In this document: one piece after another, positions 1 to 64,000 of the stretch
How the letters are laid out: every line of letters starts with the position of its first letter
How positions within the stretch are numbered: the first letter of the stretch is position 1
Origin: an uncultured Allomuricauda sp.
GTDB taxonomy: Bacteria; Bacteroidota; Bacteroidia; Flavobacteriales; Flavobacteriaceae
Reading direction: 5' to 3'
NCBI RefSeq assembly: GCF_947258355.1
Contig: NZ_CAMYIC010000024.1
Coordinates: forward strand, 1 to 64,000
Length of the DNA stretch: 64,000 nt
Position numbers and translations under genes: made by a program
Notes under the pieces: generated by a model
Databases searched by the model: none
Told to the model about the DNA's origin: nothing
Seen by the model: the letters and a program-made list of their open reading frames with translations, nothing else

Positions 1-335
1 AGCTCGTAAATCTCATGTTTCACACTTTTAATTGGCGAAAATAATTACGCTCTTGCCGCATAATCTGAATTATAGTAAGATGTGCCTCGTCCCTACAAGG
101 TAGGGAAGCGAGATGTTCCTGAATAGCCCTTGTTGACGGCGATTCGTTTAGGAGCACCAAAAAAGTCAACACAAGGGTGTTCGTTCGCTTTGGCGACACC
201 TCTAAAACCTAAAGAAGATAAGTGTATGTTAGGCCGTATCTGGTCAGGCATGCATCGAAAACCAAGCAGATACTAAGCATGTAGAAAGCATGGTTATTGC
301 TTGTTTGGACGAGGGTTCGAATCCCTCCGGCTCCA
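1..335 (+). ncRNA. ssrA: tmRNA, 3' portion (5' end outside window)
   Basis: This is transfer-messenger RNA, which rescues stalled ribosomes and tags the unfinished protein for proteolysis. The tag reading frame is visible at 34-63 as GENNYALAA followed by TAA, a tag form typical of Bacteroidota. The 3' end at 311-335 has a tRNA-like T arm (stem GAGGG/CCCTC around TTCGAAT) and an encoded CCA at 333-335. Pseudoknot-like complementary stretches lie between 90 and 230. The 5' acceptor strand and the start of the RNA lie before position 1, so the gene is partial only because of the window edge. SmpB is not in the window. Confidence 0.95.
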
Positions 336-361
336 CTAAAACACCATCAAAACACAACAAC

Positions 362-397
362 AAACCTGTAAATTACTGATTTACAGGTTTTTTTATT
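362..397 (+). terminator. Rho-independent terminator of tmRNA
   Basis: A perfect 12-bp stem, AAACCTGTAAAT (362-373) with ATTTACAGGTTT (379-390), closes a 5-nt loop and runs into a T tract. It sits 27 nt after the encoded CCA of tmRNA. The same 12-bp stem recurs at 9260-9286 after dabA. Confidence 0.9.
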
Positions 398-514
398 TGT
401 GATTAAAATTTTCCTTCCCAATCCATATTGGTCTGTGACTGATAAAAATCACTTCCGTAGTTCTTCATTATTACTATCTTGAAACGATTTATTTTTAAGC
501 TCCAATCCATTATT

Positions 515-1231
515 ATGAAGGATAACGGCACTCAATTAGAAAATTATTTAGATCCACACTACATAACCCGCAGCAATTGGCTGCGCGCTGCTGTCCTTGG
601 TGCAAACGATGGCATTCTTTCAACAACTAGTATTGCCATTGGTGTGGCCGCTGCAAGTGACAGCAAAGACCCGATAATCTTGGCGACTTTGGCGGGGCTG
701 GTCGCAGGTGCTTTATCCATGGCTGCTGGAGAATACGTTTCGGTAAGTTCCCAAACCGATGTGGAAAAAGCGGACATTGAGCGAGAAAAACAGGAATTGG
801 AAGAAATGCCCGATATGGAATTGGAGATGCTTACCCAAATCTATCAAGAAAGGGGACTTAAAAGAGAAACGGCTCAATTGGTCGCCAAGGAACTGACTGA
901 AAAAGATGCCCTTGGCGCACATATCAGAGATGAACTTGGAATCAATGAAATAAGTCAGGCAAAACCTGTACAAGCTGCATTGGCCTCAGGTGCATCCTTT
1001 ACAGTTGGGGCATTGCTTCCCTTGGTTGTCGCCTTGTTCCTACCTCTTAAGAATTTGGAATACTATTTATATGGTTTTGGGATTTTCTTCTTGATATCCC
1101 TTGGGGCCATGGCAGCCAAAGCTGGTGGATCGAGTATTTTGAAAGCTGTTGCCCGAATAACCTTTTGGGGAACGGTTGCCATGGGGATAACCGCATTGGT
1201 AGGTTATTTGTTCGATGTCACCGTTGCTTAA
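515..1231 (+). CDS. VIT1/CCC1 family Fe2+/Mn2+ transporter
   Basis: This 238-residue membrane protein belongs to the VIT1/CCC1 family, which moves ferrous iron or manganese across membranes. The N-terminal LGANDGILSTTSIAIGVAAA and the following GLVAGALSMAAGEYVSVSSQ segment are the family's helix 1/2 signatures, with the conserved GE-Y-SV-SQ run. A charged cytoplasmic insert rich in Glu and Met follows (about residues 85-140: EREKQELEEMPDMELEMLTQIY and on), the usual metal-binding region. Three hydrophobic segments close the protein. The open frame extends back to a TTG at 479, but the ATG at 515 is preferred because homology begins shortly after it. The gene appears monocistronic between tmRNA and the sqr operon. 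The metal it carries cannot be decided from sequence. Confidence 0.85.
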   Translation: MKDNGTQLENYLDPHYITRSNWLRAAVLGANDGILSTTSIAIGVAAASDSKDPIILATLAGLVAGALSMAAGEYVSVSSQTDVEKADIEREKQELEEMPDMELEMLTQIYQERGLKRETAQLVAKELTEKDALGAHIRDELGINEISQAKPVQAALASGASFTVGALLPLVVALFLPLKNLEYYLYGFGIFFLISLGAMAAKAGGSSILKAVARITFWGTVAMGITALVGYLFDVTVA

Positions 1232-1400
1232 GTTCAAATTTCCCAAAGTTGGAAACAAACACTGTCCCAGAATACTTTTTTGGGTATATACCAATGATTT
1301 CACACAAAAACCCTTGACCAAAAAAATAGCGGACAAAGCCTAGAAAGCTGTGTCCACACTCGTTTAATGTTTGCTTATCCACTTATATTACAGCAACTTA

Positions 1401-1416
1401 TGTAACTTAGGTTACA
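1401..1416. promoter_or_regulatory. Inverted repeat TGTAAC-N4-GTTACA upstream of sqr
   Basis: A perfect 6-bp inverted repeat (TGTAAC / GTTACA) is separated by TTAG. Its half-site length and 4-bp spacer match the geometry of the TGAC-N4-GTCA element 34 bp (centre to centre 32 bp) downstream, so the pair may bind the same or a related Crp/Fnr-type dimer. Function is inferred from position only, about 90 bp before the sqr start. Confidence 0.4.
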
Positions 1417-1434
1417 AAGAAAAGGGCCGAAAAC

Positions 1435-1446
1435 TGACAATTGTCA
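1435..1446. promoter_or_regulatory. Perfect palindrome TGACAATTGTCA, candidate Crp/Fnr-type site of sqr
   Basis: This is a fully palindromic 12-mer of the form TGAC-N4-GTCA. A sequence close to the Bacteroidota -7 element (TACTTTTA, 1470-1477) lies downstream. If that is the -7 box, transcription starts near 1481 and the palindrome is centred near -41, the normal place for a Crp/Fnr activator that touches RNA polymerase. The same core is found before thioredoxin (19875-19886) and the usp pair (22010-22021). Confidence 0.5.
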
Positions 1447-1505
1447 TATTTGCCGATTGCACCTTTGACTACTTTTACTCCAGTAAATCAAAGAATCTAG
1501 AAATC

Positions 1506-2753
1506 ATGAAAAATTTAGTCATATTAGGTGCAGGAACGGCCGGAACAATGATGTCCAACCATCTTGTATCAAAGCTTCCCAAAGATGAATGGCAGATCAC
1601 CGTGGTAGATCAATACAAAACACATTATTACCAGCCTGGTTTTTTATTTCTTCCCTTTGATATATATACCACCAAACAAGTAAAGAAAAAAGGTGCCAAA
1701 TTCATTCCAAAGGGTGTTAATTACATCAACGAAAAAATTGAGCTGATCCAACCGGAAGAGAACAAGGTTCAATTGGATAATGGAACCGAACTCCATTATG
1801 ATATCTTGATTATTGCAACGGGTACCAAAATTGCCCCTGAGGAGGTTGAAGGTATGGACGGTCCTGAATGGCACAAGAGCATCTTTGATTTTTACACTTA
1901 TGAAGGTGCAAAGGCCCTTCGTGATAAGTTCCGCGAGTGGGAAGGTGGCAAATTGGTGGTTCACATTACCGAAATGCCCATTAAGTGTCCAGTAGCTCCT
2001 TTGGAATTCGCTTTCTTGGCTGATTCTTATTTTAAAAACAAAGGAATGCGTGACAAAGTGGATATCACATTTGTAACTCCTTTGGGAGGGGCTTTCACTA
2101 AGCCAAAAGCCACACAGGCATTGCATCACTTGCTAGAGAACAAAGGAATCAAAGAAGTAACCGATTTCAACATCGAGCGTGTCGATTATGAGAATAACAA
2201 AATCATTGATTATGCAGAAACGGAAGTTCCTTACGATATTTTGGTAACGGTTCCAACGAATATGGGAGATGCACTGATAGAAAGATCAGGCATGGGTGAT
2301 GACCTCAACTTTGTTCCTACAAACAAGGCTACACTACAAACAGATGATCATGAAAACATTTTTGCCATTGGTGATGCTACCAACCTACCTGCTTCCAAAG
2401 CTGGTTCCGTAGCACACTTCGAGGCGGAAATATTGACAGAGAACATTTTGAGATATATTAACGGAGAACCTTTAAAAGAAGAGTTCGACGGCCATGCCAA
2501 CTGTTTCATCGAAACAGGAGGAGGTAAGGCCCTTTTGATAGACTTTAACTATACGCATGAACCAGTTGAAGGTACGTTCCCATTCCCTGGAGTAGGACCA
2601 TTGAACCTGCTTAAGGAAAGTAGGACAAACCACATGGGAAAAATGGCCTTTAGATGGATCTATTGGAACATGCTGATCAAAGGAATCCATATTCCTTTCG
2701 TATCTGCGACCATGAGCGAAAAAGGAAAAAAATTCGAAGAAACCGAAGCATAA
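1506..2753 (+). CDS. sqr: Sulfide:quinone oxidoreductase, NAD(P)/FAD-dependent
   Basis: This 415-residue flavoprotein should oxidise sulfide at the inner membrane, pass electrons to quinone and leave sulfane sulfur. An N-terminal dinucleotide fold (LGAGTAGT, residues 7-14) binds FAD, the second flavin motif is IFAIGDATNLP (about 285-294), and the C-terminal third is amphipathic with Trp/Phe-rich helices suited to membrane attachment. Two cysteines fit the redox pair: C161 in IKCPVAPLEF and C333 in HANCFIETGGG. The third cysteine present in some SQR types is absent. The frame is open back to 1371, but the ATG at 1506 starts exactly at the flavin fold. It leads a three-gene operon with the TusE-like and DsrE-like proteins (24- and 54-bp gaps), which suggests the sulfur is handed to protein carriers. 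A related flavoprotein role cannot be excluded. Confidence 0.85.
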   Translation: MKNLVILGAGTAGTMMSNHLVSKLPKDEWQITVVDQYKTHYYQPGFLFLPFDIYTTKQVKKKGAKFIPKGVNYINEKIELIQPEENKVQLDNGTELHYDILIIATGTKIAPEEVEGMDGPEWHKSIFDFYTYEGAKALRDKFREWEGGKLVVHITEMPIKCPVAPLEFAFLADSYFKNKGMRDKVDITFVTPLGGAFTKPKATQALHHLLENKGIKEVTDFNIERVDYENNKIIDYAETEVPYDILVTVPTNMGDALIERSGMGDDLNFVPTNKATLQTDDHENIFAIGDATNLPASKAGSVAHFEAEILTENILRYINGEPLKEEFDGHANCFIETGGGKALLIDFNYTHEPVEGTFPFPGVGPLNLLKESRTNHMGKMAFRWIYWNMLIKGIHIPFVSATMSEKGKKFEETEA

Positions 2754-2777
2754 TTAATAAACTTAAACACAAATAAA

Positions 2778-3086
2778 ATGGACAAGACAATAGCACAAGC
2801 AACCGTTTCAGTGGACCAAGAAGGATACCTAACAGATTTTTCTCAATGGAACAAGGAGATTGGTACAGAGATAGCCAAAGAACAAGGCATTGAAATGACT
2901 GACAAGCACTGGGAAGTCATTGATTACATCCACGATAAATTCAAAAAAGAAGAACCCTTATCCATTAGGGGAATCAAAAAAAGTGGTGTACTCAATATTA
3001 AAGAGTTCTATGCACTTTTCCCAGGAGGACCTTTGAAAAAAGCAACGATGATCGCCGGTATTCCAAAACCAAAAAGCTGTATTTAA
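2778..3086 (+). CDS. TusE/DsrC/DsvC family sulfur carrier protein
   Basis: This 102-residue soluble protein belongs to the TusE/DsrC family, which carries sulfur as a persulfide on a flexible C-terminal arm. The C-terminus AGIPKPKSCI has the invariant penultimate cysteine (C101). True DsrC also has a cysteine ten residues earlier; here that position is threonine (KKATMIAG), so the protein is of the single-cysteine TusE type. The family start is well matched at the ATG. It follows sqr by 24 bp and precedes the DsrE-like gene, so it is a candidate acceptor of the persulfide made by SQR. No dsrAB or tusBCD genes are in the window. Confidence 0.85.
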   Translation: MDKTIAQATVSVDQEGYLTDFSQWNKEIGTEIAKEQGIEMTDKHWEVIDYIHDKFKKEEPLSIRGIKKSGVLNIKEFYALFPGGPLKKATMIAGIPKPKSCI

Positions 3087-3140
3087 TTACAGGCAGCGGT
3101 TCAATTAATAGGATTTAAGAACAAGGTTAAACTTAAGATA

Positions 3141-3617
3141 ATGAGCGATACAAAAGTTAAAAAAATGCTTTTTATACTCTCCAAAGCCACACTCGAAAAT
3201 GTGTATGCAGCATTTGTGATGGCCAACGGAGCTCGAATGGAAGGCATAGAGTCTGAAATATTCTTTACGTTCTTTGGATTGGAAGCCATTCAAAAGAAAA
3301 AACTGGAACACTTGCATGTTGCCACGGTAGGTAACCCGGCAATGCACATGCCAACCATGTTGGGAGGTTTGCCAGGTGTTGAAGCATTGGCTTCCAAAAT
3401 GATGAAAAAAGAGATGGACAAATTGGATATGCCGCCGGTAGGTGAGTTCTTGGAAATCCTATCCGATTCTGGATGTAAGCTTTGGGCATGTAAATTAGCT
3501 GTTGACATGTTCCATCTAGAGGAAAAAGATCTTATCGATGATTTGGATGGCATTCTTACCATTGGAGATTTCTACAGCAGGGCAGACCAAGATGGAACCC
3601 AATTGCTGTTCATATAA
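3141..3617 (+). CDS. DsrE/DsrF-like (DsrE2 type) sulfur-transfer protein
   Basis: This 158-residue protein resembles the DsrE/DsrF-like 'peroxiredoxin family' proteins (DsrE2 group). The N-terminal KKMLFILSKATLENVYAAFV strand-helix and the central FFTFFGLEAI stretch are typical. Two cysteines, C112 and C117 in DSGCKLWACKLAVDMF, form the CxxxxC active motif used for sulfur transfer in this group. There is no clear membrane segment. It ends the sqr operon. The likely role is to accept or shuttle persulfide sulfur coming from SQR via the TusE-like protein. TusA, the usual partner, is not encoded here. Confidence 0.75.
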   Translation: MSDTKVKKMLFILSKATLENVYAAFVMANGARMEGIESEIFFTFFGLEAIQKKKLEHLHVATVGNPAMHMPTMLGGLPGVEALASKMMKKEMDKLDMPPVGEFLEILSDSGCKLWACKLAVDMFHLEEKDLIDDLDGILTIGDFYSRADQDGTQLLFI

Positions 3618-3657
3618 GAATATAGAAAAACAATACCTTTTTTATATTTAACGGGAA

Positions 3658-3717
3658 CTGGCCAAAAGGTGCAATACTGTTCTAAAAAAACAGAAACGCT
3701 TTTTGGCTGGTTTTTTT
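3658..3717 (+). terminator. Terminator of the sqr operon
   Basis: CTGGCCAAAAGG (3658-3669) pairs with CTTTTTGGCTGG (3699-3710) over 12 positions, three of them G-T wobbles, and is followed by seven Ts. A small CTGTT/AACAG hairpin sits inside the loop. It lies in the 144-bp gap between the convergent sqr operon and the lysR gene; only the plus orientation ends in a T run. Confidence 0.7.
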
Positions 3718-3761
3718 GACAAATAATACACATTTCCACAGGTGTTTTACGCTTTTTATAT

Positions 3762-4685
3762 TTAAAAGTCGTCAATCCAATCAAATTTCCTTTTGATTAT
3801 TTCTTCCTTTTTCACATCCAGATATTCCAAAAATGCAACAGCGGCAGGAGAAAGATTTTTTGACTTCAACCAAATCAAGTTCCATGTAGTGGTGATTGGT
3901 AAACCTTTGACCTGCACTATTTTTAAATCTTTGTTGAGCAATTCGTTTTTTATCCCTATCAAAGGCATAACGGAACAGCCAAGTCCAGAAACCACGGCTT
4001 GTTTAACCGCTTCATTGGAGGTCAACTCCATTTTCTTTTGAACTTTAAAATTGTTTCGTTCTATAAAACCCTCCATGGCATTTCGAGTGGCCGAGCCAGG
4101 TTCCCTGTAGATCAAAGGTATTTGTTCAAACAGTTTTCTTTTGGTCGTACTCTTGGAAAATTTCCTATGGTAATTGCTTACATAAAACAATTTATTCGGC
4201 ATTAGTTCCACGGCCTGAACATTTAATTTATCCGGAAGAACAGAAACTAAAGCAAAATCAACCTCATTGAGTTCCAGGCTTCTTACTACTTTAGTTTTGT
4301 TGGTAACATCCATCACAAGATCCACACCATCATTCTCCTTCATAAAACCTGACATAAAATAAGGCATCACATATTTCCCTGTCGATACCACCGATATTTT
4401 TAGGCGTCCAGACAGCTTACCTTGATACGCCATGGTCTTGTAATTAATTTCGTGAACCTGATTGAGAATTTTTTCTGCCGCCCGAGCAATTTCTTTACCA
4501 AAATCGGTAATAAAAAGTCGTCGACCAACTACTTCGGTAAGTGGAATTGGAAACTGATCCTGAAAATTTTTTAACTGAATTGAGACCGCTGGCTGGGTTA
4601 AATGCAGCTCTTCGGATGCCTTCGTAATACTCTGTAGTTCAGTTATTTTAAGGAATATTTGAAGTTGATGTAGGGTATAGTTCAT
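3762..4685 (-). CDS. LysR family transcriptional regulator, CbbR-like, likely controls dabBA
   Basis: This is a 307-residue LysR-type regulator. Residues 1-60 form the winged HTH (LHQLQIFLKITELQSITKASEELHLTQPAVS), followed by the linker helix and a two-lobed effector-binding domain (about 90-300). The overall sequence is reminiscent of CbbR/RbcR-like and CysB-like members. It is transcribed divergently from the dab gene group with a 97-bp gap that holds a T-N11-A palindrome, the standard LysR arrangement, so it most likely regulates inorganic carbon uptake and itself. The effector is unknown. It could also respond to sulfur metabolites, since the sqr operon converges on it. Confidence 0.85.
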   Translation of the reverse strand: MNYTLHQLQIFLKITELQSITKASEELHLTQPAVSIQLKNFQDQFPIPLTEVVGRRLFITDFGKEIARAAEKILNQVHEINYKTMAYQGKLSGRLKISVVSTGKYVMPYFMSGFMKENDGVDLVMDVTNKTKVVRSLELNEVDFALVSVLPDKLNVQAVELMPNKLFYVSNYHRKFSKSTTKRKLFEQIPLIYREPGSATRNAMEGFIERNNFKVQKKMELTSNEAVKQAVVSGLGCSVMPLIGIKNELLNKDLKIVQVKGLPITTTWNLIWLKSKNLSPAAVAFLEYLDVKKEEIIKRKFDWIDDF

Positions 4686-4729
4686 AAATATTTTTAATGT
4701 TTACCATTATAAAGATAAATAAAAATTAA

Positions 4730-4742
4730 TGATAATTATCTA
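4730..4742. promoter_or_regulatory. T-N11-A palindrome, candidate LysR operator
   Basis: TGATAATTATCTA contains the perfect palindrome GATAATTATC (4731-4740) and fits the T-N11-A form of LysR binding sites. It lies 44 bp upstream of the lysR start and 40 bp upstream of the first dab-operon gene. A possible -7-like element (TAACCTTTG) follows at 4743-4751. Confidence 0.5.
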
Positions 4743-4782
4743 TAACCTTTGCAATCGAAATCATTGTTAAAACCAAATACGA

Positions 4783-5091
4783 ATGGAAACAAAAGAATTA
4801 GCTGAAATCTTGATTGACAAACAAAAAATTCAACTGGTAGATGGAAAATTTACCCCTACCGAAGCTTCCGATGTTATTACATCCCTAATCAATGAAAAAA
4901 TCAACTTCCACAAAATCCAAAGACTGAAAATTTGGGAAGGCAACCATCAGAGCAAAACCAATTTACTGGATAACCGCATACAGGAATTGGAACAAGAAAA
5001 GCAAACCGCTCGAGATATTGTAAGTCAGGCAAGAACCAAAGGTAAAAACATAACCATAAATGGCATTTTAGAAATCACTTTGGAAGATTAA
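4783..5091 (+). CDS. Small unknown protein, first gene of the dab operon
   Basis: I do not recognise this 102-residue protein. It is soluble, charged and mostly helical. The middle (about residues 45-80, including NRIQELEQEKQTARDIVSQA) has heptad-like spacing and may form a coiled coil. The end (ITINGILEITLED) looks like a short beta hairpin. It is the first gene downstream of the LysR-type operator and precedes a two-helix membrane protein, dabB and dabA on the same strand, so it is probably co-transcribed with them and may be an accessory or regulatory factor for the transporter. Confidence 0.7.
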   Translation: METKELAEILIDKQKIQLVDGKFTPTEASDVITSLINEKINFHKIQRLKIWEGNHQSKTNLLDNRIQELEQEKQTARDIVSQARTKGKNITINGILEITLED

Positions 5092-5165
5092 AAACAACTT
5101 TACGGGAAAAGCTCCTGTTTGATAAGCTATACTAAACCAAAACACGAATTTTAATTCAATTTCTT

Positions 5166-5366
5166 ATGCAATTATCCAAAAAAAACACTTTGATTCTTTT
5201 AGGGGTGCTTATGGTGGTATCATTTATTATACTCTCCTATATGGAGGGATCCCTATTCCTTGATCGCATTTTATTGTGCAGCTTTATTTTAGTTACTGCT
5301 CTATTGGCAAATTTGCGAAGTAGGGTGCGCAGAGTTATCCCAGAGGAAGATAACAAGAATAGATAA
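5166..5366 (+). CDS. Small two-helix membrane protein of the dab operon
   Basis: This 66-residue protein has two predicted membrane helices (about 8-24 LILLGVLMVVSFIILSY and 30-48 FLDRILLCSFILVTALLAN) and a basic, then charged, C-terminal tail. I recognise no family. It lies 74 bp after the small soluble gene and 20 bp before dabB, so it is likely translated from the same message and could be a small subunit or assembly factor of the DabAB complex. Confidence 0.65.
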   Translation: MQLSKKNTLILLGVLMVVSFIILSYMEGSLFLDRILLCSFILVTALLANLRSRVRRVIPEEDNKNR

Positions 5367-5386
5367 CTCATTAAAACCTATAGATA

Positions 5387-6844
5387 ATGACTCCATCAAC
5401 GAGCATAATCAGAAATTCTGGGAAAAAGATTGATATTACCGGGACAATCCCGGTTTTATTTTGGTTACTTTTTTTGACCAACCTTATTCTTACAGTTTTC
5501 TATTATCCAAATATTCCTGATTGGCGATGGGAAAATGTTTTTAGAATAAATGGATTTACCGCTTTGTTATGGACCACTGTAACATTTTTCAGTGCAATAA
5601 TCGGTAGTTATGCAAACTCCTATTTTAAAGACAGTGACCAAAAATCCAAGTTCATGTTCTTATCACTTGGGTTTACCTTGGGAGTAATGCTTTTTGTGAT
5701 ATCCGAGCACCTTGTTTTACTACTTTCTAGCTGGCTACTGATGGGTACCCTTATGTCGGCATTGATAGGTCTGGATTCTAAATGGGGTGATGCACGGGAA
5801 GCCAAGAAGTTCATCAGGCAATACTTTATCATCAGCACTATTTTTTTGAGCATTGGCCTGCTTTTACCAGCATCCTACAATAATACCATCACAATAAGTG
5901 AATGGATCGCTTCCATAGTACAAACGCCAAGTTATATCAAAACTATTTCGGCCTTGTGCATTATTATGGCCGCATTGATACAATCAGCTATATTCCCATT
6001 TCATAAATGGTTGCTTTCTGCCATGACCGCTCCTACGCCTGCATCCGCATTAATGCATGCTGGTTTTGTGAATGGGTCCGGGATATTACTTACGCTGTTC
6101 GCGCCATTGTTGTTTGCTTCCAATACATTGGAAATACTTCTTATTGTTGGTGGACTTACTGCAATTGTAGCTCAATTCACCAAGTTGATCCAGGTTAATG
6201 TAAAGCAACGCCTAGCATGCTCTACCATTGCTCAAATGGGTTTTATGATAATGCAATGTGGTCTCGGATTTTTCAATGCTGCAATTGCCCATTTAATTCT
6301 GCATGGGTTCTACAAAGCCTATCTTTTTCTTTCTTCCGGTGAAGAAATTGAACAATCAAAACCCAGTGAACCACCAATAATCCGAATAAAATGGCTTCAG
6401 GCTCTTGTTGTACTGATATTCAGTGTATTGGGCGCATATCTATTTATCCTGTTCACTGGTAAGGGAATGCACATGGATAGCGGTATTTTTCTAACGCTAA
6501 TAGTATCGATTACGGTTGGGCAAGCCACTTATAATATTGTAAAGCATAACCCCCTTTCAGGAATTCAGAAAATAATACTGCCCCCAATACTTTTTATTTC
6601 GGGTATTGGTGTATACTCACTATTCTATAATGGAGTTACGGCACTAATGGCAGATATGCCTCTAATTGCCTCGCCTACTCATCTATCGACAACCCAAATC
6701 GTTTTTGGGGTTGTTTTCTTGGCAGGTTTCTTTTTGATGAAACTTGGAATCTACCGAAAAATTCCATGGTTATACGTCAAATTGCTCAACCTGTCACAGC
6801 CCACAAAGCGGACAATCTTAATGTATAAATCCAAAATTCAATGA
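5387..6844 (+). CDS. dabB: DabB, membrane subunit of the DabAB inorganic carbon transporter (NDH-1 ND5-like)
   Basis: This 485-residue protein has about thirteen membrane helices and belongs to the proton-conducting membrane transporter family related to NuoL and Mrp antiporter subunits. The segment IIMAALIQSAIFPFHKWLLSAMTAPTPASALMHAGFVN (about 188-225) is the family core, with the Lys and His used for proton passage. It overlaps dabA by 4 nt (ATGA), so the two are translationally coupled. DabB is proposed to couple the membrane potential or proton flow to CO2 hydration by DabA, giving energy-driven accumulation of bicarbonate. Without other nuo genes nearby and with DabA next to it, a complex I role is unlikely. 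Confidence 0.9.
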   Translation: MTPSTSIIRNSGKKIDITGTIPVLFWLLFLTNLILTVFYYPNIPDWRWENVFRINGFTALLWTTVTFFSAIIGSYANSYFKDSDQKSKFMFLSLGFTLGVMLFVISEHLVLLLSSWLLMGTLMSALIGLDSKWGDAREAKKFIRQYFIISTIFLSIGLLLPASYNNTITISEWIASIVQTPSYIKTISALCIIMAALIQSAIFPFHKWLLSAMTAPTPASALMHAGFVNGSGILLTLFAPLLFASNTLEILLIVGGLTAIVAQFTKLIQVNVKQRLACSTIAQMGFMIMQCGLGFFNAAIAHLILHGFYKAYLFLSSGEEIEQSKPSEPPIIRIKWLQALVVLIFSVLGAYLFILFTGKGMHMDSGIFLTLIVSITVGQATYNIVKHNPLSGIQKIILPPILFISGIGVYSLFYNGVTALMADMPLIASPTHLSTTQIVFGVVFLAGFFLMKLGIYRKIPWLYVKLLNLSQPTKRTILMYKSKIQ

Positions 6845-9216
6845 AGCTGATCAACCTGAAACATCAAATTGAAGAAGCCTCCAAAGTTATTGGAAACACA
6901 TGGCCACTTTATTCCTTTGTGACCTCCAACCCACTGAGTGGCTTCGAACAATTACCATTTTCGGAAGCGGCCAATCAAGCTAAGCACATATTAAATGCCC
7001 GGGTATATCCAAATGCTTCCATTTACCGTAAGGCCTGGGAGGCCGGAGAGATTGAAAAAGGTGAGCTCATTGGAGCCCTAAAAGAAAATGGGTTCCATGA
7101 AACACCTGAATTCTATCTGAAACAAATGGAATCTGAAAAAGCTATAGAAACCAAAAACGAAAACCATGATTTAGATAGAATCACGGTAAAATGGTTATCC
7201 GCTTTTATGGACGAAGGTTTGGCCGAATGGGAGATGCCGTTTAAAAAATCAGGTTTTTACAAGGCTTGGAGACAATTGGCGCCTTGTGATACGGAAATTG
7301 GAAAAATAAACCGCAAGGATATTCCAAAAACAAGTGAGTCTGTACTTTCCGAAATATTATCGGGGTATTCAAAACAAGAGATAAATACTATTATCACATA
7401 CCATTTGGCGGCATTGCCAGGTTGGACCGGGTATATTAAACATAGAAGCACACAATCCCGGCAACAGACCCACCCTATTGAATTGAAGGACTACCTAGCT
7501 GTTAGACTATTGATTGCCAAGCAATTGAAAATTGATATTTTACCCACCATTACGAAAGAAAGGGACAACTCAGAAACAGCAAATCTACAATACCTTTGGC
7601 TGAAGGCATGGGAGCAAAGTTGGCAAAACCAACTTATGCACAATCTTGAAAAAGAATCCATATCCACCCAAAAAAATCCGGCCTTAAAAAAGGTTCCAGA
7701 TGCTCAATTTGCGTTTTGCATCGATACTAGATCTGAACTTATCCGAAGACATGTGGAATCCGCCGGGGATTATGAAACTTTCGGTTATGCAGGTTTTTTT
7801 GGTATTGCAATGGATTATGAAAGTTCCAAAGATGGTATTTCCCGTAAGTCTTGTCCACCCATTGTAGATTCCTGTTATTCGGTTTCTGAAATAGCACAAA
7901 ACAATAAGAATGAACAGAAGAAAATCCAAGACAAGAAAAATGAGACCCAAAAGTTTTGGAACTATTTTCTAAAGCGAATGAAGAATATGTTGCCCTCCAC
8001 ATTCGGTTTTGTTGAAGGCTCAGGGTTTTTCTATGGGATGCAACTACTATCCAGAACCATTGCGCCCGTATCACTTTATCGCTTTTCACAACGAAATAGC
8101 TCAACATATGAGTCTGTTTGTGAACCTGAACTTTACAAATCCAACGGGGAAGAACTAAATATTCCCACAGAAGAAAAAGCGATCATTGTAAAATCAGCTT
8201 TTAACTTAATGGGATGGAAACAGTTTGCTCCACTCGTGTTATTTGTAGGTCATGGAAGCCATTCCGCAAACAATCCATTTGGTTCCAGTTTGGATTGTGG
8301 GGCGTGCGCTGCAAGCCCAGGTCGACATAATGCACGGATGCTTGCCAAGCTTGCCAATGATTCTGAAGTGAGGAAGATCATAAAAGAAAAGTTCGAGATA
8401 GAAATTCCGGAAACTACTTTTTTCTTGGGTGCAGAGCACAACACAACAACGGACGAAATTGTGCTTTTTGATTCCGGTTTGCCCGAATCACACCAAAAAC
8501 AAGTAATATCCTTAAAAAGAGGTCTTAAAAAGGTGCAAGCAACCGCTACTCAAGAAAGATTGGGAATTAATACAAACAGTATCTCCCATGCCCAAAAAAA
8601 GGCCGGTAATTGGGGAGAAACAAGACCAGAATGGGGATTGGCCAAAAATGCCAGCTTTATTATTGCACCAAGAAAAGCAACCCAGCACATGGAACTTAAC
8701 GGTCGTTCCTTTTTACATTCCTATAATTGGAAAACCGACAAAGAAGGGATAGTTTTGGAAACCATCATGCAAGGCCCCATGGTAGTTACTCAATGGATAA
8801 ACAACCACTATTACTTCTCCACAGTGGATAATGACAAATTTGGAGGGGGAACCAAGGTTACCCATAATATTACCGGAAAATTTGGAGTAGTCCAAGGAAA
8901 TGGAGGAGATCTTAAAACCGGCCTTCCATGGGAATCCCTATATACTTCCATGGACACACCCTACCATCCACCCCTTCGCCTTTCAGTGATCATTCAAGCA
9001 CCTTTGGAACAGGTTAAGTCTATAATTGCGAAAAATGAAAATTTAAAAGGATTGATAGACAACGAATGGATTTACCTTATCGTAATGAACCCTTTGGAAG
9101 ATGGAGCTTTTTATCGCTACAAAAAAGGTACAGGATGGTCATTGGCTTCCAGTAAAAAAACTGCCACAAAGAAAAAAACAATTATAAGAAACATGCCAGA
9201 AGAAGTTCTGGTATAA
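6841..9216 (+). CDS. dabA: DabA, DUF2309/UPF0753 zinc subunit of the inorganic carbon transporter
   Basis: This 791-residue soluble protein is the DUF2309 (UPF0753) partner of DabB, with a carbonic-anhydrase-like zinc site. The four expected zinc ligands are visible: C293 and D295 in FCIDTRSE, H471 in VGHGSHS and C486 in LDCGACA. They correspond to C351, D353, H524 and C539 of the Halothiobacillus protein, and the H-to-C spacing of 15 is identical. The N-terminus (WPLYSFVTSNPLSGFE) is the usual start of the family. In a heterotroph without RubisCO in view, the transporter probably supplies bicarbonate for anaplerotic carboxylation. It is the last gene before a terminator. Confidence 0.93.
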   Translation: MKLINLKHQIEEASKVIGNTWPLYSFVTSNPLSGFEQLPFSEAANQAKHILNARVYPNASIYRKAWEAGEIEKGELIGALKENGFHETPEFYLKQMESEKAIETKNENHDLDRITVKWLSAFMDEGLAEWEMPFKKSGFYKAWRQLAPCDTEIGKINRKDIPKTSESVLSEILSGYSKQEINTIITYHLAALPGWTGYIKHRSTQSRQQTHPIELKDYLAVRLLIAKQLKIDILPTITKERDNSETANLQYLWLKAWEQSWQNQLMHNLEKESISTQKNPALKKVPDAQFAFCIDTRSELIRRHVESAGDYETFGYAGFFGIAMDYESSKDGISRKSCPPIVDSCYSVSEIAQNNKNEQKKIQDKKNETQKFWNYFLKRMKNMLPSTFGFVEGSGFFYGMQLLSRTIAPVSLYRFSQRNSSTYESVCEPELYKSNGEELNIPTEEKAIIVKSAFNLMGWKQFAPLVLFVGHGSHSANNPFGSSLDCGACAASPGRHNARMLAKLANDSEVRKIIKEKFEIEIPETTFFLGAEHNTTTDEIVLFDSGLPESHQKQVISLKRGLKKVQATATQERLGINTNSISHAQKKAGNWGETRPEWGLAKNASFIIAPRKATQHMELNGRSFLHSYNWKTDKEGIVLETIMQGPMVVTQWINNHYYFSTVDNDKFGGGTKVTHNITGKFGVVQGNGGDLKTGLPWESLYTSMDTPYHPPLRLSVIIQAPLEQVKSIIAKNENLKGLIDNEWIYLIVMNPLEDGAFYRYKKGTGWSLASSKKTATKKKTIIRNMPEEVLV

Positions 9217-9259
9217 CCGATTGTTCTCTATAAGTTGGAGCAAGTTTGATTTGAACGAG

Positions 9260-9289
9260 AAACCTGTAAATAATATTTACAGGTTTTTT
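9260..9289 (+). terminator. Terminator of the dab operon
   Basis: A perfect 12-bp stem, AAACCTGTAAAT (9260-9271) with ATTTACAGGTTT (9275-9286), closes a 3-nt loop and ends in Ts. The stem sequence is identical to that of the tmRNA terminator at 362-390. Confidence 0.9.
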
Positions 9290-9414
9290 CATTTTAAAAC
9301 ATCTAACCTCTTGAAAATAATACATATTCCTCACCGTTAAAGCATATAGGAAAGCTATTTTTATTATGTAATGGCACACTTGTTGCACTCTATGCCTTCC
9401 AAAATCTTACTATC

Positions 9415-10416
9415 ATGAAAAATTTCAACCTGTTTCTACTTTCAATGATTGCCGTTTCTTTGGTTTCTTGTGCCAGTTCCGGGTTTGTTTATTTGGATTA
9501 CCCCCAAGAACCAGAACTACTTTTACCTCAAGAAATAGAAAAAGTTGCCGTGGTTAACCGTTCCTTGACCAAAGAAGAGGACAAAAGCAACAAAACACTG
9601 GAATCCATAGCTACAGGAGAGATAGCAGGCTCTGACAAATTGGCCTCCGATGAGGCCGTTAAGGGTATTTTTGATGGACTACAAAGCAGCAATAACCTTA
9701 AAGCTGTAATCCCTCCTACTGTTCGGATTTATGGTACAGGCACCAGAAAAACCCCAGAAATTTTGAGTTGGGAGCAAGTCGAGGAAATTTGTGAATCTGC
9801 CAATGCTGATGTGCTTTTGGTACTCGAAAATTTTGACTCCAATTCAGATTTTGTAATTGCCAATGCAGTGAATCAGGTTACTTCGGTTTTGGAGACAGGA
9901 CGTACCAACACTAGATTCCCTAGACGGGCAAGGGTCAACGTAAGAAGTTTTTGGAGACTTTACGATCCGTATTCCAAAACCATTATGGATCAATATCAAC
10001 AGACCTACTTTATGGATTTTGAGCTTTTTAGTGGTGCCGCTCCTTTATCTGCACTCCCAGAAACTGCCTATGCAGCTGGAATGGATTACACCAATCGATT
10101 TTTCACCAGTTATTACAGGGTAAGGCGCGATATGTACAAAAAAGGAAAAGGCAGGGATAAAAACCAATTTGCCGCTGGTTGGAGAAGCAGCGAAGTGGCC
10201 AACTGGGACAATGCCATTAAAATATGGACCGATGTGGCCAACAATCGAGGGAAATCAGCAGGAAGAGCCGCACACAATCTTGCCGTTGCCTACGAAGTTA
10301 AGGGCAAGACAGATTTGGCATTGGAATGGGCAAAACGGGCCTACCAAGAATTCGGGGACAAAATGGCCCGTGATTACGCCAAAGTATTGCTGAACCGTAA
10401 AAGATTGGAGTATTAG
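9415..10416 (+). CDS. DUF6340-type lipoprotein with C-terminal TPR-like region
   Basis: This 333-residue protein starts with a lipoprotein signal peptide (MKNFNLFLLSMIAVSLVSC, lipid attachment at C19) and so is anchored in an envelope membrane. The body has the PQEIEKVAVVNRSL opening and the RSFWRLYDPYSKTIMDQY stretch seen in Bacteroidota DUF6340 proteins. The last 80 residues contain TPR-like helices (SEVANWDNAIKIWTDVANN; GRAAHNLAVAYEVKGKTDLALEWAKRAYQEF). Its function is not known. It stands alone, with a terminator before it and a gene-poor stretch after it. Confidence 0.75.
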   Translation: MKNFNLFLLSMIAVSLVSCASSGFVYLDYPQEPELLLPQEIEKVAVVNRSLTKEEDKSNKTLESIATGEIAGSDKLASDEAVKGIFDGLQSSNNLKAVIPPTVRIYGTGTRKTPEILSWEQVEEICESANADVLLVLENFDSNSDFVIANAVNQVTSVLETGRTNTRFPRRARVNVRSFWRLYDPYSKTIMDQYQQTYFMDFELFSGAAPLSALPETAYAAGMDYTNRFFTSYYRVRRDMYKKGKGRDKNQFAAGWRSSEVANWDNAIKIWTDVANNRGKSAGRAAHNLAVAYEVKGKTDLALEWAKRAYQEFGDKMARDYAKVLLNRKRLEY

Positions 10417-10992
10417 GTCTCATCGATTATTTATGCAATTCTCGACCTAATGAGTTAGCTAAATTCAATTTTAGCCACAATCCTATTCTTAATTTGTGGT
10501 GCAGGCCATTGTATTGGATGTTTTATTGATGACAAAGCTCGCGTAGAGCAATCCAACACCCTTTTCATAGCTCTTTATCTTCATTTTTGCACTGATGTCA
10601 ACGAATATTGTCTTGTTCAATGTACTCAGTTAAAACAAGGCATATACTTTTAAGTAGGTGCAGGGACTGCTCTATGGTATTGGCCTAGCATTGTATTTCT
10701 AAACCAAAAACATTACCGTTTATGTTTCCAAAGAAAAAATGGTTTGTTTCAATGGAAGCACTAAAGAAGAAGGTGTGATCCCTGATATTTATATCAAAGA
10801 TCTACTGGATGAGAAGAATAAGATATTGCAGGGGATGCAGTTACAAAGTGAAGGCTAAAACCTTATACTGGGATTTTATACAAAAGTGTTTTCAACACCT
10901 AAAAAAAGGTGTTTTTCACAAAGAAAATTTCGTAATTTTATTTGAGGTGAAATCGGTTTCTCGGCTCAGGCCAGTGCCTCTTTAAAAAGTAA
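10417..10992. other. 576-bp stretch without an intact gene
   Basis: No intact gene of convincing length lies here. It holds the decayed coding fragment described at 10654-10858 and, on the minus strand at 10489-10584, a 31-codon frame with no recognisable relative. Frequent stops in all frames suggest degenerate DNA. Confidence 0.6.
10654..10858 (+). pseudogene. Frameshifted C-terminal remnant, possibly of an S41-type peptidase
   Basis: Two plus-strand frames read as a continuous protein tail only if a frameshift is allowed near the A-run at about 10705-10710. The first frame gives GAGTALWYWPSIVFLNQ; the second gives KNITVYVSKEKMVCFNGS and then EGVIPDIYIKDLLDEKNKI up to a TAA at 10856-10858. 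The EGVIPDIYIKD-type ending with a charged tail resembles the C-terminus of S41 (tail-specific protease-like) peptidases. No start, signal peptide or catalytic part remains. Family assignment is from memory of the motif and is uncertain. Confidence 0.4.
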
Positions 10993-11481
10993 ATGAACCA
11001 CGACCACCCCAACATCCTTAAGTTAATCCGAAAAATAATCCGTTCGGTCGATATAGATAGTAAGCGTATCGAAAAAGAATTTGGAGTTAGTATTCCACAA
11101 TTGCTCACACTTCAGTTTTTGGATACTCAAGAAGATTTTAAGGCAACCTCCACCCAAATAAAAAAACACTTGGAGTTGAACGCCAGCACCGTAACAGGAA
11201 TCATAAACCGTTTACTTTCCAAAGGTTTGGTCGCTAAAATGCCGAACCCAAAAGATGGACGTGGCTATTATATTGTATTAACCGCCAAGGGGAGCCATTT
11301 ATTAAAAAAATCTCCAGTAACCTTGCAAGAAACAGTTTCAAAAAAAATTGAAAGCCTATCCCAAGAGGAAACAGAAACACTTTACAAAGGAGTCGGACTG
11401 TTAATCAATTTGTTGGAGGCTGAAGATTTGGATGCTGCTCCATTGATTACCTTGTGCGATGACCTTTCAAAAAACCAGTAA
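10993..11481 (+). CDS. MarR family transcriptional regulator
   Basis: This 162-residue protein is a winged-helix regulator of the MarR family. The HTH spans about residues 25-95: SIPQLLTLQFLDTQEDFKATSTQIKKHLELNASTVTGIINRLLSKGLVAKM, followed by the wing DGRGYYIVLTAKG. Flanking helices at both ends would form the dimer. It lies 134 bp upstream of a SusC/SusD pair and a BCCT transporter on the same strand, and is the likely local regulator. MarR proteins near BCCT transporters are known to control compatible-solute genes in other bacteria, but no ligand can be read from the sequence. Confidence 0.85.
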   Translation: MNHDHPNILKLIRKIIRSVDIDSKRIEKEFGVSIPQLLTLQFLDTQEDFKATSTQIKKHLELNASTVTGIINRLLSKGLVAKMPNPKDGRGYYIVLTAKGSHLLKKSPVTLQETVSKKIESLSQEETETLYKGVGLLINLLEAEDLDAAPLITLCDDLSKNQ

Positions 11482-11580
11482 TACCGCATTTGTTTTTTAA
11501 AGTTTTTCAACAAAACTGGGGTTTTGGTATGTTTTCCACTGATTTAGAACCAATTTACTTTCTACTGAAACTATTTTATA

Positions 11581-11588
11581 TAAATTTG
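11581..11588 (+). promoter_or_regulatory. -7 element (TAAATTTG) before susC-like gene
   Basis: TAAATTTG matches the Bacteroidota -7 consensus TAnnTTTG exactly and lies 27 bp before the SusC start. No good -33 TTTG is visible, so the promoter may need an activator. This suggests the SusC gene can be transcribed separately from marR. Confidence 0.5.
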
Positions 11589-11615
11589 AACTTTCTTAAC
11601 AAAAAATATTGTTAA

Positions 11616-14600
11616 ATGAAGTTCATTGAAAAAATACTATTATCGACATTTTTCGCCGCTGCCATGGTGGTCAATATAAATGCCCAAGAACGGGAAATCA
11701 CAGGAAACGTGGTTGATAGTAATGGAATTCCATTAGCAGGGGCCAATGTTATTGAACAAAATACGACAAACGGCACCATTACGGATTTTGATGGAAACTT
11801 TACTTTGATCATCACTTCAGAAAACCCAAAATTACAGGTAAGCTATGTAGGTTTTAAAACCAAAACCATACAAGTTGGTACAGAAAGCAATTATTCCATA
11901 GAATTGGAATTTGCTGCCCAATTGGACGAAGTGGTCGTTACGGCATTAGGTGTAAAAAGAGAGGAAAAGGCCCTAGGTTATTCCGTTCAAAAATTGGCTA
12001 CCGAAGAAGTGGCAAAGGTTAAGGCCACCAACTTTACCGATAACTTAGCCGGTAAGGTTTCCGGGGTTTTTATTACAGGTTCTTCAGCCGGGCCAACAGC
12101 ATCTTCAAATATCAATATTCGTGGTGCAGCCTCACTTTTGGGCAATAATCAGCCTTTATTTGTTGTGAATGGGATGCCCATAACCAACGATTTATACAGT
12201 TTTGATGATGGACTGAACGGTTCAACCACAATTGATTTTGGTAATGCCGCGCAAAACATCAATCCAGATGATATAGAGTCGGTAAACGTACTGAAAGGGC
12301 CTGCCGCTTCTGCTCTTTATGGGGCAAGAGCTGCCGACGGTGTAATTCTAGTTGAGACAAAAACGGGGGAAAATGCCGAAGGATGGGGCGTTGAGATCAA
12401 CAATACTACTACTTTCTCCTCCATTCTAAAAATGCCCGATTACCAAAACGAATATGGTTTTGGTGGCGGAGGTAAATACTCTTACCTAAATGGTTCCAAC
12501 TACATTGGAGAAAATGAATATTATGAGGCCTATGGCGAAAACTGGGGGCCACGAATGAACGGTCAGTTAATCAAACAGTTCAATTCCAACGGAGAAGCTG
12601 TTCCATTTACTCCCGCTCCCGACAATGTGAGAAATTTTTACCGTACAGGAACATCGGTAATCAATAATATTGCCATCAACAACGCCACTGAAGATTCCGA
12701 TTTTAGATTTTCATACACAAGATTGGATAAAGAAGGTATATTACCCAACACCAACCTTAAACGTAACACATTCCAAACCAGTCTTGGCAAAACCCTATTT
12801 GATGGCAAACTTCAATTTAGAACCAATGCCATCTATGTGAATTCCTTTTCAGATAATGTACCAAATGCTGGTTACGATGAATCTTCATCGGTGCAATATG
12901 GTTGGTTATGGTATCCCAGACAGGTAGAAATCGGAGATTTGCGCCAATATTGGATTCCAGGGCAAGAAGGTGTTCAACAACGTTATGTAGAAAACCTTTG
13001 GGTAAACAATCCTTGGTTTATCATTAATGAGAACACCAACTCCTTTAGAAACAATCGTGTTATTGGAAACATTCAATTGAACTATGACTTTACCGATCGT
13101 ATTTCCCTGCGTTTTAAATATGGTGGAGATGTACTGAGCGAAAGACGACAATACAGAAGAGCGCCTTCCACAAAAGCTGTTTTATTGGGAAGCTATCGTG
13201 AAGATGAAATCACTTTTTCAGAAACCAATGCCGAACTTTTGCTTTCCTACAGTAGTGATAGACAAAATGGTTCGGATTTTCAATATGATATAAAGCTGGG
13301 AGGTAATATTATGAGGCAACGGGCCAATTTTTTGGTAGCGAACAACCCTCAGTTGAAATTATTTGGGACAGATGATAGCATCTACACCTTGGCCAACAAT
13401 CGTTCCGGTGTACTCACCGAATCACAAAAAACAAGAGTTGGCATCAACAGTTTGTTTGGTGTTGCCACATTTTCATATAAAAACTATTTGTACTTGGATG
13501 CCACTGCAAGAAATGATTGGTCCAGTACTTTGGTGGACCCTGTAGCTGGCAAGGATAATTCCAGTTATTCTTTCTTTTATCCATCTGTTTCGTTGAGTGC
13601 CATTATTTCCGAAATGGCCGATCTTTCTGGAACACCCATATCATTCTTAAAATTTAAGGCCAACTATGCAGAAGTAGGTAATGGAGCACCACCCTACGCT
13701 TTTGGAACTACTTTTACACCACAAGCCGCATTTGGGGGCAACTCCATATTTACAGCAAACCGTACCGTAACCGACCCTAACCTGACCAATGAACGTACCC
13801 GTGCCTTTGAACTTGGGGCCGACCTTCGATTTTGGAACAATAGATTGCGTATGGATGCCACGTATTATAATATGCTAAGTTTTGATCAGGTAATCCGCCT
13901 GCCCGTTGCCAGTACAAGCGGTTACGATTTTAGTTTAACCAATGGCGGTTCAATTCGGAATAAGGGAATTGAGGTATTATTGAGCGGTATTCCAATCCAA
14001 AATGAGGATTTTACTTGGGAAACGACCTTGAACCTAGGTCATAACAGGGCCGTTGTAGAGAGTCTTCCTGACATTGTAACAAGCGGACGCTACTCCATAG
14101 TTGCAGACCTATTCCCTGGTGATGAAGGAGGTTCCGATTTGGAGTTCGTTGCCGAAGAAGGAGAACTTTTCGGTCAGCTATATGGTCTTGGTTTTGTTAG
14201 ACATCCCGAAACAGGAGAGATCGTACATCAAAATGGTTTGCCCATGATGACCCAAGAAAAAGTTTCAGCAGGGTCTTATCAACCGGATTTGCGTGTAGGT
14301 CTTCAAAACACCTTCCGCTATAAAAACTTTGATTTTGGATTTTTGTTCGATGGACAGTTTGGCGGTAAAATTTACTCTAGATCGCACGCACTTTACAATA
14401 CAGGAGGTGCCATCACCAATAATGATGACCCCAATCTACCAATCTCAACCTTGGATGGCAGACAGACCTACTCCGTAGACTATGATGGTGATGGAGAGCC
14501 TGTGTACACCCTAGAAGATGAAGGAGGGGGCGTAGTTGGCCCAGGATTGAATTGGGTGGACTCCAATGGCGATGGCGAAATCAATTTTGATACAGAAGTT

Positions 14601-14957
14601 TCTGAAAATGATATTGCAGTACAACCCGGAGGAATAGGTTACGTGGGTTATTTCTATCAGTATTACGGAAATGGTTTCAACAGGGACAATATTGAAGCTG
14701 CCACATACGATGCCACCTATGTGAAATTAAGGGAGGTTAGCTTAGGATATAATATACCAAGTTCCTTTTTGGATAAATTGGGCATTGTAAGTGCTAGGGT
14801 TGCATTGGTCGGAAGAAACCTTCTTCTGTTTTCCGATGTGCCGACCATAGATCCAGAGACCTTTTCTATAAGAAACGGAGTATTTGTTCCTGGTTATGAA
14901 AGCCAGCAAATATTCTCCTCGAGGAACTATGGATTCACAGTAAATCTGTCCTTCTAA
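11616..14957 (+). CDS. SusC/RagA-type TonB-dependent outer-membrane transporter
   Basis: This 1113-residue protein has a signal peptide (MKFIEKILLSTFFAAAMVVNINAQ), a carboxypeptidase-D-like beta domain (about 26-100: ITGNVVDSNGIPLAGANVIEQN), a plug domain (about 115-230, with the SusC signature LKGPAASALYGARAADGVILVETK) and a 22-strand barrel ending in aromatic Phe (VNLSF). It forms the pore of a SusCD uptake complex. The partner SusD follows 28 bp later. No glycoside hydrolase is associated. The pair sits between a MarR regulator and a BCCT transporter, so the imported substrate may be a small organic solute or conjugate rather than a polysaccharide. Confidence 0.93.
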   Translation: MKFIEKILLSTFFAAAMVVNINAQEREITGNVVDSNGIPLAGANVIEQNTTNGTITDFDGNFTLIITSENPKLQVSYVGFKTKTIQVGTESNYSIELEFAAQLDEVVVTALGVKREEKALGYSVQKLATEEVAKVKATNFTDNLAGKVSGVFITGSSAGPTASSNINIRGAASLLGNNQPLFVVNGMPITNDLYSFDDGLNGSTTIDFGNAAQNINPDDIESVNVLKGPAASALYGARAADGVILVETKTGENAEGWGVEINNTTTFSSILKMPDYQNEYGFGGGGKYSYLNGSNYIGENEYYEAYGENWGPRMNGQLIKQFNSNGEAVPFTPAPDNVRNFYRTGTSVINNIAINNATEDSDFRFSYTRLDKEGILPNTNLKRNTFQTSLGKTLFDGKLQFRTNAIYVNSFSDNVPNAGYDESSSVQYGWLWYPRQVEIGDLRQYWIPGQEGVQQRYVENLWVNNPWFIINENTNSFRNNRVIGNIQLNYDFTDRISLRFKYGGDVLSERRQYRRAPSTKAVLLGSYREDEITFSETNAELLLSYSSDRQNGSDFQYDIKLGGNIMRQRANFLVANNPQLKLFGTDDSIYTLANNRSGVLTESQKTRVGINSLFGVATFSYKNYLYLDATARNDWSSTLVDPVAGKDNSSYSFFYPSVSLSAIISEMADLSGTPISFLKFKANYAEVGNGAPPYAFGTTFTPQAAFGGNSIFTANRTVTDPNLTNERTRAFELGADLRFWNNRLRMDATYYNMLSFDQVIRLPVASTSGYDFSLTNGGSIRNKGIEVLLSGIPIQNEDFTWETTLNLGHNRAVVESLPDIVTSGRYSIVADLFPGDEGGSDLEFVAEEGELFGQLYGLGFVRHPETGEIVHQNGLPMMTQEKVSAGSYQPDLRVGLQNTFRYKNFDFGFLFDGQFGGKIYSRSHALYNTGGAITNNDDPNLPISTLDGRQTYSVDYDGDGEPVYTLEDEGGGVVGPGLNWVDSNGDGEINFDTEVSENDIAVQPGGIGYVGYFYQYYGNGFNRDNIEAATYDATYVKLREVSLGYNIPSSFLDKLGIVSARVALVGRNLLLFSDVPTIDPETFSIRNGVFVPGYESQQIFSSRNYGFTVNLSF

Positions 14958-14985
14958 AAAAATTGCTTAAATCACAAATGAAAAT

Positions 14986-16470
14986 ATGATGATTAAAAAA
15001 ATTAGTTTAACCACAATACTTTCAGTGCTACTTTTTACAGCATGTGAAGATTTTGAAGACTTTAATACCAACCCAAATGAACCCACTAGTGTAACCACAG
15101 ATGTGTTGTTGCCAGGGGTTATTCGTTCAAGTATAAATACTACTCAAGACGCCTCCTTTCTTGTTGGGAACAATGCAGCACAATTGACCGCAAAAACATT
15201 ACGCCTCGAGGTGGATGCCTACACGTGGAATGCTTTTCCAACGTATTGGGAAGGATGGTACAATAGTTTGACCGATTTGGAAATCATTGAAAATCAAGCG
15301 GTACAAAACGGAAATCAAGCTTTGGAAGGAGCAAGCATAGTGTTGCGTTCTTGGATTTTTGAGAATATCACCGATTCCTATGGAAACGTCCCTTATTCCG
15401 AAGCCACCAAAGGTTCCGAGCTGAACTTTACACCAGCTTATGACGATCAAGAGGAGATTTACATGAGCCTTTTGTCCGAATTGGAAAGAGCCGACCAACT
15501 TTTGGCAAGCAATTCTGGTAGTATTGATGGAGATATTTTGTTGAACGGGGATATTTCAAAATGGAGAAAGTTTGCGAATTCTCTACGATTAAGATTGTTG
15601 ATGCATGCAAGTAATCAGTTGCCGGATGTTGCCTCAAGGTTTCAAACAATTGTGTCCCAAGGCAATATCATGGGCAGCAACGATGACAATGTAACATTGA
15701 CCTATACCGGATCTTTCCCTAACGAATATCCTTTGATTCCTTTAAAAACAGGTGATTTTGATGCTGTTGCCATTGCAGATGCATCAGTAAACGTCATGCA
15801 GAACTACAACGACCCGCGGTTATTACGATATGCAAGACCAAACAATGAAGATTTTGATACCGACCCAACATTTCTTGGGGCGTTTAATGGACTGGGCGAT
15901 GATTGTCCCAAAAGTGGGGCTTCGCGATTAGGTGTCCAATATTTTAATTATCCTGGTTTGACCCAAGCCTCTGACTTAGGTTTGGCAATAGCAGAAGGTA
16001 TTGTGATGACCTATTCCGAAGTTGAATTCTTACTGGCAGAAGCCGCCGCCAAGGGATGGATAGCAGACGATGTTGAAACCCATTACAGAAATGGTATCCA
16101 ATCATCCATGGCGTACCATGATGTGGACCTAGCACCGTTTGGCTGGGCAAGTTTTGATGATTTTTATACGAACTCTGGGGTAGCCTATTCAACAACTACA
16201 GATATCTGGGAGCAAAAGTGGCTGGCCCTTTTCTTTCATGGTATGGAACCTTATTTCGAAGTAAGACGTTGGTATTTTGAATCGGGCAACTCATTTGATG
16301 GAATTCCTTTTTTAGGACCAAGTTGTGGAAATTCCAACAATGATCAACTCCCCTTAAGGTTTACCTACCCAGGTGAGGAACAATCATTGAATATAAGCAA
16401 TTATCAAGCTGCGGTGGATGCCATAGGCGGAAGCGATAGTCAAAATGCAGCAACATGGCTGGTTCAATAA
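14986..16470 (+). CDS. SusD/RagB-like substrate-binding lipoprotein (SusD-like_2 group)
   Basis: This 494-residue lipoprotein has a signal peptide ending LLFTAC (lipid Cys at about residue 20). The mature start EDFEDFNTNPNEPTSVTTDVLLPG and the motif KWRKFANSLRLRLLMHAS are typical of the SusD-like_2 group. The TPR-like helical scaffold forms the surface lid on its SusC partner, encoded just upstream. A terminator follows at 16479, so the pair may be transcribed at a higher level than the BCCT gene downstream. Confidence 0.9.
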   Translation: MMIKKISLTTILSVLLFTACEDFEDFNTNPNEPTSVTTDVLLPGVIRSSINTTQDASFLVGNNAAQLTAKTLRLEVDAYTWNAFPTYWEGWYNSLTDLEIIENQAVQNGNQALEGASIVLRSWIFENITDSYGNVPYSEATKGSELNFTPAYDDQEEIYMSLLSELERADQLLASNSGSIDGDILLNGDISKWRKFANSLRLRLLMHASNQLPDVASRFQTIVSQGNIMGSNDDNVTLTYTGSFPNEYPLIPLKTGDFDAVAIADASVNVMQNYNDPRLLRYARPNNEDFDTDPTFLGAFNGLGDDCPKSGASRLGVQYFNYPGLTQASDLGLAIAEGIVMTYSEVEFLLAEAAAKGWIADDVETHYRNGIQSSMAYHDVDLAPFGWASFDDFYTNSGVAYSTTTDIWEQKWLALFFHGMEPYFEVRRWYFESGNSFDGIPFLGPSCGNSNNDQLPLRFTYPGEEQSLNISNYQAAVDAIGGSDSQNAATWLVQ

Positions 16471-16478
16471 AGCTTATG

Positions 16479-16512
16479 AAAATGCTGTTTTTTAAAGCAG
16501 CATTTTTTTTAT
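16479..16512 (+). terminator. Terminator between susD-like gene and BCCT gene
   Basis: AAAATGCTG (16479-16487) pairs perfectly with CAGCATTTT (16498-16506) and is followed by further Ts. It lies just after the SusD stop and 44 bp before the BCCT start, so it either ends the susCD message or attenuates read-through. Confidence 0.8.
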
Positions 16513-16555
16513 TGTAGCAATTTCATTATTCTCTTACGCTTAAATAACATCATAA

Positions 16556-18145
16556 ATGGCCAGAAAAGGAGAAAAAAAGTATTTCGATATTCATGCCCCC
16601 GTATTTTATCCAGCAGCCATGATTATTTTGGCCACTATTCTGGTTTCCTTTTTCTATAGCCAATCCATTGTGGCATCCTTTGGTCTTTTTCAAGAAAAAA
16701 CATCGGAATATGCAGGTTGGTTCTTTATCCTTTCCATGAATGTTTTTGTGGTTGCCGCACTATGGTTTGCCTTTAGTAAGTTTGGAAAAATACGATTGGG
16801 AGGACCTAAGGCCAGGCCTCAATTTTCAACTTTTTCATGGTTTTCGATGCTGTTTTCCGCTGGTTTGGGAATTGGTTTAATGTTTTATGGAGTAGCTGAG
16901 CCTATGTTCCATTATGGCAACCCTCCCCTACCTGTAGAAAACTTAGGGGAAAGAGCAGAAAATGCAATGCTGTTCACATTTCTTCACTATGGTTTTCATG
17001 GATGGGCGCCCTACGTAATTGTAGGCTTGGCGTTGGCTTTTTTCACCTTTAACAAGGGGTATCCCTTGACCATAAGCTCATTATTCCGACCATTAATAGG
17101 TAATAAGGTCAATGGATTCTGGGGACATTTGGTGGATATTCTTGCCGTAATAGCCACATTGTTTGGTCTTGCGACCACCTTGGGAATAGGAGTTCAGCAA
17201 ATTGGCTCAGGTTTAGAGTATTTGTTCAATATTGAAAATACCACTGAAACCCACATTATACTTATTATATGCATTACTTTGGCAGCCACTACTTCTGTAG
17301 TTTTAGGTTTGGACAAAGGTGTTCGTTTTTTAAGTGTAATCAATATGAGGTTAGCGCTGCTATTTCTTGTTTTCATATTGTTTATCGGGCCAACGTCGTT
17401 CATTATGGATGGCTTAATGCAGAATGTAGGCAACTATTTTAATTCCTTGATAAAAGTGGGGTCATGGGCAGAAACTTATCAAGACAACAATTGGCAACAT
17501 AGTTGGACGGTTTTTTATTGGGCCTGGTGGATAAGTTGGTCGCCTTTTGTTGGTATGTTTATAGCCCGCGTTTCCAAAGGAAGAACGGTTAAAGAATTCA
17601 TTTTGGGCGTACTTTTGGTCCCATCTTTATTGGTTTTTGTATGGATGTCCGTTTTTGGTGGAGCTGCAATTTTTGTGGAATCACAAGGTTTGGCGCCCAT
17701 TGCCCAAAGTGTTAACAATGATCTTTCGACCGCTTTATTCGTTTTGCTGGACGAATTTCCATTCTCTTCCATTACTTCATTCGTAGGAATAGTTTTGGTG
17801 ACCATATTCTTTGTAACTTCATCTGATTCCGGTTCTTTGGTAATTGACAGCATAACCTCTGGAGGAAAATTGGATGCCCCAGTAGGCCAACGCATATTTT
17901 GGGCATTGCTGGAAGGTGGTGTTGCAGCTTCACTCCTGTTTGCGGGGGGGCTACAAGCGTTGCAATCTGCCGTGATATCGGCCGGACTGCCTTTTGCAAT
18001 CATTATTTTATTGATTATATATTCATTGGCAAAAGAATTTACCAAAACAACCCATAAAATGTGGTTAAAGGCCAAAGAAAAGGAGAGAAGGGAATATTTG
18101 GAACAGTTAAAAACAATAATAAATTCCGAAGACGATGAAGATTGA
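16556..18145 (+). CDS. BCCT family (betaine/choline/carnitine) transporter
   Basis: This 529-residue inner-membrane protein has twelve predicted helices and belongs to the BCCT family, which imports quaternary-ammonium solutes such as glycine betaine, choline or carnitine, or related sulfonium compounds. The glycine-rich SAGLGIGLMFYGVAEP (about 101-116) is the Na+/substrate motif, and the helix-8 signature WAWWISWSPFVGMFIARVSKGRT carries the substrate-binding tryptophans. The methionine-rich G-M-G-I-G motif of sodium-coupled members is changed to G-L-G-I-G. The short charged C-terminal tail (KEKERREYLEQLKTIINSEDDED) could sense ionic strength. The downstream Usp gene overlaps it by 11 nt. Confidence 0.92.
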   Translation: MARKGEKKYFDIHAPVFYPAAMIILATILVSFFYSQSIVASFGLFQEKTSEYAGWFFILSMNVFVVAALWFAFSKFGKIRLGGPKARPQFSTFSWFSMLFSAGLGIGLMFYGVAEPMFHYGNPPLPVENLGERAENAMLFTFLHYGFHGWAPYVIVGLALAFFTFNKGYPLTISSLFRPLIGNKVNGFWGHLVDILAVIATLFGLATTLGIGVQQIGSGLEYLFNIENTTETHIILIICITLAATTSVVLGLDKGVRFLSVINMRLALLFLVFILFIGPTSFIMDGLMQNVGNYFNSLIKVGSWAETYQDNNWQHSWTVFYWAWWISWSPFVGMFIARVSKGRTVKEFILGVLLVPSLLVFVWMSVFGGAAIFVESQGLAPIAQSVNNDLSTALFVLLDEFPFSSITSFVGIVLVTIFFVTSSDSGSLVIDSITSGGKLDAPVGQRIFWALLEGGVAASLLFAGGLQALQSAVISAGLPFAIIILLIIYSLAKEFTKTTHKMWLKAKEKERREYLEQLKTIINSEDDED

Positions 18146-19016
18146 CAAACTATTTATTGGCCTGGATTTATCCAAATATGACAATGCTTGCATTGAGAAT
18201 GCCCATTATCTATTGAATCACATCCCAAGTATTGACACCGTAGTGCTCTATCATAATATAAAATTCAACTTTATTGGCGAACTTGATGAATTTACCGAAT
18301 TGAGCAGTAGTCAGTTAAGGGAGAAAATCCTTAAGCACATCAAAAAGAACTATGTTCCATTGTTCGAAGAACACTCGGAAAAGGTCATCCCTACTGTCAC
18401 GGATGATAACAGCACTATAAATGCTTTAAAAAATCAACTGGCCTATAATACTAGTTCCACGCTCTTCATTTTTGGAAGTAAGTCACAAGAAGATGGTACT
18501 GGGGATGTCCCCATGAAGACCGTATCACTCAAAATGTTCAATTCTCCGGCACTATTTTGTCCATCGCCGGCCAACACACCTTACAAGACACTCTTTGCGG
18601 CTATTGACCTTAAGACAAAAGGCAGCGATAAAAACGTGATTACTTGGTCCAACAACTTTAGGGAACATTTTCCAAATTTAGAAGTGACCGGTGTTTATGT
18701 AAACGAAACTCCTCTGGCCTACTTCCCCTACATTGAAAAAGGAAACGATCAAATTGCTGATGAATTATGGCATAATTGCGAAGCCAAATTCAAAAAGCTT
18801 GCCGAAACCCAAAAAAAACATGTCAAGGAATGGAACTTTAAACTTTTAAAAGGCAATGGTGTAGTTCAAAACCTAAAAAAGGCCATTAAAGAAGAGAAGC
18901 CCGATTTGTTGATCGTTGGAAGAAACTCCACTTTTCTACGCAACACCAACGTATATGGTAGTACCACCAGAAAACTATTGATGAGCGCCCCGAAAGTGCC
19001 CATTCTCGTTATTTAG
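18135..19016 (+). CDS. Tandem-domain universal stress protein coupled to BCCT gene
   Basis: This 293-residue protein has two UspA folds in tandem (about 1-140 and 155-293). The second ends with a nucleotide-binding loop of the form G-x2-S...GSTTRKLL (VGRNSTFLRN and YGSTTRKLL); the first lacks a clear version. It overlaps the 3' end of the BCCT gene by 11 nt, so it is translationally coupled and may modulate or sense the transporter. Its stop codon also overlaps the stop of the opposing DUF1080 gene. Confidence 0.85.
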   Translation: MKIDKLFIGLDLSKYDNACIENAHYLLNHIPSIDTVVLYHNIKFNFIGELDEFTELSSSQLREKILKHIKKNYVPLFEEHSEKVIPTVTDDNSTINALKNQLAYNTSSTLFIFGSKSQEDGTGDVPMKTVSLKMFNSPALFCPSPANTPYKTLFAAIDLKTKGSDKNVITWSNNFREHFPNLEVTGVYVNETPLAYFPYIEKGNDQIADELWHNCEAKFKKLAETQKKHVKEWNFKLLKGNGVVQNLKKAIKEEKPDLLIVGRNSTFLRNTNVYGSTTRKLLMSAPKVPILVI

Positions 19017-19777
19017 AGTTCCCTGATTTTTATATTACGGAACCTTGTTTCAAAATACCAATACTGTAATGCTATTTTACCCTCGATGGTTTTACCGAAT
19101 TCAGGATAATTTGAGAAACGGCTATCTGCAATCATTTGTTTCCATTCAGGTGAGTTGAAATCTTGCTCAGCTGTAAGAACTCCATTTAAATAGAACGCTA
19201 TTTTACCATCTACTTGCTTTATTGTTGTTTTGTTCCAATCTCCTTGTTTTACTTCCGCATTATTTTGCTGTGGCAAGAAAACATAAAGGCAGCCTGGTCG
19301 TTTTTCGGGAACATCGTAATCCATATGGTCCGCACCCAATATTTGATATTCCGGTCCGGTCTGCCATGCCGTTGGAACCTCTGGCAATTCCTGTACATTG
19401 ATAAAGACCCCGCTATTTCCATTTCCGGATATTTTCCATTCCAACGAAAGTTCGTAATTGTTATATGACTTATCGGTCACTAGGTCACCAGCGGTCAATG
19501 ATTCGTCGTTGGCATTACTGTGGAGTTCACCATCCACAACTTCCCAAACAGAATCGGCGTTCGGGTCATTATATAAATGCCATCCATCCATGGTTTTTCC
19601 GTCAAACAGCAACTCCCAGCCCTGCTCTTTTTCCACATCCAACAATTGGTTATGGATGGCGTTTTCCACCGCTGCTTTTTTGGTACGCCAAGTATCGGTT
19701 TCTTCTTTTTTCTTATCATTTTTACAGGATACCAATAAAAACAAGACAAGGATAAATCCAGTGACTTTTGTGTACAT
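19013..19777 (-). CDS. DUF1080 (3-keto-disaccharide hydrolase-like) lipoprotein
   Basis: This 254-residue lipoprotein starts at the ATG at 19777 (MYTKVTGFILVLFLLVSC, lipid Cys at 18); the frame is open further upstream but without signal-peptide character. The mature part is a concanavalin-like beta-sandwich of the DUF1080 family: WELLFDGKTMDGWHLYND, then NSGVFINVQE, ending GKIALQYWYFETRFRNIKIREL. Family members cleave 3-keto-glycosides or bind sugars. It converges on the Usp gene with stop codons overlapping by 4 nt. No partner oxidoreductase is near, so the substrate is unknown. Confidence 0.85.
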   Translation of the reverse strand: MYTKVTGFILVLFLLVSCKNDKKKEETDTWRTKKAAVENAIHNQLLDVEKEQGWELLFDGKTMDGWHLYNDPNADSVWEVVDGELHSNANDESLTAGDLVTDKSYNNYELSLEWKISGNGNSGVFINVQELPEVPTAWQTGPEYQILGADHMDYDVPEKRPGCLYVFLPQQNNAEVKQGDWNKTTIKQVDGKIAFYLNGVLTAEQDFNSPEWKQMIADSRFSNYPEFGKTIEGKIALQYWYFETRFRNIKIREL

Positions 19778-19873
19778 GCTCAAAGTAGTTTGTTTAGTTG
19801 TGCAGTGCTTAAAGATAAAAAAAGTATTCGACGCTTCGCCGTAATCGCATTTCTGAAAAAACAAATCTTCAAG

Positions 19874-19887
19874 GTGACATAAGTCAC
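19874..19887. promoter_or_regulatory. GTGACATAAGTCAC, candidate Crp/Fnr-type operator
   Basis: The half-sites GTGAC and GTCAC flank ATAA. It lies in the divergent region between the DUF1080 gene (97 bp away) and thioredoxin (52 bp away). A -7-like TAAATTG at 19910-19916 would put the thioredoxin start site near 19921 and the palindrome near -40. The core is shared with sites at 1435 and 22010. Confidence 0.55.
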
Positions 19888-19938
19888 TTTAGAAAAAAGC
19901 GGGTTTTTATAAATTGCGTTGTATAATTTTTTGTAAAG

Positions 19939-20238
19939 ATGAAAGGAAATTTTGCAGCTTTAATCAACAGCGACCAGTTAACGCTTATCGACTTTTCCGC
20001 CGAGTGGTGTGGTCCCTGTAAAATGTTGGCACCCATTTTAAAGCAAGTAAAAGATGAAATGGGCGATTCTTTAAAAATTGTAAAAATAGATGTCGACAAG
20101 AACCAAAACCTTGCCAACACCTACCAGGTGAGAGGTGTACCTACCATGATATTCTTTAAAAACGGGGAACAGCTCTGGAGAAAATCCGGAGTGCTCCAAA
20201 AAGGGGAAATTGTGCAGTTGGCAAAGTCTTTCTTATAA
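19939..20238 (+). CDS. Thioredoxin
   Basis: This 99-residue cytoplasmic thioredoxin has the active site WCGPC (residues 23-27) and the cis-proline loop RGVPTMIFFKNG (cis-Pro near 73). It reduces disulfides in target proteins, using thioredoxin reductase encoded elsewhere. The gene is close to the two Usp genes (convergent, 13-bp gap) and has a TGAC-N4-GTCA palindrome in front, so it may belong to a low-oxygen or redox stress regulon with them. It is slightly shorter than E. coli TrxA (108) but complete. Confidence 0.93.
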   Translation: MKGNFAALINSDQLTLIDFSAEWCGPCKMLAPILKQVKDEMGDSLKIVKIDVDKNQNLANTYQVRGVPTMIFFKNGEQLWRKSGVLQKGEIVQLAKSFL

Positions 20239-20251
20239 TCTTTTGGGGTTT

Positions 20252-21112
20252 TTACTCGAATAAATGAATGACCAAAAAGGGCACCGTAGTATTAAAAGAT
20301 ACTTTTTTGATCACAGGTTCCCTGGTCAACCTTTCAAAAAAAGAGTGATCTTGATTGATCATGACTACCATATCAATAGTTTTATCCATGGAAACCACTT
20401 TCTGAATGGTATGGTTTACCGAAGCATCTTTTTCTACCTCAACAAACTCATAGTTTATGGATTTTAGACGTTTTTCCAATGCAAGTTTTGATGCCTTTTG
20501 TTCAGCAGTTAGATTATCCAAACTACCCACATGCGTAATCCACAATTTGGCGTTGAAATGTTCTGCAAAATTCAATACCGGTTTTAGCTCATAGTTTTCA
20601 AAAAGATGTTCATATCCAGTTGCCAATAATAATGCATCTATTTTTCCATCTGGCTGATAATCGTCCGGAACAGCAATGACAGGGCAAAAATCTATCTCTT
20701 TAATTACTTTATAGGTATTGCTTCCCATAAAAACTTCCTTTAATCCGGAAGAGCCCTTTGTACCCATTATTATATAATCTATTTCCTCGTTGTACACCGT
20801 TTTACCTATGGCATTGACAAGAGTTCCTGCAACGGACCTAATTATGAATTTATGATCGGGGTTTTTGTCGATACTTTTTATTTTTTTCAATTCGCGGTCC
20901 AATTCACGCTCAGATTGTTCTTTGATCAGATTATATAAACGGGTATCGTTGGCCCCTGCCATTTTGGTTGATAGACCCGATGCACCTACCTGATAGGAAT
21001 TCAGGATAAAGAAATCACAGGGAACATCTTTAAAAACATGCAAAGCATATGCAATGGCATTCCAAGAATTTTTGGAAAAGTCAGTGGGCAATATGATTCG
21101 TTTCTTTTTCAT
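20252..21112 (-). CDS. Universal stress protein, tandem UspA domains (second of pair)
   Basis: This 286-residue protein has two UspA domains. The first (1-about 145) carries an ATP-binding motif, MGTKGSSGLKEVFMGSNTYKVI, of the G-x2-G-x9-G-S type. The second ends with VVMINQDHSFFERLTREPVIKKVSF, without the glycine loop. It lies 3 bp downstream of the other Usp gene and forms a two-gene operon with it, probably driven from the promoter near 21974. Usp proteins of this type are often induced under oxygen limitation or energy stress; the exact role is unknown. Confidence 0.88.
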   Translation of the reverse strand: MKKKRIILPTDFSKNSWNAIAYALHVFKDVPCDFFILNSYQVGASGLSTKMAGANDTRLYNLIKEQSERELDRELKKIKSIDKNPDHKFIIRSVAGTLVNAIGKTVYNEEIDYIIMGTKGSSGLKEVFMGSNTYKVIKEIDFCPVIAVPDDYQPDGKIDALLLATGYEHLFENYELKPVLNFAEHFNAKLWITHVGSLDNLTAEQKASKLALEKRLKSINYEFVEVEKDASVNHTIQKVVSMDKTIDMVVMINQDHSFFERLTREPVIKKVSFNTTVPFLVIHLFE

Positions 21113-21115
21113 TGC

Positions 21116-21961
21116 TTATCGTTTTAGGTTTTGCATTACCATAAAAGGTATTTTAATCTTCAAACCAAGTAAGTCCACTGTTGATCTATACAGCATATCC
21201 TCAAAAAAAGAATGCCTTGAATTCATCATAACCAGCATTCCTGCTTCTTTCTTCTCTATTTGTTCCAAAATAACCTCTGCTTTGTTCTTAACAGGGGTTG
21301 TCTCAAAATACAAATAGGGCTTGGTAAGCGTTTCTTCCAAAAACAATTTATTGTCCTCTTGTCTGGGACTGAGCTCGTCAAAATCCGTGATATACAAACA
21401 ATGTACTTTGGATTTAAATTTACCCGCCAAGTCACCCAAAAGTTTCAGTTCCCTACGCTTATAGGGCAGCAGATAGTCTGTCGGAAAAAGGATGGCTTTG
21501 GGTTGTTTATACTCGAAATCCTCTGGCACTGCCAAAACTGGGCACTTTACATATTTAAATATTTCTATAGTGTAACTGCCAAAAGTGGTTTTATGGTTAC
21601 TGGTCTCTCCCTTAGTACCCATAATCACTAGGTCAATGTTCATTTCATCCACAAAATCATTAACGGCATCAACCAGGTTGTCGAAAGAAGCAATGGCTTC
21701 AAAATTATGCAGAGGGTTTGGCGGCTCGCCTATTACCGAATCTATTAATTCATCCAATTTTTTTTCGGTCTGCTCCTTTATTTCATCCTTTAACTTTTCA
21801 GTATTCTCCCTATCTACTGTCTTGTACTCACCATATACTTCTTCACCATAAGCATGAAGTACAAAAAAACAAGTGCGCTCACATTTATACAGTTCTTTCG
21901 CATAGTGCAGAGCGTGCAGGGCATTCTTAGAAAAATCGGTAGGAATCAATACGGTTTTCAT
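21116..21961 (-). CDS. Universal stress protein, tandem UspA domains (first of pair)
   Basis: This 281-residue double UspA protein opens with KTVLIPTDFSKNALHALHYA and has a nucleotide-binding-type motif GTKGETSNHKTTFGSYTIEI in the first domain. The second domain ends RHSFFEDMLYRSTVDLLGLKI, parallel to its neighbour, so the two genes look like an old duplication. The promoter has a perfect -7 element (TATCTTTG on the minus strand, 21986-21979) and a TGAC-N4-GTCA palindrome centred 41 bp before the inferred start. Confidence 0.88.
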   Translation of the reverse strand: MKTVLIPTDFSKNALHALHYAKELYKCERTCFFVLHAYGEEVYGEYKTVDRENTEKLKDEIKEQTEKKLDELIDSVIGEPPNPLHNFEAIASFDNLVDAVNDFVDEMNIDLVIMGTKGETSNHKTTFGSYTIEIFKYVKCPVLAVPEDFEYKQPKAILFPTDYLLPYKRRELKLLGDLAGKFKSKVHCLYITDFDELSPRQEDNKLFLEETLTKPYLYFETTPVKNKAEVILEQIEKKEAGMLVMMNSRHSFFEDMLYRSTVDLLGLKIKIPFMVMQNLKR

Positions 21962-21978
21962 CGTAGTACGGCTTTTAT

Positions 21979-21986
21979 CAAAGATA
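21979..21986 (-). promoter_or_regulatory. -7 element (TATCTTTG) of the usp pair
   Basis: Read on the minus strand, TATCTTTG matches TAnnTTTG exactly. It lies 18 bp before the usp ATG, which implies a short leader starting near 21974. Confidence 0.6.
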
Positions 21987-22009
21987 TACCTATGCAGTCA
22001 TGTAAAAAA

Positions 22010-22021
22010 TGACATAGGTCA
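22010..22021. promoter_or_regulatory. TGACATAGGTCA, candidate Crp/Fnr-type operator of the usp pair
   Basis: TGAC and GTCA half-sites flank ATAG. The centre lies about 41 bp upstream of the inferred transcription start at 21974, the class II activator position. It is part of a larger interrupted inverted repeat (ACCTATG at 21988 and CATAGGT at 22013). Confidence 0.6.
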
Positions 22022-22061
22022 ATCTACAATGTTTTGAAATATGCTTCAACCGGATTCCAAT

Positions 22062-22087
22062 AAAAAACCCCTCTTAAAAAGAGGGGT
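22062..22087 (-). terminator. Terminator of the arabinose/arabinan operon
   Basis: ACCCCTCTT (22067-22075) pairs with AAGAGGGGT (22079-22087) around an AAA loop; on the minus strand a run of Ts follows (22062-22067). It lies 26 bp after the symporter stop and closes the ten-gene operon. Confidence 0.9.
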
Positions 22088-22113
22088 GCTGTAAGACTAA
22101 AAGTTAACCTTTA

Positions 22114-23733
22114 CTATTTTCCGTTAAACCATATCATCACATAGACCACAATAGCAATAATGATAAGTGAGATAACAATATCTTTCCAATTGTAACTGCT
22201 TTTGTTTTTCTTCTTTTCTTCTGCATCTATAGTTGCATACGTTAAGTTCTTTAATTTCTCTTCGGATGGCGCTTTGGTAGCATAACTTACTACTAAAATC
22301 AAAATCACACAGAACAAGAAGAACCAAGAGGCAAATGACAAGAAATTCATATCTCCCATTAAATACCAGAAACTATCTGGGTTCAAAGAATCTTTAACCA
22401 ATTCCAGCACAATTCGAATGGCACCAACCACAAAACCGGTCACCATGGTCACAAATGCACCTTGGGCATTGATTCGTTTGTGGAAAATACCGAGCAAGAA
22501 CACTGCAGTAATCGGTGGGGCAATGTAAGATTGTACACTCTGTAAGTATTCGTAAAGCACTCCAGAGATATTGGCCATGATAGGAATCCAGATAATACCA
22601 ATAATAACAACAATTACAGTTGCAATCTGACCTGTTCTCACCAATTTTTTCTCAGGAGTATTAGGTCTCAATTTTTTATAGATATCCACCGTAAACAAAG
22701 TGGAACAAGAGTTGAATACAGAGGCCAAGGAGCTCATCAAAGCGGCCAATAGTCCTGCTGCTACCAATCCCCTTAATCCAGATGGCAATAAATTACTCAT
22801 CAAAACAGGAAACGCTTGGTCCGGGGAATCCCATTCCAATTGCCCCCTCATTTTTAAGGTCAATGCAATAACCCCGGGAATCAAGAATAAGAATACTGGC
22901 AACAGTTTTAACAAAGCACCGAAAATTGTACCCCTCCTACCCTCTTTTATATTCTTTGCCGTTAAGGCTCTTTGCACTATATACTGATCTGTACACCAAT
23001 ACCAAATACCTGTAATGGTACTGGCAATCAAAAGTGAAGGCCATGGAAAATCTGGATCGGAGGCCGACCTCCACATATTTAGGTATTCTGGGGTCACGGT
23101 TTGCTTCATGCTTTCCCAACCACCAACTTCATCAAGACCTATTATCGTCAATGCCGCAGCTCCAATAACCAGAATAACAGCTTGGAGTGTTTCAGTATAA
23201 ACCACGGCACGCATACCTCCTAGCACGGTATAAACCCCGGTCAGCACCACAGTTGCAATGGCACCTGTCCAGAAATCAATACCCAATAAGGCAGAAACCA
23301 CTACTCCACCTGCATAAATGGTTACCGATATTTTGGTAAGCACATAGGCTACAATGGAGAATACGGATAAAATCCATCTAGCTCTGGCATCGAAACGTTT
23401 TTCCAAAAACTCGGGCATGGTAAACACCCCGGCCCTTGCATAAAATGGTAGGAATACCCAACCTAAAATCAGAACCACCCATGCTTGAATCTCGTAAATC
23501 AGCATGGGCAATCGGTTTCCCGCTCCGGCCCCTGCAAGTCCCACAACGTGTTCCGATCCAATATTGGAAGCAAATATGGAAGCACCGACCACAAACCAAC
23601 CTACATTTCTACCTGCCAAAAAGTAATCCTCGGTATTGTTCTCTTTTTTTCGGATGACCCAAAGGGCTATGCCCAAAAGGACCAAAAAGTAGATGGATAT
23701 GGTTATCCAATCAAAAGTATCCAATGTCTTCAT
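22114..23733 (-). CDS. Sodium:solute symporter (SSS/SglT type), predicted arabinose importer
   Basis: This 539-residue inner-membrane protein with about fourteen helices belongs to the SSS family near SglT. The family opening DYFLAGRNVGWFVVGASIFASNIGSEHVVGLAG (about 37-70) and the later GLRGLVAAGLLAALMSSLASVFNSCSTLFTVDIYK (about 310-345, the sodium-site helix) are clear. It is the last gene of the operon that carries araBDA and arabinosidases, 9 bp after galM, so it most likely imports L-arabinose with sodium. Substrate is inferred from context; galactose or short arabinosides are alternatives. Confidence 0.88.
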   Translation of the reverse strand: MKTLDTFDWITISIYFLVLLGIALWVIRKKENNTEDYFLAGRNVGWFVVGASIFASNIGSEHVVGLAGAGAGNRLPMLIYEIQAWVVLILGWVFLPFYARAGVFTMPEFLEKRFDARARWILSVFSIVAYVLTKISVTIYAGGVVVSALLGIDFWTGAIATVVLTGVYTVLGGMRAVVYTETLQAVILVIGAAALTIIGLDEVGGWESMKQTVTPEYLNMWRSASDPDFPWPSLLIASTITGIWYWCTDQYIVQRALTAKNIKEGRRGTIFGALLKLLPVFLFLIPGVIALTLKMRGQLEWDSPDQAFPVLMSNLLPSGLRGLVAAGLLAALMSSLASVFNSCSTLFTVDIYKKLRPNTPEKKLVRTGQIATVIVVIIGIIWIPIMANISGVLYEYLQSVQSYIAPPITAVFLLGIFHKRINAQGAFVTMVTGFVVGAIRIVLELVKDSLNPDSFWYLMGDMNFLSFASWFFLFCVILILVVSYATKAPSEEKLKNLTYATIDAEEKKKNKSSYNWKDIVISLIIIAIVVYVMIWFNGK

Positions 23734-23742
23734 AGTCGTTTT

Positions 23743-24927
23743 TTATTTGGTTGATAGTTTGTATAAAGTCCTTGAAGCATATGTTTCTCCTGGATCTAAC
23801 CTTACCGAAGGAAAATCATTTTGATTAGGACTATCGGGGAAATGTTGGGTTTCCAAACAGAAACCGGATCTTTGAGCATAGGTACCTCCATTTTTTGCCG
23901 GCAAGGTCCCGTCCAAAAAGTTTCCGCTATAAAACTGCATGCCAGGTTCATTGGTGTATACCTCCATAAAACGACCAGATTTTGGATGGTGGACGGTTGC
24001 TGCCAAACTAAAATCATCTTCACCCTGGTTGAGCACCCAACAATGATCATAGCCCAAACCAAGTTTCAACTGTTCGTTATCCGCTTCTATTTCCGCTCCG
24101 ATCAATTTAGGTTCCTTAAAATCAAATGGGGTCCCGGATACTTGTCTCAATTCCCCGGTCGGAATCAAACCTCCATCCACTGGAAGAAAAGAATCGGCAT
24201 TCAAATGTAATTCATGATCCAGCACCTTTTCGGTCAACCTTCCAGACAAATTAAAATAACTATGCTGAGTAAGGTTTACTATGGTTGGCTTATCGGTAAC
24301 AGCTTGGTACTGTATATCCAATTCATTATCATCGGTAAGTGTATAAGTTACTTTAACGTCCAATTTCCCAGGATAACCTTCTTCGCCATCTTGACTGGTG
24401 TAGGTAAGTTCTACACTGGCTCCGTCTTCATTATTCTTGGCCACACCGGTCCAAAGGACTTTATCAAATCCTTTTTCACCGCCATGGAGATGGTTATCAC
24501 CGTCATTGGTCGCCAAATTATAGGTATTTCCATCCAGAGTGAACTTACCATCGGCGATTCGGTTACCGTATCTGCCGATAAGTGCACCAAAGTAGGGATT
24601 GCCATCCAGATATTGCTCAAGGTTGTCGTACCCTAGAACGATATCTTCATAAAGTCCATTTTTATCTGGAGCTGTCCAACGGGTTATGATACCACCATAG
24701 GTGATGACATCAACTTCCATTCCCGCTTCATTCTTAAGTGTAAATTTCTTCACCTTGGTCCCATCGGGCATTTCGCCAAAGACTGTTTCCTCAATGGGGT
24801 TTTGTTTACTATCGGTTTTTACGGTTTCCATTTCTGACTGGCTTTCTTTTTTGTTTTCCTTACAGCCAACATGTAAGAGGGCCAGAAGTAAAACGGAATA
24901 AAATATAGTAGGATTGGTAATTCTCAT
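23743..24927 (-). CDS. galM: Aldose 1-epimerase (mutarotase), lipoprotein form
   Basis: This 394-residue protein interconverts the alpha and beta anomers of aldoses. A lipoprotein signal peptide (MRITNPTIFYSVLLLALLHVGC) shows that it works outside the cytoplasm. The catalytic histidine is in NLTQHSYFNLSG and the catalytic glutamate in GFCLETQHFPDSPN; the GRYGNRIADGKF sugar-binding stretch is also present. Position after araA and before the symporter suggests it converts the anomer released by the arabinosidases into the one taken up or isomerised. Confidence 0.92.
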   Translation of the reverse strand: MRITNPTIFYSVLLLALLHVGCKENKKESQSEMETVKTDSKQNPIEETVFGEMPDGTKVKKFTLKNEAGMEVDVITYGGIITRWTAPDKNGLYEDIVLGYDNLEQYLDGNPYFGALIGRYGNRIADGKFTLDGNTYNLATNDGDNHLHGGEKGFDKVLWTGVAKNNEDGASVELTYTSQDGEEGYPGKLDVKVTYTLTDDNELDIQYQAVTDKPTIVNLTQHSYFNLSGRLTEKVLDHELHLNADSFLPVDGGLIPTGELRQVSGTPFDFKEPKLIGAEIEADNEQLKLGLGYDHCWVLNQGEDDFSLAATVHHPKSGRFMEVYTNEPGMQFYSGNFLDGTLPAKNGGTYAQRSGFCLETQHFPDSPNQNDFPSVRLDPGETYASRTLYKLSTK

Positions 24928-24950
24928 TCTCTTAAGTTTAAATTAGTTGA

Positions 24951-26456
24951 CTACATGCCATGTTGGAACAAATGGTAATAGGCCTCATTGGCGTGGAGTT
25001 GATCTTTGAACGCCCTTAGTTTTGTGTCGGCATCTATCACTAAAAGTTCTATCCCGAAAATATCGGCAAAATCTTCCATATATTCCGTAGTCAATGCCTG
25101 AGTATAAACGGTATGATGCGCGCCTCCGGCATGAATCCACGCTGTTGCGGCAATTTCCAAATTAGGCTTGGCATCCCAAAGTACACGTGCCACTGGTAGT
25201 TTTGGCAAATCGGCCATCGGTTCCACGGCTTCAACTTCATTAACGATCAACCGGAACCTGTTCCCCATATCGATCAATGAGGCATTCAAAGCATCACCAG
25301 CAGGGGAATCAAACACCAATCTTACAGGATCTTCTTTACCTCCAATACCCAATGGGTGCACTTCACAAGATGGTTTTGCACTTGCAATGGAAGGACAAAT
25401 CTCCAACATGTGGGAACCCAAAACATAATCTTTTTGTGGGGTAAAGTGGTAGGTATAATCCTCCATGAACGAGGTTCCACCTTCCAATCCTTCGGCCATT
25501 ACCTTCATAGTTCTGGTAAGGGCTGCGGTTTTCCAATCTCCTTCTCCCCCAAAACCGTAACCATCTGCCATTAAACGTTGAACCGCGAGTCCTGGTAATT
25601 GTTTCAAGGCTCCAAGATTCTCAAAAGTATCAGTAAAAGCCTTGAACCCACCATCTTCCAAAAAGGTTCTCATGCCAATTTCAATTTTTGCGGCATCTAC
25701 CAAAGATTGACGTTGCTCTCCACCTTTTTGCAATGCAGATGACAAGGTATAGCTAGCTTCATATTCTTCTACCAATTGATCGACTGTCTTTTGATCCAAT
25801 CCATCAATAATATTGGTAATATCAGAGGAGTCGTAACCGTTTACCGCTACACCAAAACGCATTTGAGCGGCAACCTTATCACCTTCGGTAACGGCAACCT
25901 CGCGCATATTATCTCCAAATCTGGCTACTTTCATGTGCTTTAATTCGTCTGCACCCAAAGCTACACGAGACCATATGGCCAATTTGTTTTGTACCCGCTC
26001 ATCTTTCCAATGGCCTACCACAACTTTACGGTTTTTACGCATCCTGGACATCATAAAACCAAATTCTCGATCACCATGTGCCGATTGGTTCAGGTTCATA
26101 AAATCCATATCAATGCTATCCCAAGGGATTTCAGCATTAAATTGTGTATGCAAGTGGCACATGGGCTTACTTAAAATATTTAGACCTGCTATCCACATTT
26201 TTGCAGGGGAAAAGGTATGCATCCATGCAACAACACCTATACAGGATGAATCGCTACTTGCTTCACGACAAAAGGCAGTAATCTCTTGTGGGGTAGTAAC
26301 TATAGGTTTGAAAACCAAAGTAACCGGTAATTTACCCGCTGCATTCAAACCATCAACAATAGCTTTTGAATTGCTGGCCACTTGTTTTAAAGTCTCCGGT
26401 CCGTATAAATGTTGGCTTCCTGTTACAAACCAGATTTCTTTTTTGGATATTTTCAT
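24951..26456 (-). CDS. araA: L-arabinose isomerase
   Basis: This 501-residue cytoplasmic enzyme converts L-arabinose to L-ribulose and needs manganese. It is full length (E. coli AraA has 500 residues). The metal-ligand motifs are present: [40 protein letters not shown] and the C-terminal [10 protein letters not shown]. The start [16 protein letters not shown] is canonical. It is in the middle of the operon araB-araD-araA-galM, 15 bp after araD. Confidence 0.97.
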
Positions 26457-26471
26457 TTAACTGTAATTTGA

Positions 26472-27173
26472 TTATTGACCGTAATAGGCATTTTTACCAT
26501 GTTTACGTTCGTAGTGTTTTTTTATTAGTGAATCTTTTAGTCTAGGAGCTTGTGGATTTATCTGCAAAGTCAGATAGGCCATTTGGGCCACTGTCTCCAA
26601 TACTTTGGTATTGTAGACCGCTTTTGCAGCATTTTTACCCCATGCAAATGGACCATGGTTTCCGATCAACACCATTTCCACCTCGTTGTAGTCCAAATTT
26701 CTTTCCTTGAAACAATCCAAGATTTGAATTCCGGTGTTGTGCTCGTAGTTTCCTTCAATGAGTTCATCTGCCATGGGTGGCGCACACGGAATATCTTGTG
26801 TTAAGTGATCGGCATGTGTGGTTCCAAAAATTGGAATATCCTTTTGGGCCTGTGCCCAAGAAACGGAATACATGGCATGCGTATGGGCTACACCTCCAAT
26901 ATTTGCCCAATTTTTATAGAGATAACTATGGGTTTTGGTATCGGATGAAGGCCTAAGTTTACCTTCCACTACATTATTATCATAATCCATGATAACGATA
27001 TCCTCAGGTTTTAGGGTTTCGTAGGGCACACCACTGGGCTTTATAGCAAAAACAGCATTGTCACGGTCCACAGCGCTCACATTACCAAAAGTGTAAATAA
27101 CCAAGCCCAAGGCATTTAGTTCCATATTGGCCTCATAGCATTCTTCTTTGAGCGATTTATATTTTGAGCTCAT
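26472..27173 (-). CDS. araD: L-ribulose-5-phosphate 4-epimerase
   Basis: This 233-residue class II aldolase-family enzyme converts L-ribulose 5-phosphate to D-xylulose 5-phosphate, linking arabinose to the pentose phosphate pathway. The metal-binding GGVAHTHAMYSVSWAQ and FGTTHADH motifs and the phosphate-binding GNVSAVDRD and KPSGVPYE stretches are seen. It lies 2 bp after araB and 15 bp before araA, in the same operon. Confidence 0.96.
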   Translation of the reverse strand: MSSKYKSLKEECYEANMELNALGLVIYTFGNVSAVDRDNAVFAIKPSGVPYETLKPEDIVIMDYDNNVVEGKLRPSSDTKTHSYLYKNWANIGGVAHTHAMYSVSWAQAQKDIPIFGTTHADHLTQDIPCAPPMADELIEGNYEHNTGIQILDCFKERNLDYNEVEMVLIGNHGPFAWGKNAAKAVYNTKVLETVAQMAYLTLQINPQAPRLKDSLIKKHYERKHGKNAYYGQ

Positions 27174-27175
27174 GC

Positions 27176-28852
27176 TTATTGATTTTTATTGGTTTGGTCT
27201 TCCACAAAACTTCCGAGTTGTTTGTACTCCTCCAATAATTTGGAATACACTTCCACTTGGGAGGATTGTGGGAAATATTCTGCTTCAAAATCACTTCCCA
27301 TTACTTTACTGGCCTCAATCACATTTTCGTAAATGCCTGATGCTACGGCTGCATAAATTGCCGCACCCAAAGCAGGGGCTTGGTCCGATTCTGCAACTTT
27401 AATGGGCATGTTCAATACGTTGGCCAAGGTTTGCATAATAAAAGGCGATTTTCTTGCCACACCGCCAATACCTATTACGGTTTCGATTTTTACTCCTTCT
27501 TCCTCAAAACGATCAACGATCATCTTGGCTCCAAAACAAATCGCGTTCACTAAGGATTTAAAAATATGTGGTGCCTTGGTTCCCAAAGAGATTCCAGAAA
27601 TAGCACTTTTTAATTCTTGATTTGCATCCGGTGTTCTTCTTCCATTTACCCAATCCAAGGCTACTGGAATTGCCTCGGCCAAGGGAATGTTTTCTGCTTG
27701 TTCGGCCAAAGCTCTAATAAATTTGGATTCCACTTCAGCTTTAAGTTCTTCTTTTTGAGCATCGGAAAGAACCTTCGAATTCAAAACTAGGTTGTCTATT
27801 GGCCATTGCAATACACTTTTGAACCATGCCAACACATCGCCAAAAGCGGATTGACCTGCTTCCAACCCTACCATTCCAGGAATTACGGAACCATCAACCT
27901 GTCCACAAATTCCTTTAACGGTTTTGTCCCCCACAGCCTCGTTGGAGGATACCATAATATCGCAAGTGGAAGTTCCCATTACCCTAACCAGGGCATGGTG
28001 ATCCACTTTGGCACCAACAGCTCCTGCATGGGCATCAAAAGTTCCTACGGCAATCACAGTATCGGTGGTTAGTCCCAATTTGCCTGCCCACTCTTCATTT
28101 AAATGACCGGCTATTTCGTTGGACGTAAATGTTTCTTCATACAAATCATCTCGAAGTGATGCCAAATAGGGGTCCAATCTGGAAAGAAACTCTTTATCGG
28201 GGAGTCCGCCCCAGCTCTCGTGCCACATAGCCTTATGACCTGCAGCACATCTACTTCTCTTAAATGCTTTTAAATCCTTTTCATCTGCCAAAAGGTAGGT
28301 GATAAAATCACAATGCTCCATCCAGGTGTGCGCGGCATCGATTACACTTTTGTCTTCCCTGGCCACATGAAGTATTTTGGCCCAGAACCACTCAGAAGAA
28401 TAAATACCTCCTTCGAACATGGTATAATCAACTCCTCCCCAACTTCTGGCCAATTCATTGATTTCATTGGCTTCATTTACAGCTGTATGATCTTTCCAAA
28501 GCACCATCATCGCATTTGGATTCTCTTTAAAACCCTCTACACAGGCCAATGCAGTTCCATCTTCGGTCACTGGCATTGGGGAAGAACCTGTTGTATCAAT
28601 ACAAATACCCTTTACAGTTTCTGGAGATACACCACTTTGCTCCATTACAGATGTTATGGTATGTTCCAATCCCTCTATGTGATCCAAAGGGTGTTGTCGA
28701 AACTGGTTAACGGCAGGCTTACAATATTTTTGCGCTTTCCATCTTGGATACCAGAATACTTCGGAAGCCAACTCTGCACCATTTTGGGCATCGATCATAA
28801 CCGCTCTTACCGAGTCGGAACCATAATCGAGTCCTATTACATATTTTTTCAT
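27176..28852 (-). CDS. araB: Ribulokinase (FGGY family)
   Basis: This 558-residue FGGY kinase phosphorylates L-ribulose with ATP. The N-terminal GLDYGSDSVRAVMIDAQNG and GICIDTTGSSPMPV are the ATPase-fold signatures; the C-terminal domain has VRVMGTSTCDIM, GLEAGQSAFGD and VIGIGGVARKSPFIMQTLANV. Length matches E. coli AraB (566). It is the first of the catabolic araB-araD-araA genes, 26 bp after the GH97 gene. Confidence 0.96.
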   Translation of the reverse strand: MKKYVIGLDYGSDSVRAVMIDAQNGAELASEVFWYPRWKAQKYCKPAVNQFRQHPLDHIEGLEHTITSVMEQSGVSPETVKGICIDTTGSSPMPVTEDGTALACVEGFKENPNAMMVLWKDHTAVNEANEINELARSWGGVDYTMFEGGIYSSEWFWAKILHVAREDKSVIDAAHTWMEHCDFITYLLADEKDLKAFKRSRCAAGHKAMWHESWGGLPDKEFLSRLDPYLASLRDDLYEETFTSNEIAGHLNEEWAGKLGLTTDTVIAVGTFDAHAGAVGAKVDHHALVRVMGTSTCDIMVSSNEAVGDKTVKGICGQVDGSVIPGMVGLEAGQSAFGDVLAWFKSVLQWPIDNLVLNSKVLSDAQKEELKAEVESKFIRALAEQAENIPLAEAIPVALDWVNGRRTPDANQELKSAISGISLGTKAPHIFKSLVNAICFGAKMIVDRFEEEGVKIETVIGIGGVARKSPFIMQTLANVLNMPIKVAESDQAPALGAAIYAAVASGIYENVIEASKVMGSDFEAEYFPQSSQVEVYSKLLEEYKQLGSFVEDQTNKNQ

Positions 28853-28878
28853 TGCTCCTTAACTAACTTCTATCGTTC

Positions 28879-30810
28879 TTAAATTTTTATCACGAATCCC
28901 CCATAGGGCTCTACCTCTATTTCCATTTGGGAATTGTCCACTTCTTTTATTCCAGGAATCTTTGATCCATTATCGTAAAACAGTGTACCTGAATTATTTT
29001 CGGTAAAGGAAAGGTCGACTGTCCACGATTTGTCAACTTCTTCACCGTTTATTCCCACGACATACCAATCCGTACCCTTGCGTCTGGCCAATATGACTTC
29101 TTTACCTGGATATCCTTGAACAAATTTCACTTCATCCCACTGTGTAGGTACCTGCTTTAACATATCTACCACTGCCTCAGGCATCTTGGCCATTCCCTGA
29201 GGTATTTCAGCAATATGCTGTATGCCTGATGTGAACAAAATGGGCAACGCCAATTCAAAAGTCGTTGTTGTTCTTCGATTGATATAGGGGATACTATCCA
29301 ACACCATGGGGGTGAAATCCATGGGGTCGTACACATTTCTTGTAAACGGAATTACTGCACAATGGCTTGGTTGAAGATCAGCATTGGCCTGATCAAATGT
29401 AACGAACTCCTCCCCTTTTATGGATTCCATGGTCATAAGGTTTGGATAAGTACGGTGCCATCCTCTTGGTAGGGTTGCCCCATGAAAGTTAATCAACAGG
29501 CCAAAATCTGCGGCATCTTGTAAAATACCATGGTAATAAGCAATCATGGATTGTCCGTCGCCTCCAAAAAAGTCAATTTTTAATCCGCCCACCCCCATTT
29601 TTTTAAGCTTGGAGAACTCTTCTCTTCGGTCCTTTGAATTCAGTAGTTTACTTTTTGGGGTATATTCCGTACTGTTCCAATCTCCTGAAGAATTGTACCA
29701 TAGGATAACTTTTACTCCTTTCGAGTCTGCATAATCAATAAGTTCCTGCATCCGCTCATATCCGATTTTTTGGTCCCAATTCACATCGATCAAGGTATAG
29801 GGCCAGTTCATGGAAGCGGCATAGTCAATAAATTGATGGGATGTTTCATAATCGATCTTATCATCTTTCAACAGCACCCAGCTCCATGTGGCCAGACCCC
29901 CTTTTACGGGAGAGGTATCCATGGTAATTGCCGGCGCTGCCAAATCGGTTCCAAGGGTACTTTCTACAATTTGATCTAGATCACCCACAGAAATAATTCT
30001 CCATGGCGTTGTGACAGGCAACTCGCCTTTCGGCAACAATCCTCCTTCTGGGAACACTTCTTCTTTTTGAGGAAAACTCACAGCCAATCCATTTTTATCA
30101 TCGTCATACATCAGCCTTGTTCCGCAGTAGTCTTCATGCAAATCGGTTTCGCTCACCAATAACCAGGAATCACCTGTTTTGAACAACGCAGGGTACACAT
30201 ATCCCTCTCCTATCGGGGAAGGCTCATCTACAGGAATCTCCATTTGATAGTGTTCCTCGTAGGAAGGATTGGTCTCGCTCCAGCCAGTTTTTGCTTTTGA
30301 CATGGGCTGCATCCATGAAACTGTATTCTCGGAAAAGCCGTAGCTAGAAGATTCCCCGGTAATTTTGATAGGTTGCCCCTCTTTACCCACAACTCGATAT
30401 CTAAACGCAAAACCGGTATCTGACAAATCGAAATGGCATTCCAAAGTCATGTCACTTTCTGAAGAAAAGCTCATCACATATCTATTTGCGTTATAGCTAA
30501 TGTCCTTTTGTTTACCATGAAACAGGGTATACGATTCGTCAATTTGTTGAACAGCTTGCTTTTTGTCCAGCTTCAGTCCTTTTGATAAATCAACATTTTC
30601 CAAAATGAGCCCAATGTAGGAAGTATCCAACACCATACTATCCTTATGGAATAATTGGTAAAAAGGTTTTCCTTCATCATCCAAAAACAACGCTGCCCTC
30701 AAGGTTCCTTCTTGGTTGGTCATGGAAACACCATCCCTTTCCGGTTCACAACCGAAAAAGAATGCCGTCAAAACAAACAGCAATATGATGTTACCAACCC
30801 AATTCTTCAT
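28879..30810 (-). CDS. GH97 glycoside hydrolase, retaining type (alpha-galactosidase or beta-L-arabinopyranosidase)
   Basis: This 643-residue lipoprotein (signal ending FFFGC) belongs to GH97: an N-terminal super-beta-sandwich (to about 280), a (beta/alpha)8 barrel (about 290-540) and a C-terminal beta domain. In the barrel, D413 of GGLKIDFFGGD sits where the retaining GH97 enzymes have their catalytic nucleophile; inverting alpha-glucosidases such as SusB lack it. Retaining members cleave alpha-galactosides or the stereochemically equivalent beta-L-arabinopyranosides. In an arabinose operon the second activity is attractive. It lies 3 bp after a GH51 gene. Confidence 0.85.
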   Translation of the reverse strand: MKNWVGNIILLFVLTAFFFGCEPERDGVSMTNQEGTLRAALFLDDEGKPFYQLFHKDSMVLDTSYIGLILENVDLSKGLKLDKKQAVQQIDESYTLFHGKQKDISYNANRYVMSFSSESDMTLECHFDLSDTGFAFRYRVVGKEGQPIKITGESSSYGFSENTVSWMQPMSKAKTGWSETNPSYEEHYQMEIPVDEPSPIGEGYVYPALFKTGDSWLLVSETDLHEDYCGTRLMYDDDKNGLAVSFPQKEEVFPEGGLLPKGELPVTTPWRIISVGDLDQIVESTLGTDLAAPAITMDTSPVKGGLATWSWVLLKDDKIDYETSHQFIDYAASMNWPYTLIDVNWDQKIGYERMQELIDYADSKGVKVILWYNSSGDWNSTEYTPKSKLLNSKDRREEFSKLKKMGVGGLKIDFFGGDGQSMIAYYHGILQDAADFGLLINFHGATLPRGWHRTYPNLMTMESIKGEEFVTFDQANADLQPSHCAVIPFTRNVYDPMDFTPMVLDSIPYINRRTTTTFELALPILFTSGIQHIAEIPQGMAKMPEAVVDMLKQVPTQWDEVKFVQGYPGKEVILARRKGTDWYVVGINGEEVDKSWTVDLSFTENNSGTLFYDNGSKIPGIKEVDNSQMEIEVEPYGGFVIKI

Positions 30811-30813
30811 TCT

Positions 30814-32832
30814 CTAGATATTGATTTTATAGATTGAAAATTTCATCGATGGGATTTCAGCTTTTAGCATATTCCCTTCTATGGAAGCAGTTCCTTCCTT
30901 GGGACTGATTTTCATTGGTTCTTCAAATGAGTTTTCGGCCTCTAAATCGTCCATTCCCATCATCAACACCGAAACATTAGTTGTAATACTGCCGCCCTCT
31001 ATTTGAATAGAAAGGTTTTGATTTTGTTCTGATGTATTCACCACCTTAATAATCAATTCATTGGTATTGACATCTTTGACCGCAGTGGCATATAGCCCAT
31101 CTTTTCCAATAATTTTATCTCCATTCTCGGTAATCTTTAAAAGGTCCGTACCTGGATTAGTGGAATACATTTTTTGCACCTGATAATTAGGTGTGCCAAA
31201 CGATTCCAAGTTATTGAACCAAATCATGTCAGGCGTCCATTGCCAACCATCGGCATGTGCCATCAAAGGTGCATAGGATGTGAGGTGAACCACCTCTGCA
31301 TTTCTTTCCAACCCGGTCATGAAGGCAGCTTCAGAAAGTGCGGACTCCCAGTTGTTCTTATTTTCAGGGCTCGCTATGGCCACGGTTTGCGCAGCATATT
31401 CCCCTGCAAAAACCTTGGGTCCATTACGATTATAGCTATCATAACGATCTGCATTTTCGCGGAACCATTCTGGTGGCTTGTAGTAGTGTTCATCTACAAT
31501 TTCGGCATTCATTTGCTTCAACTGTTCCCAGCCATATTCAAAATAATCTCCTTCTGGGAAGGGACCGCTACCAGAAACAATGATGATTTCCGGATATTTG
31601 GATTTGATGGCCTTTTCAAAGACTTTATATCTTTCGATGTAGGCTGGTCCCCACTGCTCATTTCCGATTCCAATGTATTTCATGTTGAAGGGTTCCGGAT
31701 GGCCCATATCGGCACGTACCTGGCCCCAAGGGGTGTCGGTACCGCCATTGGCGAACTCTATCAAATCAAGGGCATCTTGTACGTATGGAGCTAATTCATC
31801 CATGGGAACCAGTTCCCCTGTATTAAACTGGCAAGCAATTCCACATCCCAAAATGGGAAGGGGTTCTGCTCCCATATCCTCGGACAATTGGAAGTATTCG
31901 AAGAACCCAAGACCAAAACTCTGATAGTAATCCGGCGTTGGTCGGTGTGCAAATTCGGTATTCCAACGATTCACCAATATTTCCCTATCCTCGATATCGC
32001 CAACGGTTTTTTTCCATTGGTATCTTCGGGCCAATGTTCTTCCTTCTACAATACATCCTCCTGGAAAACGAAGGAACCCTGGGTTCAAATCGTCCAATAA
32101 TTGAACTAAATCCTTGCGAAGCCCCTTTTTTCTTCCTTTCCATGTATCTTGAGGAAAAAGGGAAATCATATCCAAGTCAATTTCACCTTCACCCTCGAAG
32201 GTGATCTTGACCTTTGCTTTCATTTCAGTTTTGGATACTTTGAAGGTTGATTCGTAAGTTTTCCAAGAATCGCTATCAGGTGATACAGCAGTCTCCCCAA
32301 GTACATTATCCAAAGAATCTATCACTTGGAGTTTGATTTTTTGGATATCCCCGGAATGTTTCGCAGCATCTACCGAAAAGTCGTATTGAGCGCCCTCTTT
32401 AACTCCCATTCCCCGGAAGCCTTCATTTATGAGCACGTAACCTTCATCGTTTTTGACCGAAACACGGGCAAAATTATGATTGGTTCCTTCGTCCGAATAT
32501 TTGATGACCGATAAAAATCCGGACTCATTGTTATAAGAATGCCTATCGCTATTGGGCTCCACCCAACCCGTTTTGGGCAAGGTAAATTCAAAGGAGCGGT
32601 TTTTTATCATTTCGGCGTACAACCCGCCATCTGCGGCAAAGTTGATATCCTCAAAAAAGATACCGTACATAGTGGGTTGTATTTTTATACCCGTATCCTC
32701 CATGTTCACCACCAATTCCCTATCGATATCTATTGCGCTATCATTGGCTTTGGTTTCCTCTTGATTTTTACAGCTATAAAAACCCAAGACCATAACCAGT
32801 GCCAAAATCAGTACTCTAGTCATATTTTTCAT
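30814..32832 (-). CDS. GH51 alpha-L-arabinofuranosidase (large, with N-terminal carbohydrate-binding region), lipoprotein
   Basis: This 672-residue exo-enzyme should release terminal alpha-L-arabinofuranose. The signal peptide ends LVMVLGFYSC, so it is a lipoprotein. Residues about 40-220 form a beta-sandwich (GGLYAEMIKNRSFEF through EGEIDLDMISLFP), followed by the GH51 barrel (FRFPGGCIVEGRT, IGIGNEQWGPAY with acid/base E392, VFAGEYAA with nucleophile E478) and a C-terminal beta domain. It resembles the long, plant-type GH51 enzymes, unlike the shorter GH51 at 35871-37418, so the two probably differ in preferred substrate. Gap to GH97 is 3 bp. Confidence 0.92.
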   Translation of the reverse strand: MKNMTRVLILALVMVLGFYSCKNQEETKANDSAIDIDRELVVNMEDTGIKIQPTMYGIFFEDINFAADGGLYAEMIKNRSFEFTLPKTGWVEPNSDRHSYNNESGFLSVIKYSDEGTNHNFARVSVKNDEGYVLINEGFRGMGVKEGAQYDFSVDAAKHSGDIQKIKLQVIDSLDNVLGETAVSPDSDSWKTYESTFKVSKTEMKAKVKITFEGEGEIDLDMISLFPQDTWKGRKKGLRKDLVQLLDDLNPGFLRFPGGCIVEGRTLARRYQWKKTVGDIEDREILVNRWNTEFAHRPTPDYYQSFGLGFFEYFQLSEDMGAEPLPILGCGIACQFNTGELVPMDELAPYVQDALDLIEFANGGTDTPWGQVRADMGHPEPFNMKYIGIGNEQWGPAYIERYKVFEKAIKSKYPEIIIVSGSGPFPEGDYFEYGWEQLKQMNAEIVDEHYYKPPEWFRENADRYDSYNRNGPKVFAGEYAAQTVAIASPENKNNWESALSEAAFMTGLERNAEVVHLTSYAPLMAHADGWQWTPDMIWFNNLESFGTPNYQVQKMYSTNPGTDLLKITENGDKIIGKDGLYATAVKDVNTNELIIKVVNTSEQNQNLSIQIEGGSITTNVSVLMMGMDDLEAENSFEEPMKISPKEGTASIEGNMLKAEIPSMKFSIYKINI

Positions 32833-32851
32833 GTTGTTTAGTTTGTAGATT

Positions 32852-34822
32852 TTAATTCTCTTCCACTGGCAACCATACTTTCATTTTTCCAATGCCGCGA
32901 TTGGACCATGTGTAATATGGAATTGCCGTTAATTTTTCGTTTGATATCGTGTTGACCCCACCCAATAATTCGGGCTGCATTTCCACATTAAATTCCTCGT
33001 TTGCTGTTAATTGGATTTGGTCAAAAGCGTCTTTGTTATCGATTTCCTCCACTGCATAAACTATGGGGCCGTATTCGAGCGACATTTTTCCTTTATCCTC
33101 TTCAACCAAAGGATTGGCCATTACTTTTTTAACGGACATTGGAAACTCCAGTTCCACCACATCCCCTGATTCCCATGTTCTGGTGATGGTGAAGTAACCG
33201 TTATCGGTAACCGCATTAAACTCTTCGCCATTTAAGGTAATCTTATTGCTTGCCTCATCTTTGGTTGCATACTGATACAAATCTCCCGGCAAAACGGTAT
33301 TCCTCGACCATCCCGGTATTCTAAATTTTATGGTAAACTCACCTGTCTCTTCTGGATCAACAGTGAATTTCACTTTGCCATCCCATGGGTAGGATGTATC
33401 CTGTGAGACCAACACATCTTGTTCCTTCAATTCCACCCTTGCCTCATTGCTTGCGTAGAGATTCGCGTATAGTGTATTTCCCGTTTTGGAATAAATCAGA
33501 CCTGGTATAGCAGGAATAAAACGAATTACATTGGTAGGACAACAAGAGCAATCGAACCAATCTTTTCGTGTGCATGCGCCTTGATTGAACTTATAAACCC
33601 CGTCGGATTCCAACGCATTTGGATAGAAAAACTTTTCACCATCCAAAGAAAGTCCCGAGATCAATCCATTATATAGTGTACGTTCTATCACATCGAAATA
33701 TTTGACATCACCGGTTAGGTTGTGCAACCTATGGTTCCAGTATACATCTCCTATAGCTGCGCATGTTTCATTATAGGCTGTTAAGTTGGGTAATTCATAG
33801 TTTTCGCCAAATGCCTCTCCATCGTGTTTTGCACCTATGCCCCCTGTAACGTACATTTTTTTGTTTACCATGTTCTCCCATAGCGCGTTCACCGCATCCA
33901 GATAGGCAGTATCTTTTTTAATAGCAGCAATGTCCGTCATTGCAGCATACATATACACAGCACGTACGGCATGACCCACTACTTCGTCTTGGTCTACAAC
34001 AGGAACATGATCTTGGGAATAAGGCCCAAACAATTCATGGTTTTTAGGGTTGCCCCTATTGTCCAAAAAGTATTTAGAGAGTTTCAGGTACTCCTCTTTC
34101 CCTGTAATCTGATATAATTTAATAAGTCCTGTTTCTATGATCTGATGTCCAGGGACAGCATCAATTTTACCTTCGTCATCCCCGAATGTCTTTACCATTA
34201 AATCGGCATTCTTTAAAGCAATGTCCAAGAAGTTTCTTTTCCCTGTTGCTTTGTAGTGAACCGATGCAGCTTCGTATAAATGCCCCGCATTGTAGAGTTC
34301 GTGACTCATAAAGAGACCGTCCCAACGTTTAGCTTCTTTGACCTCCACCCATGGAGCCGGAGGTTTTGCGGGATTGATGGTTCGCCAAGTGGTTAGATAA
34401 CCATCCATCTCTTGACCAACTTTAATAATCGATACCAAGGAATCCACTAATTTTTCAAGCTTTGGGTTTGGGGAACTGATTAAGGAATTGGACGCTCCCT
34501 CAATAATTTTATAGACGTCGGTATCATCGAAAGGCATGGCTCCCCTAACCTCACCATTCAATTCTCCGCCTGCGATCAAGAAATTATCAAATCTTCCTTC
34601 CTGTTCACATTTTTCTATGGCATACTCAATCGTCTTGTTTTGTACCCTTTCTATTATTGGCAGCCAAAACTCATCCTTAATCTTTACGTTTTGAATGTTT
34701 ACAGGTTCAATTTCATACCCCTTTGGCTCTTCGATATCTTCCGATACAGTTGCATTGTTTTTACAATTGATCAGTAACAGCGCCAGTGCAATTATCCATG
34801 TAGTATTTTTTATGCTCATCAT
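32852..34822 (-). CDS. GH127 family beta-L-arabinofuranosidase (DUF1680), lipoprotein
   Basis: This 656-residue enzyme starts at the ATG at 34822 (signal peptide MMSIKNTTWIIALALLLINC); the open frame further upstream overlaps the GH43 stop region and lacks signal character. The GH127 zinc-thiolate site is complete: E352 and C354 in YNETCAA, and C427/C428 in DCSCCPTN, where the cysteine pair supplies the nucleophile. GH127 enzymes remove beta-1,2-linked L-arabinofuranose, as in the hydroxyproline-linked arabinosides of extensins and in pectic side chains. The protein is in the arabinose operon between GH43 and GH51. Confidence 0.92.
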   Translation of the reverse strand: MMSIKNTTWIIALALLLINCKNNATVSEDIEEPKGYEIEPVNIQNVKIKDEFWLPIIERVQNKTIEYAIEKCEQEGRFDNFLIAGGELNGEVRGAMPFDDTDVYKIIEGASNSLISSPNPKLEKLVDSLVSIIKVGQEMDGYLTTWRTINPAKPPAPWVEVKEAKRWDGLFMSHELYNAGHLYEAASVHYKATGKRNFLDIALKNADLMVKTFGDDEGKIDAVPGHQIIETGLIKLYQITGKEEYLKLSKYFLDNRGNPKNHELFGPYSQDHVPVVDQDEVVGHAVRAVYMYAAMTDIAAIKKDTAYLDAVNALWENMVNKKMYVTGGIGAKHDGEAFGENYELPNLTAYNETCAAIGDVYWNHRLHNLTGDVKYFDVIERTLYNGLISGLSLDGEKFFYPNALESDGVYKFNQGACTRKDWFDCSCCPTNVIRFIPAIPGLIYSKTGNTLYANLYASNEARVELKEQDVLVSQDTSYPWDGKVKFTVDPEETGEFTIKFRIPGWSRNTVLPGDLYQYATKDEASNKITLNGEEFNAVTDNGYFTITRTWESGDVVELEFPMSVKKVMANPLVEEDKGKMSLEYGPIVYAVEEIDNKDAFDQIQLTANEEFNVEMQPELLGGVNTISNEKLTAIPYYTWSNRGIGKMKVWLPVEEN

Positions 34823-34854
34823 TGGTATCAATAAAAATTTTGAATCCAGCCCTT

Positions 34855-35850
34855 TCAATTCATGGGCTCTACCACAGGCCAACCATTAAGCCAAGTAATT
34901 TCTTTTACCACGAGTTTTGGAGTCCCATTATCGTTGGCATCGTAAGCATGGCTGAAATAATAATCCTTACCGTCAAAAGTGTAAACACTGTTGTGACCAA
35001 CGCCGTACCAGTTTTCGTTTCCTTGGATCAAGATAGTTCCTCCTCCTTGATTTAGTGCTTTTCCATCTGCATCCATAAACGGTCCGGTTGCAGATGTCGA
35101 ACGTCCTACAACTACCTTGTATGTACTGTTTTCCCCTCTACAGCATAAATCCCACGACAGGAACAAATAGTAATATTGACCTTTCTTGAATATGAACGGA
35201 GCTTCCAAAGCGGCGTCTCCGGGATCTTTATCATCCAATTCAAAGCTTCGCTCACGTCTGGCTATGGTTTTCCATTCTTCGGGTTGGGCAATGGATTTTA
35301 GGTCTTTGCTGAGTTTCACCATTTTAAGACCATTCCAAAAAGAACCGAATGACATCCATGGAGCACCGTTGTCATCAAAAATAATGTTTGGATCAATGGC
35401 GTTCCACAAATCCCTGTTGGGTACCGATTGCACTATGATTCCCTGATCTTCCCATAGATAGTCTTCACTATTTGGGTCGAGTGTTTTATTTATCGTCAAA
35501 CCAATGGCCGAGGTATTTTTGGCAAATGCCGAAACCGAATAGTACAGATAATACTTTCCGTTATGCTCAATAATGTCCGGAGCCCAAATATGATTTTTAA
35601 AATCGGGTACAACCGAATCAGTCCAAGTTGGTTTCTCTGTGAAAATAGGGTCCAACTTCTCCCAGTTTTTCAAATCGGTGGATACAAAATGTGATATACC
35701 CCTACCTGTGCAAAATAGATGATATACACCTTTTTCTTTGATCGCTACCGGATCATGGACAACTATATCGGATTGAGCAAATGCACCAACTGTAATACAT
35801 AAAAACAAGAGCAATACTCGTAGAGCTTTAGATGAAATGGAAATATGCAT
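34855..35850 (-). CDS. GH43 endo-arabinanase-like enzyme (secreted)
   Basis: This 331-residue five-bladed propeller enzyme has a cleavable signal peptide (MHISISSKALRVLLLFLCITVGAFAQ). The three GH43 acids fit exactly: base D33 (VHDPV), pKa-tuning D153 (NAIDPNI) and acid E216 (ALEAPFI). Their spacing (120 and 63) equals that of Cellvibrio Arb43A (D38, D158, E221), an alpha-1,5-arabinanase. The SWDLCCRG loop is also typical of this group. It should cut linear arabinan outside the cytoplasm and feed the arabinofuranosidases of the same operon. Confidence 0.92.
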   Translation of the reverse strand: MHISISSKALRVLLLFLCITVGAFAQSDIVVHDPVAIKEKGVYHLFCTGRGISHFVSTDLKNWEKLDPIFTEKPTWTDSVVPDFKNHIWAPDIIEHNGKYYLYYSVSAFAKNTSAIGLTINKTLDPNSEDYLWEDQGIIVQSVPNRDLWNAIDPNIIFDDNGAPWMSFGSFWNGLKMVKLSKDLKSIAQPEEWKTIARRERSFELDDKDPGDAALEAPFIFKKGQYYYLFLSWDLCCRGENSTYKVVVGRSTSATGPFMDADGKALNQGGGTILIQGNENWYGVGHNSVYTFDGKDYYFSHAYDANDNGTPKLVVKEITWLNGWPVVEPMN

Positions 35851-35870
35851 CTGATATTGTATTTAAAAGT

Positions 35871-37418
35871 TTATTTTCCTGTTACCACCAGAACAGAAAA
35901 TGGCGGCACTTCCACTTCCAAAATCCCTTTGCGGAACTTTACTTTTTTCAACTCCTTTGGTGTGATTTTTTCGGGTTGATCAAAAGTGTTATGGTCTTGT
36001 AGATCTTCAGAGGATAAAATGGTGCCCGAAAAATCTTTGACATCCATATCACCAAGGTTGATTTCCACTGTATGTGATTTGTGGGCATCTATATTTACCA
36101 TGGAAACATTGACTTGTCCCGCATCGGTTTTGGATGCCGATATGGAAATAGCTGGTAGTTCCTCTCCTTCAAAATTATATGTAGGGGAATCAAAATCAAC
36201 TGGAAGCAATTTGGCATCTTGATGCACATTGTACATCTTCATGACATGGTAAGTTGGTGTCAGCAACATCTTTTCATCTTCGGTTAACACAACAGCTTGC
36301 AATACATTAACGGTTTGCGCCAGATTGGCCATTTTCACCCTTCTTGCGTGATTATTGAAGATATTGAGGCTTGTTCCAGCTATCATGGCATCGCGCATGG
36401 TATTCTGCTGGTAAAGGAATCCAGGATTGGTCCCTTTCATTACGTCGTACCATCCACCCCACTCATCTACAACCAATGCTATAGTGTTATTAGGGTCGTA
36501 CTTATCCATAATGGCAGAATGTTTTGTAACCAAGGTGTCCATTTTAAGGGCGGTCTTCATGGTAGAAAAGTATTGCTCTTCACTATAGTCTATCGAGGAT
36601 CCTTTTTCATTCCATTCCACGAATGAATAGGAATGTAAGGCCACGCCTTCAATCAAATGTTTGGGAATATCACGCATCAATACCTCGGTCCAGTGATAAT
36701 CATCAACATTGGCACCGGATGCGATACGGAACAAACCATCACTATTGGTCCAATCCGTCATAAAGGTTGCATATTGACGATAAATATCCGCATAATGTTC
36801 AGGGGTCATATTTCCACCGCATCCCCACATTTCATTTCCTACACCCCAATATTTCACATCCCAAGGTTCTTCCCTACCATTTTCCTTGCGCCAATCGGCC
36901 ATAGGGCTACCTCCTTGGTGAAGTACATACTCCACATATTCAGTGAATTCTTTAACGGTACTGCTTCCCACATTGGCGGCCAAATAAGGTTCAGCATTCA
37001 GGGTTTCACAGAGGTTAAGAAAGTCGTGCGTACCAAAACTGTTATCTTCGGTAACACCTCCCCACCATCTGTTTACCATAGTTGGTCTTTCATCCTTGGG
37101 ACCAACACCGTCTTTCCAGTGATAGGTATCCGCAAAACAACCTCCAGGCCATCTTAGGTTGGGAATTTTAAGCTCCTTAAGGGCTTCAATAATATCATTT
37201 CTTACACCGGCCGTATTGGGAACCATGCTTTCCTCTCCAACGTAGAGTCCACCATAGATACATCTTCCAAGGTGTTCGGAAAAATGTCCGTAAATATGTT
37301 TGCTGATTATGGGAGCTTCTGCATCTTCCGTAACAGTTACTTGAACAGGTCCTTGTGCAGAAACAGCGACCGAACACAAAAAGGCCAATACGACCGTAGA
37401 ATAGTTAAAAAATTTCAT
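35871..37418 (-). CDS. GH51 alpha-L-arabinofuranosidase (short form), first gene of the arabinose operon
   Basis: This 515-residue enzyme has a signal peptide ending CSVAVSAQ; the ATG at 37418 is chosen because it begins the signal. It has the compact bacterial GH51 layout: barrel with NLRWPGGCFADTYHWKDG, acid/base E196 in GVGNEMWGCGG and nucleophile E319 in LVVDEWGGWYDV, then a C-terminal beta-sandwich. Such enzymes usually remove alpha-1,2/1,3/1,5 arabinofuranose from oligosaccharides and are often cytoplasmic, but this one is exported. It opens the ten-gene operon behind an AraR-like operator and a leader hairpin. Confidence 0.93.
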   Translation of the reverse strand: MKFFNYSTVVLAFLCSVAVSAQGPVQVTVTEDAEAPIISKHIYGHFSEHLGRCIYGGLYVGEESMVPNTAGVRNDIIEALKELKIPNLRWPGGCFADTYHWKDGVGPKDERPTMVNRWWGGVTEDNSFGTHDFLNLCETLNAEPYLAANVGSSTVKEFTEYVEYVLHQGGSPMADWRKENGREEPWDVKYWGVGNEMWGCGGNMTPEHYADIYRQYATFMTDWTNSDGLFRIASGANVDDYHWTEVLMRDIPKHLIEGVALHSYSFVEWNEKGSSIDYSEEQYFSTMKTALKMDTLVTKHSAIMDKYDPNNTIALVVDEWGGWYDVMKGTNPGFLYQQNTMRDAMIAGTSLNIFNNHARRVKMANLAQTVNVLQAVVLTEDEKMLLTPTYHVMKMYNVHQDAKLLPVDFDSPTYNFEGEELPAISISASKTDAGQVNVSMVNIDAHKSHTVEINLGDMDVKDFSGTILSSEDLQDHNTFDQPEKITPKELKKVKFRKGILEVEVPPFSVLVVTGK

Positions 37419-37433
37419 GTGCATTTGTTTAAA

Positions 37434-37461
37434 AAAGACCACGACCAAAATCGTGGTCTTT
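37434..37461 (-). terminator. Strong hairpin with T-run in the leader of the arabinose operon
   Basis: AAAGACCACGA (37434-37444) and TCGTGGTCTTT (37451-37461) form a perfect 11-bp stem around a 6-nt loop. On the minus strand it runs into a T6 tract (37436-37431) and ends 16 nt before the GH51 ATG. It is thus a complete intrinsic-terminator structure between operator and first gene. It may be an attenuator of the operon or the terminator of the upstream GH43 unit, which has no other clear terminator. Confidence 0.75.
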
Positions 37462-37519
37462 AAAAAATTACTAAACTTAAACTAACTCAAATAAGATCTA
37501 CTTTACGCTACGTAAAACC

Positions 37520-37546
37520 TTATAAGTGTTTTTTTTACATTTATAA
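37520..37546. promoter_or_regulatory. Candidate AraR operator of the arabinose operon
   Basis: TTATAAGTGT, seven Ts, ACATTTATAA: a 10-bp inverted repeat with one mismatch. The minus strand reads ACACTTATAA at its downstream edge, preceded by ACTTTCGTTA, and the same two blocks occur in the araR-susC gap (47603-47639). It lies about 100 bp before the first gene. Confidence 0.65.
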
Positions 37547-37659
37547 AATAACGAAAGTTTTCCCGTTAAAACAAAAAAAATATCCACTCATATTATCCGG
37601 CAGCAATACACAATTAATAAATTATTGATTTTCAGTTAATTATGGATAATTTTTTATGC

Positions 37660-39183
37660 TTAATCTACTTTTTTACCCCAAATTGCCGTACTACTTTCAT
37701 TCAATCCGCTGAATAAAATGGTAGAGTCAACCCTATTTTCCCAATCGCGGCCTCGTTCAACATAAAGTTTGTAACTGGTTTCCCCGTTATTTAGACTTAC
37801 AGTGAGCCATGGAGCTTCATAAGTCCATGTATTTATTGCTTCTCCATCAATGGTTCCATCTGCCATTAATTCCAAATCCTCGGAATATTGAAAATCAGGC
37901 GAGATTTGTTCGTTAGCATAGCCAGGAACTACTCTATAGTCAAATTCAATTTTTTCATAACTACCCACTATATCGGATTCCGAAATATCGGTTTGGATTA
38001 CATTGGCATATCGCTCCGGTGAGACTATAGGCCAACCATTTTCCGTCCAATGAATTTTTCGAACGTGAAGCACCATGAAAAAAAGGTTCTCTCCGGGCCG
38101 CCCTTGATGCGCCATATAATATTGACCGTTTCCATCCTTAAAAACACCGGGATGCGACACCCCTTGCCAACCTGAGTGATCGTTAAATCTATAAGGAGCT
38201 AAAATCATCGGGGCATTATCTGCCTCGGTATTAATGTCAAGTCCATTTATATCCAAAAAAGGGCCCTCGGGATCTGCACTCCTTCCAACCCTAACATTAT
38301 ACTTGGTTTCCAACCAATCGTATGCAATGAACATATAGTACATGCCCTGGGTTTCATTGTAAATTACTTCTGGAGCTTCGATATTTCCGTTTACAGTTCC
38401 GTTAGTAAATCCCCTTTGCGCAATCCTAACACCTTTATCACCATTTACCATGGCCAAACCTGTAGCTGGATCTAATCTTAATTTATAGATACCATCATAG
38501 GCCGATCCATAATAAAACCAATGTTCACCATTTGGAGTCACGACGATAGAGGGGTCGATTGCGTTGGTTTGAACGGTACCGTCGGCAGCTGAAGTAACCA
38601 CCAAATCTTTTTCAATCCATGGACCTTCTGGTGAACTAGAGGTCGCTAAACCAATAGCACTCAATCTTCCTACACTTGAAGAGAGCGAATAGTACAAACG
38701 GAATTCATCGCCAACTTGCATAACATATGGAGCCCATAAGGAATTAAAAGGTTCCGCACCTTGACTTTGAATATAGGAACTCCCTTTAGAGGGCAGGCCG
38801 TTGAAAGCCCATCCTAAAAACTCCCAATTGATCAAATCCTGGGATTTTCTTATTTGGATTCCCGGACGAACATCTGAACCAAATGAAACATCGGTATTAT
38901 AGCAATAGTAGGTTTCCCCGACTTTTATCACTGAGGGGTCATGCACATTGTAAGGTCCCCACTGCGAAGCATTTTCCTCACCGGCAACCCCAAAATAGGT
39001 GTCCGAAATGTTATCCACGGTATAAACCGGGGCCGGAGTGGGCTCTGGTTCAGGATTTGGATCAGGCTCAGGGTTGGGCTCACTTACTTCGGGCGGAGTA
39101 TCCCCAAGATTTTCATTTGAACAAGAAACCGTCGCCACTAAAAAAGATGCCATGGTTATTGCAAAAATTTTATATCTAAGCAT
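37660..39183 (-). CDS. GH43 two-domain arabinanase lipoprotein
   Basis: This 507-residue surface lipoprotein (MLRYKIFAITMASFLVATVSC) has a Pro/Glu-rich spacer (about 30-50), then a GH43 propeller with base Asp in YNVHDPSV, pKa Asp in TNAIDPSI and acid Glu in GNIEAPEV, and a C-terminal beta-barrel domain (about 395-507) as in the two-domain endo-alpha-1,5-arabinanases (GH43 subfamily 4, BsArb43B-like). As the only hydrolase in the susCD unit, it probably makes the first cuts in arabinan at the cell surface. The ATG at 39183 begins the signal peptide. Confidence 0.9.
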   Translation of the reverse strand: MLRYKIFAITMASFLVATVSCSNENLGDTPPEVSEPNPEPDPNPEPEPTPAPVYTVDNISDTYFGVAGEENASQWGPYNVHDPSVIKVGETYYCYNTDVSFGSDVRPGIQIRKSQDLINWEFLGWAFNGLPSKGSSYIQSQGAEPFNSLWAPYVMQVGDEFRLYYSLSSSVGRLSAIGLATSSSPEGPWIEKDLVVTSAADGTVQTNAIDPSIVVTPNGEHWFYYGSAYDGIYKLRLDPATGLAMVNGDKGVRIAQRGFTNGTVNGNIEAPEVIYNETQGMYYMFIAYDWLETKYNVRVGRSADPEGPFLDINGLDINTEADNAPMILAPYRFNDHSGWQGVSHPGVFKDGNGQYYMAHQGRPGENLFFMVLHVRKIHWTENGWPIVSPERYANVIQTDISESDIVGSYEKIEFDYRVVPGYANEQISPDFQYSEDLELMADGTIDGEAINTWTYEAPWLTVSLNNGETSYKLYVERGRDWENRVDSTILFSGLNESSTAIWGKKVD

Positions 39184-39263
39184 TTTTATTCGAAATAGAA
39201 CTTGTGTTTTTAACATTGTCAACCGTTTTGTAAAATCTTAAAACATTCCCGATGCCAGTGATT

Positions 39264-42200
39264 CTAATTTTTATTAGGAATTTCCATGCGGACCAGCTTT
39301 TTGTTCACATCATAAAATTGAATGGAATCGACCACCCCTGAAGCAATAATACTATTGGAAGTCTGGGAGAGGTAGCCTGCGCCCATCAAATTTTCCTCTT
39401 TTCGTTTCTTTCCATTGTTTAAAAAAACTTCGGCTGTGCTTTCTCCGTTTTGGAAGTCAATTTTTTTCTGTTTTTCGGAGTCTGCAATACTAAAATTATC
39501 CAGTGAACCATTGTTTTTTCCAACAAGTACCAAAGACTGTCCATTATAACTATCCAAACGAACCATACTTTTAGAGTCTCCCAATGCTTTAAAACCGGAC
39601 GAAGTAGGATCCACTACTTCAAAAGATGTTCCTCCTTTGTTCAATAATACGGTTCCAATAGAGGCATCGTACCTCCCGTAGACCACTTCTGTGTTATATG
39701 AATTTCCTACCAGGATAAGGTCTAATAATCCATCAAAATTCAAGTCTTCCGCCAATATTCCATAGACTGGTGCAAACTGGGCTTCAATAGGTAATGGGAT
39801 AACAGAAAAACCTTCATCTCCATTGTTTTGAATAAATGAAGATTGCATCACTTTGCTCTCCAACGTGCTATGCCCCTGAGACCCCAAAAAGTCCATAATA
39901 TCATTTGTTGTGGATTTGGCATAGCTTCTATAATGCAATATATGTTTCTTTAACTGTGGTAATTGTTTGGTCAATTCATCCAAGGAAGTCAAAGGGTAGT
40001 ATTCCCCCTCTTCATATACGGAAAATATAGGGTCGACAAAGCCGTTCTCATCAAAATCGGCATAGTCCAATTTTAAAGGATGCTCCGCAGTCCCTTTTAG
40101 TGCTGAATTGAGCCCGATATTGCCCACAACAAAATCAATGTCGCCATCATTATCAAAATCTTCTGCAACAATGCTGTTCCATAGACCATTGGTTTCGGCA
40201 AGTGAAGTTTGAGGAGTTATGTTTTTTAATTTTATACCATCCCCTTTAAAAATGGTTACAGGCATAAACTCGCCCACCAGCACCAAATCCAGGTGTGAAT
40301 CATCATCGAAATCTGTCCACACTGCCGATGAAACCATCCCAACATTTTTAATCGAAGGTGCCACCTCTTGGGTTATATCCACAAATTGCCCGTTTCTATT
40401 CTCCAACAAATAACTCGTTGGTGATTCCGGATAATGTCCAGGAATAACCCTACCCCCAACAAACAGGTCAATATCCCCATCACCATCAAAGTCACCCCCG
40501 GCAACCGTAGATGTACTTTCATTTTTTATGGGCAGATCTCCCTTGGCGAATGTTCCAACATTATTGGGGTCGTTCAGGTATAATCTGTCTTGGTAGGCTT
40601 GATGACCTTTATAGCGTTCAGACCCACCACTAACAACATATAAATCTTGAAGGCCATCTCCGTTGGCATCAAAAAACAATGCTCCCAAATCCTCATATAA
40701 TTGGCTATCAGGAATTTCTTTTTTCTCAAATCCTCCTGACTTCTGCTGCACAAAAATAGTTGAACCGAAACCATACGAACCCCCAACAAATACGTCTTGG
40801 AGGCCATCGCCATTTATATCACCCACAGCAAGCCCAGGTCCTTGATTGGAAAAACCATGGTTTAACAAGGACTGTATGTTGTAGTCACTGAACTCCCTTT
40901 CCACATGATCAAAACCAATTAAGGAATCAATCTCGAAAATGGGGTCCCTATTATCGATTTTTGCTGCTTCAACTGGCTCTACCTCTGCATGTTTAATTTC
41001 AATACGCTGATTTGCCGATACATTTGATTGCATGGAGATATCACCATTTGGCCAGATTACTTCTACACTATCAATCTCATCGGTTTCTCCCAAACCAAAA
41101 TGAAGATCTTTCTCTACACTGCTTTGAAATCCTCTGGACGACTGAAGCACTTTTTTCTGACTAGTACCATCATAATAAAGGGTAACTTCCGCACCTATAG
41201 CCTGTGGGTTGAGTTTATTGCCCACAAGCGAAACTTGTACGTAATTTGAATTTTTAAATAATTCCCTTGTATTGTTCTTATAGATAAAAGCTGGCTGATC
41301 AATATTATTTACCACAAGTTCCAAATCACCATCCAAATCCAAATCTGCATAACTAGCCCCATTGGAAATGGATTTTTGATTAAGTCCCCAATCATTGGCC
41401 TTTTTTTGAAAATTTAATTGTCCCTTATTCTCAAAAATGTAGTTGCTCAGCTCTATTGTTGGCCTAACAACTAGACAGTCGAGAACAGATTTTCGAATTT
41501 CTTCAGGGTCAGAAAATGTTTTAGATCCACTTTGCCTAAACTTTACAAAATCCAGGTCGGTGATATCCTTGCCATAGCCATTGGTAATAAAAATGTCGTT
41601 ATTTCCATCGTTGTTGAAATCAGTTATGAGCGGGGCCCAGCTCCAGTCCGTTCTATCGATTCCCATCAGTTGCCCAATTTCGCTAAAGGTGCCATTGCCA
41701 TTATTGTAATGCACCATATTGCGCATATACTGATGACCGTAGCCAAACTTCTTTGCCATTTGGAACATATCGTAAGAATGAGAACCCGACATAAGTTTTC
41801 TTCTTTTATGCTGTTCTGGTAGCATATCCAAGGTGATTACATCCATCATACCATCATTGTTGATATCGGCAACATCATTGCCCATGGAAAAATGACTTGT
41901 GTGCCCAAAATAGGTCAATGCTTCTTCTGAAAAAGATCCATCCTTATTATTGACGTACAGTAAATCCCTTGATAAATAATCATTGGAGACATATATATCC
42001 GGCCAGTTATCATTATTGGCATCTATGACAGAAACACCAAGACCAAATCCTTCAATATTTATACCTGCTTCTCTGGATACGTTGGTGTAAACCGGATGAC
42101 CGAGGGCTTCGTTATAATCATTTCTATAAAGTCTATCCGTGTTTCGATAGGTTCCATTGGTAACCATTGGCCTCACCATTATGGCTGAATTTTCGAACCC

Positions 42201-42779
42201 ACCACCGGTAAGCAAATACATGTCGAGGTCACCATCCCGATCATAATCAAAAAAAATGGATTGGATGGATTCACCCTTATCGTCTAGACCGTATTCCTTT
42301 GCGGATTCCATAAAGGTCGCATCTCCCTGGTTTATGTAAAGTAAATTAGGGAAGCTATCCTTGTTCCCCATACCTCCCACAGAAATATAAATATCATCAA
42401 GGCCGTCACCATTGATATCGATTACACTTACGCCGGTACACCACTTGTTGGCAGTGTTGATATTTGATTTATGGGTAATGTCATCGAACCGTAAGTTCCC
42501 TTTATTTAAATAGATTTTACTTTCTTCCATGTTGGAAGTGAATATTAAATCGGGCAGACTGTCTTTGTTGAAATGGCCCACACCAACTCCCCCGCCGTTG
42601 TACAGGTATTCATAGGTAAGTAGATTCACACTATCGCTAGTGGTTATTCTATTTATGAAGTCAACTCCGGTCCTTTTTGATGGCAATAGCTGGAATAGGG
42701 TGTTTTTATCGGAAGATTTGCTACATGAAAGCATCAATACCAATAGAAATAAACAGCTATATTTTCTTATTTGCTCCAT
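39264..42779 (-). CDS. FG-GAP/VCBS repeat protein with ASPIC/UnbV domain, lipoprotein
   Basis: This 1171-residue protein has a lipoprotein signal (FLLVLMLSC) and two blocks of FG-GAP/VCBS repeats, with calcium-type loops such as DINGDGLDDIYIS, DANNDNWPDIYVS, DFNNDGNNDIFIT, DINGDGLQDVFVG and DFDGDGDIDLFVG. Between the blocks lies an ASPIC/UnbV domain (about 535-620, GFQSSVEKDLHFGLGE...VIWPNGD). This is the CRTAC1-like architecture. No catalytic motif is apparent. Placed between susD and a surface GH43, it could be a glycan-binding or scaffold protein of the outer-membrane arabinan system. Function unproven. Confidence 0.85.
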   Translation of the reverse strand: MEQIRKYSCLFLLVLMLSCSKSSDKNTLFQLLPSKRTGVDFINRITTSDSVNLLTYEYLYNGGGVGVGHFNKDSLPDLIFTSNMEESKIYLNKGNLRFDDITHKSNINTANKWCTGVSVIDINGDGLDDIYISVGGMGNKDSFPNLLYINQGDATFMESAKEYGLDDKGESIQSIFFDYDRDGDLDMYLLTGGGFENSAIMVRPMVTNGTYRNTDRLYRNDYNEALGHPVYTNVSREAGINIEGFGLGVSVIDANNDNWPDIYVSNDYLSRDLLYVNNKDGSFSEEALTYFGHTSHFSMGNDVADINNDGMMDVITLDMLPEQHKRRKLMSGSHSYDMFQMAKKFGYGHQYMRNMVHYNNGNGTFSEIGQLMGIDRTDWSWAPLITDFNNDGNNDIFITNGYGKDITDLDFVKFRQSGSKTFSDPEEIRKSVLDCLVVRPTIELSNYIFENKGQLNFQKKANDWGLNQKSISNGASYADLDLDGDLELVVNNIDQPAFIYKNNTRELFKNSNYVQVSLVGNKLNPQAIGAEVTLYYDGTSQKKVLQSSRGFQSSVEKDLHFGLGETDEIDSVEVIWPNGDISMQSNVSANQRIEIKHAEVEPVEAAKIDNRDPIFEIDSLIGFDHVEREFSDYNIQSLLNHGFSNQGPGLAVGDINGDGLQDVFVGGSYGFGSTIFVQQKSGGFEKKEIPDSQLYEDLGALFFDANGDGLQDLYVVSGGSERYKGHQAYQDRLYLNDPNNVGTFAKGDLPIKNESTSTVAGGDFDGDGDIDLFVGGRVIPGHYPESPTSYLLENRNGQFVDITQEVAPSIKNVGMVSSAVWTDFDDDSHLDLVLVGEFMPVTIFKGDGIKLKNITPQTSLAETNGLWNSIVAEDFDNDGDIDFVVGNIGLNSALKGTAEHPLKLDYADFDENGFVDPIFSVYEEGEYYPLTSLDELTKQLPQLKKHILHYRSYAKSTTNDIMDFLGSQGHSTLESKVMQSSFIQNNGDEGFSVIPLPIEAQFAPVYGILAEDLNFDGLLDLILVGNSYNTEVVYGRYDASIGTVLLNKGGTSFEVVDPTSSGFKALGDSKSMVRLDSYNGQSLVLVGKNNGSLDNFSIADSEKQKKIDFQNGESTAEVFLNNGKKRKEENLMGAGYLSQTSNSIIASGVVDSIQFYDVNKKLVRMEIPNKN

Positions 42780-42861
42780 GATATTGATTTAATACTTAAA
42801 AAATATCCCTTGGATCGATGCCCAAAAAGAACAGCGACCAAGGGATAATAAACAATTGAGA

Positions 42862-44412
42862 CTAATCGTTTGCCGAGTTCCCTACTAAATTTGGATTACG
42901 ATCCAATTCAGTCTGAGGAAACGGTTGATATTTTCTATTTGGAGCATAGCTGTTAAAATCTGGATCATTTGCTTGAAGCTCGTTCAATTTTGCAGAATCA
43001 TCCAACCATCCCCATCTTTTTATATCGTACCATCTTAAACCTTCTATTGCCAATTCAGTAACACGCTCATGCGCCAACTGATCCATAAATTGAGTTAGGT
43101 TATAGGTAGCAAACTCCGCCTCTCGGTCAGGAAGGTTTGCCCTATCCCTAACACGCTGAACATGAGTTGCAGCCGATGGAATATCACCTGTATTCGCCAA
43201 ACATTCTGCATACATGAGCAATACATCCGCAAAACGTATAACATGGTAGTTAATACCACAGACAAAAGGATCCCCTCCAGTATTAGCTAAAGTATATTTA
43301 GCGATATAATTTTCATTTTGATCTAAGAAATATGGCTGACCATAGGATTGTGTTAGTCCTTCATCCGGAAGATAAGACAAAATCGTGGCAGGGTACCTCG
43401 GATCTATTTCATCGTTTATGGTTCTTTCTTGTTTCAATTCATCAACTAGGAATTGAGTAGGGATGAAGTCATAAAAATCTGCGCCTGAATATGTAGGAGC
43501 GATTGCCGAAAATTGTCTCCAATTAACCGTGGGGTCCCCACCCCAATTGAAATCCACATTTGCACTTTGTGTAAATTCTGCCCAAAATATTCTACCGGGA
43601 TTTGCATTTTCGATTGCAGGATCCTGGGAGAATAAATCGCCATAATTGGGAGCTAGGTCATACACACCGGAATTAACCACAGTTTGAAAATACGGTAAAG
43701 CTCCTGTATAATCACCTTGATATAATTTGACTTTGCCCATTAATGAATTTGCCGCTCCAACTGTTGCACGTGCTGCTTGACCTGTATCCGGGCCAGAAAC
43801 ATTTTCGTAGCTTACCGGAAGTTTGGTTATAGCCTCGTTCAAATCTAATTCTATCTGCGCATAAATATCCGCCTGGGTAGTTTCTTGATTAGAAGGGAAA
43901 AAAGTGTCAGCTCCGGTTTGAACTTCTAAAACCAACGGAACATTATCGTAAACATTGGTTGCATTGAAATATGCCAAAGCCCTTAAAAAATAAGCCTGAC
44001 CAAGAAGGCGATCTCTAAGTTCTGGGTCAATATCCTCAATTTGGTTAATAGCTTCCAACGCTTGATTAGCCCTGTTGATTACCGTAAAATAGCCCAAATA
44101 AGCTATTTCGAGTGCTCCGTCCGTAGACGGTACTGTAAAATTAGCGGTTTGAGCTAAAAATATCCAAGGACTCCTTGATCGTGCCTCATCTCCTCTCGCA
44201 TCACCCATAATCGGGGTCATTCTCTGATAATTACCATCTATAATAAGTCCATTGTAAATGGCATCTACGGCAGCTTGTGCTTCGTCTTGACTTTGATAAT
44301 ATTCTTCTGTTGCAAGCCTGTTCGTGTTTTCAATATCCAGTTCCCGATCACACGAAATAAGCGGTGTAAAAACAACTATAAGTAAAAATACTTTGGTTAA
44401 ATATGTTTTCAT
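42862..44412 (-). CDS. SusD/RagB-like arabinan-binding lipoprotein
   Basis: This 516-residue lipoprotein (VVFTPLISC) is a canonical SusD/RagB: N-terminal LDIENTNRLATEEYYQSQDEAQAAVDAIYNGL, central LRDRLLGQAYFLRALAYFNATNVYDNVPLVLE and C-terminal RFADVLLMYAECLANTGD and LAIEGLRWYDIKRWG. It binds oligosaccharide on the cell surface over its SusC partner, whose gene lies 12 bp upstream. Likely ligands are arabino-oligosaccharides, from context. Confidence 0.95.
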   Translation of the reverse strand: MKTYLTKVFLLIVVFTPLISCDRELDIENTNRLATEEYYQSQDEAQAAVDAIYNGLIIDGNYQRMTPIMGDARGDEARSRSPWIFLAQTANFTVPSTDGALEIAYLGYFTVINRANQALEAINQIEDIDPELRDRLLGQAYFLRALAYFNATNVYDNVPLVLEVQTGADTFFPSNQETTQADIYAQIELDLNEAITKLPVSYENVSGPDTGQAARATVGAANSLMGKVKLYQGDYTGALPYFQTVVNSGVYDLAPNYGDLFSQDPAIENANPGRIFWAEFTQSANVDFNWGGDPTVNWRQFSAIAPTYSGADFYDFIPTQFLVDELKQERTINDEIDPRYPATILSYLPDEGLTQSYGQPYFLDQNENYIAKYTLANTGGDPFVCGINYHVIRFADVLLMYAECLANTGDIPSAATHVQRVRDRANLPDREAEFATYNLTQFMDQLAHERVTELAIEGLRWYDIKRWGWLDDSAKLNELQANDPDFNSYAPNRKYQPFPQTELDRNPNLVGNSAND

Positions 44413-44424
44413 TTTTCTTAGCTT

Positions 44425-47400
44425 TTAAAATTTTAATTGAACACCTAACATGGATGTCATTGGTCTTGGATATGTTCCAAAATCAAAACCAGGGTTCAAG
44501 ACTCCAGCTTGGAAATCTGGATTGTACCCTTTATATTTTGAAAAAACAGCTACATTTTGGAATGTAACATAAAATCTCGCCATCGACATATGAAGTTTCT
44601 CCAGAATGTTGTCAGGTAATGAATAACCCAGTGATATGGTGTTTATCCTAAAATAATCTCCATCTTGCAACCATCCTGGTCTGTTGGAATCACGTTGATT
44701 GTTGTTTGGATCTCCAAAAACCACACGTGGCACATCGGTATTTGTATTGGTAGGTGTCCAACGGTCTAAAATATCCTCATGCCAGTTGGTATATCCAGTA
44801 GTCGGCATTAAACCACGATACAAATTACTGTTGATCAAGTTTCCTCCACTACCCTGTCCGAAAATAGTGAAGTCAAAGTTTTTGTAATTGGCCGTTATAT
44901 TCAAACCATAGTAATAGGTTGGTAATCCTTGACCTAGGAAAGTACGGTCATCATCATTAATAACACCATCTGGACTCCCATCAGGACCACTTATGTCCCT
45001 AAACTTAATATCTCCGGGTGCTGTTCCTGGCTGTTGGGTAGGTGAATTCGCCACTTCCTCAGCCGTCTGAAATATACCATCATAAACCCAACCATAATGC
45101 TCACCTAATGAACGGCCTACAATATTTCTGCTTCCGGTACCCGTAATAAATTCTTGACCACCGATTTCCAGTATCTCGTTATTTACTGTGTAAAAATTTG
45201 GGGCAATTTGAAATGAGAAATCATCACCAATAGGTTGTCTGTAAACAGCGGAAAATTCTACACCTGAGTTTCTAATTGATCCCGCATTGGATAATATTTC
45301 GGAATTGAATGCACCTACCGTATTTGACAATGGAATGGGAATATTAACCAAAACGTCCTCAGATGTGTTTCTATAATATTCGACAGTAAAGTCCAACCCT
45401 CCATTGAATAAGGTAGCATCGATACCGATACTACTGGTTCTTCTGGTTTCCCATTTGATATCTTCATCGATAAGCTGGGTTACAGCTGCGCCCACAACAG
45501 TTGGCCCTCCGGAGAATTGGTAAGGAATACCCCTGTTTACGGTTCTTTGGTAAAGGTAGTTTCCGATTTCTTGGTTACCAACTTCACCCCATCCACCTCT
45601 TAATTTAAGGCTTCTTACAAAGTCTGGCAGATCAAATTCGTTATGTATTTTCCACGCCGCGGAGACTGATGGAAAAAACTCGTACCGAACATCGGGATTA
45701 AATCTTGACGATCCATCATATCTAAGGTTTCCTGTAAGGAAATATTTGTCGTTAAATGAATAGTTTACACGTCCTAAAAAAGAATATAATGCCGATTCTT
45801 GAATGTTATCGAAAACACTATATTCGGTTGCATTTTCTAGGTTCAAGATATAAGGAGCGGTCAAACCTCCGCCCACAGTGGTAATAGCTCTAAAATTATC
45901 CTTTTGGTACGTTTGTCCAACCAATACGGATAGATTATGCTTGTCGAATTCTTTGGTATAATTGGCCGTATTCTCAATCAAAAATCGGTCAATACTTGTA
46001 TTTACAACTCGCAACTGGGCCAAAGGATTCGGGAAAAAGTACCCCAAGTCATATTCGGGAACAAATAGTTGACCCTCTATGTTAGTGTTATTGTATGATG
46101 CACTAGATTTTAAAACCAGCCCGTCAATTGGCTCGTAACTTAAATACAGGTTAGCATTTAATCTATTTACTTTTGATTGGTTATCAATCAATGTATTTAT
46201 ACCTGGTACATTAAGTGTTATGGATTGATGTATCACAGAATTTGCACCACCAAATCCACCTAAGCGATTTGGGTCCTCTACTGGAATAGTTGGTGCAGCT
46301 TGAAGCAGATCATTAACCAATGTTGGTCTACCGCCAGGTAAATTAATAGTAGCGGTATCAAATAAAGGATTCTCGTCCGAACGTACAAAAAAGAGATTTT
46401 CACCTACTGTGAATTTACCAAATTCCGCTTCCGAATTAACCCTAAAAGAATAACGCTCATAATTTGGACCTTGCCCTACCAGAGTGCCTTCATTGTCCAA
46501 ATAATCCAAGGACATAAAATATTTGGTGCTCTCAGTACCACCAGTTACATTGAAGTTATGATTTTGGATAAAACCTGTAACATAACCTTCTTCTTGCCAA
46601 TCCGTATCAATATTATCAATAAAATCGGGTGAGTCAGGATCATTTCCTGTAGGTATCGGAACTGTATTTCCACCGTTATTTATCAACTCCCTATTAATCG
46701 TTTGATAACCCACTCTATCCAGTAGTGGAAGTTTCTGCGTTATGTTTTGTATTCCAAAATATGATGAAAGACCAAAACTTACCTTTTGAGACCTTTTGCC
46801 GGATTTTGTAGTGATTATGATTACCCCGTTACCTGCTCTGTTACCATAAATAGCACCGGCAGATGCATCTTTCAGTACTTGAACAGATTCAATATCGTTA
46901 GGGTTAATATCCCTAATTCCATCAATGGGAACACCATCAACTACGTACAAGGGCTCTGCACTGGCTCCAATACCAAACGTAGCCACACCTCTAATACGTA
47001 CGCTAGGTGCTGCGCCCGGTTGTCCGTCGGAAGTAATGGACACCCCTGCAACGCGACCTTGCATCATTTGCGTGACATCGTTTGTAGCTTGTTTGGTCAT
47101 TTCTTCGGGGTCCACCAAACTTACGGCCCCTGTCAAATCTTCCTTCTTTTGGGAACCATAGCCCACAACAACCACTTCGTCCAAGTTGGAAACGTCTTCT
47201 GTCATAGCTACGCTGATCATTGTTCGCCCACCGATTTCAATTTCTTGAGAGCTGAACCCTACATAGCTAAACACCAATATGTCATCAGATGATGCCTCAA
47301 TAGTATAGTTACCATCAAAATCGGTAACCGCACCATTAGTGGTACCCTTTACAATAACATTGACACCGGGAATTGGTGTTCCGGAGTCAATATCGGTCAC

Positions 47401-47529
47401 TGTACCGGTAATTGTTTTCACATCTTGGGCCTGCATCTGAAACCCAAGGAAGAGAGAGAAGATAAAAAGCATCCAACTTTTTTTTGGAAACCACAGCCTC
47501 TTCACCTGTAATTGTTTGTTTTTCAGCAT
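44425..47529 (-). CDS. SusC/RagA-type TonB-dependent transporter of the arabinan locus
   Basis: This 1034-residue outer-membrane transporter has a signal (SWMLFIFSLFLGFQMQAQ), a carboxypeptidase-D-like domain (about 38-115), a plug (LDEVVVVGYGSQKKEDLTGAVSLVD; LKDASAGAIYGNRAGNGVIIITTKSG) and the barrel, ending VQLKF. The ATG at 47529 is preferred over an upstream in-frame one because the signal follows it. It leads the susC-susD-FG-GAP-GH43 unit and is divergent from araR. It probably imports arabino-oligosaccharides released by the surface GH43. Confidence 0.94.
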   Translation of the reverse strand: MLKNKQLQVKRLWFPKKSWMLFIFSLFLGFQMQAQDVKTITGTVTDIDSGTPIPGVNVIVKGTTNGAVTDFDGNYTIEASSDDILVFSYVGFSSQEIEIGGRTMISVAMTEDVSNLDEVVVVGYGSQKKEDLTGAVSLVDPEEMTKQATNDVTQMMQGRVAGVSITSDGQPGAAPSVRIRGVATFGIGASAEPLYVVDGVPIDGIRDINPNDIESVQVLKDASAGAIYGNRAGNGVIIITTKSGKRSQKVSFGLSSYFGIQNITQKLPLLDRVGYQTINRELINNGGNTVPIPTGNDPDSPDFIDNIDTDWQEEGYVTGFIQNHNFNVTGGTESTKYFMSLDYLDNEGTLVGQGPNYERYSFRVNSEAEFGKFTVGENLFFVRSDENPLFDTATINLPGGRPTLVNDLLQAAPTIPVEDPNRLGGFGGANSVIHQSITLNVPGINTLIDNQSKVNRLNANLYLSYEPIDGLVLKSSASYNNTNIEGQLFVPEYDLGYFFPNPLAQLRVVNTSIDRFLIENTANYTKEFDKHNLSVLVGQTYQKDNFRAITTVGGGLTAPYILNLENATEYSVFDNIQESALYSFLGRVNYSFNDKYFLTGNLRYDGSSRFNPDVRYEFFPSVSAAWKIHNEFDLPDFVRSLKLRGGWGEVGNQEIGNYLYQRTVNRGIPYQFSGGPTVVGAAVTQLIDEDIKWETRRTSSIGIDATLFNGGLDFTVEYYRNTSEDVLVNIPIPLSNTVGAFNSEILSNAGSIRNSGVEFSAVYRQPIGDDFSFQIAPNFYTVNNEILEIGGQEFITGTGSRNIVGRSLGEHYGWVYDGIFQTAEEVANSPTQQPGTAPGDIKFRDISGPDGSPDGVINDDDRTFLGQGLPTYYYGLNITANYKNFDFTIFGQGSGGNLINSNLYRGLMPTTGYTNWHEDILDRWTPTNTNTDVPRVVFGDPNNNQRDSNRPGWLQDGDYFRINTISLGYSLPDNILEKLHMSMARFYVTFQNVAVFSKYKGYNPDFQAGVLNPGFDFGTYPRPMTSMLGVQLKF

Positions 47530-47612
47530 TTTGTTTAGTTTAATTTGTTTTAAGTGTGCATTGTACACGTGTAAAGAAATAAAACAATTATTGGTTTTGC
47601 AAACTTTTCGTT

Positions 47613-47639
47613 AAAAAAATGTATTTTTAACACTTATAA
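47613..47639. promoter_or_regulatory. Candidate AraR operator in the araR-susC gap
   Basis: TGT and ACA are spaced by seven A/T bases, and the right half ACACTTATAA (47630-47639) is identical to the perfect half-site of the 37520-37546 repeat. The left half is weaker (AAAAAAATGT). ACTTTTCGTTA lies just before it, as at the other site. It lies 70 bp from araR and 83 bp from susC, so one site could serve both. Confidence 0.6.
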
Positions 47640-47675
47640 ATTCGTTATAGGAATGGGCTATTAGATAATTGTTTA

Positions 47676-47683
47676 TATTTTTG
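47676..47683 (+). promoter_or_regulatory. -7 element (TATTTTTG) of araR
   Basis: An exact TAnnTTTG match lies 25 bp before the araR ATG. The candidate operator is 36 bp upstream of it. Confidence 0.45.
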
Positions 47684-47708
47684 TTTTTGGATTTTATATA
47701 CTACTAAA

Positions 47709-48443
47709 ATGTTGGAAGAAGACTTGGAGGTGTCGGAAGACCCAAACATTCATCTCAATTATTATCAAAAAGAAGATCAGGTATTATTAGCGGTCGACTG
47801 CATTATCTTTGGATTCGATAAAGAAAATCTCAAGATTTTACTTATTAAAAGAAATTTTGATCCCGAAAAAGGGAAGTGGTCCCTAATCGGTGGATTCCTT
47901 AAGAAAAATGAAGATTTGGACCAGGCAGCTGTGCGGGTCTTGGAAACATTGACAGGATTGAACGATATTTATCTAGAACAATTACACACCTATAGTAAAA
48001 TTGATAGGGATCCTGGACAACGAACTATTTCTGTAGCTTATTACGCGTTGATTGATGTGGACAGTCATCGTTTTGATGGTATCCAAATTGATTCGGCCCA
48101 TTGGTTCGATGTAAACGAAGCTCCTGATTTGATCTTTGACCATAATGAAATGGTACGAAAGGCGAAAGCTCGATTAAAAAGAAGAGCGCTCACCAAACCC
48201 ATTGGTTTTGAACTCCTACCGGAAAAATTCACTATGAGACAACTTCAGAACCTGTATGAATCCATTTTGGACAAAGAACTGGACAAAAGAAACTTTATCA
48301 ATAAAATCAATTCTTTGGATGTTCTTGTTAAACTTGATGAAAAAGACATGAGTGTTTCCCGCAAGGGAGCTTACCTCTACGTTTTTGATAAGGACAAGTA
48401 TCAAAAGAAAGTTGAGGAAGACGGGTTTATATTCAAATTATAA
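47709..48443 (+). CDS. araR: AraR, Nudix-type transcriptional regulator of arabinose utilisation
   Basis: This 244-residue protein has an N-terminal Nudix-like domain (about 25-155) and a C-terminal winged HTH (about 165-240: RALTKPIGFELLPEKFTMRQLQNLYESIL, then RNFINKINSLDVLV). This is the layout of the Bacteroides AraR regulators, which release DNA on binding L-arabinose. The Nudix box GGFLKKNEDLDQAAVRVLETLTGL keeps the glycines but has lost the REUxEE glutamates (reads RVLETL), so it is a sensor, not a hydrolase. It is divergent from the arabinan susC and probably controls both arabinose units and itself. Confidence 0.88.
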   Translation: MLEEDLEVSEDPNIHLNYYQKEDQVLLAVDCIIFGFDKENLKILLIKRNFDPEKGKWSLIGGFLKKNEDLDQAAVRVLETLTGLNDIYLEQLHTYSKIDRDPGQRTISVAYYALIDVDSHRFDGIQIDSAHWFDVNEAPDLIFDHNEMVRKAKARLKRRALTKPIGFELLPEKFTMRQLQNLYESILDKELDKRNFINKINSLDVLVKLDEKDMSVSRKGAYLYVFDKDKYQKKVEEDGFIFKL

Positions 48444-48455
48444 ACCCGTTTGTTT
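48421..48455 (+). terminator. Terminator overlapping the end of araR
   Basis: ACGGGTTTATA (48421-48431) pairs perfectly with TATAAACCCGT (48439-48449), followed by TTGTTTATT. The stem includes the last araR codons and its stop (48441-48443), so the hairpin is partly coding. Confidence 0.75.
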
Positions 48456-48492
48456 ATTCCTCTTCTTTGGTTTAGGTTGTGGGGGAACTACC

Positions 48493-50190
48493 CTATTTAA
48501 ACTCGGTGGAAAACTTCCACTTTGTCTTGTAATTTTTATTCAAAGGAAGATCTTGCAACAGGGCGCGCAACATTTCTATCGGCATTCTTCCTTCAACCAT
48601 TACACGGTCGTGGAACTGCTTCTCCGTCCATCCTTTTTCCAACATTTCGTTTCTAAGCGCATAAAACTGCAAGCCTCCCATCATGTATGCCAATTGATAT
48701 AAAGGCGGGTAGTTGGTTGTGAAAGAACGTCGCACCTCTGCTTCAGCGTTGGCATACTCATGCCCTACTTCATCCACCAAAAGATCGATACATTCCTGTG
48801 GGGTCATTTCCCCTAAGTGGAACTTGAGCGAGAAAATGATTCGCGCACAGCGATGGATTCTCCAGAAAAGCATACCCAATTTTTGCTCGGGAGTTTGCGG
48901 AAAATCCTTATTCCACAGTATAATTTCCCAATATAGGGCCCAGCCTTCGGTCCAAAAAGGATTGTAGAAAGGTCTCCTGTAACTTTTATGGCGACTGGTC
49001 ATAAAATACTGAAGGTTATGGCCTGGAAGCAATTCGTGTTGGACCGTGGGAAAGGAGAAATTTGGATTGTTGCCCCGCATGCTCATCAATTTGTCGTCGT
49101 GGTCCATTTCCATGGTCGGATAGGAAATAATGATGTCCCTCCCTCCTAAAAAGAAAGGGCTGACCTTTTGTCTCTCTGGGCTCATCATTTTCATACCCCA
49201 GGTTTCCTTGGCCAATTCCGGCAGCGTAATCAAATCTCTTTCTTCAATAAAATCCACGGCATGGGAATACAAATCCATTATGGCCTGTGGCTGTTCCCCA
49301 GCAGGAACATAGGTGTTCTTTACATGCTCCAACGCCTTTTTCCAATCATCGCCATAGCCCAATTCCCTGGATGCTTTGATCATTTCATTCTTGCACCATT
49401 CAAATTGTTCCTCTGCTGTTTGTATCAGTTCTTCAGGTGTATAGGGAATAAATTCCAATGCAAGGCTTTCGTTTAACGCGTCCTCACCAATGGGTTTCCC
49501 CACAATACCACTGCCATCATCCTTAACGCTGTCTTCAGAATAATTTTCCTTGAGGAAGTCCGCATAGGCGGTCAGTTTTTCGTTTAACTTTTGATATGGC
49601 TGTTCTACCCACCACGTAAAATCAGGGTCGTATCCATAGTAAAAATTATAGGCCTCTTCCAATCCTTTTTGGAGCGATGCAATGATTCCCGAAGCTTTAT
49701 CGGCTGTTTGCCAATCCTTGAAAGGTTTACTTTTCCATAACTCCATTTCAGAATCAATTGTTTCGGCCGCATCCTGAAAAGTCTGTGCCAATTGTTTAGC
49801 ATTGGGCTTTTTACCTCTTCTACGCTCTTGAATGAACGTGAAGATGTCCCCTGTAAAGTTGCTTACCTGGGCAACCGCTTTATATTCATCATAATCCTGA
49901 TCCAAAAAATAGGCTCTTTTGGTCATCAAGCTCTTCAATAAAATATAGTCCACTTTACCCTGTTGGGACAATGAAGAGAAGTCTATATCCGACAACCTAT
50001 CTTGCCAATCCGAATAAAACTTGGTAAAACGCTGATAGTATTCCTCGGATTCGTCTACACTGTAAGTTCGACTAAGAGCCCAGTTATCCGCCTCAAACTC
50101 CGTGACCAAATCGGCCAGCTTACTGGTTTGCGCTGTTGCCAACGAGCCAATCAATAACACTATGATGATTCCTGCTTTTTTTAAACCCAT
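48493..50190 (-). CDS. DUF885 family metallopeptidase-like protein (secreted)
   Basis: This 565-residue protein has a signal peptide (MGLKKAGIIIVLLIGSLATAQ) and is of the DUF885 family, putative zinc carboxypeptidases/dipeptidases related to M3/M32-like folds. The metal motif is HELLPGH (H385, E386, H391), with the expected downstream FWTEGWALYWE glutamate. It lies 45 bp after a GH127 gene on the same strand, at the end of a run with hydroxyproline catabolic genes. A role in trimming hydroxyproline-containing peptides freed of arabinose fits this setting but is inferred. Confidence 0.8.
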   Translation of the reverse strand: MGLKKAGIIIVLLIGSLATAQTSKLADLVTEFEADNWALSRTYSVDESEEYYQRFTKFYSDWQDRLSDIDFSSLSQQGKVDYILLKSLMTKRAYFLDQDYDEYKAVAQVSNFTGDIFTFIQERRRGKKPNAKQLAQTFQDAAETIDSEMELWKSKPFKDWQTADKASGIIASLQKGLEEAYNFYYGYDPDFTWWVEQPYQKLNEKLTAYADFLKENYSEDSVKDDGSGIVGKPIGEDALNESLALEFIPYTPEELIQTAEEQFEWCKNEMIKASRELGYGDDWKKALEHVKNTYVPAGEQPQAIMDLYSHAVDFIEERDLITLPELAKETWGMKMMSPERQKVSPFFLGGRDIIISYPTMEMDHDDKLMSMRGNNPNFSFPTVQHELLPGHNLQYFMTSRHKSYRRPFYNPFWTEGWALYWEIILWNKDFPQTPEQKLGMLFWRIHRCARIIFSLKFHLGEMTPQECIDLLVDEVGHEYANAEAEVRRSFTTNYPPLYQLAYMMGGLQFYALRNEMLEKGWTEKQFHDRVMVEGRMPIEMLRALLQDLPLNKNYKTKWKFSTEFK

Positions 50191-50235
50191 ATTGTTTTTA
50201 TTTAAGTTTTGACACTACCTAAAGGTAGTTGTTGA

Positions 50236-52590
50236 TTATTTCAGTTCAATATCCAGATAAACGGAATGACGCCCATACGTTTCATAAAATGGTTTAAATA
50301 CGACCCCATCTATGGTAAAATTCAATGTTGTTGGATCTCCCTCAATGTTTTTTGCCAGATTCTTTGCATCCAAATTGATTTTTCTCCAATCATTTCGTGA
50401 TTCGTCTTCTGGAGCCACCAACAATATGGGGCCATAAAAGAGGCTCGCTATATTTTGTTGATCCATAATAGGGTCCAAGTGAAATTGGAATGGCATCTTC
50501 AACTCCACCTCATCCCCATTTTTCCACTCACGGGCGATGGTCAAGTACTTACCTGGCAGGGCATCTACTTGACCTATTGATCCATTTATTTTTACAGAAA
50601 CACCTTGGGTTGCCCATTGTGGCACTCGTATTTTTAAATCAAATACACCTTCTCCTTCCACAATCAATTTGGTATGGTCTGCTTTGGGAAAATCCGTTTC
50701 TTGGCGAAGGGTGATACCTTTCTCTACCCATTTTAAAGTGGAAGGAACAAAGAGGTTTACATATAGCTCCTTGTCATTCTTGCTTTTAAAATAAATTGAG
50801 TTCTGAAACTTCGTGTTGCTTTCCAACGCAGTACCATTGCAGCAGGTAAAACCTTTCATGTCAGGATTGCCAAACCGTTTTACAGATCCAGGACGCAAGG
50901 GTACGTGGTAAGTATTGGCAGGACTGTCCTCGGCTACAGAGGCCAATATATGGTTGTACAGACCACGCTCATAGTAATCCATGAATTCCGTTCGCTGATC
51001 AAATAGAAATAAGTTTCTGGTAAGCTTCAAAAGATTGTAGGAAGCGCATGTTTCATTTTGTCCACCAGACGAAAAACCGTTTTCGTACAAGGTAGCAGGT
51101 TCACCAATGAAACACTCTGGATTGGTAGGGTTCCGCGCACCGGCAACACCACCTATACTGTACATATAATCGTCTTTGACCTTGTACCAAAAATTATCCG
51201 CTACCCGATAGTATTCAGGGCTTTTTGAAACTCGGTACATTTCGAGGGCACCCATAATTTGTGGAATATGCTGATTGGCATGTAACCCTCGAAAAGTATC
51301 CACGTTTTTCGCTAACCCGTGGGAATGTTCAGCATCACCAAAAAACATCTTGATATTATCAAACAACTGCGCCACCTTCAGATATCTTGGTTCGTCGGTA
51401 ATTCGGTCCAATCGGGCCATTGCTTCGTTCATACCTCCAAATTCACCTGCGATATAGGTGTTCCACATAGCAATCAAAGTATCGGTGGGCAATTGGCTCA
51501 ACCGGGCATACACCCAATCTCCCATTCCTTTGGCAATTTCTAGGGCTTTCTCATTGCCACTTACCTCATAAACATCCAATAAACCAGCGAGTATTTTATG
51601 CAATGTGTAGTAGGGTGCCCAAACTTGTGTGGGTTTTGTGCCGTAGACGGCTCCTTTTTCCAACATGATAAATTGGTCTGGAGGATAGGCGCTTATAAAA
51701 CCATTGCCCCAGTTCCAAAAATCCGTACGGATACCATTTTCACTCAGATCGGAATCGTATATTGATTTTCCAGGACCAGGTGGCACAGCGGTTGGGTCTG
51801 CCACAAACTCACCTCCCTTTTTGACAGGTCGACCAGATAGTTGTGACAGCTCGTAAAGTACTGTCACCATATAATTCATTTTGTCTTTAAAATTGGCCTG
51901 TAATGTTGTATTATAACCTGTACTGGCATAAGCCTGAGCAAGGGCACTGAGGTAATGACCCGTAGCATGCCCCCTTAATTTGGTCTCTTGGCTGTCCCAC
52001 ACCCCTAAAGGTTCAGCTCGTTCGGGCTGCTCCTGTCCGAAGGCGTTTCGAAACATGTACAAAAAAGAATCTGGGTTGGTCTCCGCGAGTGTAGAGATGA
52101 ATTTATCCCGATTGGTTATAAATTTTGTTGGTTCTCCTTTCGTGTTGTGGTTTAATGTTACCTCATCAAGAGCGAAAGCTTCCAATGTACGGATAGGTGT
52201 ACCTTGTGCCTCTCTAGGTTTCACCCTCACTTTGGTCCTTGGCTGAAACTGGGTACCCTTTACTTTGCCGGTGATGACATATTCACCTACTTTCAAGACA
52301 TCTTGGTTATCCTTCGGTGCTGGCCAAATCACCCTTACTTTTTCCTGTGGGATACCATCTTCGAAAACCGCCTTTATATATCTAGGCAACCTGGGCAGTG
52401 ACCCCACCTCTGCTTCCACTTCAATATTTTCAACATCAATCAAGTATTTGTTATAAAGCTGAGGGGTATCCGAAGCAAATGTGGGAAGATCATTTTTTGC
52501 CACATCTTCGGCCCCATCCTGTGCGTGGACCCGGTTTAAGGACCAAAAGATTAAAAACAGTAGCGCAACAATTACTTTTATTGGTTTCAT
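50236..52590 (-). CDS. GH127 family beta-L-arabinofuranosidase, large form with N-terminal Ig-like domain (secreted)
   Basis: This 784-residue enzyme has a signal peptide (VIVALLFLIFWSLNRVHAQ), an N-terminal beta domain (about 45-120: LPRLPRYIKAVFEDGIPQEKVRVIWP...VKGTQFQPRTKV, a bacterial Ig-like fold) and the GH127 alpha/alpha barrel. The catalytic zinc site is complete: E513 and C515 in NETCASYN, and C583/C584 in FTCCNGT. It differs markedly from the GH127 of the arabinose operon. It sits 64 bp downstream of 4-hydroxyproline epimerase with no clear terminator between, and 45 bp before the DUF885 peptidase. Hydroxyproline-linked beta-arabinosides are the natural guess for its substrate. Confidence 0.9.
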   Translation of the reverse strand: MKPIKVIVALLFLIFWSLNRVHAQDGAEDVAKNDLPTFASDTPQLYNKYLIDVENIEVEAEVGSLPRLPRYIKAVFEDGIPQEKVRVIWPAPKDNQDVLKVGEYVITGKVKGTQFQPRTKVRVKPREAQGTPIRTLEAFALDEVTLNHNTKGEPTKFITNRDKFISTLAETNPDSFLYMFRNAFGQEQPERAEPLGVWDSQETKLRGHATGHYLSALAQAYASTGYNTTLQANFKDKMNYMVTVLYELSQLSGRPVKKGGEFVADPTAVPPGPGKSIYDSDLSENGIRTDFWNWGNGFISAYPPDQFIMLEKGAVYGTKPTQVWAPYYTLHKILAGLLDVYEVSGNEKALEIAKGMGDWVYARLSQLPTDTLIAMWNTYIAGEFGGMNEAMARLDRITDEPRYLKVAQLFDNIKMFFGDAEHSHGLAKNVDTFRGLHANQHIPQIMGALEMYRVSKSPEYYRVADNFWYKVKDDYMYSIGGVAGARNPTNPECFIGEPATLYENGFSSGGQNETCASYNLLKLTRNLFLFDQRTEFMDYYERGLYNHILASVAEDSPANTYHVPLRPGSVKRFGNPDMKGFTCCNGTALESNTKFQNSIYFKSKNDKELYVNLFVPSTLKWVEKGITLRQETDFPKADHTKLIVEGEGVFDLKIRVPQWATQGVSVKINGSIGQVDALPGKYLTIAREWKNGDEVELKMPFQFHLDPIMDQQNIASLFYGPILLVAPEDESRNDWRKINLDAKNLAKNIEGDPTTLNFTIDGVVFKPFYETYGRHSVYLDIELK

Positions 52591-52654
52591 GCTGATTATC
52601 TAAAAAACACAGACATCTATATCATCCTGTATTTATTTATTATTGATGAGTCCG

Positions 52655-53662
52655 CTACAACACCTGAAAACCATGTGCATAAGGGTCGTCATCATCTATT
52701 ATAATATTGTTATAGCCAATTACCTGAGCCCATCCTTGAATGCTCGGGATTATGGCCTGCTTTCCGTTCAAGGTGGTTTCAGCTTCGACTTTCCCCACAA
52801 ATTTGCTTCCGATGAAACTTTCGTGAACAAAAGGTTGCCCCTCTACCAGCTTGCCTTTGGCATATAGCTGGGCCATACGCGCCGAGGTCCCTGTGCCACA
52901 AGGAGAGCGATCTATCGCCTTATCCCCGTAAAAAACAGCATTCCTTCCCGATGATGAAGCATCCAAAGGATTACCGGTCCACATCATATGACTTACATCC
53001 CTTATGGTCGGGTTTTCGGGATGGATAAACCTATCTGGATACTTTTCATTGATTGACTTGCGCACCACTTGTGAATAGTGGATTATTTGACCTGCCGAAT
53101 AATCTTGCAGACCGGAAAAATTCTCCTGAGGGTCCACAATGGCATAAAAGTTTCCACCGTATGCCACGTCAAAAACAATTTCTCCCAACTCTGGGCATTC
53201 CACCGTTAGGTTTTCGGTCGCCAAGTACGATTTCACATTCACTAGTTTAACCCATTCCACCTTTTTACCGGTCAATTGATACTCAATTTCCACAAGACCC
53301 GCAGGTGCCTCCATTCTTATCTTACCCGGTATTTTAGGCACAATCAGTCCTTCTTCAATGGCAACCGTAATAGTGCCAATGGTACCATGCCCGCACATGG
53401 GCAAACAGCCCGATGTTTCAATGAAGAGTATGGCAAAATCATTCTCCGAGTTGTGCGGTGCCATCAAAATGCTCCCACTCATCATGTCGTGCCCTCGGGG
53501 TTCAAACATTAATCCCCGCCGTATCCAATCATACTCCTTTAAAAAATGCTGACGCTTCTCACTCATATCATTGCCCATCAAATTTGGACCTCCTCCTGCA
53601 ACTACCCTCACAGGATTTCCGCATGTATGCGCGTCTACACAAAAAAATGTTTTTCTGGCCAC
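52655..53662 (-). CDS. 4-hydroxyproline 2-epimerase (proline racemase family)
   Basis: This 335-residue enzyme should convert trans-4-hydroxy-L-proline to cis-4-hydroxy-D-proline. Both catalytic cysteines are present: C90 in LPMCGHGTIG and C255 in DRSPCGTGTSAR; dehydratases of the family have Thr or Ser at the first. The GLMFEPRGHDMMSGSIL stretch is typical of hydroxyproline epimerases rather than proline racemases. It is 3 bp after the semialdehyde dehydrogenase in a catabolic operon, which supports the assignment. Confidence 0.92.
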   Translation of the reverse strand: MARKTFFCVDAHTCGNPVRVVAGGGPNLMGNDMSEKRQHFLKEYDWIRRGLMFEPRGHDMMSGSILMAPHNSENDFAILFIETSGCLPMCGHGTIGTITVAIEEGLIVPKIPGKIRMEAPAGLVEIEYQLTGKKVEWVKLVNVKSYLATENLTVECPELGEIVFDVAYGGNFYAIVDPQENFSGLQDYSAGQIIHYSQVVRKSINEKYPDRFIHPENPTIRDVSHMMWTGNPLDASSSGRNAVFYGDKAIDRSPCGTGTSARMAQLYAKGKLVEGQPFVHESFIGSKFVGKVEAETTLNGKQAIIPSIQGWAQVIGYNNIIIDDDDPYAHGFQVL

Positions 53663-53665
53663 TCG

Positions 53666-55189
53666 CTATTGTTTTAGATGGTCTGGCAATAATTCCATTG
53701 GAAAAGATTGATAACTGATCGGTCTTACCCAACGTTTTATGGAGTGAATACCCACCGCTGTAAACCTTGAATCGGTAGACGCAGGGTAAGGCCCTCCGTG
53801 TTGCATGGATGCACATACTTCCACTCCGGTTGGAACCCCATTGTAAATAATTCTTCCTACTCTTTGCTGTAATGTTTCCACGATTTCTTCCAAGTCGGCA
53901 CCATCTCCTTTCTCCGCGATCAAGGTACCCGTCAATTGACCTTCCAGTCCTTCGATAATCTGAAGAAGTTCCGATTCATCTTGACATTGAACCACCATTG
54001 AAAACGGTCCAAAAACCTCTTGGTGCATTTTAGGATTCTTCAGAAATGCTGACCCAGAAACACTGGCAATGACCGAAGCAGCGTCATTTACGCTTAAATC
54101 CCCATCATATTTGCCAACTACCTCGACCCCTTCTTGGGAAACAACATCATCTTCCTTGGATTCATATCCTTTTTTGATATTAGGGTGCAGCATGGTCTGA
54201 GGAGCAATAGCTGTGGTTTCCTTTCCCAATTCCTGAACAAAGGCTTCAGTATCGTCGCTCTTCACGGTTAACAATAAGCCTGGATTGGTACAAAATTGTC
54301 CCGTACCCAAAGTGATGGAGCCCGCATAAGTCTTTGCCAGCTCACTTCCTCTTTTGGAAATGGCATCTGCAGTCATGATTACTGGGTTAATACTTCCCAT
54401 TTCTGCAAAAACCGGTATAGGTTCATCCCGTTTGGCAGCCAAATCGAAAAGCGCTCTTCCTCCTCCAATACTGCCAGTAAAACCGACGGCCTTAATTTTT
54501 GGATGGTTCACTAGATCAATTCCGGTCTGCACTGCTCCATTAACACTTGAAAAAACACCCTTCGGCATTCCTGTTTTTTCCGCAGCATTTACAATGGCCG
54601 AAGCCACCAATTCGTTTGTACCTGCATGCATGGGATGGCCTTTTACGATTACTGGGCAACCGGAAGCCAAAGCACTTGCCGTATCCCCGCCTGCTGTGGA
54701 ATAGGCCAAGGGAAAATTACTGGCTCCAAAAACCGCCACGGGCCCTAAGGGAATCATTGTTTTTCTTAAATCGGGTTTGGGCTGGGGTTTTCTATCGGGT
54801 TGGGCGGCATCAAAGGTGTTTTCACGCCAATCATCATTCTCGATCAATTCTGCAAAAGAGCGTAATTGAAAAACCGTTCTTCCACGTTCTCCAATAGCCC
54901 TACCTTCGGGCAGGCCGGATTCCAACATATAGGTGTCGATCAATTCTTGGTCCAAAGCCAAAATTTCATCGGCAATGGTGTTCAGAAAATCTGCTCGTTG
55001 TCTTCCCGGAATTTTTCGAAATGTTTTAAAAGCTTCCCAAGCCTGTTCGGCAGCACTTTCTATTTCTTCTTTTGTGGCTTCCAAGAACACCGTTGGGTTC
55101 TGTATATTCTTTTTGGGATCAATGGTTCTGAATTCTACAGACCCATCTGCCTTAAATTGTCCTCCAATACAGTTTTTACCTGTAATCAT
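53666..55189 (-). CDS. Alpha-ketoglutarate semialdehyde (2,5-dioxovalerate) dehydrogenase
   Basis: This 507-residue NAD(P)-dependent aldehyde dehydrogenase oxidises alpha-ketoglutarate semialdehyde to alpha-ketoglutarate. Catalytic C300 (GQFCTNPG) and E263 (FAEMGSINPV) and the cofactor stretch GPVAVFGASNFPLAYSTAGG are visible, the last being characteristic of this subgroup. It overlaps the upstream deaminase by ATGA and is followed by the epimerase after 3 bp, so all three are translated together. Confidence 0.92.
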   Translation of the reverse strand: MITGKNCIGGQFKADGSVEFRTIDPKKNIQNPTVFLEATKEEIESAAEQAWEAFKTFRKIPGRQRADFLNTIADEILALDQELIDTYMLESGLPEGRAIGERGRTVFQLRSFAELIENDDWRENTFDAAQPDRKPQPKPDLRKTMIPLGPVAVFGASNFPLAYSTAGGDTASALASGCPVIVKGHPMHAGTNELVASAIVNAAEKTGMPKGVFSSVNGAVQTGIDLVNHPKIKAVGFTGSIGGGRALFDLAAKRDEPIPVFAEMGSINPVIMTADAISKRGSELAKTYAGSITLGTGQFCTNPGLLLTVKSDDTEAFVQELGKETTAIAPQTMLHPNIKKGYESKEDDVVSQEGVEVVGKYDGDLSVNDAASVIASVSGSAFLKNPKMHQEVFGPFSMVVQCQDESELLQIIEGLEGQLTGTLIAEKGDGADLEEIVETLQQRVGRIIYNGVPTGVEVCASMQHGGPYPASTDSRFTAVGIHSIKRWVRPISYQSFPMELLPDHLKQ

Positions 55190-56109
55190 ACTACACTGTT
55201 TATGTTTTTATATTCCGGAAGTTCCGGTCTATTCTTCATTGCGGTTTCTATCACTTTTAAAACCCGTTCTCTTTCTGCTCCCTGTAATGGCAATCTAGGG
55301 GCGCGTACATGTTCGGTGCCAATTCCCGTAGCGACTTCCGCCAACTTTATATTTTGAACCAATTGCGGGCTGATGTCCAGCTCCAATAATGGCATGAACC
55401 ATCGATAGATATCCAAGGCTTCTTGAACCCTTCCAGCTTTTACCAACTCGTAAATAGCAACCGTTTCGGCAGGATATGCACAAACCAGTCCAGCCACCCA
55501 ACCTACGGCACCAATCACCAAGCTTTCCAAGCCCAAGGTATCCACTCCCGTAAAGACTTTGACCCTATCTCCAAACTTATTTTGAATTCTAATCACATTG
55601 GTTATATCGCGAGTGGACTCCTTTATAGCCTGAATGTTATCGCATTCGATCAATTCTTCCAACATCTCCAACGTTACTTCTATTTTATAATCCACGGGAT
55701 TGTTGTAGAGCATAATGGGCAGCGAAGTACTGTTCGCCACGGCCTTGAAATAGGCGACTGTTTCGTAATCCGTCGCTTTATAGCGCATTGGCGGCAAAAG
55801 CATCAACCCGTTGGCGCCCACTTTCTCTGCTCGTTGGGCTGCCTCAATGGCTCCTTTTGTACTTTGCTCGGCCACGTTCATGATTATCGGAATTTTTCCA
55901 TCGGCCAATTCAAGGGACTTTTTTATCAGGATTTCTTTCTCCTCTTGCTCCAAGGTACTCGCTTCTCCCAAAGTACCCCCGAGAATTATTCCGTGTACCC
56001 CAGCTTCAATCTGCGCTTTGATGTTCTTTTCGAACATGGCAAGATCCAATTTATCATCACTTGTAAACTTCGTAGTTACAGCTGGCATTACGCCCTCCCA
56101 TTTTACCAT
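55186..56109 (-). CDS. DHDPS-family deaminase, likely Pyr4H2C deaminase of hydroxyproline catabolism
   Basis: This 307-residue class I aldolase-fold protein has the DapA/NAL signature: GGTLGEAST (44-52), Y135 in LYNNPVD and Schiff-base K163 in AIKEST. In hydroxyproline operons this subfamily converts 1-pyrroline-4-hydroxy-2-carboxylate to alpha-ketoglutarate semialdehyde with loss of ammonia, and the adjacent dehydrogenase uses that product. A keto-deoxy-sugar-acid dehydratase role is the alternative, but the epimerase next door argues for hydroxyproline. It is the first gene of the operon, divergent from an AraC-type regulator. Confidence 0.85.
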   Translation of the reverse strand: MVKWEGVMPAVTTKFTSDDKLDLAMFEKNIKAQIEAGVHGIILGGTLGEASTLEQEEKEILIKKSLELADGKIPIIMNVAEQSTKGAIEAAQRAEKVGANGLMLLPPMRYKATDYETVAYFKAVANSTSLPIMLYNNPVDYKIEVTLEMLEELIECDNIQAIKESTRDITNVIRIQNKFGDRVKVFTGVDTLGLESLVIGAVGWVAGLVCAYPAETVAIYELVKAGRVQEALDIYRWFMPLLELDISPQLVQNIKLAEVATGIGTEHVRAPRLPLQGAERERVLKVIETAMKNRPELPEYKNINSVV

Positions 56110-56244
56110 AGTCGTTTCATATTATTTCTATCTAAAATTACAAAGCTGACCACATTCCCTTTTATACCATTATTAGCCTATTGTTATACTATATTACCCT
56201 AATTTAGCCATAATGTATATTTTTGAAATAATTTAGGCTCATTC
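56110..56244. promoter_or_regulatory. Divergent control region, hydroxyproline operon and araC-type gene
   Basis: The 135-bp gap contains two direct TTAGCC repeats (56173-56178 and 56204-56209, 31 bp apart) and an inverted copy in ATTTAGGCT (56231-56239). These are candidate half-sites for the AraC-family protein. TATTTTTG (56218-56225) is a -7 match for the regulator, and minus-strand CAGCTTTG (56148-56141) is a near match for the operon. Confidence 0.45.
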
Positions 56245-57087
56245 ATGAAAGTCCTTCCCTTTAAAATACCGAAACCCAAGAACGAGGCACTTGTCTACCA
56301 AATTGACAGGGAACAGGTGTTTTATGACCAATTGCACCAGCACGGGGAAATTCAAATCAGCTATGTGGAAAAAGGAGCAGGTTCACTTATAGTGGGCGAT
56401 AGCATCAACGAGTACAAAGCGGGAGACATTTTGGTCATTGGAAGTTTTATTCCCCATGTATTCCGAAGCGACACACGAATCAAGGAAGAATCTTTGATGC
56501 ACACCCTGTTTTTCGATGAAGACTCCTTTGGCAAGAATTTCTTTCAGCTAACGGACCTATCATCAACGCAAGGATTCTTTAAAAAATCGGTGTTTGGGAT
56601 GCGAGTCTTCTCGCGGAAAAGCAAAATCATTCCCTTGTTCCAAGCACTATCACATCAAAACAAAGTGGAACAGATCGCTTCGTTGTTAATGATCATCAAT
56701 CAAATCAACAAGTCGAAAACCGCGCCCCTTTCCTCTTTTGTTTACCGAAAATCGTTTACCGATGACGAAGGCAAACGCATGAGCCAAGTGTACGAATATG
56801 CCATGGAGCAATATGCTGAGCCTATTACATTGGATGAGATAGCGGAAAGGGCCAACATGAGCAAAAATGCATTCTGCAGATATTTTAAAAAACGGACCAA
56901 TAAAACTTTTTTCCAGTTTTTGATTGAAATACGGATCGAGAACGCCTGTAAATTTCTCATCAAAAATCCTGAGCTGTCGGTTGCCGCAATTGCGGAACAA
57001 TGCGGATTCAACAATATCGCCAATTTCAACCGCAAGTTCCGAACGTTTAAAAATTGTACCCCGACCCAATACCGCAATCAATTTTAA
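56245..57087 (+). CDS. AraC family transcriptional regulator, likely of hydroxyproline catabolism
   Basis: This 280-residue regulator has an N-terminal cupin domain (about 15-90: HQHGEIQISYVEKGAGSLIVGD...YKAGDILVIGSFIPHVFRSD) and a C-terminal double HTH (about 180-280: EPITLDEIAERANMSKNAFCRYFKKRTNKTFFQFL...AIAEQCGFNNIANFNRKFRTFKNCTPTQYR). It is divergent from the deaminase-dehydrogenase-epimerase operon, 135 bp away, so a role as its substrate-responsive activator is probable. The ligand is not known. Confidence 0.88.
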   Translation: MKVLPFKIPKPKNEALVYQIDREQVFYDQLHQHGEIQISYVEKGAGSLIVGDSINEYKAGDILVIGSFIPHVFRSDTRIKEESLMHTLFFDEDSFGKNFFQLTDLSSTQGFFKKSVFGMRVFSRKSKIIPLFQALSHQNKVEQIASLLMIINQINKSKTAPLSSFVYRKSFTDDEGKRMSQVYEYAMEQYAEPITLDEIAERANMSKNAFCRYFKKRTNKTFFQFLIEIRIENACKFLIKNPELSVAAIAEQCGFNNIANFNRKFRTFKNCTPTQYRNQF

Positions 57088-57157
57088 AGCAAATTCTATT
57101 GACCCTTGGATGCTGATTACTTTATCCATAATTTCAATACTTATTCAGATTTAGCAA

Positions 57158-58528
57158 TTGTACACCATAATTGACATAGAAACCACGGGGAACGGAATCA
57201 AAGGCAACAAGATTACCGAGATTTCCATTTTTAAATATGATGAGGGACAAATCGTGGACGAATTCACGTCTTTGGTCAACCCCGAAAGCCCTATCCCCTA
57301 TTTCATTACCGGACTCACAGGCATTGACGACCAAATGGTACAGAACGCCCCTACTTTTCAAGAAATCTCCCAACATATTCTGCATATTACAGAGGGATGC
57401 ATTTTTGTAGCCCACTCCGTTAATTTCGATTATGGCGTCATCAAAGAGGAGTTTCGACAAATAGGTGTTGATTTTACCCGTAAAAAACTCTGCACGGTCC
57501 GCCTATCCCGAAAATTGATACCCGGACTCCGTTCCTACAGCTTGGGCAAATTATGTTCAGCGGTGAACATCCCCCTAATGGACCGACACCGTGCACGCGG
57601 AGATGCCCATGCTACGGTCCTTCTGTTTGAAAAGCTTTTGGAAAATCCTGAATCCGAAATGGTATTCAAAAAATTCTTGAACGCCCGAAGTCAAGAAGCT
57701 ACTCTTCCACCTCATTTGCCCAAAGCCGTTTTTGACAAGATTCCTCAAAAACCGGGCATCTATTATTTTATGAATCAAAAAGGAGAGATTATTTATGTAG
57801 GGAAGGCCATCAACCTTAAAAAAAGAGTGTTGGGACACTTTTACGATAAAAGCCGAAAGGAAATTCAAATGTGCGGGGAGACGGCACATATCGACTTCAA
57901 ACTGGCGGGTAGTGAATTGGTTGCCTTGTTGATGGAATCCGCAGAAATAAAACGCTTGTTCCCAACATACAACCGTGCACAAAAAAGACAAGGTAAGCAA
58001 TATGCCATTTTTGCATACGAAGACCGAAACGGGATTATGCATTTGGCTTATAATACGATTAAAGGCGCCCCTAGACCATTAAAAGTATTTCACAATCAAA
58101 CTGAATGCCGAGCGTATTTGGAAGAGGTGTGTAAACGTTTTTCGCTTTGTCCCAAATATTGTCATCTACAACAAACAACTGCCGCCTGCTCACATCATGA
58201 AATTGATACCTGCGAAGGAATTTGTAGAGGTGAAGAGTCTCCAGAGCAGTACAACCAAAAAGTCGAAGAGGCCATAGCACTTATGAAAATGCTGTCGTCC
58301 GAGGTCAGAATCATCAAAGAAAAAGGCAGGGTCGAAAATGAAAGTGCCGTGGTTTTAGTAGCTGATGGCATCTACCAAGGCTTTGGTTTTATCGATACCG
58401 ACATTGAAGTATCCTCCATTGAAGATGTTGAGGCTTTTATTACCCCACAAAAACATACATTGGAAACAGAAAGTATTCTTACCCAATATTTTTTGAAGCA
58501 TAGCAAGAGTCAAGTACTTGCCTCCTAA
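57158..58528 (+). CDS. DEDDh exonuclease fused to GIY-YIG (UvrC-like) nuclease domain
   Basis: This 456-residue protein joins an epsilon-type 3'-5' exonuclease (about 1-165: IIDIETTG with D6 and E8, then VAHSVNFDYG and HRARGDAHAT) to a GIY-YIG endonuclease (about 198-275: PGIYYF with G200-I201-Y202 and IIYVGKAINLKKRV). A cysteine-rich segment follows (CPKYCHLQQTTAACSHH...CEGIC), possibly metal-binding. This resembles the Cho/DnaQ-UvrC fusion proteins, which probably act in DNA repair. It starts with TTG: a stop codon lies one codon upstream (57152-57154) and the exonuclease motif begins at once, so no ATG start is possible. Confidence 0.88.
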   Translation: MYTIIDIETTGNGIKGNKITEISIFKYDEGQIVDEFTSLVNPESPIPYFITGLTGIDDQMVQNAPTFQEISQHILHITEGCIFVAHSVNFDYGVIKEEFRQIGVDFTRKKLCTVRLSRKLIPGLRSYSLGKLCSAVNIPLMDRHRARGDAHATVLLFEKLLENPESEMVFKKFLNARSQEATLPPHLPKAVFDKIPQKPGIYYFMNQKGEIIYVGKAINLKKRVLGHFYDKSRKEIQMCGETAHIDFKLAGSELVALLMESAEIKRLFPTYNRAQKRQGKQYAIFAYEDRNGIMHLAYNTIKGAPRPLKVFHNQTECRAYLEEVCKRFSLCPKYCHLQQTTAACSHHEIDTCEGICRGEESPEQYNQKVEEAIALMKMLSSEVRIIKEKGRVENESAVVLVADGIYQGFGFIDTDIEVSSIEDVEAFITPQKHTLETESILTQYFLKHSKSQVLAS

Positions 58529-58530
58529 AA

Positions 58531-59307
58531 CTATACTTTAGGTTTTAGAACGACCTTAAATTGAGCCGAATCCTTCAACTTTTGAAATCCTTGATGCAGA
58601 TTGACTTGCTCAACGGCATAGGGATAAAAGGAAATGGGCTCAATACATACCATGTTCCTGACCTCTGTCCAACACATAAAATGGCCGAAACCTTCGGTCT
58701 CAATGGTGATTTCCCTATCGTCTTTTAGTGTAATGGAATTACAATCCGCCACTTGCAATGCTCGACTCCCAACAGCCAACACCTCATCCAACGAAATCTC
58801 TTTGCCCTTTGCCAAAATTACTGGCGATTTTGAGTGTAATTTAAATGCAGGATGATAGCCCAACATAAAAGGCATTGCATCTTCTCCTGAAATTTTAAAA
58901 TGGACTTCGAGGCCATCATTGGTCAATAAAAACGATTTCTCGAACCTAAAATCATAAGGCCATGTAAGTGCCTCTTCGGTAGATTTTTCAGGGAATTTTG
59001 AATTGGAAACCTCGGTTCCGGATTTGTACTCCTTGACGAAAACAGCAGAGGTATCTGTTTGATGTTCCAATTGGTAATCCATTTGGCGCAGATGTCCATG
59101 TTGATCTTGGACCGCTTCGCCTTTGGGTGTTTTTACACGAAAATCCGCCTCATTGACCGGCCCTATTATGGGAAACATTTCGGTATCAGCACTGCTCCAT
59201 CCCGGACTTCCTTTTTGGTGGATAAACTCGTGTCCGTTGACCACGTAGCTCACCAACTCACCTGCATCAATCTGTACTACCGCACTATGTTTAGTAAGGG
59301 TTACCAT
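58531..59307 (-). CDS. Aldose 1-epimerase-like protein (cytoplasmic)
   Basis: This 258-residue protein has the galactose mutarotase fold and resembles LacX/YeaD-type aldose-epimerase-related proteins: VNGHEFIHQKGSPGWSSADTEMFPIIGPVNE, then PFMLGYHPAFKLH and CIEPISFYPYAVEQVNLHQG. No signal peptide. It overlaps the stop of the upstream M20 peptidase gene by 1 nt (TAATG), so the two are coupled, and converges on the nuclease gene with a 2-bp gap. The sugar acted on is not evident. Confidence 0.82.
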   Translation of the reverse strand: MVTLTKHSAVVQIDAGELVSYVVNGHEFIHQKGSPGWSSADTEMFPIIGPVNEADFRVKTPKGEAVQDQHGHLRQMDYQLEHQTDTSAVFVKEYKSGTEVSNSKFPEKSTEEALTWPYDFRFEKSFLLTNDGLEVHFKISGEDAMPFMLGYHPAFKLHSKSPVILAKGKEISLDEVLAVGSRALQVADCNSITLKDDREITIETEGFGHFMCWTEVRNMVCIEPISFYPYAVEQVNLHQGFQKLKDSAQFKVVLKPKV

Positions 59308-60605
59308 TATTTCGTATTTATCAATCGGTAAATCAATATAGCCGTTCGCTTGGTCAATGCTTCAATGGTATTTAGGTTGACTGTCTCCTGAGGAGTATGG
59401 GCGTTGGAACCCATGGTGCCCAAACCGTCCAACCCATCCACATATTCCGCCACAAAAGACACATCAGCGGCTCCCCTTTTTCCTGGGTCGTAGGCCAACA
59501 CCTCTCCTTGTTTCAGGTCCAGACTCACTTCATTCAACGTTTCCAACAATGCGAGATTGCCTTCGGTAGGCTTCATGGCGGGGTAACTATCCGTAAAACT
59601 TATGCTAGCCGAGGTCTGTGGTAGATTATTGGCCACAATCTCCCTCATTTTTGCCCTGGCACGTTCTTTTTGTTCTTCGGATATAAACCTGAGTCCGCCT
59701 TTTACCACGGCTTTTTGGGCAACTACATTGGTTTTTCCAAAGGCATCACCCTTGCTGGTCAATTCATCGTAATTGACAAAGGTTCCACCCAATAAAACAC
59801 CCGGATTAAAGGTCAATAAATCCTCTCCTTTCACATCGGTATAAAACTCATGGAGTATTCTGGACATTTCGAAAATGGCACCCGCACCTGTACCTTCGCT
59901 AAAAATTCCAGAGGAATGGGCACGTTTTCCCTCAACCTCTACGGCCCAACCTGAAGCACCTCTCCTGGCCACAGTGGCGTAATTAAAACCTGTTGAGGTT
60001 TCAAAACCAAGGGCAATATCACTTCGTTTGGCCGCATCAATCAAGTCCTTTCTGCTTATGGACAAAGGTTTGCCCGTGCTCTCTTCGTCCCCTGTAAAGG
60101 CTACGATAATCTGTGCATCATCCAGCAAACCGTTATCTGAAAGTGCTTTTAAGGCATACAGCACAATTACATCACCGCCTTTCATATCGTTCCCTCCCGG
60201 GGCATGAGCAATGCTATCGTTCACAATTTTAAAGGTCTGGAAAGGACTGTCTTCCTCGAAAACAGTATCCAAATGACCGATGAGCAATAACTTTTTCCCC
60301 TTTGAACCAGTCGTTTCAGCAAACAAATGCCCCGATCTGTTCATCTCTTCAGGCATCTCAATCCAAGTAGTTTCAAAGCCAATATTGTCAAAGGCATCCT
60401 TAAAAACCATGCCTACTTTCTCAACACCAGCAGCGTTTAAGGTACCACTATTGATATTGACTACTTTTTCGAGAAAGCCAATGGCTTCGGCATTGTTCTT
60501 TTCAATAGTGGAAACAATCTTTTTTTCCGTTCTAGATAGTTTTTGCGCCGAAACAGTTGCAATAAAAACCAAGGCAAAAAGAGTAAAGAAATATTTAATT
60601 TTCAT
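59307..60605 (-). CDS. M20 family metallopeptidase (secreted, carboxypeptidase G2-like)
   Basis: This 432-residue protein has a cleavable signal (MKIKYFFTLFALVFIATVSAQ) and the M20 di-zinc site: H111 and D113 in IGHLDTVFE, D140 in GGNDMKGG, and the general base and ligand E174/E175 in GDEES. A dimerisation domain lies at about 210-320. It likely removes C-terminal amino acids from peptides or acyl-amino acids in the periplasm. Gene order with the aldose-epimerase-like gene is tight. A link to the hydroxyproline locus 3 kb away is possible but not shown. Confidence 0.88.
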   Translation of the reverse strand: MKIKYFFTLFALVFIATVSAQKLSRTEKKIVSTIEKNNAEAIGFLEKVVNINSGTLNAAGVEKVGMVFKDAFDNIGFETTWIEMPEEMNRSGHLFAETTGSKGKKLLLIGHLDTVFEEDSPFQTFKIVNDSIAHAPGGNDMKGGDVIVLYALKALSDNGLLDDAQIIVAFTGDEESTGKPLSISRKDLIDAAKRSDIALGFETSTGFNYATVARRGASGWAVEVEGKRAHSSGIFSEGTGAGAIFEMSRILHEFYTDVKGEDLLTFNPGVLLGGTFVNYDELTSKGDAFGKTNVVAQKAVVKGGLRFISEEQKERARAKMREIVANNLPQTSASISFTDSYPAMKPTEGNLALLETLNEVSLDLKQGEVLAYDPGKRGAADVSFVAEYVDGLDGLGTMGSNAHTPQETVNLNTIEALTKRTAILIYRLINTK

Positions 60606-60670
60606 GGTGGGTTATTTTGTTCGACAAGTTATCAAATTAGATTGATAAAGCCCACACGACAACATATCTT

Positions 60671-61912
60671 CTACTCGAACTGAATGGCTTTTACGGGTGT
60701 AATCTTGGTTATGATATATGATGGTATCAGCAACATCAATAAACAAAGTAACATCACCCCAATATTCAATAGTAAGATGGTTGGCACATCCATATGTACT
60801 GGAATGTAGTCAATATAATACTCCTCGGGATTTGGAAACTTGAACATTCGGTACTTACCCTGAAGAAAAATGACCCCCAAACCAATCAAGTTGCCCCAAA
60901 ATAGTCCGATGGCAATCAAATAAGCGGCATTGTATAAAAATACTTTTCGAATGCTCCAATTGGCAGAACCCAATGCCTTTAAGATTCCAATCATTTGGGT
61001 TCGCTCCAAAATAAGGACCAGCAAAGCTGTTATCATATTAATACCACCAACAATAATCATAATACCAATGATCAAAGCAATATTAAAATCAAAAAGACCG
61101 ATCCATTCAAAAATGCGGAAGTATTTACTTTTGATGTTCTGCGTATCCAAGTTGGAGAGCGTTTTATTGTAAATCTCATTACTCTTCTCATCAAGCTGAT
61201 CAAAATCATCAATAAAAACCTCAAAGTTTCCGATTTCATTTTCTTCCCATCGGTTCATTAATTGGATATGGCGAATATCCACAAACACGTAGGTTTCATC
61301 AAATTCCTCAAAACCGCTGTCATAAATACCTACAATTTCGAACCTTCTATTGTTCGGTGGTTTGGATGCATCACCATCCCGAAGAAAAAAGGAAAAGAAA
61401 CTATCACCAACTTTCAACTGCAATCTATTGGCCATTAAACTGGATATGAGCACCTCTTCATTTAGATCTCCGTTATAATCAGGTATTCTGCCATCGACCA
61501 AATACTCCTCAAAAGTGCTCCAATCGTAATCGGTCCCCACTCCCTTGGCCAACATCCCCTCAAATGTATCCGCAGTTCGGATAATTCCACCTTTGGTGGC
61601 CACTGCCTGTACATGCCTAACCCCTTCAACATCTCGGAATTCGGGATAAAAATCCTGATCAATGGAAATCGGCATCAATGATACTTCGGAGTTGTTATTA
61701 TCGAAACTGGAAATTTGGATATGGCCGTTAAAGGCGGCGACCTTCTCGCGTATCTTGTTTTTAAGCCCAACACCCGTAGCAATGGCAATCAGCATCATTA
61801 CCACACCAATGGCAATAGCGGCAATGGCAATTTTTATTATCGGGGCGGAAATACTAATTTTATGTTCCTTCCCTGTAACAAGGCGTTTGGCAATAAATAA
61901 TTCTAAATTCAA
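60671..61912 (-). CDS. LolC/LolE-type ABC transporter permease (FtsX/MacB fold)
   Basis: This 413-residue inner-membrane protein has one N-terminal helix (about 25-50), a large periplasmic domain (about 55-265) and three C-terminal helices, as in LolC/E permeases that extract lipoproteins from the inner membrane. LVLILERTQMIGILKALGSANWSIRKVFLYNAAYLI is the FtsX-family signature. The start codon is TTG at 61912: the next residues (NLELFIAKRL) are the normal family N-terminus and no ATG is suitably placed. It is head-to-head with the NamZ-like gene, with only 3 nt between start codons. The ATPase is not in the window. Confidence 0.88.
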   Translation of the reverse strand: MNLELFIAKRLVTGKEHKISISAPIIKIAIAAIAIGVVMMLIAIATGVGLKNKIREKVAAFNGHIQISSFDNNNSEVSLMPISIDQDFYPEFRDVEGVRHVQAVATKGGIIRTADTFEGMLAKGVGTDYDWSTFEEYLVDGRIPDYNGDLNEEVLISSLMANRLQLKVGDSFFSFFLRDGDASKPPNNRRFEIVGIYDSGFEEFDETYVFVDIRHIQLMNRWEENEIGNFEVFIDDFDQLDEKSNEIYNKTLSNLDTQNIKSKYFRIFEWIGLFDFNIALIIGIMIIVGGINMITALLVLILERTQMIGILKALGSANWSIRKVFLYNAAYLIAIGLFWGNLIGLGVIFLQGKYRMFKFPNPEEYYIDYIPVHMDVPTILLLNIGVMLLCLLMLLIPSYIITKITPVKAIQFE

Positions 61913-61915
61913 TGA

Positions 61916-63139
61916 ATGCCCATTTTATCTAGATTCAAAAGTACAGTTTTATTGTTGTTTTTGGTGTTTTCCGCATGCAAGGGTCAGCAAAAAGAAACCA
62001 TTTCTTCTTCGGAAGTAAAGAACGAAGCGCCTGCCCCCATAAAAGTGGCAGCCAACCGAACGGAAGTCTACCTGCCCCTTCTTGAAGGAAAAACGGTGGG
62101 TATCGTAGCCAATCCAACCAGTGTGATTTTTACAGAAAATGGACACACCCACTTAGTGGATTCTTTGCTGTCCTCAGGGGTTGATGTCAAACAGGTTTTT
62201 GCTCCCGAACACGGGTTTCGGGGGACGGCAGATGCAGGGGAACACGTAAAGGATGGTGTGGATACCCAGACAGGATTGCCCATTATCTCGCTTTACGGTA
62301 AAAATAGAAAACCATCCCAAGAACAATTAAGCGAATTGGATGTCATCGTTTTTGACATTCAAGATGTAGGAGTGCGGTTCTATACCTTTATTGCTTCCCT
62401 ACAATTGGTGATGGAAGCCTGTGCGGAAAATGATGTTCCGATTATAGTTTTGGACAGACCAAATCCCAATGGACATTATGTGGACGGCCCAACCATGATG
62501 AAAGAACATACCAGCTATTTGGGAATGAACACGATTCCTTTAGTGTATGGAATGACGATGGGTGAATACGCCCAAATGTTGAACGGTGAAGAATGGTTGG
62601 AAAATAGCAACAAAGCTGATTTGACTGTTATTGAACTGGAAAACTATACCCACGAGTCCGAATATCACCTACCCATTCGTCCCTCACCTAATTTGCCCAA
62701 TGACACCTCCATCTCATTATATCCAAGTTTAGGATTATTTGAGGGCACCAATGTAAATGCAGGTCGAGGCACAGAATTCCAGTTTCAACGGTACGGAGCA
62801 TCTTTTATGGATAGCACTGCTTACGAGTTTAGCTATGTCCCTGAGCCCAACTTTGGTTCCAAATACCCAAAGGAGGAAGGCAAGACCTGTTATGGTCGTG
62901 ACCTTTCCAAAACTCCAAGAATGGACGAGGTCACTATGAAATGGATCATTGATGCCTACAACAACACCTTGGACAAGTCCGAATTCTTTTTAACGAGTGG
63001 ATTTACCAAACACGCGGGAACTCCCCTGCTTCAAAAGCAGATAGAGGACGGGTTATCCAATGAAGAAATCAAGGCTACTTGGCAAGATGACCTGGAAGGT
63101 TTCAAAAAAATAAGAGAGAAGTATCTGATTTATGATTAA
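61916..63139 (+). CDS. DUF1343 protein, NamZ-like exo-beta-N-acetylmuramidase, lipoprotein
   Basis: This 407-residue protein has a lipoprotein signal (KSTVLLLFLVFSAC, lipid Cys near 21) and the DUF1343 fold. The family motifs GIVANPTSV, FAPEHGFRG, VFDIQDVGVRFYTFI and VLDRPNPNG are all present. NamZ enzymes of this family (GH171) release N-acetylmuramic acid from the non-reducing ends of peptidoglycan fragments, for cell-wall recycling. The stop overlaps the stop of the next, opposite gene by 4 nt. Confidence 0.88.
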   Translation: MPILSRFKSTVLLLFLVFSACKGQQKETISSSEVKNEAPAPIKVAANRTEVYLPLLEGKTVGIVANPTSVIFTENGHTHLVDSLLSSGVDVKQVFAPEHGFRGTADAGEHVKDGVDTQTGLPIISLYGKNRKPSQEQLSELDVIVFDIQDVGVRFYTFIASLQLVMEACAENDVPIIVLDRPNPNGHYVDGPTMMKEHTSYLGMNTIPLVYGMTMGEYAQMLNGEEWLENSNKADLTVIELENYTHESEYHLPIRPSPNLPNDTSISLYPSLGLFEGTNVNAGRGTEFQFQRYGASFMDSTAYEFSYVPEPNFGSKYPKEEGKTCYGRDLSKTPRMDEVTMKWIIDAYNNTLDKSEFFLTSGFTKHAGTPLLQKQIEDGLSNEEIKATWQDDLEGFKKIREKYLIYD

Positions 63140-63966
63140 TTCTCCGTCGTAGGCCTCCGATATTTATGGAAAGGTTGTTTTAGCAATCCCTTGATACTAC
63201 TATTCTCCTTTTCATCGGGAAAGGTGTCCACCCCGTATACAATGTCTTTGGGATCCATGGACATATAGGTTCCGAACAGTCTATCCCAAATGGAGAAAAT
63301 ATTTCCGTAGTTGGAATCTGTATAAGGTAATTGATAGTGGTGATGCACTTTGTGCATATCTGGGCTTACAATAAACCAGCTGATGGTATTGTCCACCTTT
63401 TTGGGCAGGCGAATGTTAGCGTGATTGAATTGCGAAAACACTACGGACAGGCTTTGGTACAGCATAATGATACCTATGGGCGCCCCAACAATTAAGACTC
63501 CCGCCAAAGTAAATGCATATCTGATCAAACTTTCCAATGGATGATGACGATTCGCTGTGGTCGTGTCCACGTTATGATCCGAATGGTGTACCAGATGAAC
63601 CATCCAAAGAGGTTTTACCTTGTGTTCCACCCAATGTGCCGCGTAGGCCCCGATCAAATCCAAAAACATTACACCAAGAACAACGTAAAGCCATAAAGGC
63701 ATTTCGGGCAACCAATTAATAATCCCAAATTGATTTTCCACTGCCCAATCCGAAGATTTCAACAATAAAAACGCAAGCGGAAAATTCACGATAATGGTGG
63801 TCAGTGTAAAAAAGAAATTGGGAACGGAATGCCTCCATTTTTTGTAAGGCACATTGAACAAGGGCACAATTCCCTCCAAAATCCAGAAAAAAGTGATTCC
63901 CCCGACCAAAATCAAGCTTCGGTGCCAGGAAGGAATGGTCTCGAAATAGGTAATAAGCTGCTCCAT
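63136..63966 (-). CDS. Sterol desaturase/fatty acid hydroxylase family protein
   Basis: This 276-residue membrane di-iron enzyme has four or more helices and the histidine clusters of the family: AHWVEHKV, HLVHHSDHNVD, and PDMHKVHHHYQLPYTDSNYGN, which bind the two irons. Members hydroxylate or desaturate lipids, including fatty acyl chains and carotenoids; the substrate is unknown here. Its gene runs to near the window edge but looks complete (ATG at 63966). It converges on the NamZ-like gene. Confidence 0.9.
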   Translation of the reverse strand: MEQLITYFETIPSWHRSLILVGGITFFWILEGIVPLFNVPYKKWRHSVPNFFFTLTTIIVNFPLAFLLLKSSDWAVENQFGIINWLPEMPLWLYVVLGVMFLDLIGAYAAHWVEHKVKPLWMVHLVHHSDHNVDTTTANRHHPLESLIRYAFTLAGVLIVGAPIGIIMLYQSLSVVFSQFNHANIRLPKKVDNTISWFIVSPDMHKVHHHYQLPYTDSNYGNIFSIWDRLFGTYMSMDPKDIVYGVDTFPDEKENSSIKGLLKQPFHKYRRPTTEN

Positions 63967-64000
63967 TCCTTCAAATATAGCAAATCATTAAAATTTGATG

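Follow-up and report, generated by a model that had tools for sequence, protein, structure and literature searches.

Utilisation loci are usually read as serving sugars only, and hydroxyproline (Hyp) operons as pathways for collagen or free Hyp. In Xanthomonas euvesicatoria, XeHypAA/XeHypBA2/XeHypBA1 include an Ara-Hyp beta-L-arabinofuranosidase acting on the arabinosides of hydroxyproline-rich glycoproteins (HRGPs), and a putative prolyl oligopeptidase gene adjoins xehypAA, according to the available text (PMC6085000). The accessible account of Bifidobacterium longum reports two GH146 enzymes acting on Araf-beta1-Hyp; it describes Bll3HypBA1, a GH146 with LamG and Ig-like domains, and Bll4HypBA1, reported for Hyp-linked arabinose, and the Zn-Cys residues are common to the protein studied here (PMC10850190). 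In silico work on Latescibacteria, in the portion available, assigned a GH127 to extensin arabinose and proposed uptake of amino acids or oligopeptides (PMC4454575). As far as the accessible parts of these sources go, Colwellia carries peptidases, a D-Hyp dehydrogenase, the epimerase, the deaminase and a regulator in one cluster (PMC7883544), and 4-hydroxyproline epimerase genes are found together with DAAO, DHDPS and aldehyde dehydrogenase genes (PMC4113996).

The run described here lies in the window, i.e., the whole 64,000-nucleotide stretch of DNA analysed. The five minus-strand genes proposed by a sequence-only reading were recovered from the open reading frames at 48493-56109, with the gaps of -4, 3, 64 and 45 bp that it gave. 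In agreement with the claim that no strong terminator separates them, none was found in any gap, as the sole minus-strand terminator-like site listed (48891-48875) sits inside the DUF885 gene; a 13-pair hairpin (48419-48451) follows just beyond the run end. The totals of promoter-like and terminator-like sites showed no excess beyond chance when compared to shuffled sequences (15 versus 16.0 and 10 versus 8.9, respectively). The epimerase belongs to the 4-hydroxyproline 2-epimerase family, with the catalytic Cys pair kept (C90 and C255) and the rival equivalogs, proline racemase and trans-3-Hyp dehydratase, under their own cut-offs, and it is the single epimerase match in its own genome. No NCBIfam model reached its cut-off for the deaminase candidate, and the Aldedh protein scored far under cut-off with every NCBIfam model shown, these being for dioxovalerate dehydrogenase and other aldehyde dehydrogenases. 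The run has no SusC/SusD pair, the nearest being in the adjacent arabinose cluster, and does not qualify as a polysaccharide utilisation locus. The coordinates are collected in Table 1.

Table 1. Positions and supporting matches of the features in the window
Feature	Position	Strand	Basis or content
Arabinose cluster, proteins 1	22114..47568	-	SusC/D, FG-GAP/ASPIC protein, two GH43, GH97
Arabinose cluster, proteins 2	22114..47568	-	two proteins with alpha-L-arabinofuranosidase C domain
Arabinose cluster, proteins 3	22114..47568	-	kinase, class II aldolase, AraA, mutarotase, SSF symporter
GH127 of the cluster, close to known GH127 structures	32852-34882	-	
NrtR/AraR-type NUDIX-winged-helix regulator beside the arabinose cluster	47709..48443	+	Pfam NrtR_WHD, NUDIX, AraR_C
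DUF885 protein, candidate Pro/Hyp-peptide peptidase	48493..50190	-	PF05960 169 bits; signal-like N-terminus; HELLPGH motif
GH146-like beta-L-arabinofuranosidase candidate	50236..52590	-	GH127_cat + GH127M + Big_4; signal-like N-terminus
4-hydroxyproline 2-epimerase, Pro_racemase	52655..53662	-	NF010578 585.6 bits, cut-off 376
Aldedh, candidate alpha-ketoglutarate semialdehyde dehydrogenase	53666..55189	-	Pfam PF00171; GQFC Cys300
Deaminase candidate, DHDPS family	55186..56109	-	Pfam PF00701 206.9 bits; position in Hyp loci
Second half-site of putative box, GGCTAATAATGG	56167-56178		
Putative regulator box GGGTAATATAGTAT	56186..56199	-	about 76 bp upstream of deaminase start
AraC-family regulator, divergent from run	56245..57087	+	Pfam HTH_18/AraC_binding

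The association of the glycoside hydrolase (GH) with the Hyp epimerase exceeds chance. Conservation of this pairing in related genomes had been set in advance as a test, and the two genes were linked in 38 of 80 GH-orthologue loci, counting epimerases within the fetched flank, and in 7 of 11 relatives of the family. The 80 loci are the best 80 of 352 relatives, and the counts therefore describe the closest orthologues only. The linked loci among these best 80 comprised several genera and gene orders, with recurrences in Flavobacterium, Salegentibacter, Wenyingzhuangia, Sinomicrobium, Confluentibacter and Pedobacter; the epimerase was upstream of the GH on the same strand in 36 of the 38, and seven had a compact order in which the GH gene immediately follows that of the epimerase. 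Flagellimonas lutimaris and [Muricauda] lutisoli carry compact loci resembling that of the window. Linkage in 7/11 relatives of the family sample compared with 0/11 for GH paralogue copies (Fisher p 0.004, ignoring shared ancestry), with paralogues taken from epimerase-bearing genomes only (11 copies hand-counted from 17 listed, the other six being in genomes without an epimerase match) and genes on separate contigs scored as unlinked. Partner counts were based on blastp identity floors of our own setting (60% for the epimerase), with 9 of the 80 loci below 20 kb and genes past the flank missed; in L069 the greedy ORF finder let an opposite-strand ORF mask the frame of the epimerase, which a separate search showed to be present. 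The epimerase was undetected in the flank of 42 of the best 80 loci, and in 17 of them the epimerase, DAO, DPP-IV-like, DUF885 and DUF5695 genes were all undetected; thus, the GH serves elsewhere too, or the flank was too short. The run had also been described as a neighbour of arabinose genes, and this was borne out in the nearest lineage (L102-L118, L121, L124, L125, L129), where 19 of 21 loci have an AraR-type orthologue downstream of the GH run and 16 of 21 have arabinose genes. Although the run borders on the arabinose cluster, it is scarcely credible that a Hyp operon came to lie at the flank of such a cluster by chance in one lineage, given the linkage in six further genera, in whose fetched flanks the arabinose cluster was undetected.

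The GH protein had been taken for a HypBA1-type GH127, and this assignment was rejected by the scores, which place it nearer to GH146. Its bit scores were 220 for GH146 5opj (family assigned through the sibling entries 6yqh and 8qf8) and 142 for GH146 Bll3HypBA1 (8k7y), as against 75 for the best GH127 (6ex6) and 36 for HypBA1 (3wkw), and a profile search likewise ranked GH146 entries first. Pfam PF07944 matches both this protein and the other GH127-type protein of the window, which is the real look-alike of GH127 structures. Since the identity to the nearest solved structures, those of Bacteroides thetaiotaomicron GH146, is only about 25%, the protein may form a clade separate from known GH146. 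Residues E513, C515, C583 and C584 are invariant in 47/47 aligned orthologues, show the Glu-x-Cys plus Cys-Cys pattern of GH146 Zn ligands, and align with the ligands E723, C725, C804 and C805 in the accessible text of PMC10850190. The motif E492-x-F, whose Glu is invariant among the aligned orthologues, was aligned by eye, across a local insertion and a poor model, with S/R-E-H-F of the GH146 acid/base (E694 in Bll3HypBA1). The active-site segments of the structure model were of low confidence. The proximity to the B. thetaiotaomicron structures, the arabinose cluster adjoining the run, the 42 of the best 80 loci with no epimerase detected and an invariant W324 aligning with a Trp of 5opj, which we take perhaps to be the published W162, would all suit an enzyme acting on arabinan or other non-Hyp beta-arabinofuranosides, with the Hyp operon linked since plant or algal wall material delivers both. 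One such GH146, BT0349 of B. thetaiotaomicron, has as its substrates in the available text beta1,2-arabinobiose and the arabinotetraose derived from arabinan rather than Hyp (PMC10850190). We consider this explanation unlikely, as Hyp genes and X-Pro-type peptidases recur beside the GH in different gene orders, which, together with a shared regulator box (see below), ties it to the protein part.

The partners expected if the run serves glycoprotein use were present in fuller loci. Among the best 80 of 352 relatives, a DPP-IV-like peptidase was found in 39 loci, DUF885 in 37, a DAO-type dehydrogenase in 29, DUF5695 in 52, and SusD and SusC types in 18 and 10, respectively; M24 prolidase types and GH42, GH43 and GH51-like proteins were further members. 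The make-up of these loci hints no less at arabinogalactan proteins as the substrate than at extensins. Across 249 family genomes (E 1e-100), 7 of 10 DUF885 occurrences, counting the window copy, lie within GH runs. The co-occurrence of DUF5695 with the GH protein was 11/12 versus 1/237 (Fisher p 3e-17, ignoring shared ancestry), excluding a broken remnant in G189 that a separate tally includes. A sequence search of the PDB with DUF5695 gave zero hits. The DUF5695 protein of the relatives was modelled (pLDDT 82, pTM 0.86), and the best match among the structures listed was PL27 5no8 (Z 25.7, 612/669 residues aligned, rmsd 3.5, 16% identity); the model has the N-terminal beta-sandwich and (alpha/alpha)6 barrel of the PL27 fold. 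The predicted fold of DUF5695 thus resembles that of PL27, a lyase of arabinogalactan proteins. No tested function was found for DUF5695 or DUF885 in the accessible literature.

The run had further been proposed to burn Hyp to alpha-ketoglutarate, which does not hold for the run alone because the D-Hyp dehydrogenase (DAO type) is missing from it, leaving less than a full trans-4-Hyp catabolic operon. A DAO candidate of the same genome (56% identity to the L067 DAO) lies on contig C54, in a locus that shares synteny with L075, a Hyp locus of the same genus, but lacks the deaminase and epimerase of the latter. In the own genome, DPP-IV matches reached about 26% only and DUF5695 gave zero matches; with assembly completeness rated at 95.6%, such absences could be assembly gaps. 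According to domain maps, the GH protein is without the N-terminal LamG domain of its longer orthologue; a C-terminal loss, suspected from the short frame, was rejected on the same maps. Given the missing DAO, DPP-IV-like, DUF5695 and LamG elements, the window copy may be eroding. Those losses, the DUF885 gene adjoining a broken DUF5695 remnant in G189, and the Colwellia collagen cluster with Hyp genes on record in the available text (PMC7883544) would also fit an ordinary collagen or free-Hyp operon in which the GH and DUF885 are remnants of an eroded glycoprotein locus with no joint role now. This appears improbable, as both ORFs are intact and keep signal-like N-termini and the expected active-site residues, the GH directly follows the epimerase in the seven compact loci noted above, and Pfam detected no collagenase family among the five run genes.

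Forty-one gaps adjoining AraC genes yielded a putative regulator box; 34 of these gaps precede the deaminase type and seven precede other run genes. The box fitted 24/41 of these gaps with at most one mismatch and 34/41 with at most two; six had three, and L117, whose gap is shortened by its ORF call, had seven. Copies with at most one mismatch occurred in 28 of the best 80 of 352 loci, and 37/39 such copies, including all 18 exact ones (18/18), fall in the 300 bp upstream of these locus genes, a zone covering 2.2% of bases. The two outside it are in L117 (73 bp before the deaminase, probably owing to the ORF call) and L151. Because the box came from AraC-adjacent gaps, copies beside AraC are circular as evidence; the independent evidence consists only of the 19 copies, most from one lineage, that precede DPP-IV, SusC or GH genes away from AraC and the deaminase. 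A separate Hyp operon in G075 (L096) has the box with one mismatch alongside a MerR-type and no AraC-type gene, and AraC orthologues (63-72% identity) also head the GH loci L071 and L073, whose fetched stretches show no Hyp genes. The window 14-mer had no other exact copy among the sites that a scan of its own genome listed, and the box was absent from the 64-bp gap and from upstream of the own DAO gene. Genome-wide, the degenerate pattern with one mismatch was not specific (75 matches versus 67 for the reversed control), so weight was put on the exact box and the positions in related loci. A single box common to the Hyp and glycan modules is consistent with the proposal that they form one system.

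Candidates for stripping sugar and peptide sit with Hyp-burning genes in dozens of Bacteroidota genomes. The sequence-only reading, glycoprotein use, keeps its core in the conserved pairing, the predicted partners and the shared box, and loses the HypBA1-type GH127 and the complete Hyp pathway within the run. We conclude that the run is probably a reduced Bacteroidota locus for using HRGPs (arabinogalactan proteins, extensins and algal relatives). The exported GH146-like enzyme would remove beta-L-arabinofuranose, in the best case the residue attached directly to Hyp, and the exported DUF885 protein would trim the exposed Pro/Hyp-rich peptide, helped in fuller versions by DPP-IV-like and prolidase types. 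Hyp would be imported and epimerised to cis-4-hydroxy-D-proline, which a flavin dehydrogenase, encoded on another contig of this genome, would oxidise; the product would be deaminated and then oxidised to alpha-ketoglutarate. The AraC-type regulator would drive the operon via the one box, and released arabinose would pass to the adjacent arabinose cluster. We see an even chance that a Bacteroidota regulon with one AraC-type regulator and box consumes HRGPs completely, with Hyp or a Hyp product as signal. GH146-like and GH42/43/51 types would take the sugars together with DUF5695, which would be a new family of PL27-like lyases, and DPP-IV-like proteins, prolidases and DUF885 would take the peptide; with such a signal, an amino acid, not a sugar, would switch on glycosidases. 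If true, the conserved joint regulon would reveal the source from which many Bacteroidota of soils and seas obtain Hyp and give a function to DUF5695 and DUF885, and enzymes able to expose Hyp glycans in the walls of plants and algae could result.

No published description of a locus uniting glycosidase and peptidase genes with Hyp catabolism was found in the accessible open-licence literature. The Xanthomonas system is not from Bacteroidota and involves a GH121 enzyme, its peptidase gene is a pseudogene, and the available text has no mention of 'proline racemase' or Hyp catabolism (PMC6085000). No Hyp-burning genes were found in the available account of B. longum HypBA1/HypBA2 and Bll3/Bll4HypBA1 (PMC10850190), nor a joint locus with Hyp catabolism in that of Latescibacteria, another phylum (PMC4454575). 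A Mariniflexile Hyp pathway lacking D-Hyp dehydrogenase is mentioned in the text available, and no joint locus was found there (PMC11278836). The Colwellia cluster, also of another phylum, differs in its M9 collagenase and collagen substrate, with no glycosidase named in the accessible text (PMC7883544). The known epimerase neighbourhoods include the DAAO that the window run lacks, and their available text is without arabinofuranosidase or glycoside hydrolase terms (PMC4113996). Finally, DUF5695, which was not found in the window genome and is separated from PL27 by 16% identity and the lack of a sequence hit, has in the relatives a predicted fold common with the PL27 rhamnose-alpha1,4-glucuronate lyases, which act on gum arabic according to the available text (PMC8377490).

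The five minus-strand ORFs of the hydroxyproline (Hyp) run and their intergenic gaps (-4, 3, 64 and 45 bp) were as the sequence-only reading had described them, and its claim that no strong terminator separates the genes held as well, the gaps being free of minus-strand terminator-like sites. The identity of the epimerase was firm (585.6 bits to NF010578 vs a cut-off of 376; Cys90 and Cys255 present). The deaminase and aldehyde dehydrogenase are putative assignments from family and context, and the NCBIfam models shown for them all fell below their own cut-offs. Hydrophobic, signal-like N-termini, judged by eye, were found in the GH and DUF885 proteins and not in the other three.

Features of the window and of related loci
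Feature	Position	Orientation	Basis or context
Five-gene run	48493-56109	minus	family matches, in order: DHDPS / Aldedh / Pro_racemase / GH127_cat+GH127M+Big_4 / DUF885
GH of the run	50236-52590	minus	
AraC-type regulator	56245-57087	divergent from run	family match
14-base box	56186-56199		exact copy
GH127, arabinose cluster	32852-34882		closely resembles GH127 structures
FG-GAP/ASPIC-UnbV protein	39264-42779		1171 aa, within arabinose cluster
SusC/SusD-like pair, then BCCT betaine/carnitine/choline transporter	11616-18145		
DUF5695 remnant, G189 C10	1261556-1261960		three stops; adjoins next entry
DUF885 gene, G189 C10	1262048-1263742		76% identical to window DUF885
M28 peptidase, L075 (same-genus locus)	6996-8552	divergent from Hyp genes	
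M28 peptidase, L089 (window's own genome)	249-1994	divergent from lone DAO	

The GH of the run had been taken for a GH127 enzyme of the HypBA1 type, an assignment ruled out by bit scores, a 47-sequence profile and the predicted fold. The scores were 220 for the GH146 structure 5opj (which we take to be BT0349), 142 for GH146 Bll3HypBA1, 75 for the best GH127 and 36 for HypBA1; GH146 entries also ranked first, with HypBA1 far behind, in the profile and in the fold comparison (model pLDDT 73.7, active-site segments weak). The second GH127 claimed for the window, in the arabinose cluster, does closely resemble GH127 structures. Residues E513, C515, C583 and C584 were invariant in 47/47 orthologues and in the alignment correspond to the Zn ligands given in the available text of PMC10850190, which is also in line with 5opj being BT0349; E492 is a candidate acid/base residue, placed by eye in the alignment. 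Since the same partial source credits two members of GH146, XeHypBA1 and Bll4HypBA1, with activity on Araf-beta1-Hyp, the biochemical idea outlives the change of family.

Conservation of the GH-epimerase pairing in related genomes, as predicted, was seen in 38 of the 80 loci (the best 80 of 352 GH relatives found in a contig scan) and in 7 of the 11 family relatives, where both genes lay on the same strand, about 5-10 kb apart; this was not so in the other four. A close GH orthologue occurred in 12/249 family genomes, namely the own genome and the 11 relatives, whose proteins are 67-72% identical to that of the window. The epimerase occurred in 134/249, including 11/11 of these relatives. The remaining 17 GH matches at 1e-60 in the 249 genomes were paralogues (31-37% identity); in epimerase-bearing genomes 0/11 paralogue copies were linked, genes on different contigs being scored as unlinked, with the nearest about 24 kb away (G154). 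The best 80 of the 352 loci further contained aldehyde dehydrogenase (36), the DAO-type dehydrogenase (29), a DPP-IV-like protein (39), DUF885 (37), DUF5695 (52) and the AraC orthologue (26), and 17 had none of epimerase, DAO, DPP-IV-like protein, DUF885 and DUF5695. Gene order varied, with permease, M24 peptidases or SusC/D interposed, and the GH stood upstream (L159) or divergent (L171) in Pedobacter; it immediately followed the epimerase, as in the window, in 7 of the 38 linked loci (L102, L103, L107, L113, L115, L116, L125). In L066, L067, L078, L124, L145 and L149 the place of the deaminase was taken by another, distant type of DHDPS, which shares about 28-30% identity with that of the window; in L077 it lay nearby. 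A contig labelled as an Actinomycetota MAG (L137) carried a Bacteroidota-like GH orthologue (73% identity) and is probably mis-binned.

The fuller loci add a DAO-family dehydrogenase, a DPP-IV/S9 peptidase, M24 prolidase/aminopeptidase-P types, an amino-acid permease, SusC/D, a GH51-like protein, DUF5695, a GH43 with LamG, and GH42. The window run is a reduced version, devoid of DAO, DPP-IV-like protein and DUF5695, and its GH has no LamG domain (784 aa; 789 in L115, 800 in L103 and at least 965 in the other 78 of the 80 loci). The proposed burning of Hyp to alpha-ketoglutarate therefore stands only in part: the epimerase and the putative deaminase and aldehyde dehydrogenase are there, but DAO is absent and its candidate lies on C54, another contig of the same genome. 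The surroundings of this DAO match the same-genus Hyp locus L075 gene by gene, save for the deaminase and the epimerase, which this stretch lacks. At E 1e-80, a single DAO match was obtained in six of the seven other compact-order genomes and none in the seventh, G250; in three full-locus genomes there were two. The pathway is thus probably split over two loci, and we infer that the split arose by loss, because the full form is more widespread. The DUF5695 remnant beside DUF885 on C10 of G189 is a second case of an apparently eroding locus. In Hyp operons away from the GH, the epimerase was neighboured by M24 peptidases or by a second DUF885 group, so two such groups accompany Hyp catabolism; members of the second (about 573-590 aa) lay between aldehyde dehydrogenase and epimerase in L076, L078, L082, L095, L096 and L097.

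A nearly complete DUF5695 was present in 11 of the 12 genomes bearing the GH orthologue (of 249 sampled), the window's own being the exception; in G144 it lay on a different contig from the GH. Elsewhere in the sample it was partial near a contig edge in G245 and was a remnant with stops beside DUF885 in G189. Its predicted model (pLDDT 82, pTM 0.86) matched the PL27 protein BACCELL_00875 over 612/669 residues (Z 25.7, rmsd 3.5, 16% identity), the next-best protein being well below (Z 15.0). The available part of PMC8377490 describes PL27 enzymes as freeing rhamnose from the arabinogalactan protein gum arabic. This likeness, which alone shows no function, together with the GH42/GH43 neighbours, tips our reading of the full loci towards substrates of the arabinogalactan-protein type. 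The sole paper with the term DUF5695 found in the open-licence literature, as far as its accessible text goes, concerns fungal velvet regulators.

A 14-base box was common to the AraC-adjacent gaps (at most two mismatches in 34/41 regions). Scanning 1.68 Mb with at most one mismatch gave 39 copies in 28 of the 80 loci, 37 of them (18/18 exact ones) within 300 bp upstream of listed genes, a zone making up 2.2% of the sequence. Nineteen copies, before DPP-IV (16), SusC (2) and GH (1), are independent of the box discovery because they are not beside AraC or deaminase; most come from one lineage. In L125 the GH itself had an exact box about 66 bp upstream, and in G075, where the modules are apart, the box preceded SusC and GH (L071) and, with one mismatch, the distant Hyp operon (L096), whose neighbouring regulator is MerR-type, not AraC-type. 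The Hyp and GH modules may thus form one regulon with a common box. The sole box of the run precedes the deaminase, and the GH would therefore depend on read-through.

Protein identities, e.g. 94-95% for SusC in L113 and L115, lead us to infer that the window belongs to the Muricauda/Flagellimonas/Allomuricauda group. Of 21 loci, drawn from this group and from one MAG (L102-L118, L121, L124, L125, L129), 19 had an AraR-type regulator orthologue downstream of their GH run, and arabinose enzymes or arabinose SusC/D then followed in 16 of the 21. Orthologues of the FG-GAP/ASPIC-UnbV protein (86-93% identity) come after SusD in L113 and L115.

No description of a joint locus for sugar removal, peptide use and Hyp catabolism from hydroxyproline-rich glycoproteins was found in the accessible portions of the open-licence literature. 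Within the portions available, sugar removal from these glycoproteins is already known from Bifidobacterium (PMC10850190) and Xanthomonas (PMC6085000) and was proposed in silico for Latescibacteria (PMC4454575); a Colwellia cluster of Hyp and peptidase genes was described for collagen (PMC7883544), and 4-hydroxyproline epimerase pathways in general have been described (PMC4113996). What would be new here is the extension of the utilisation locus to the peptide and to Hyp itself.
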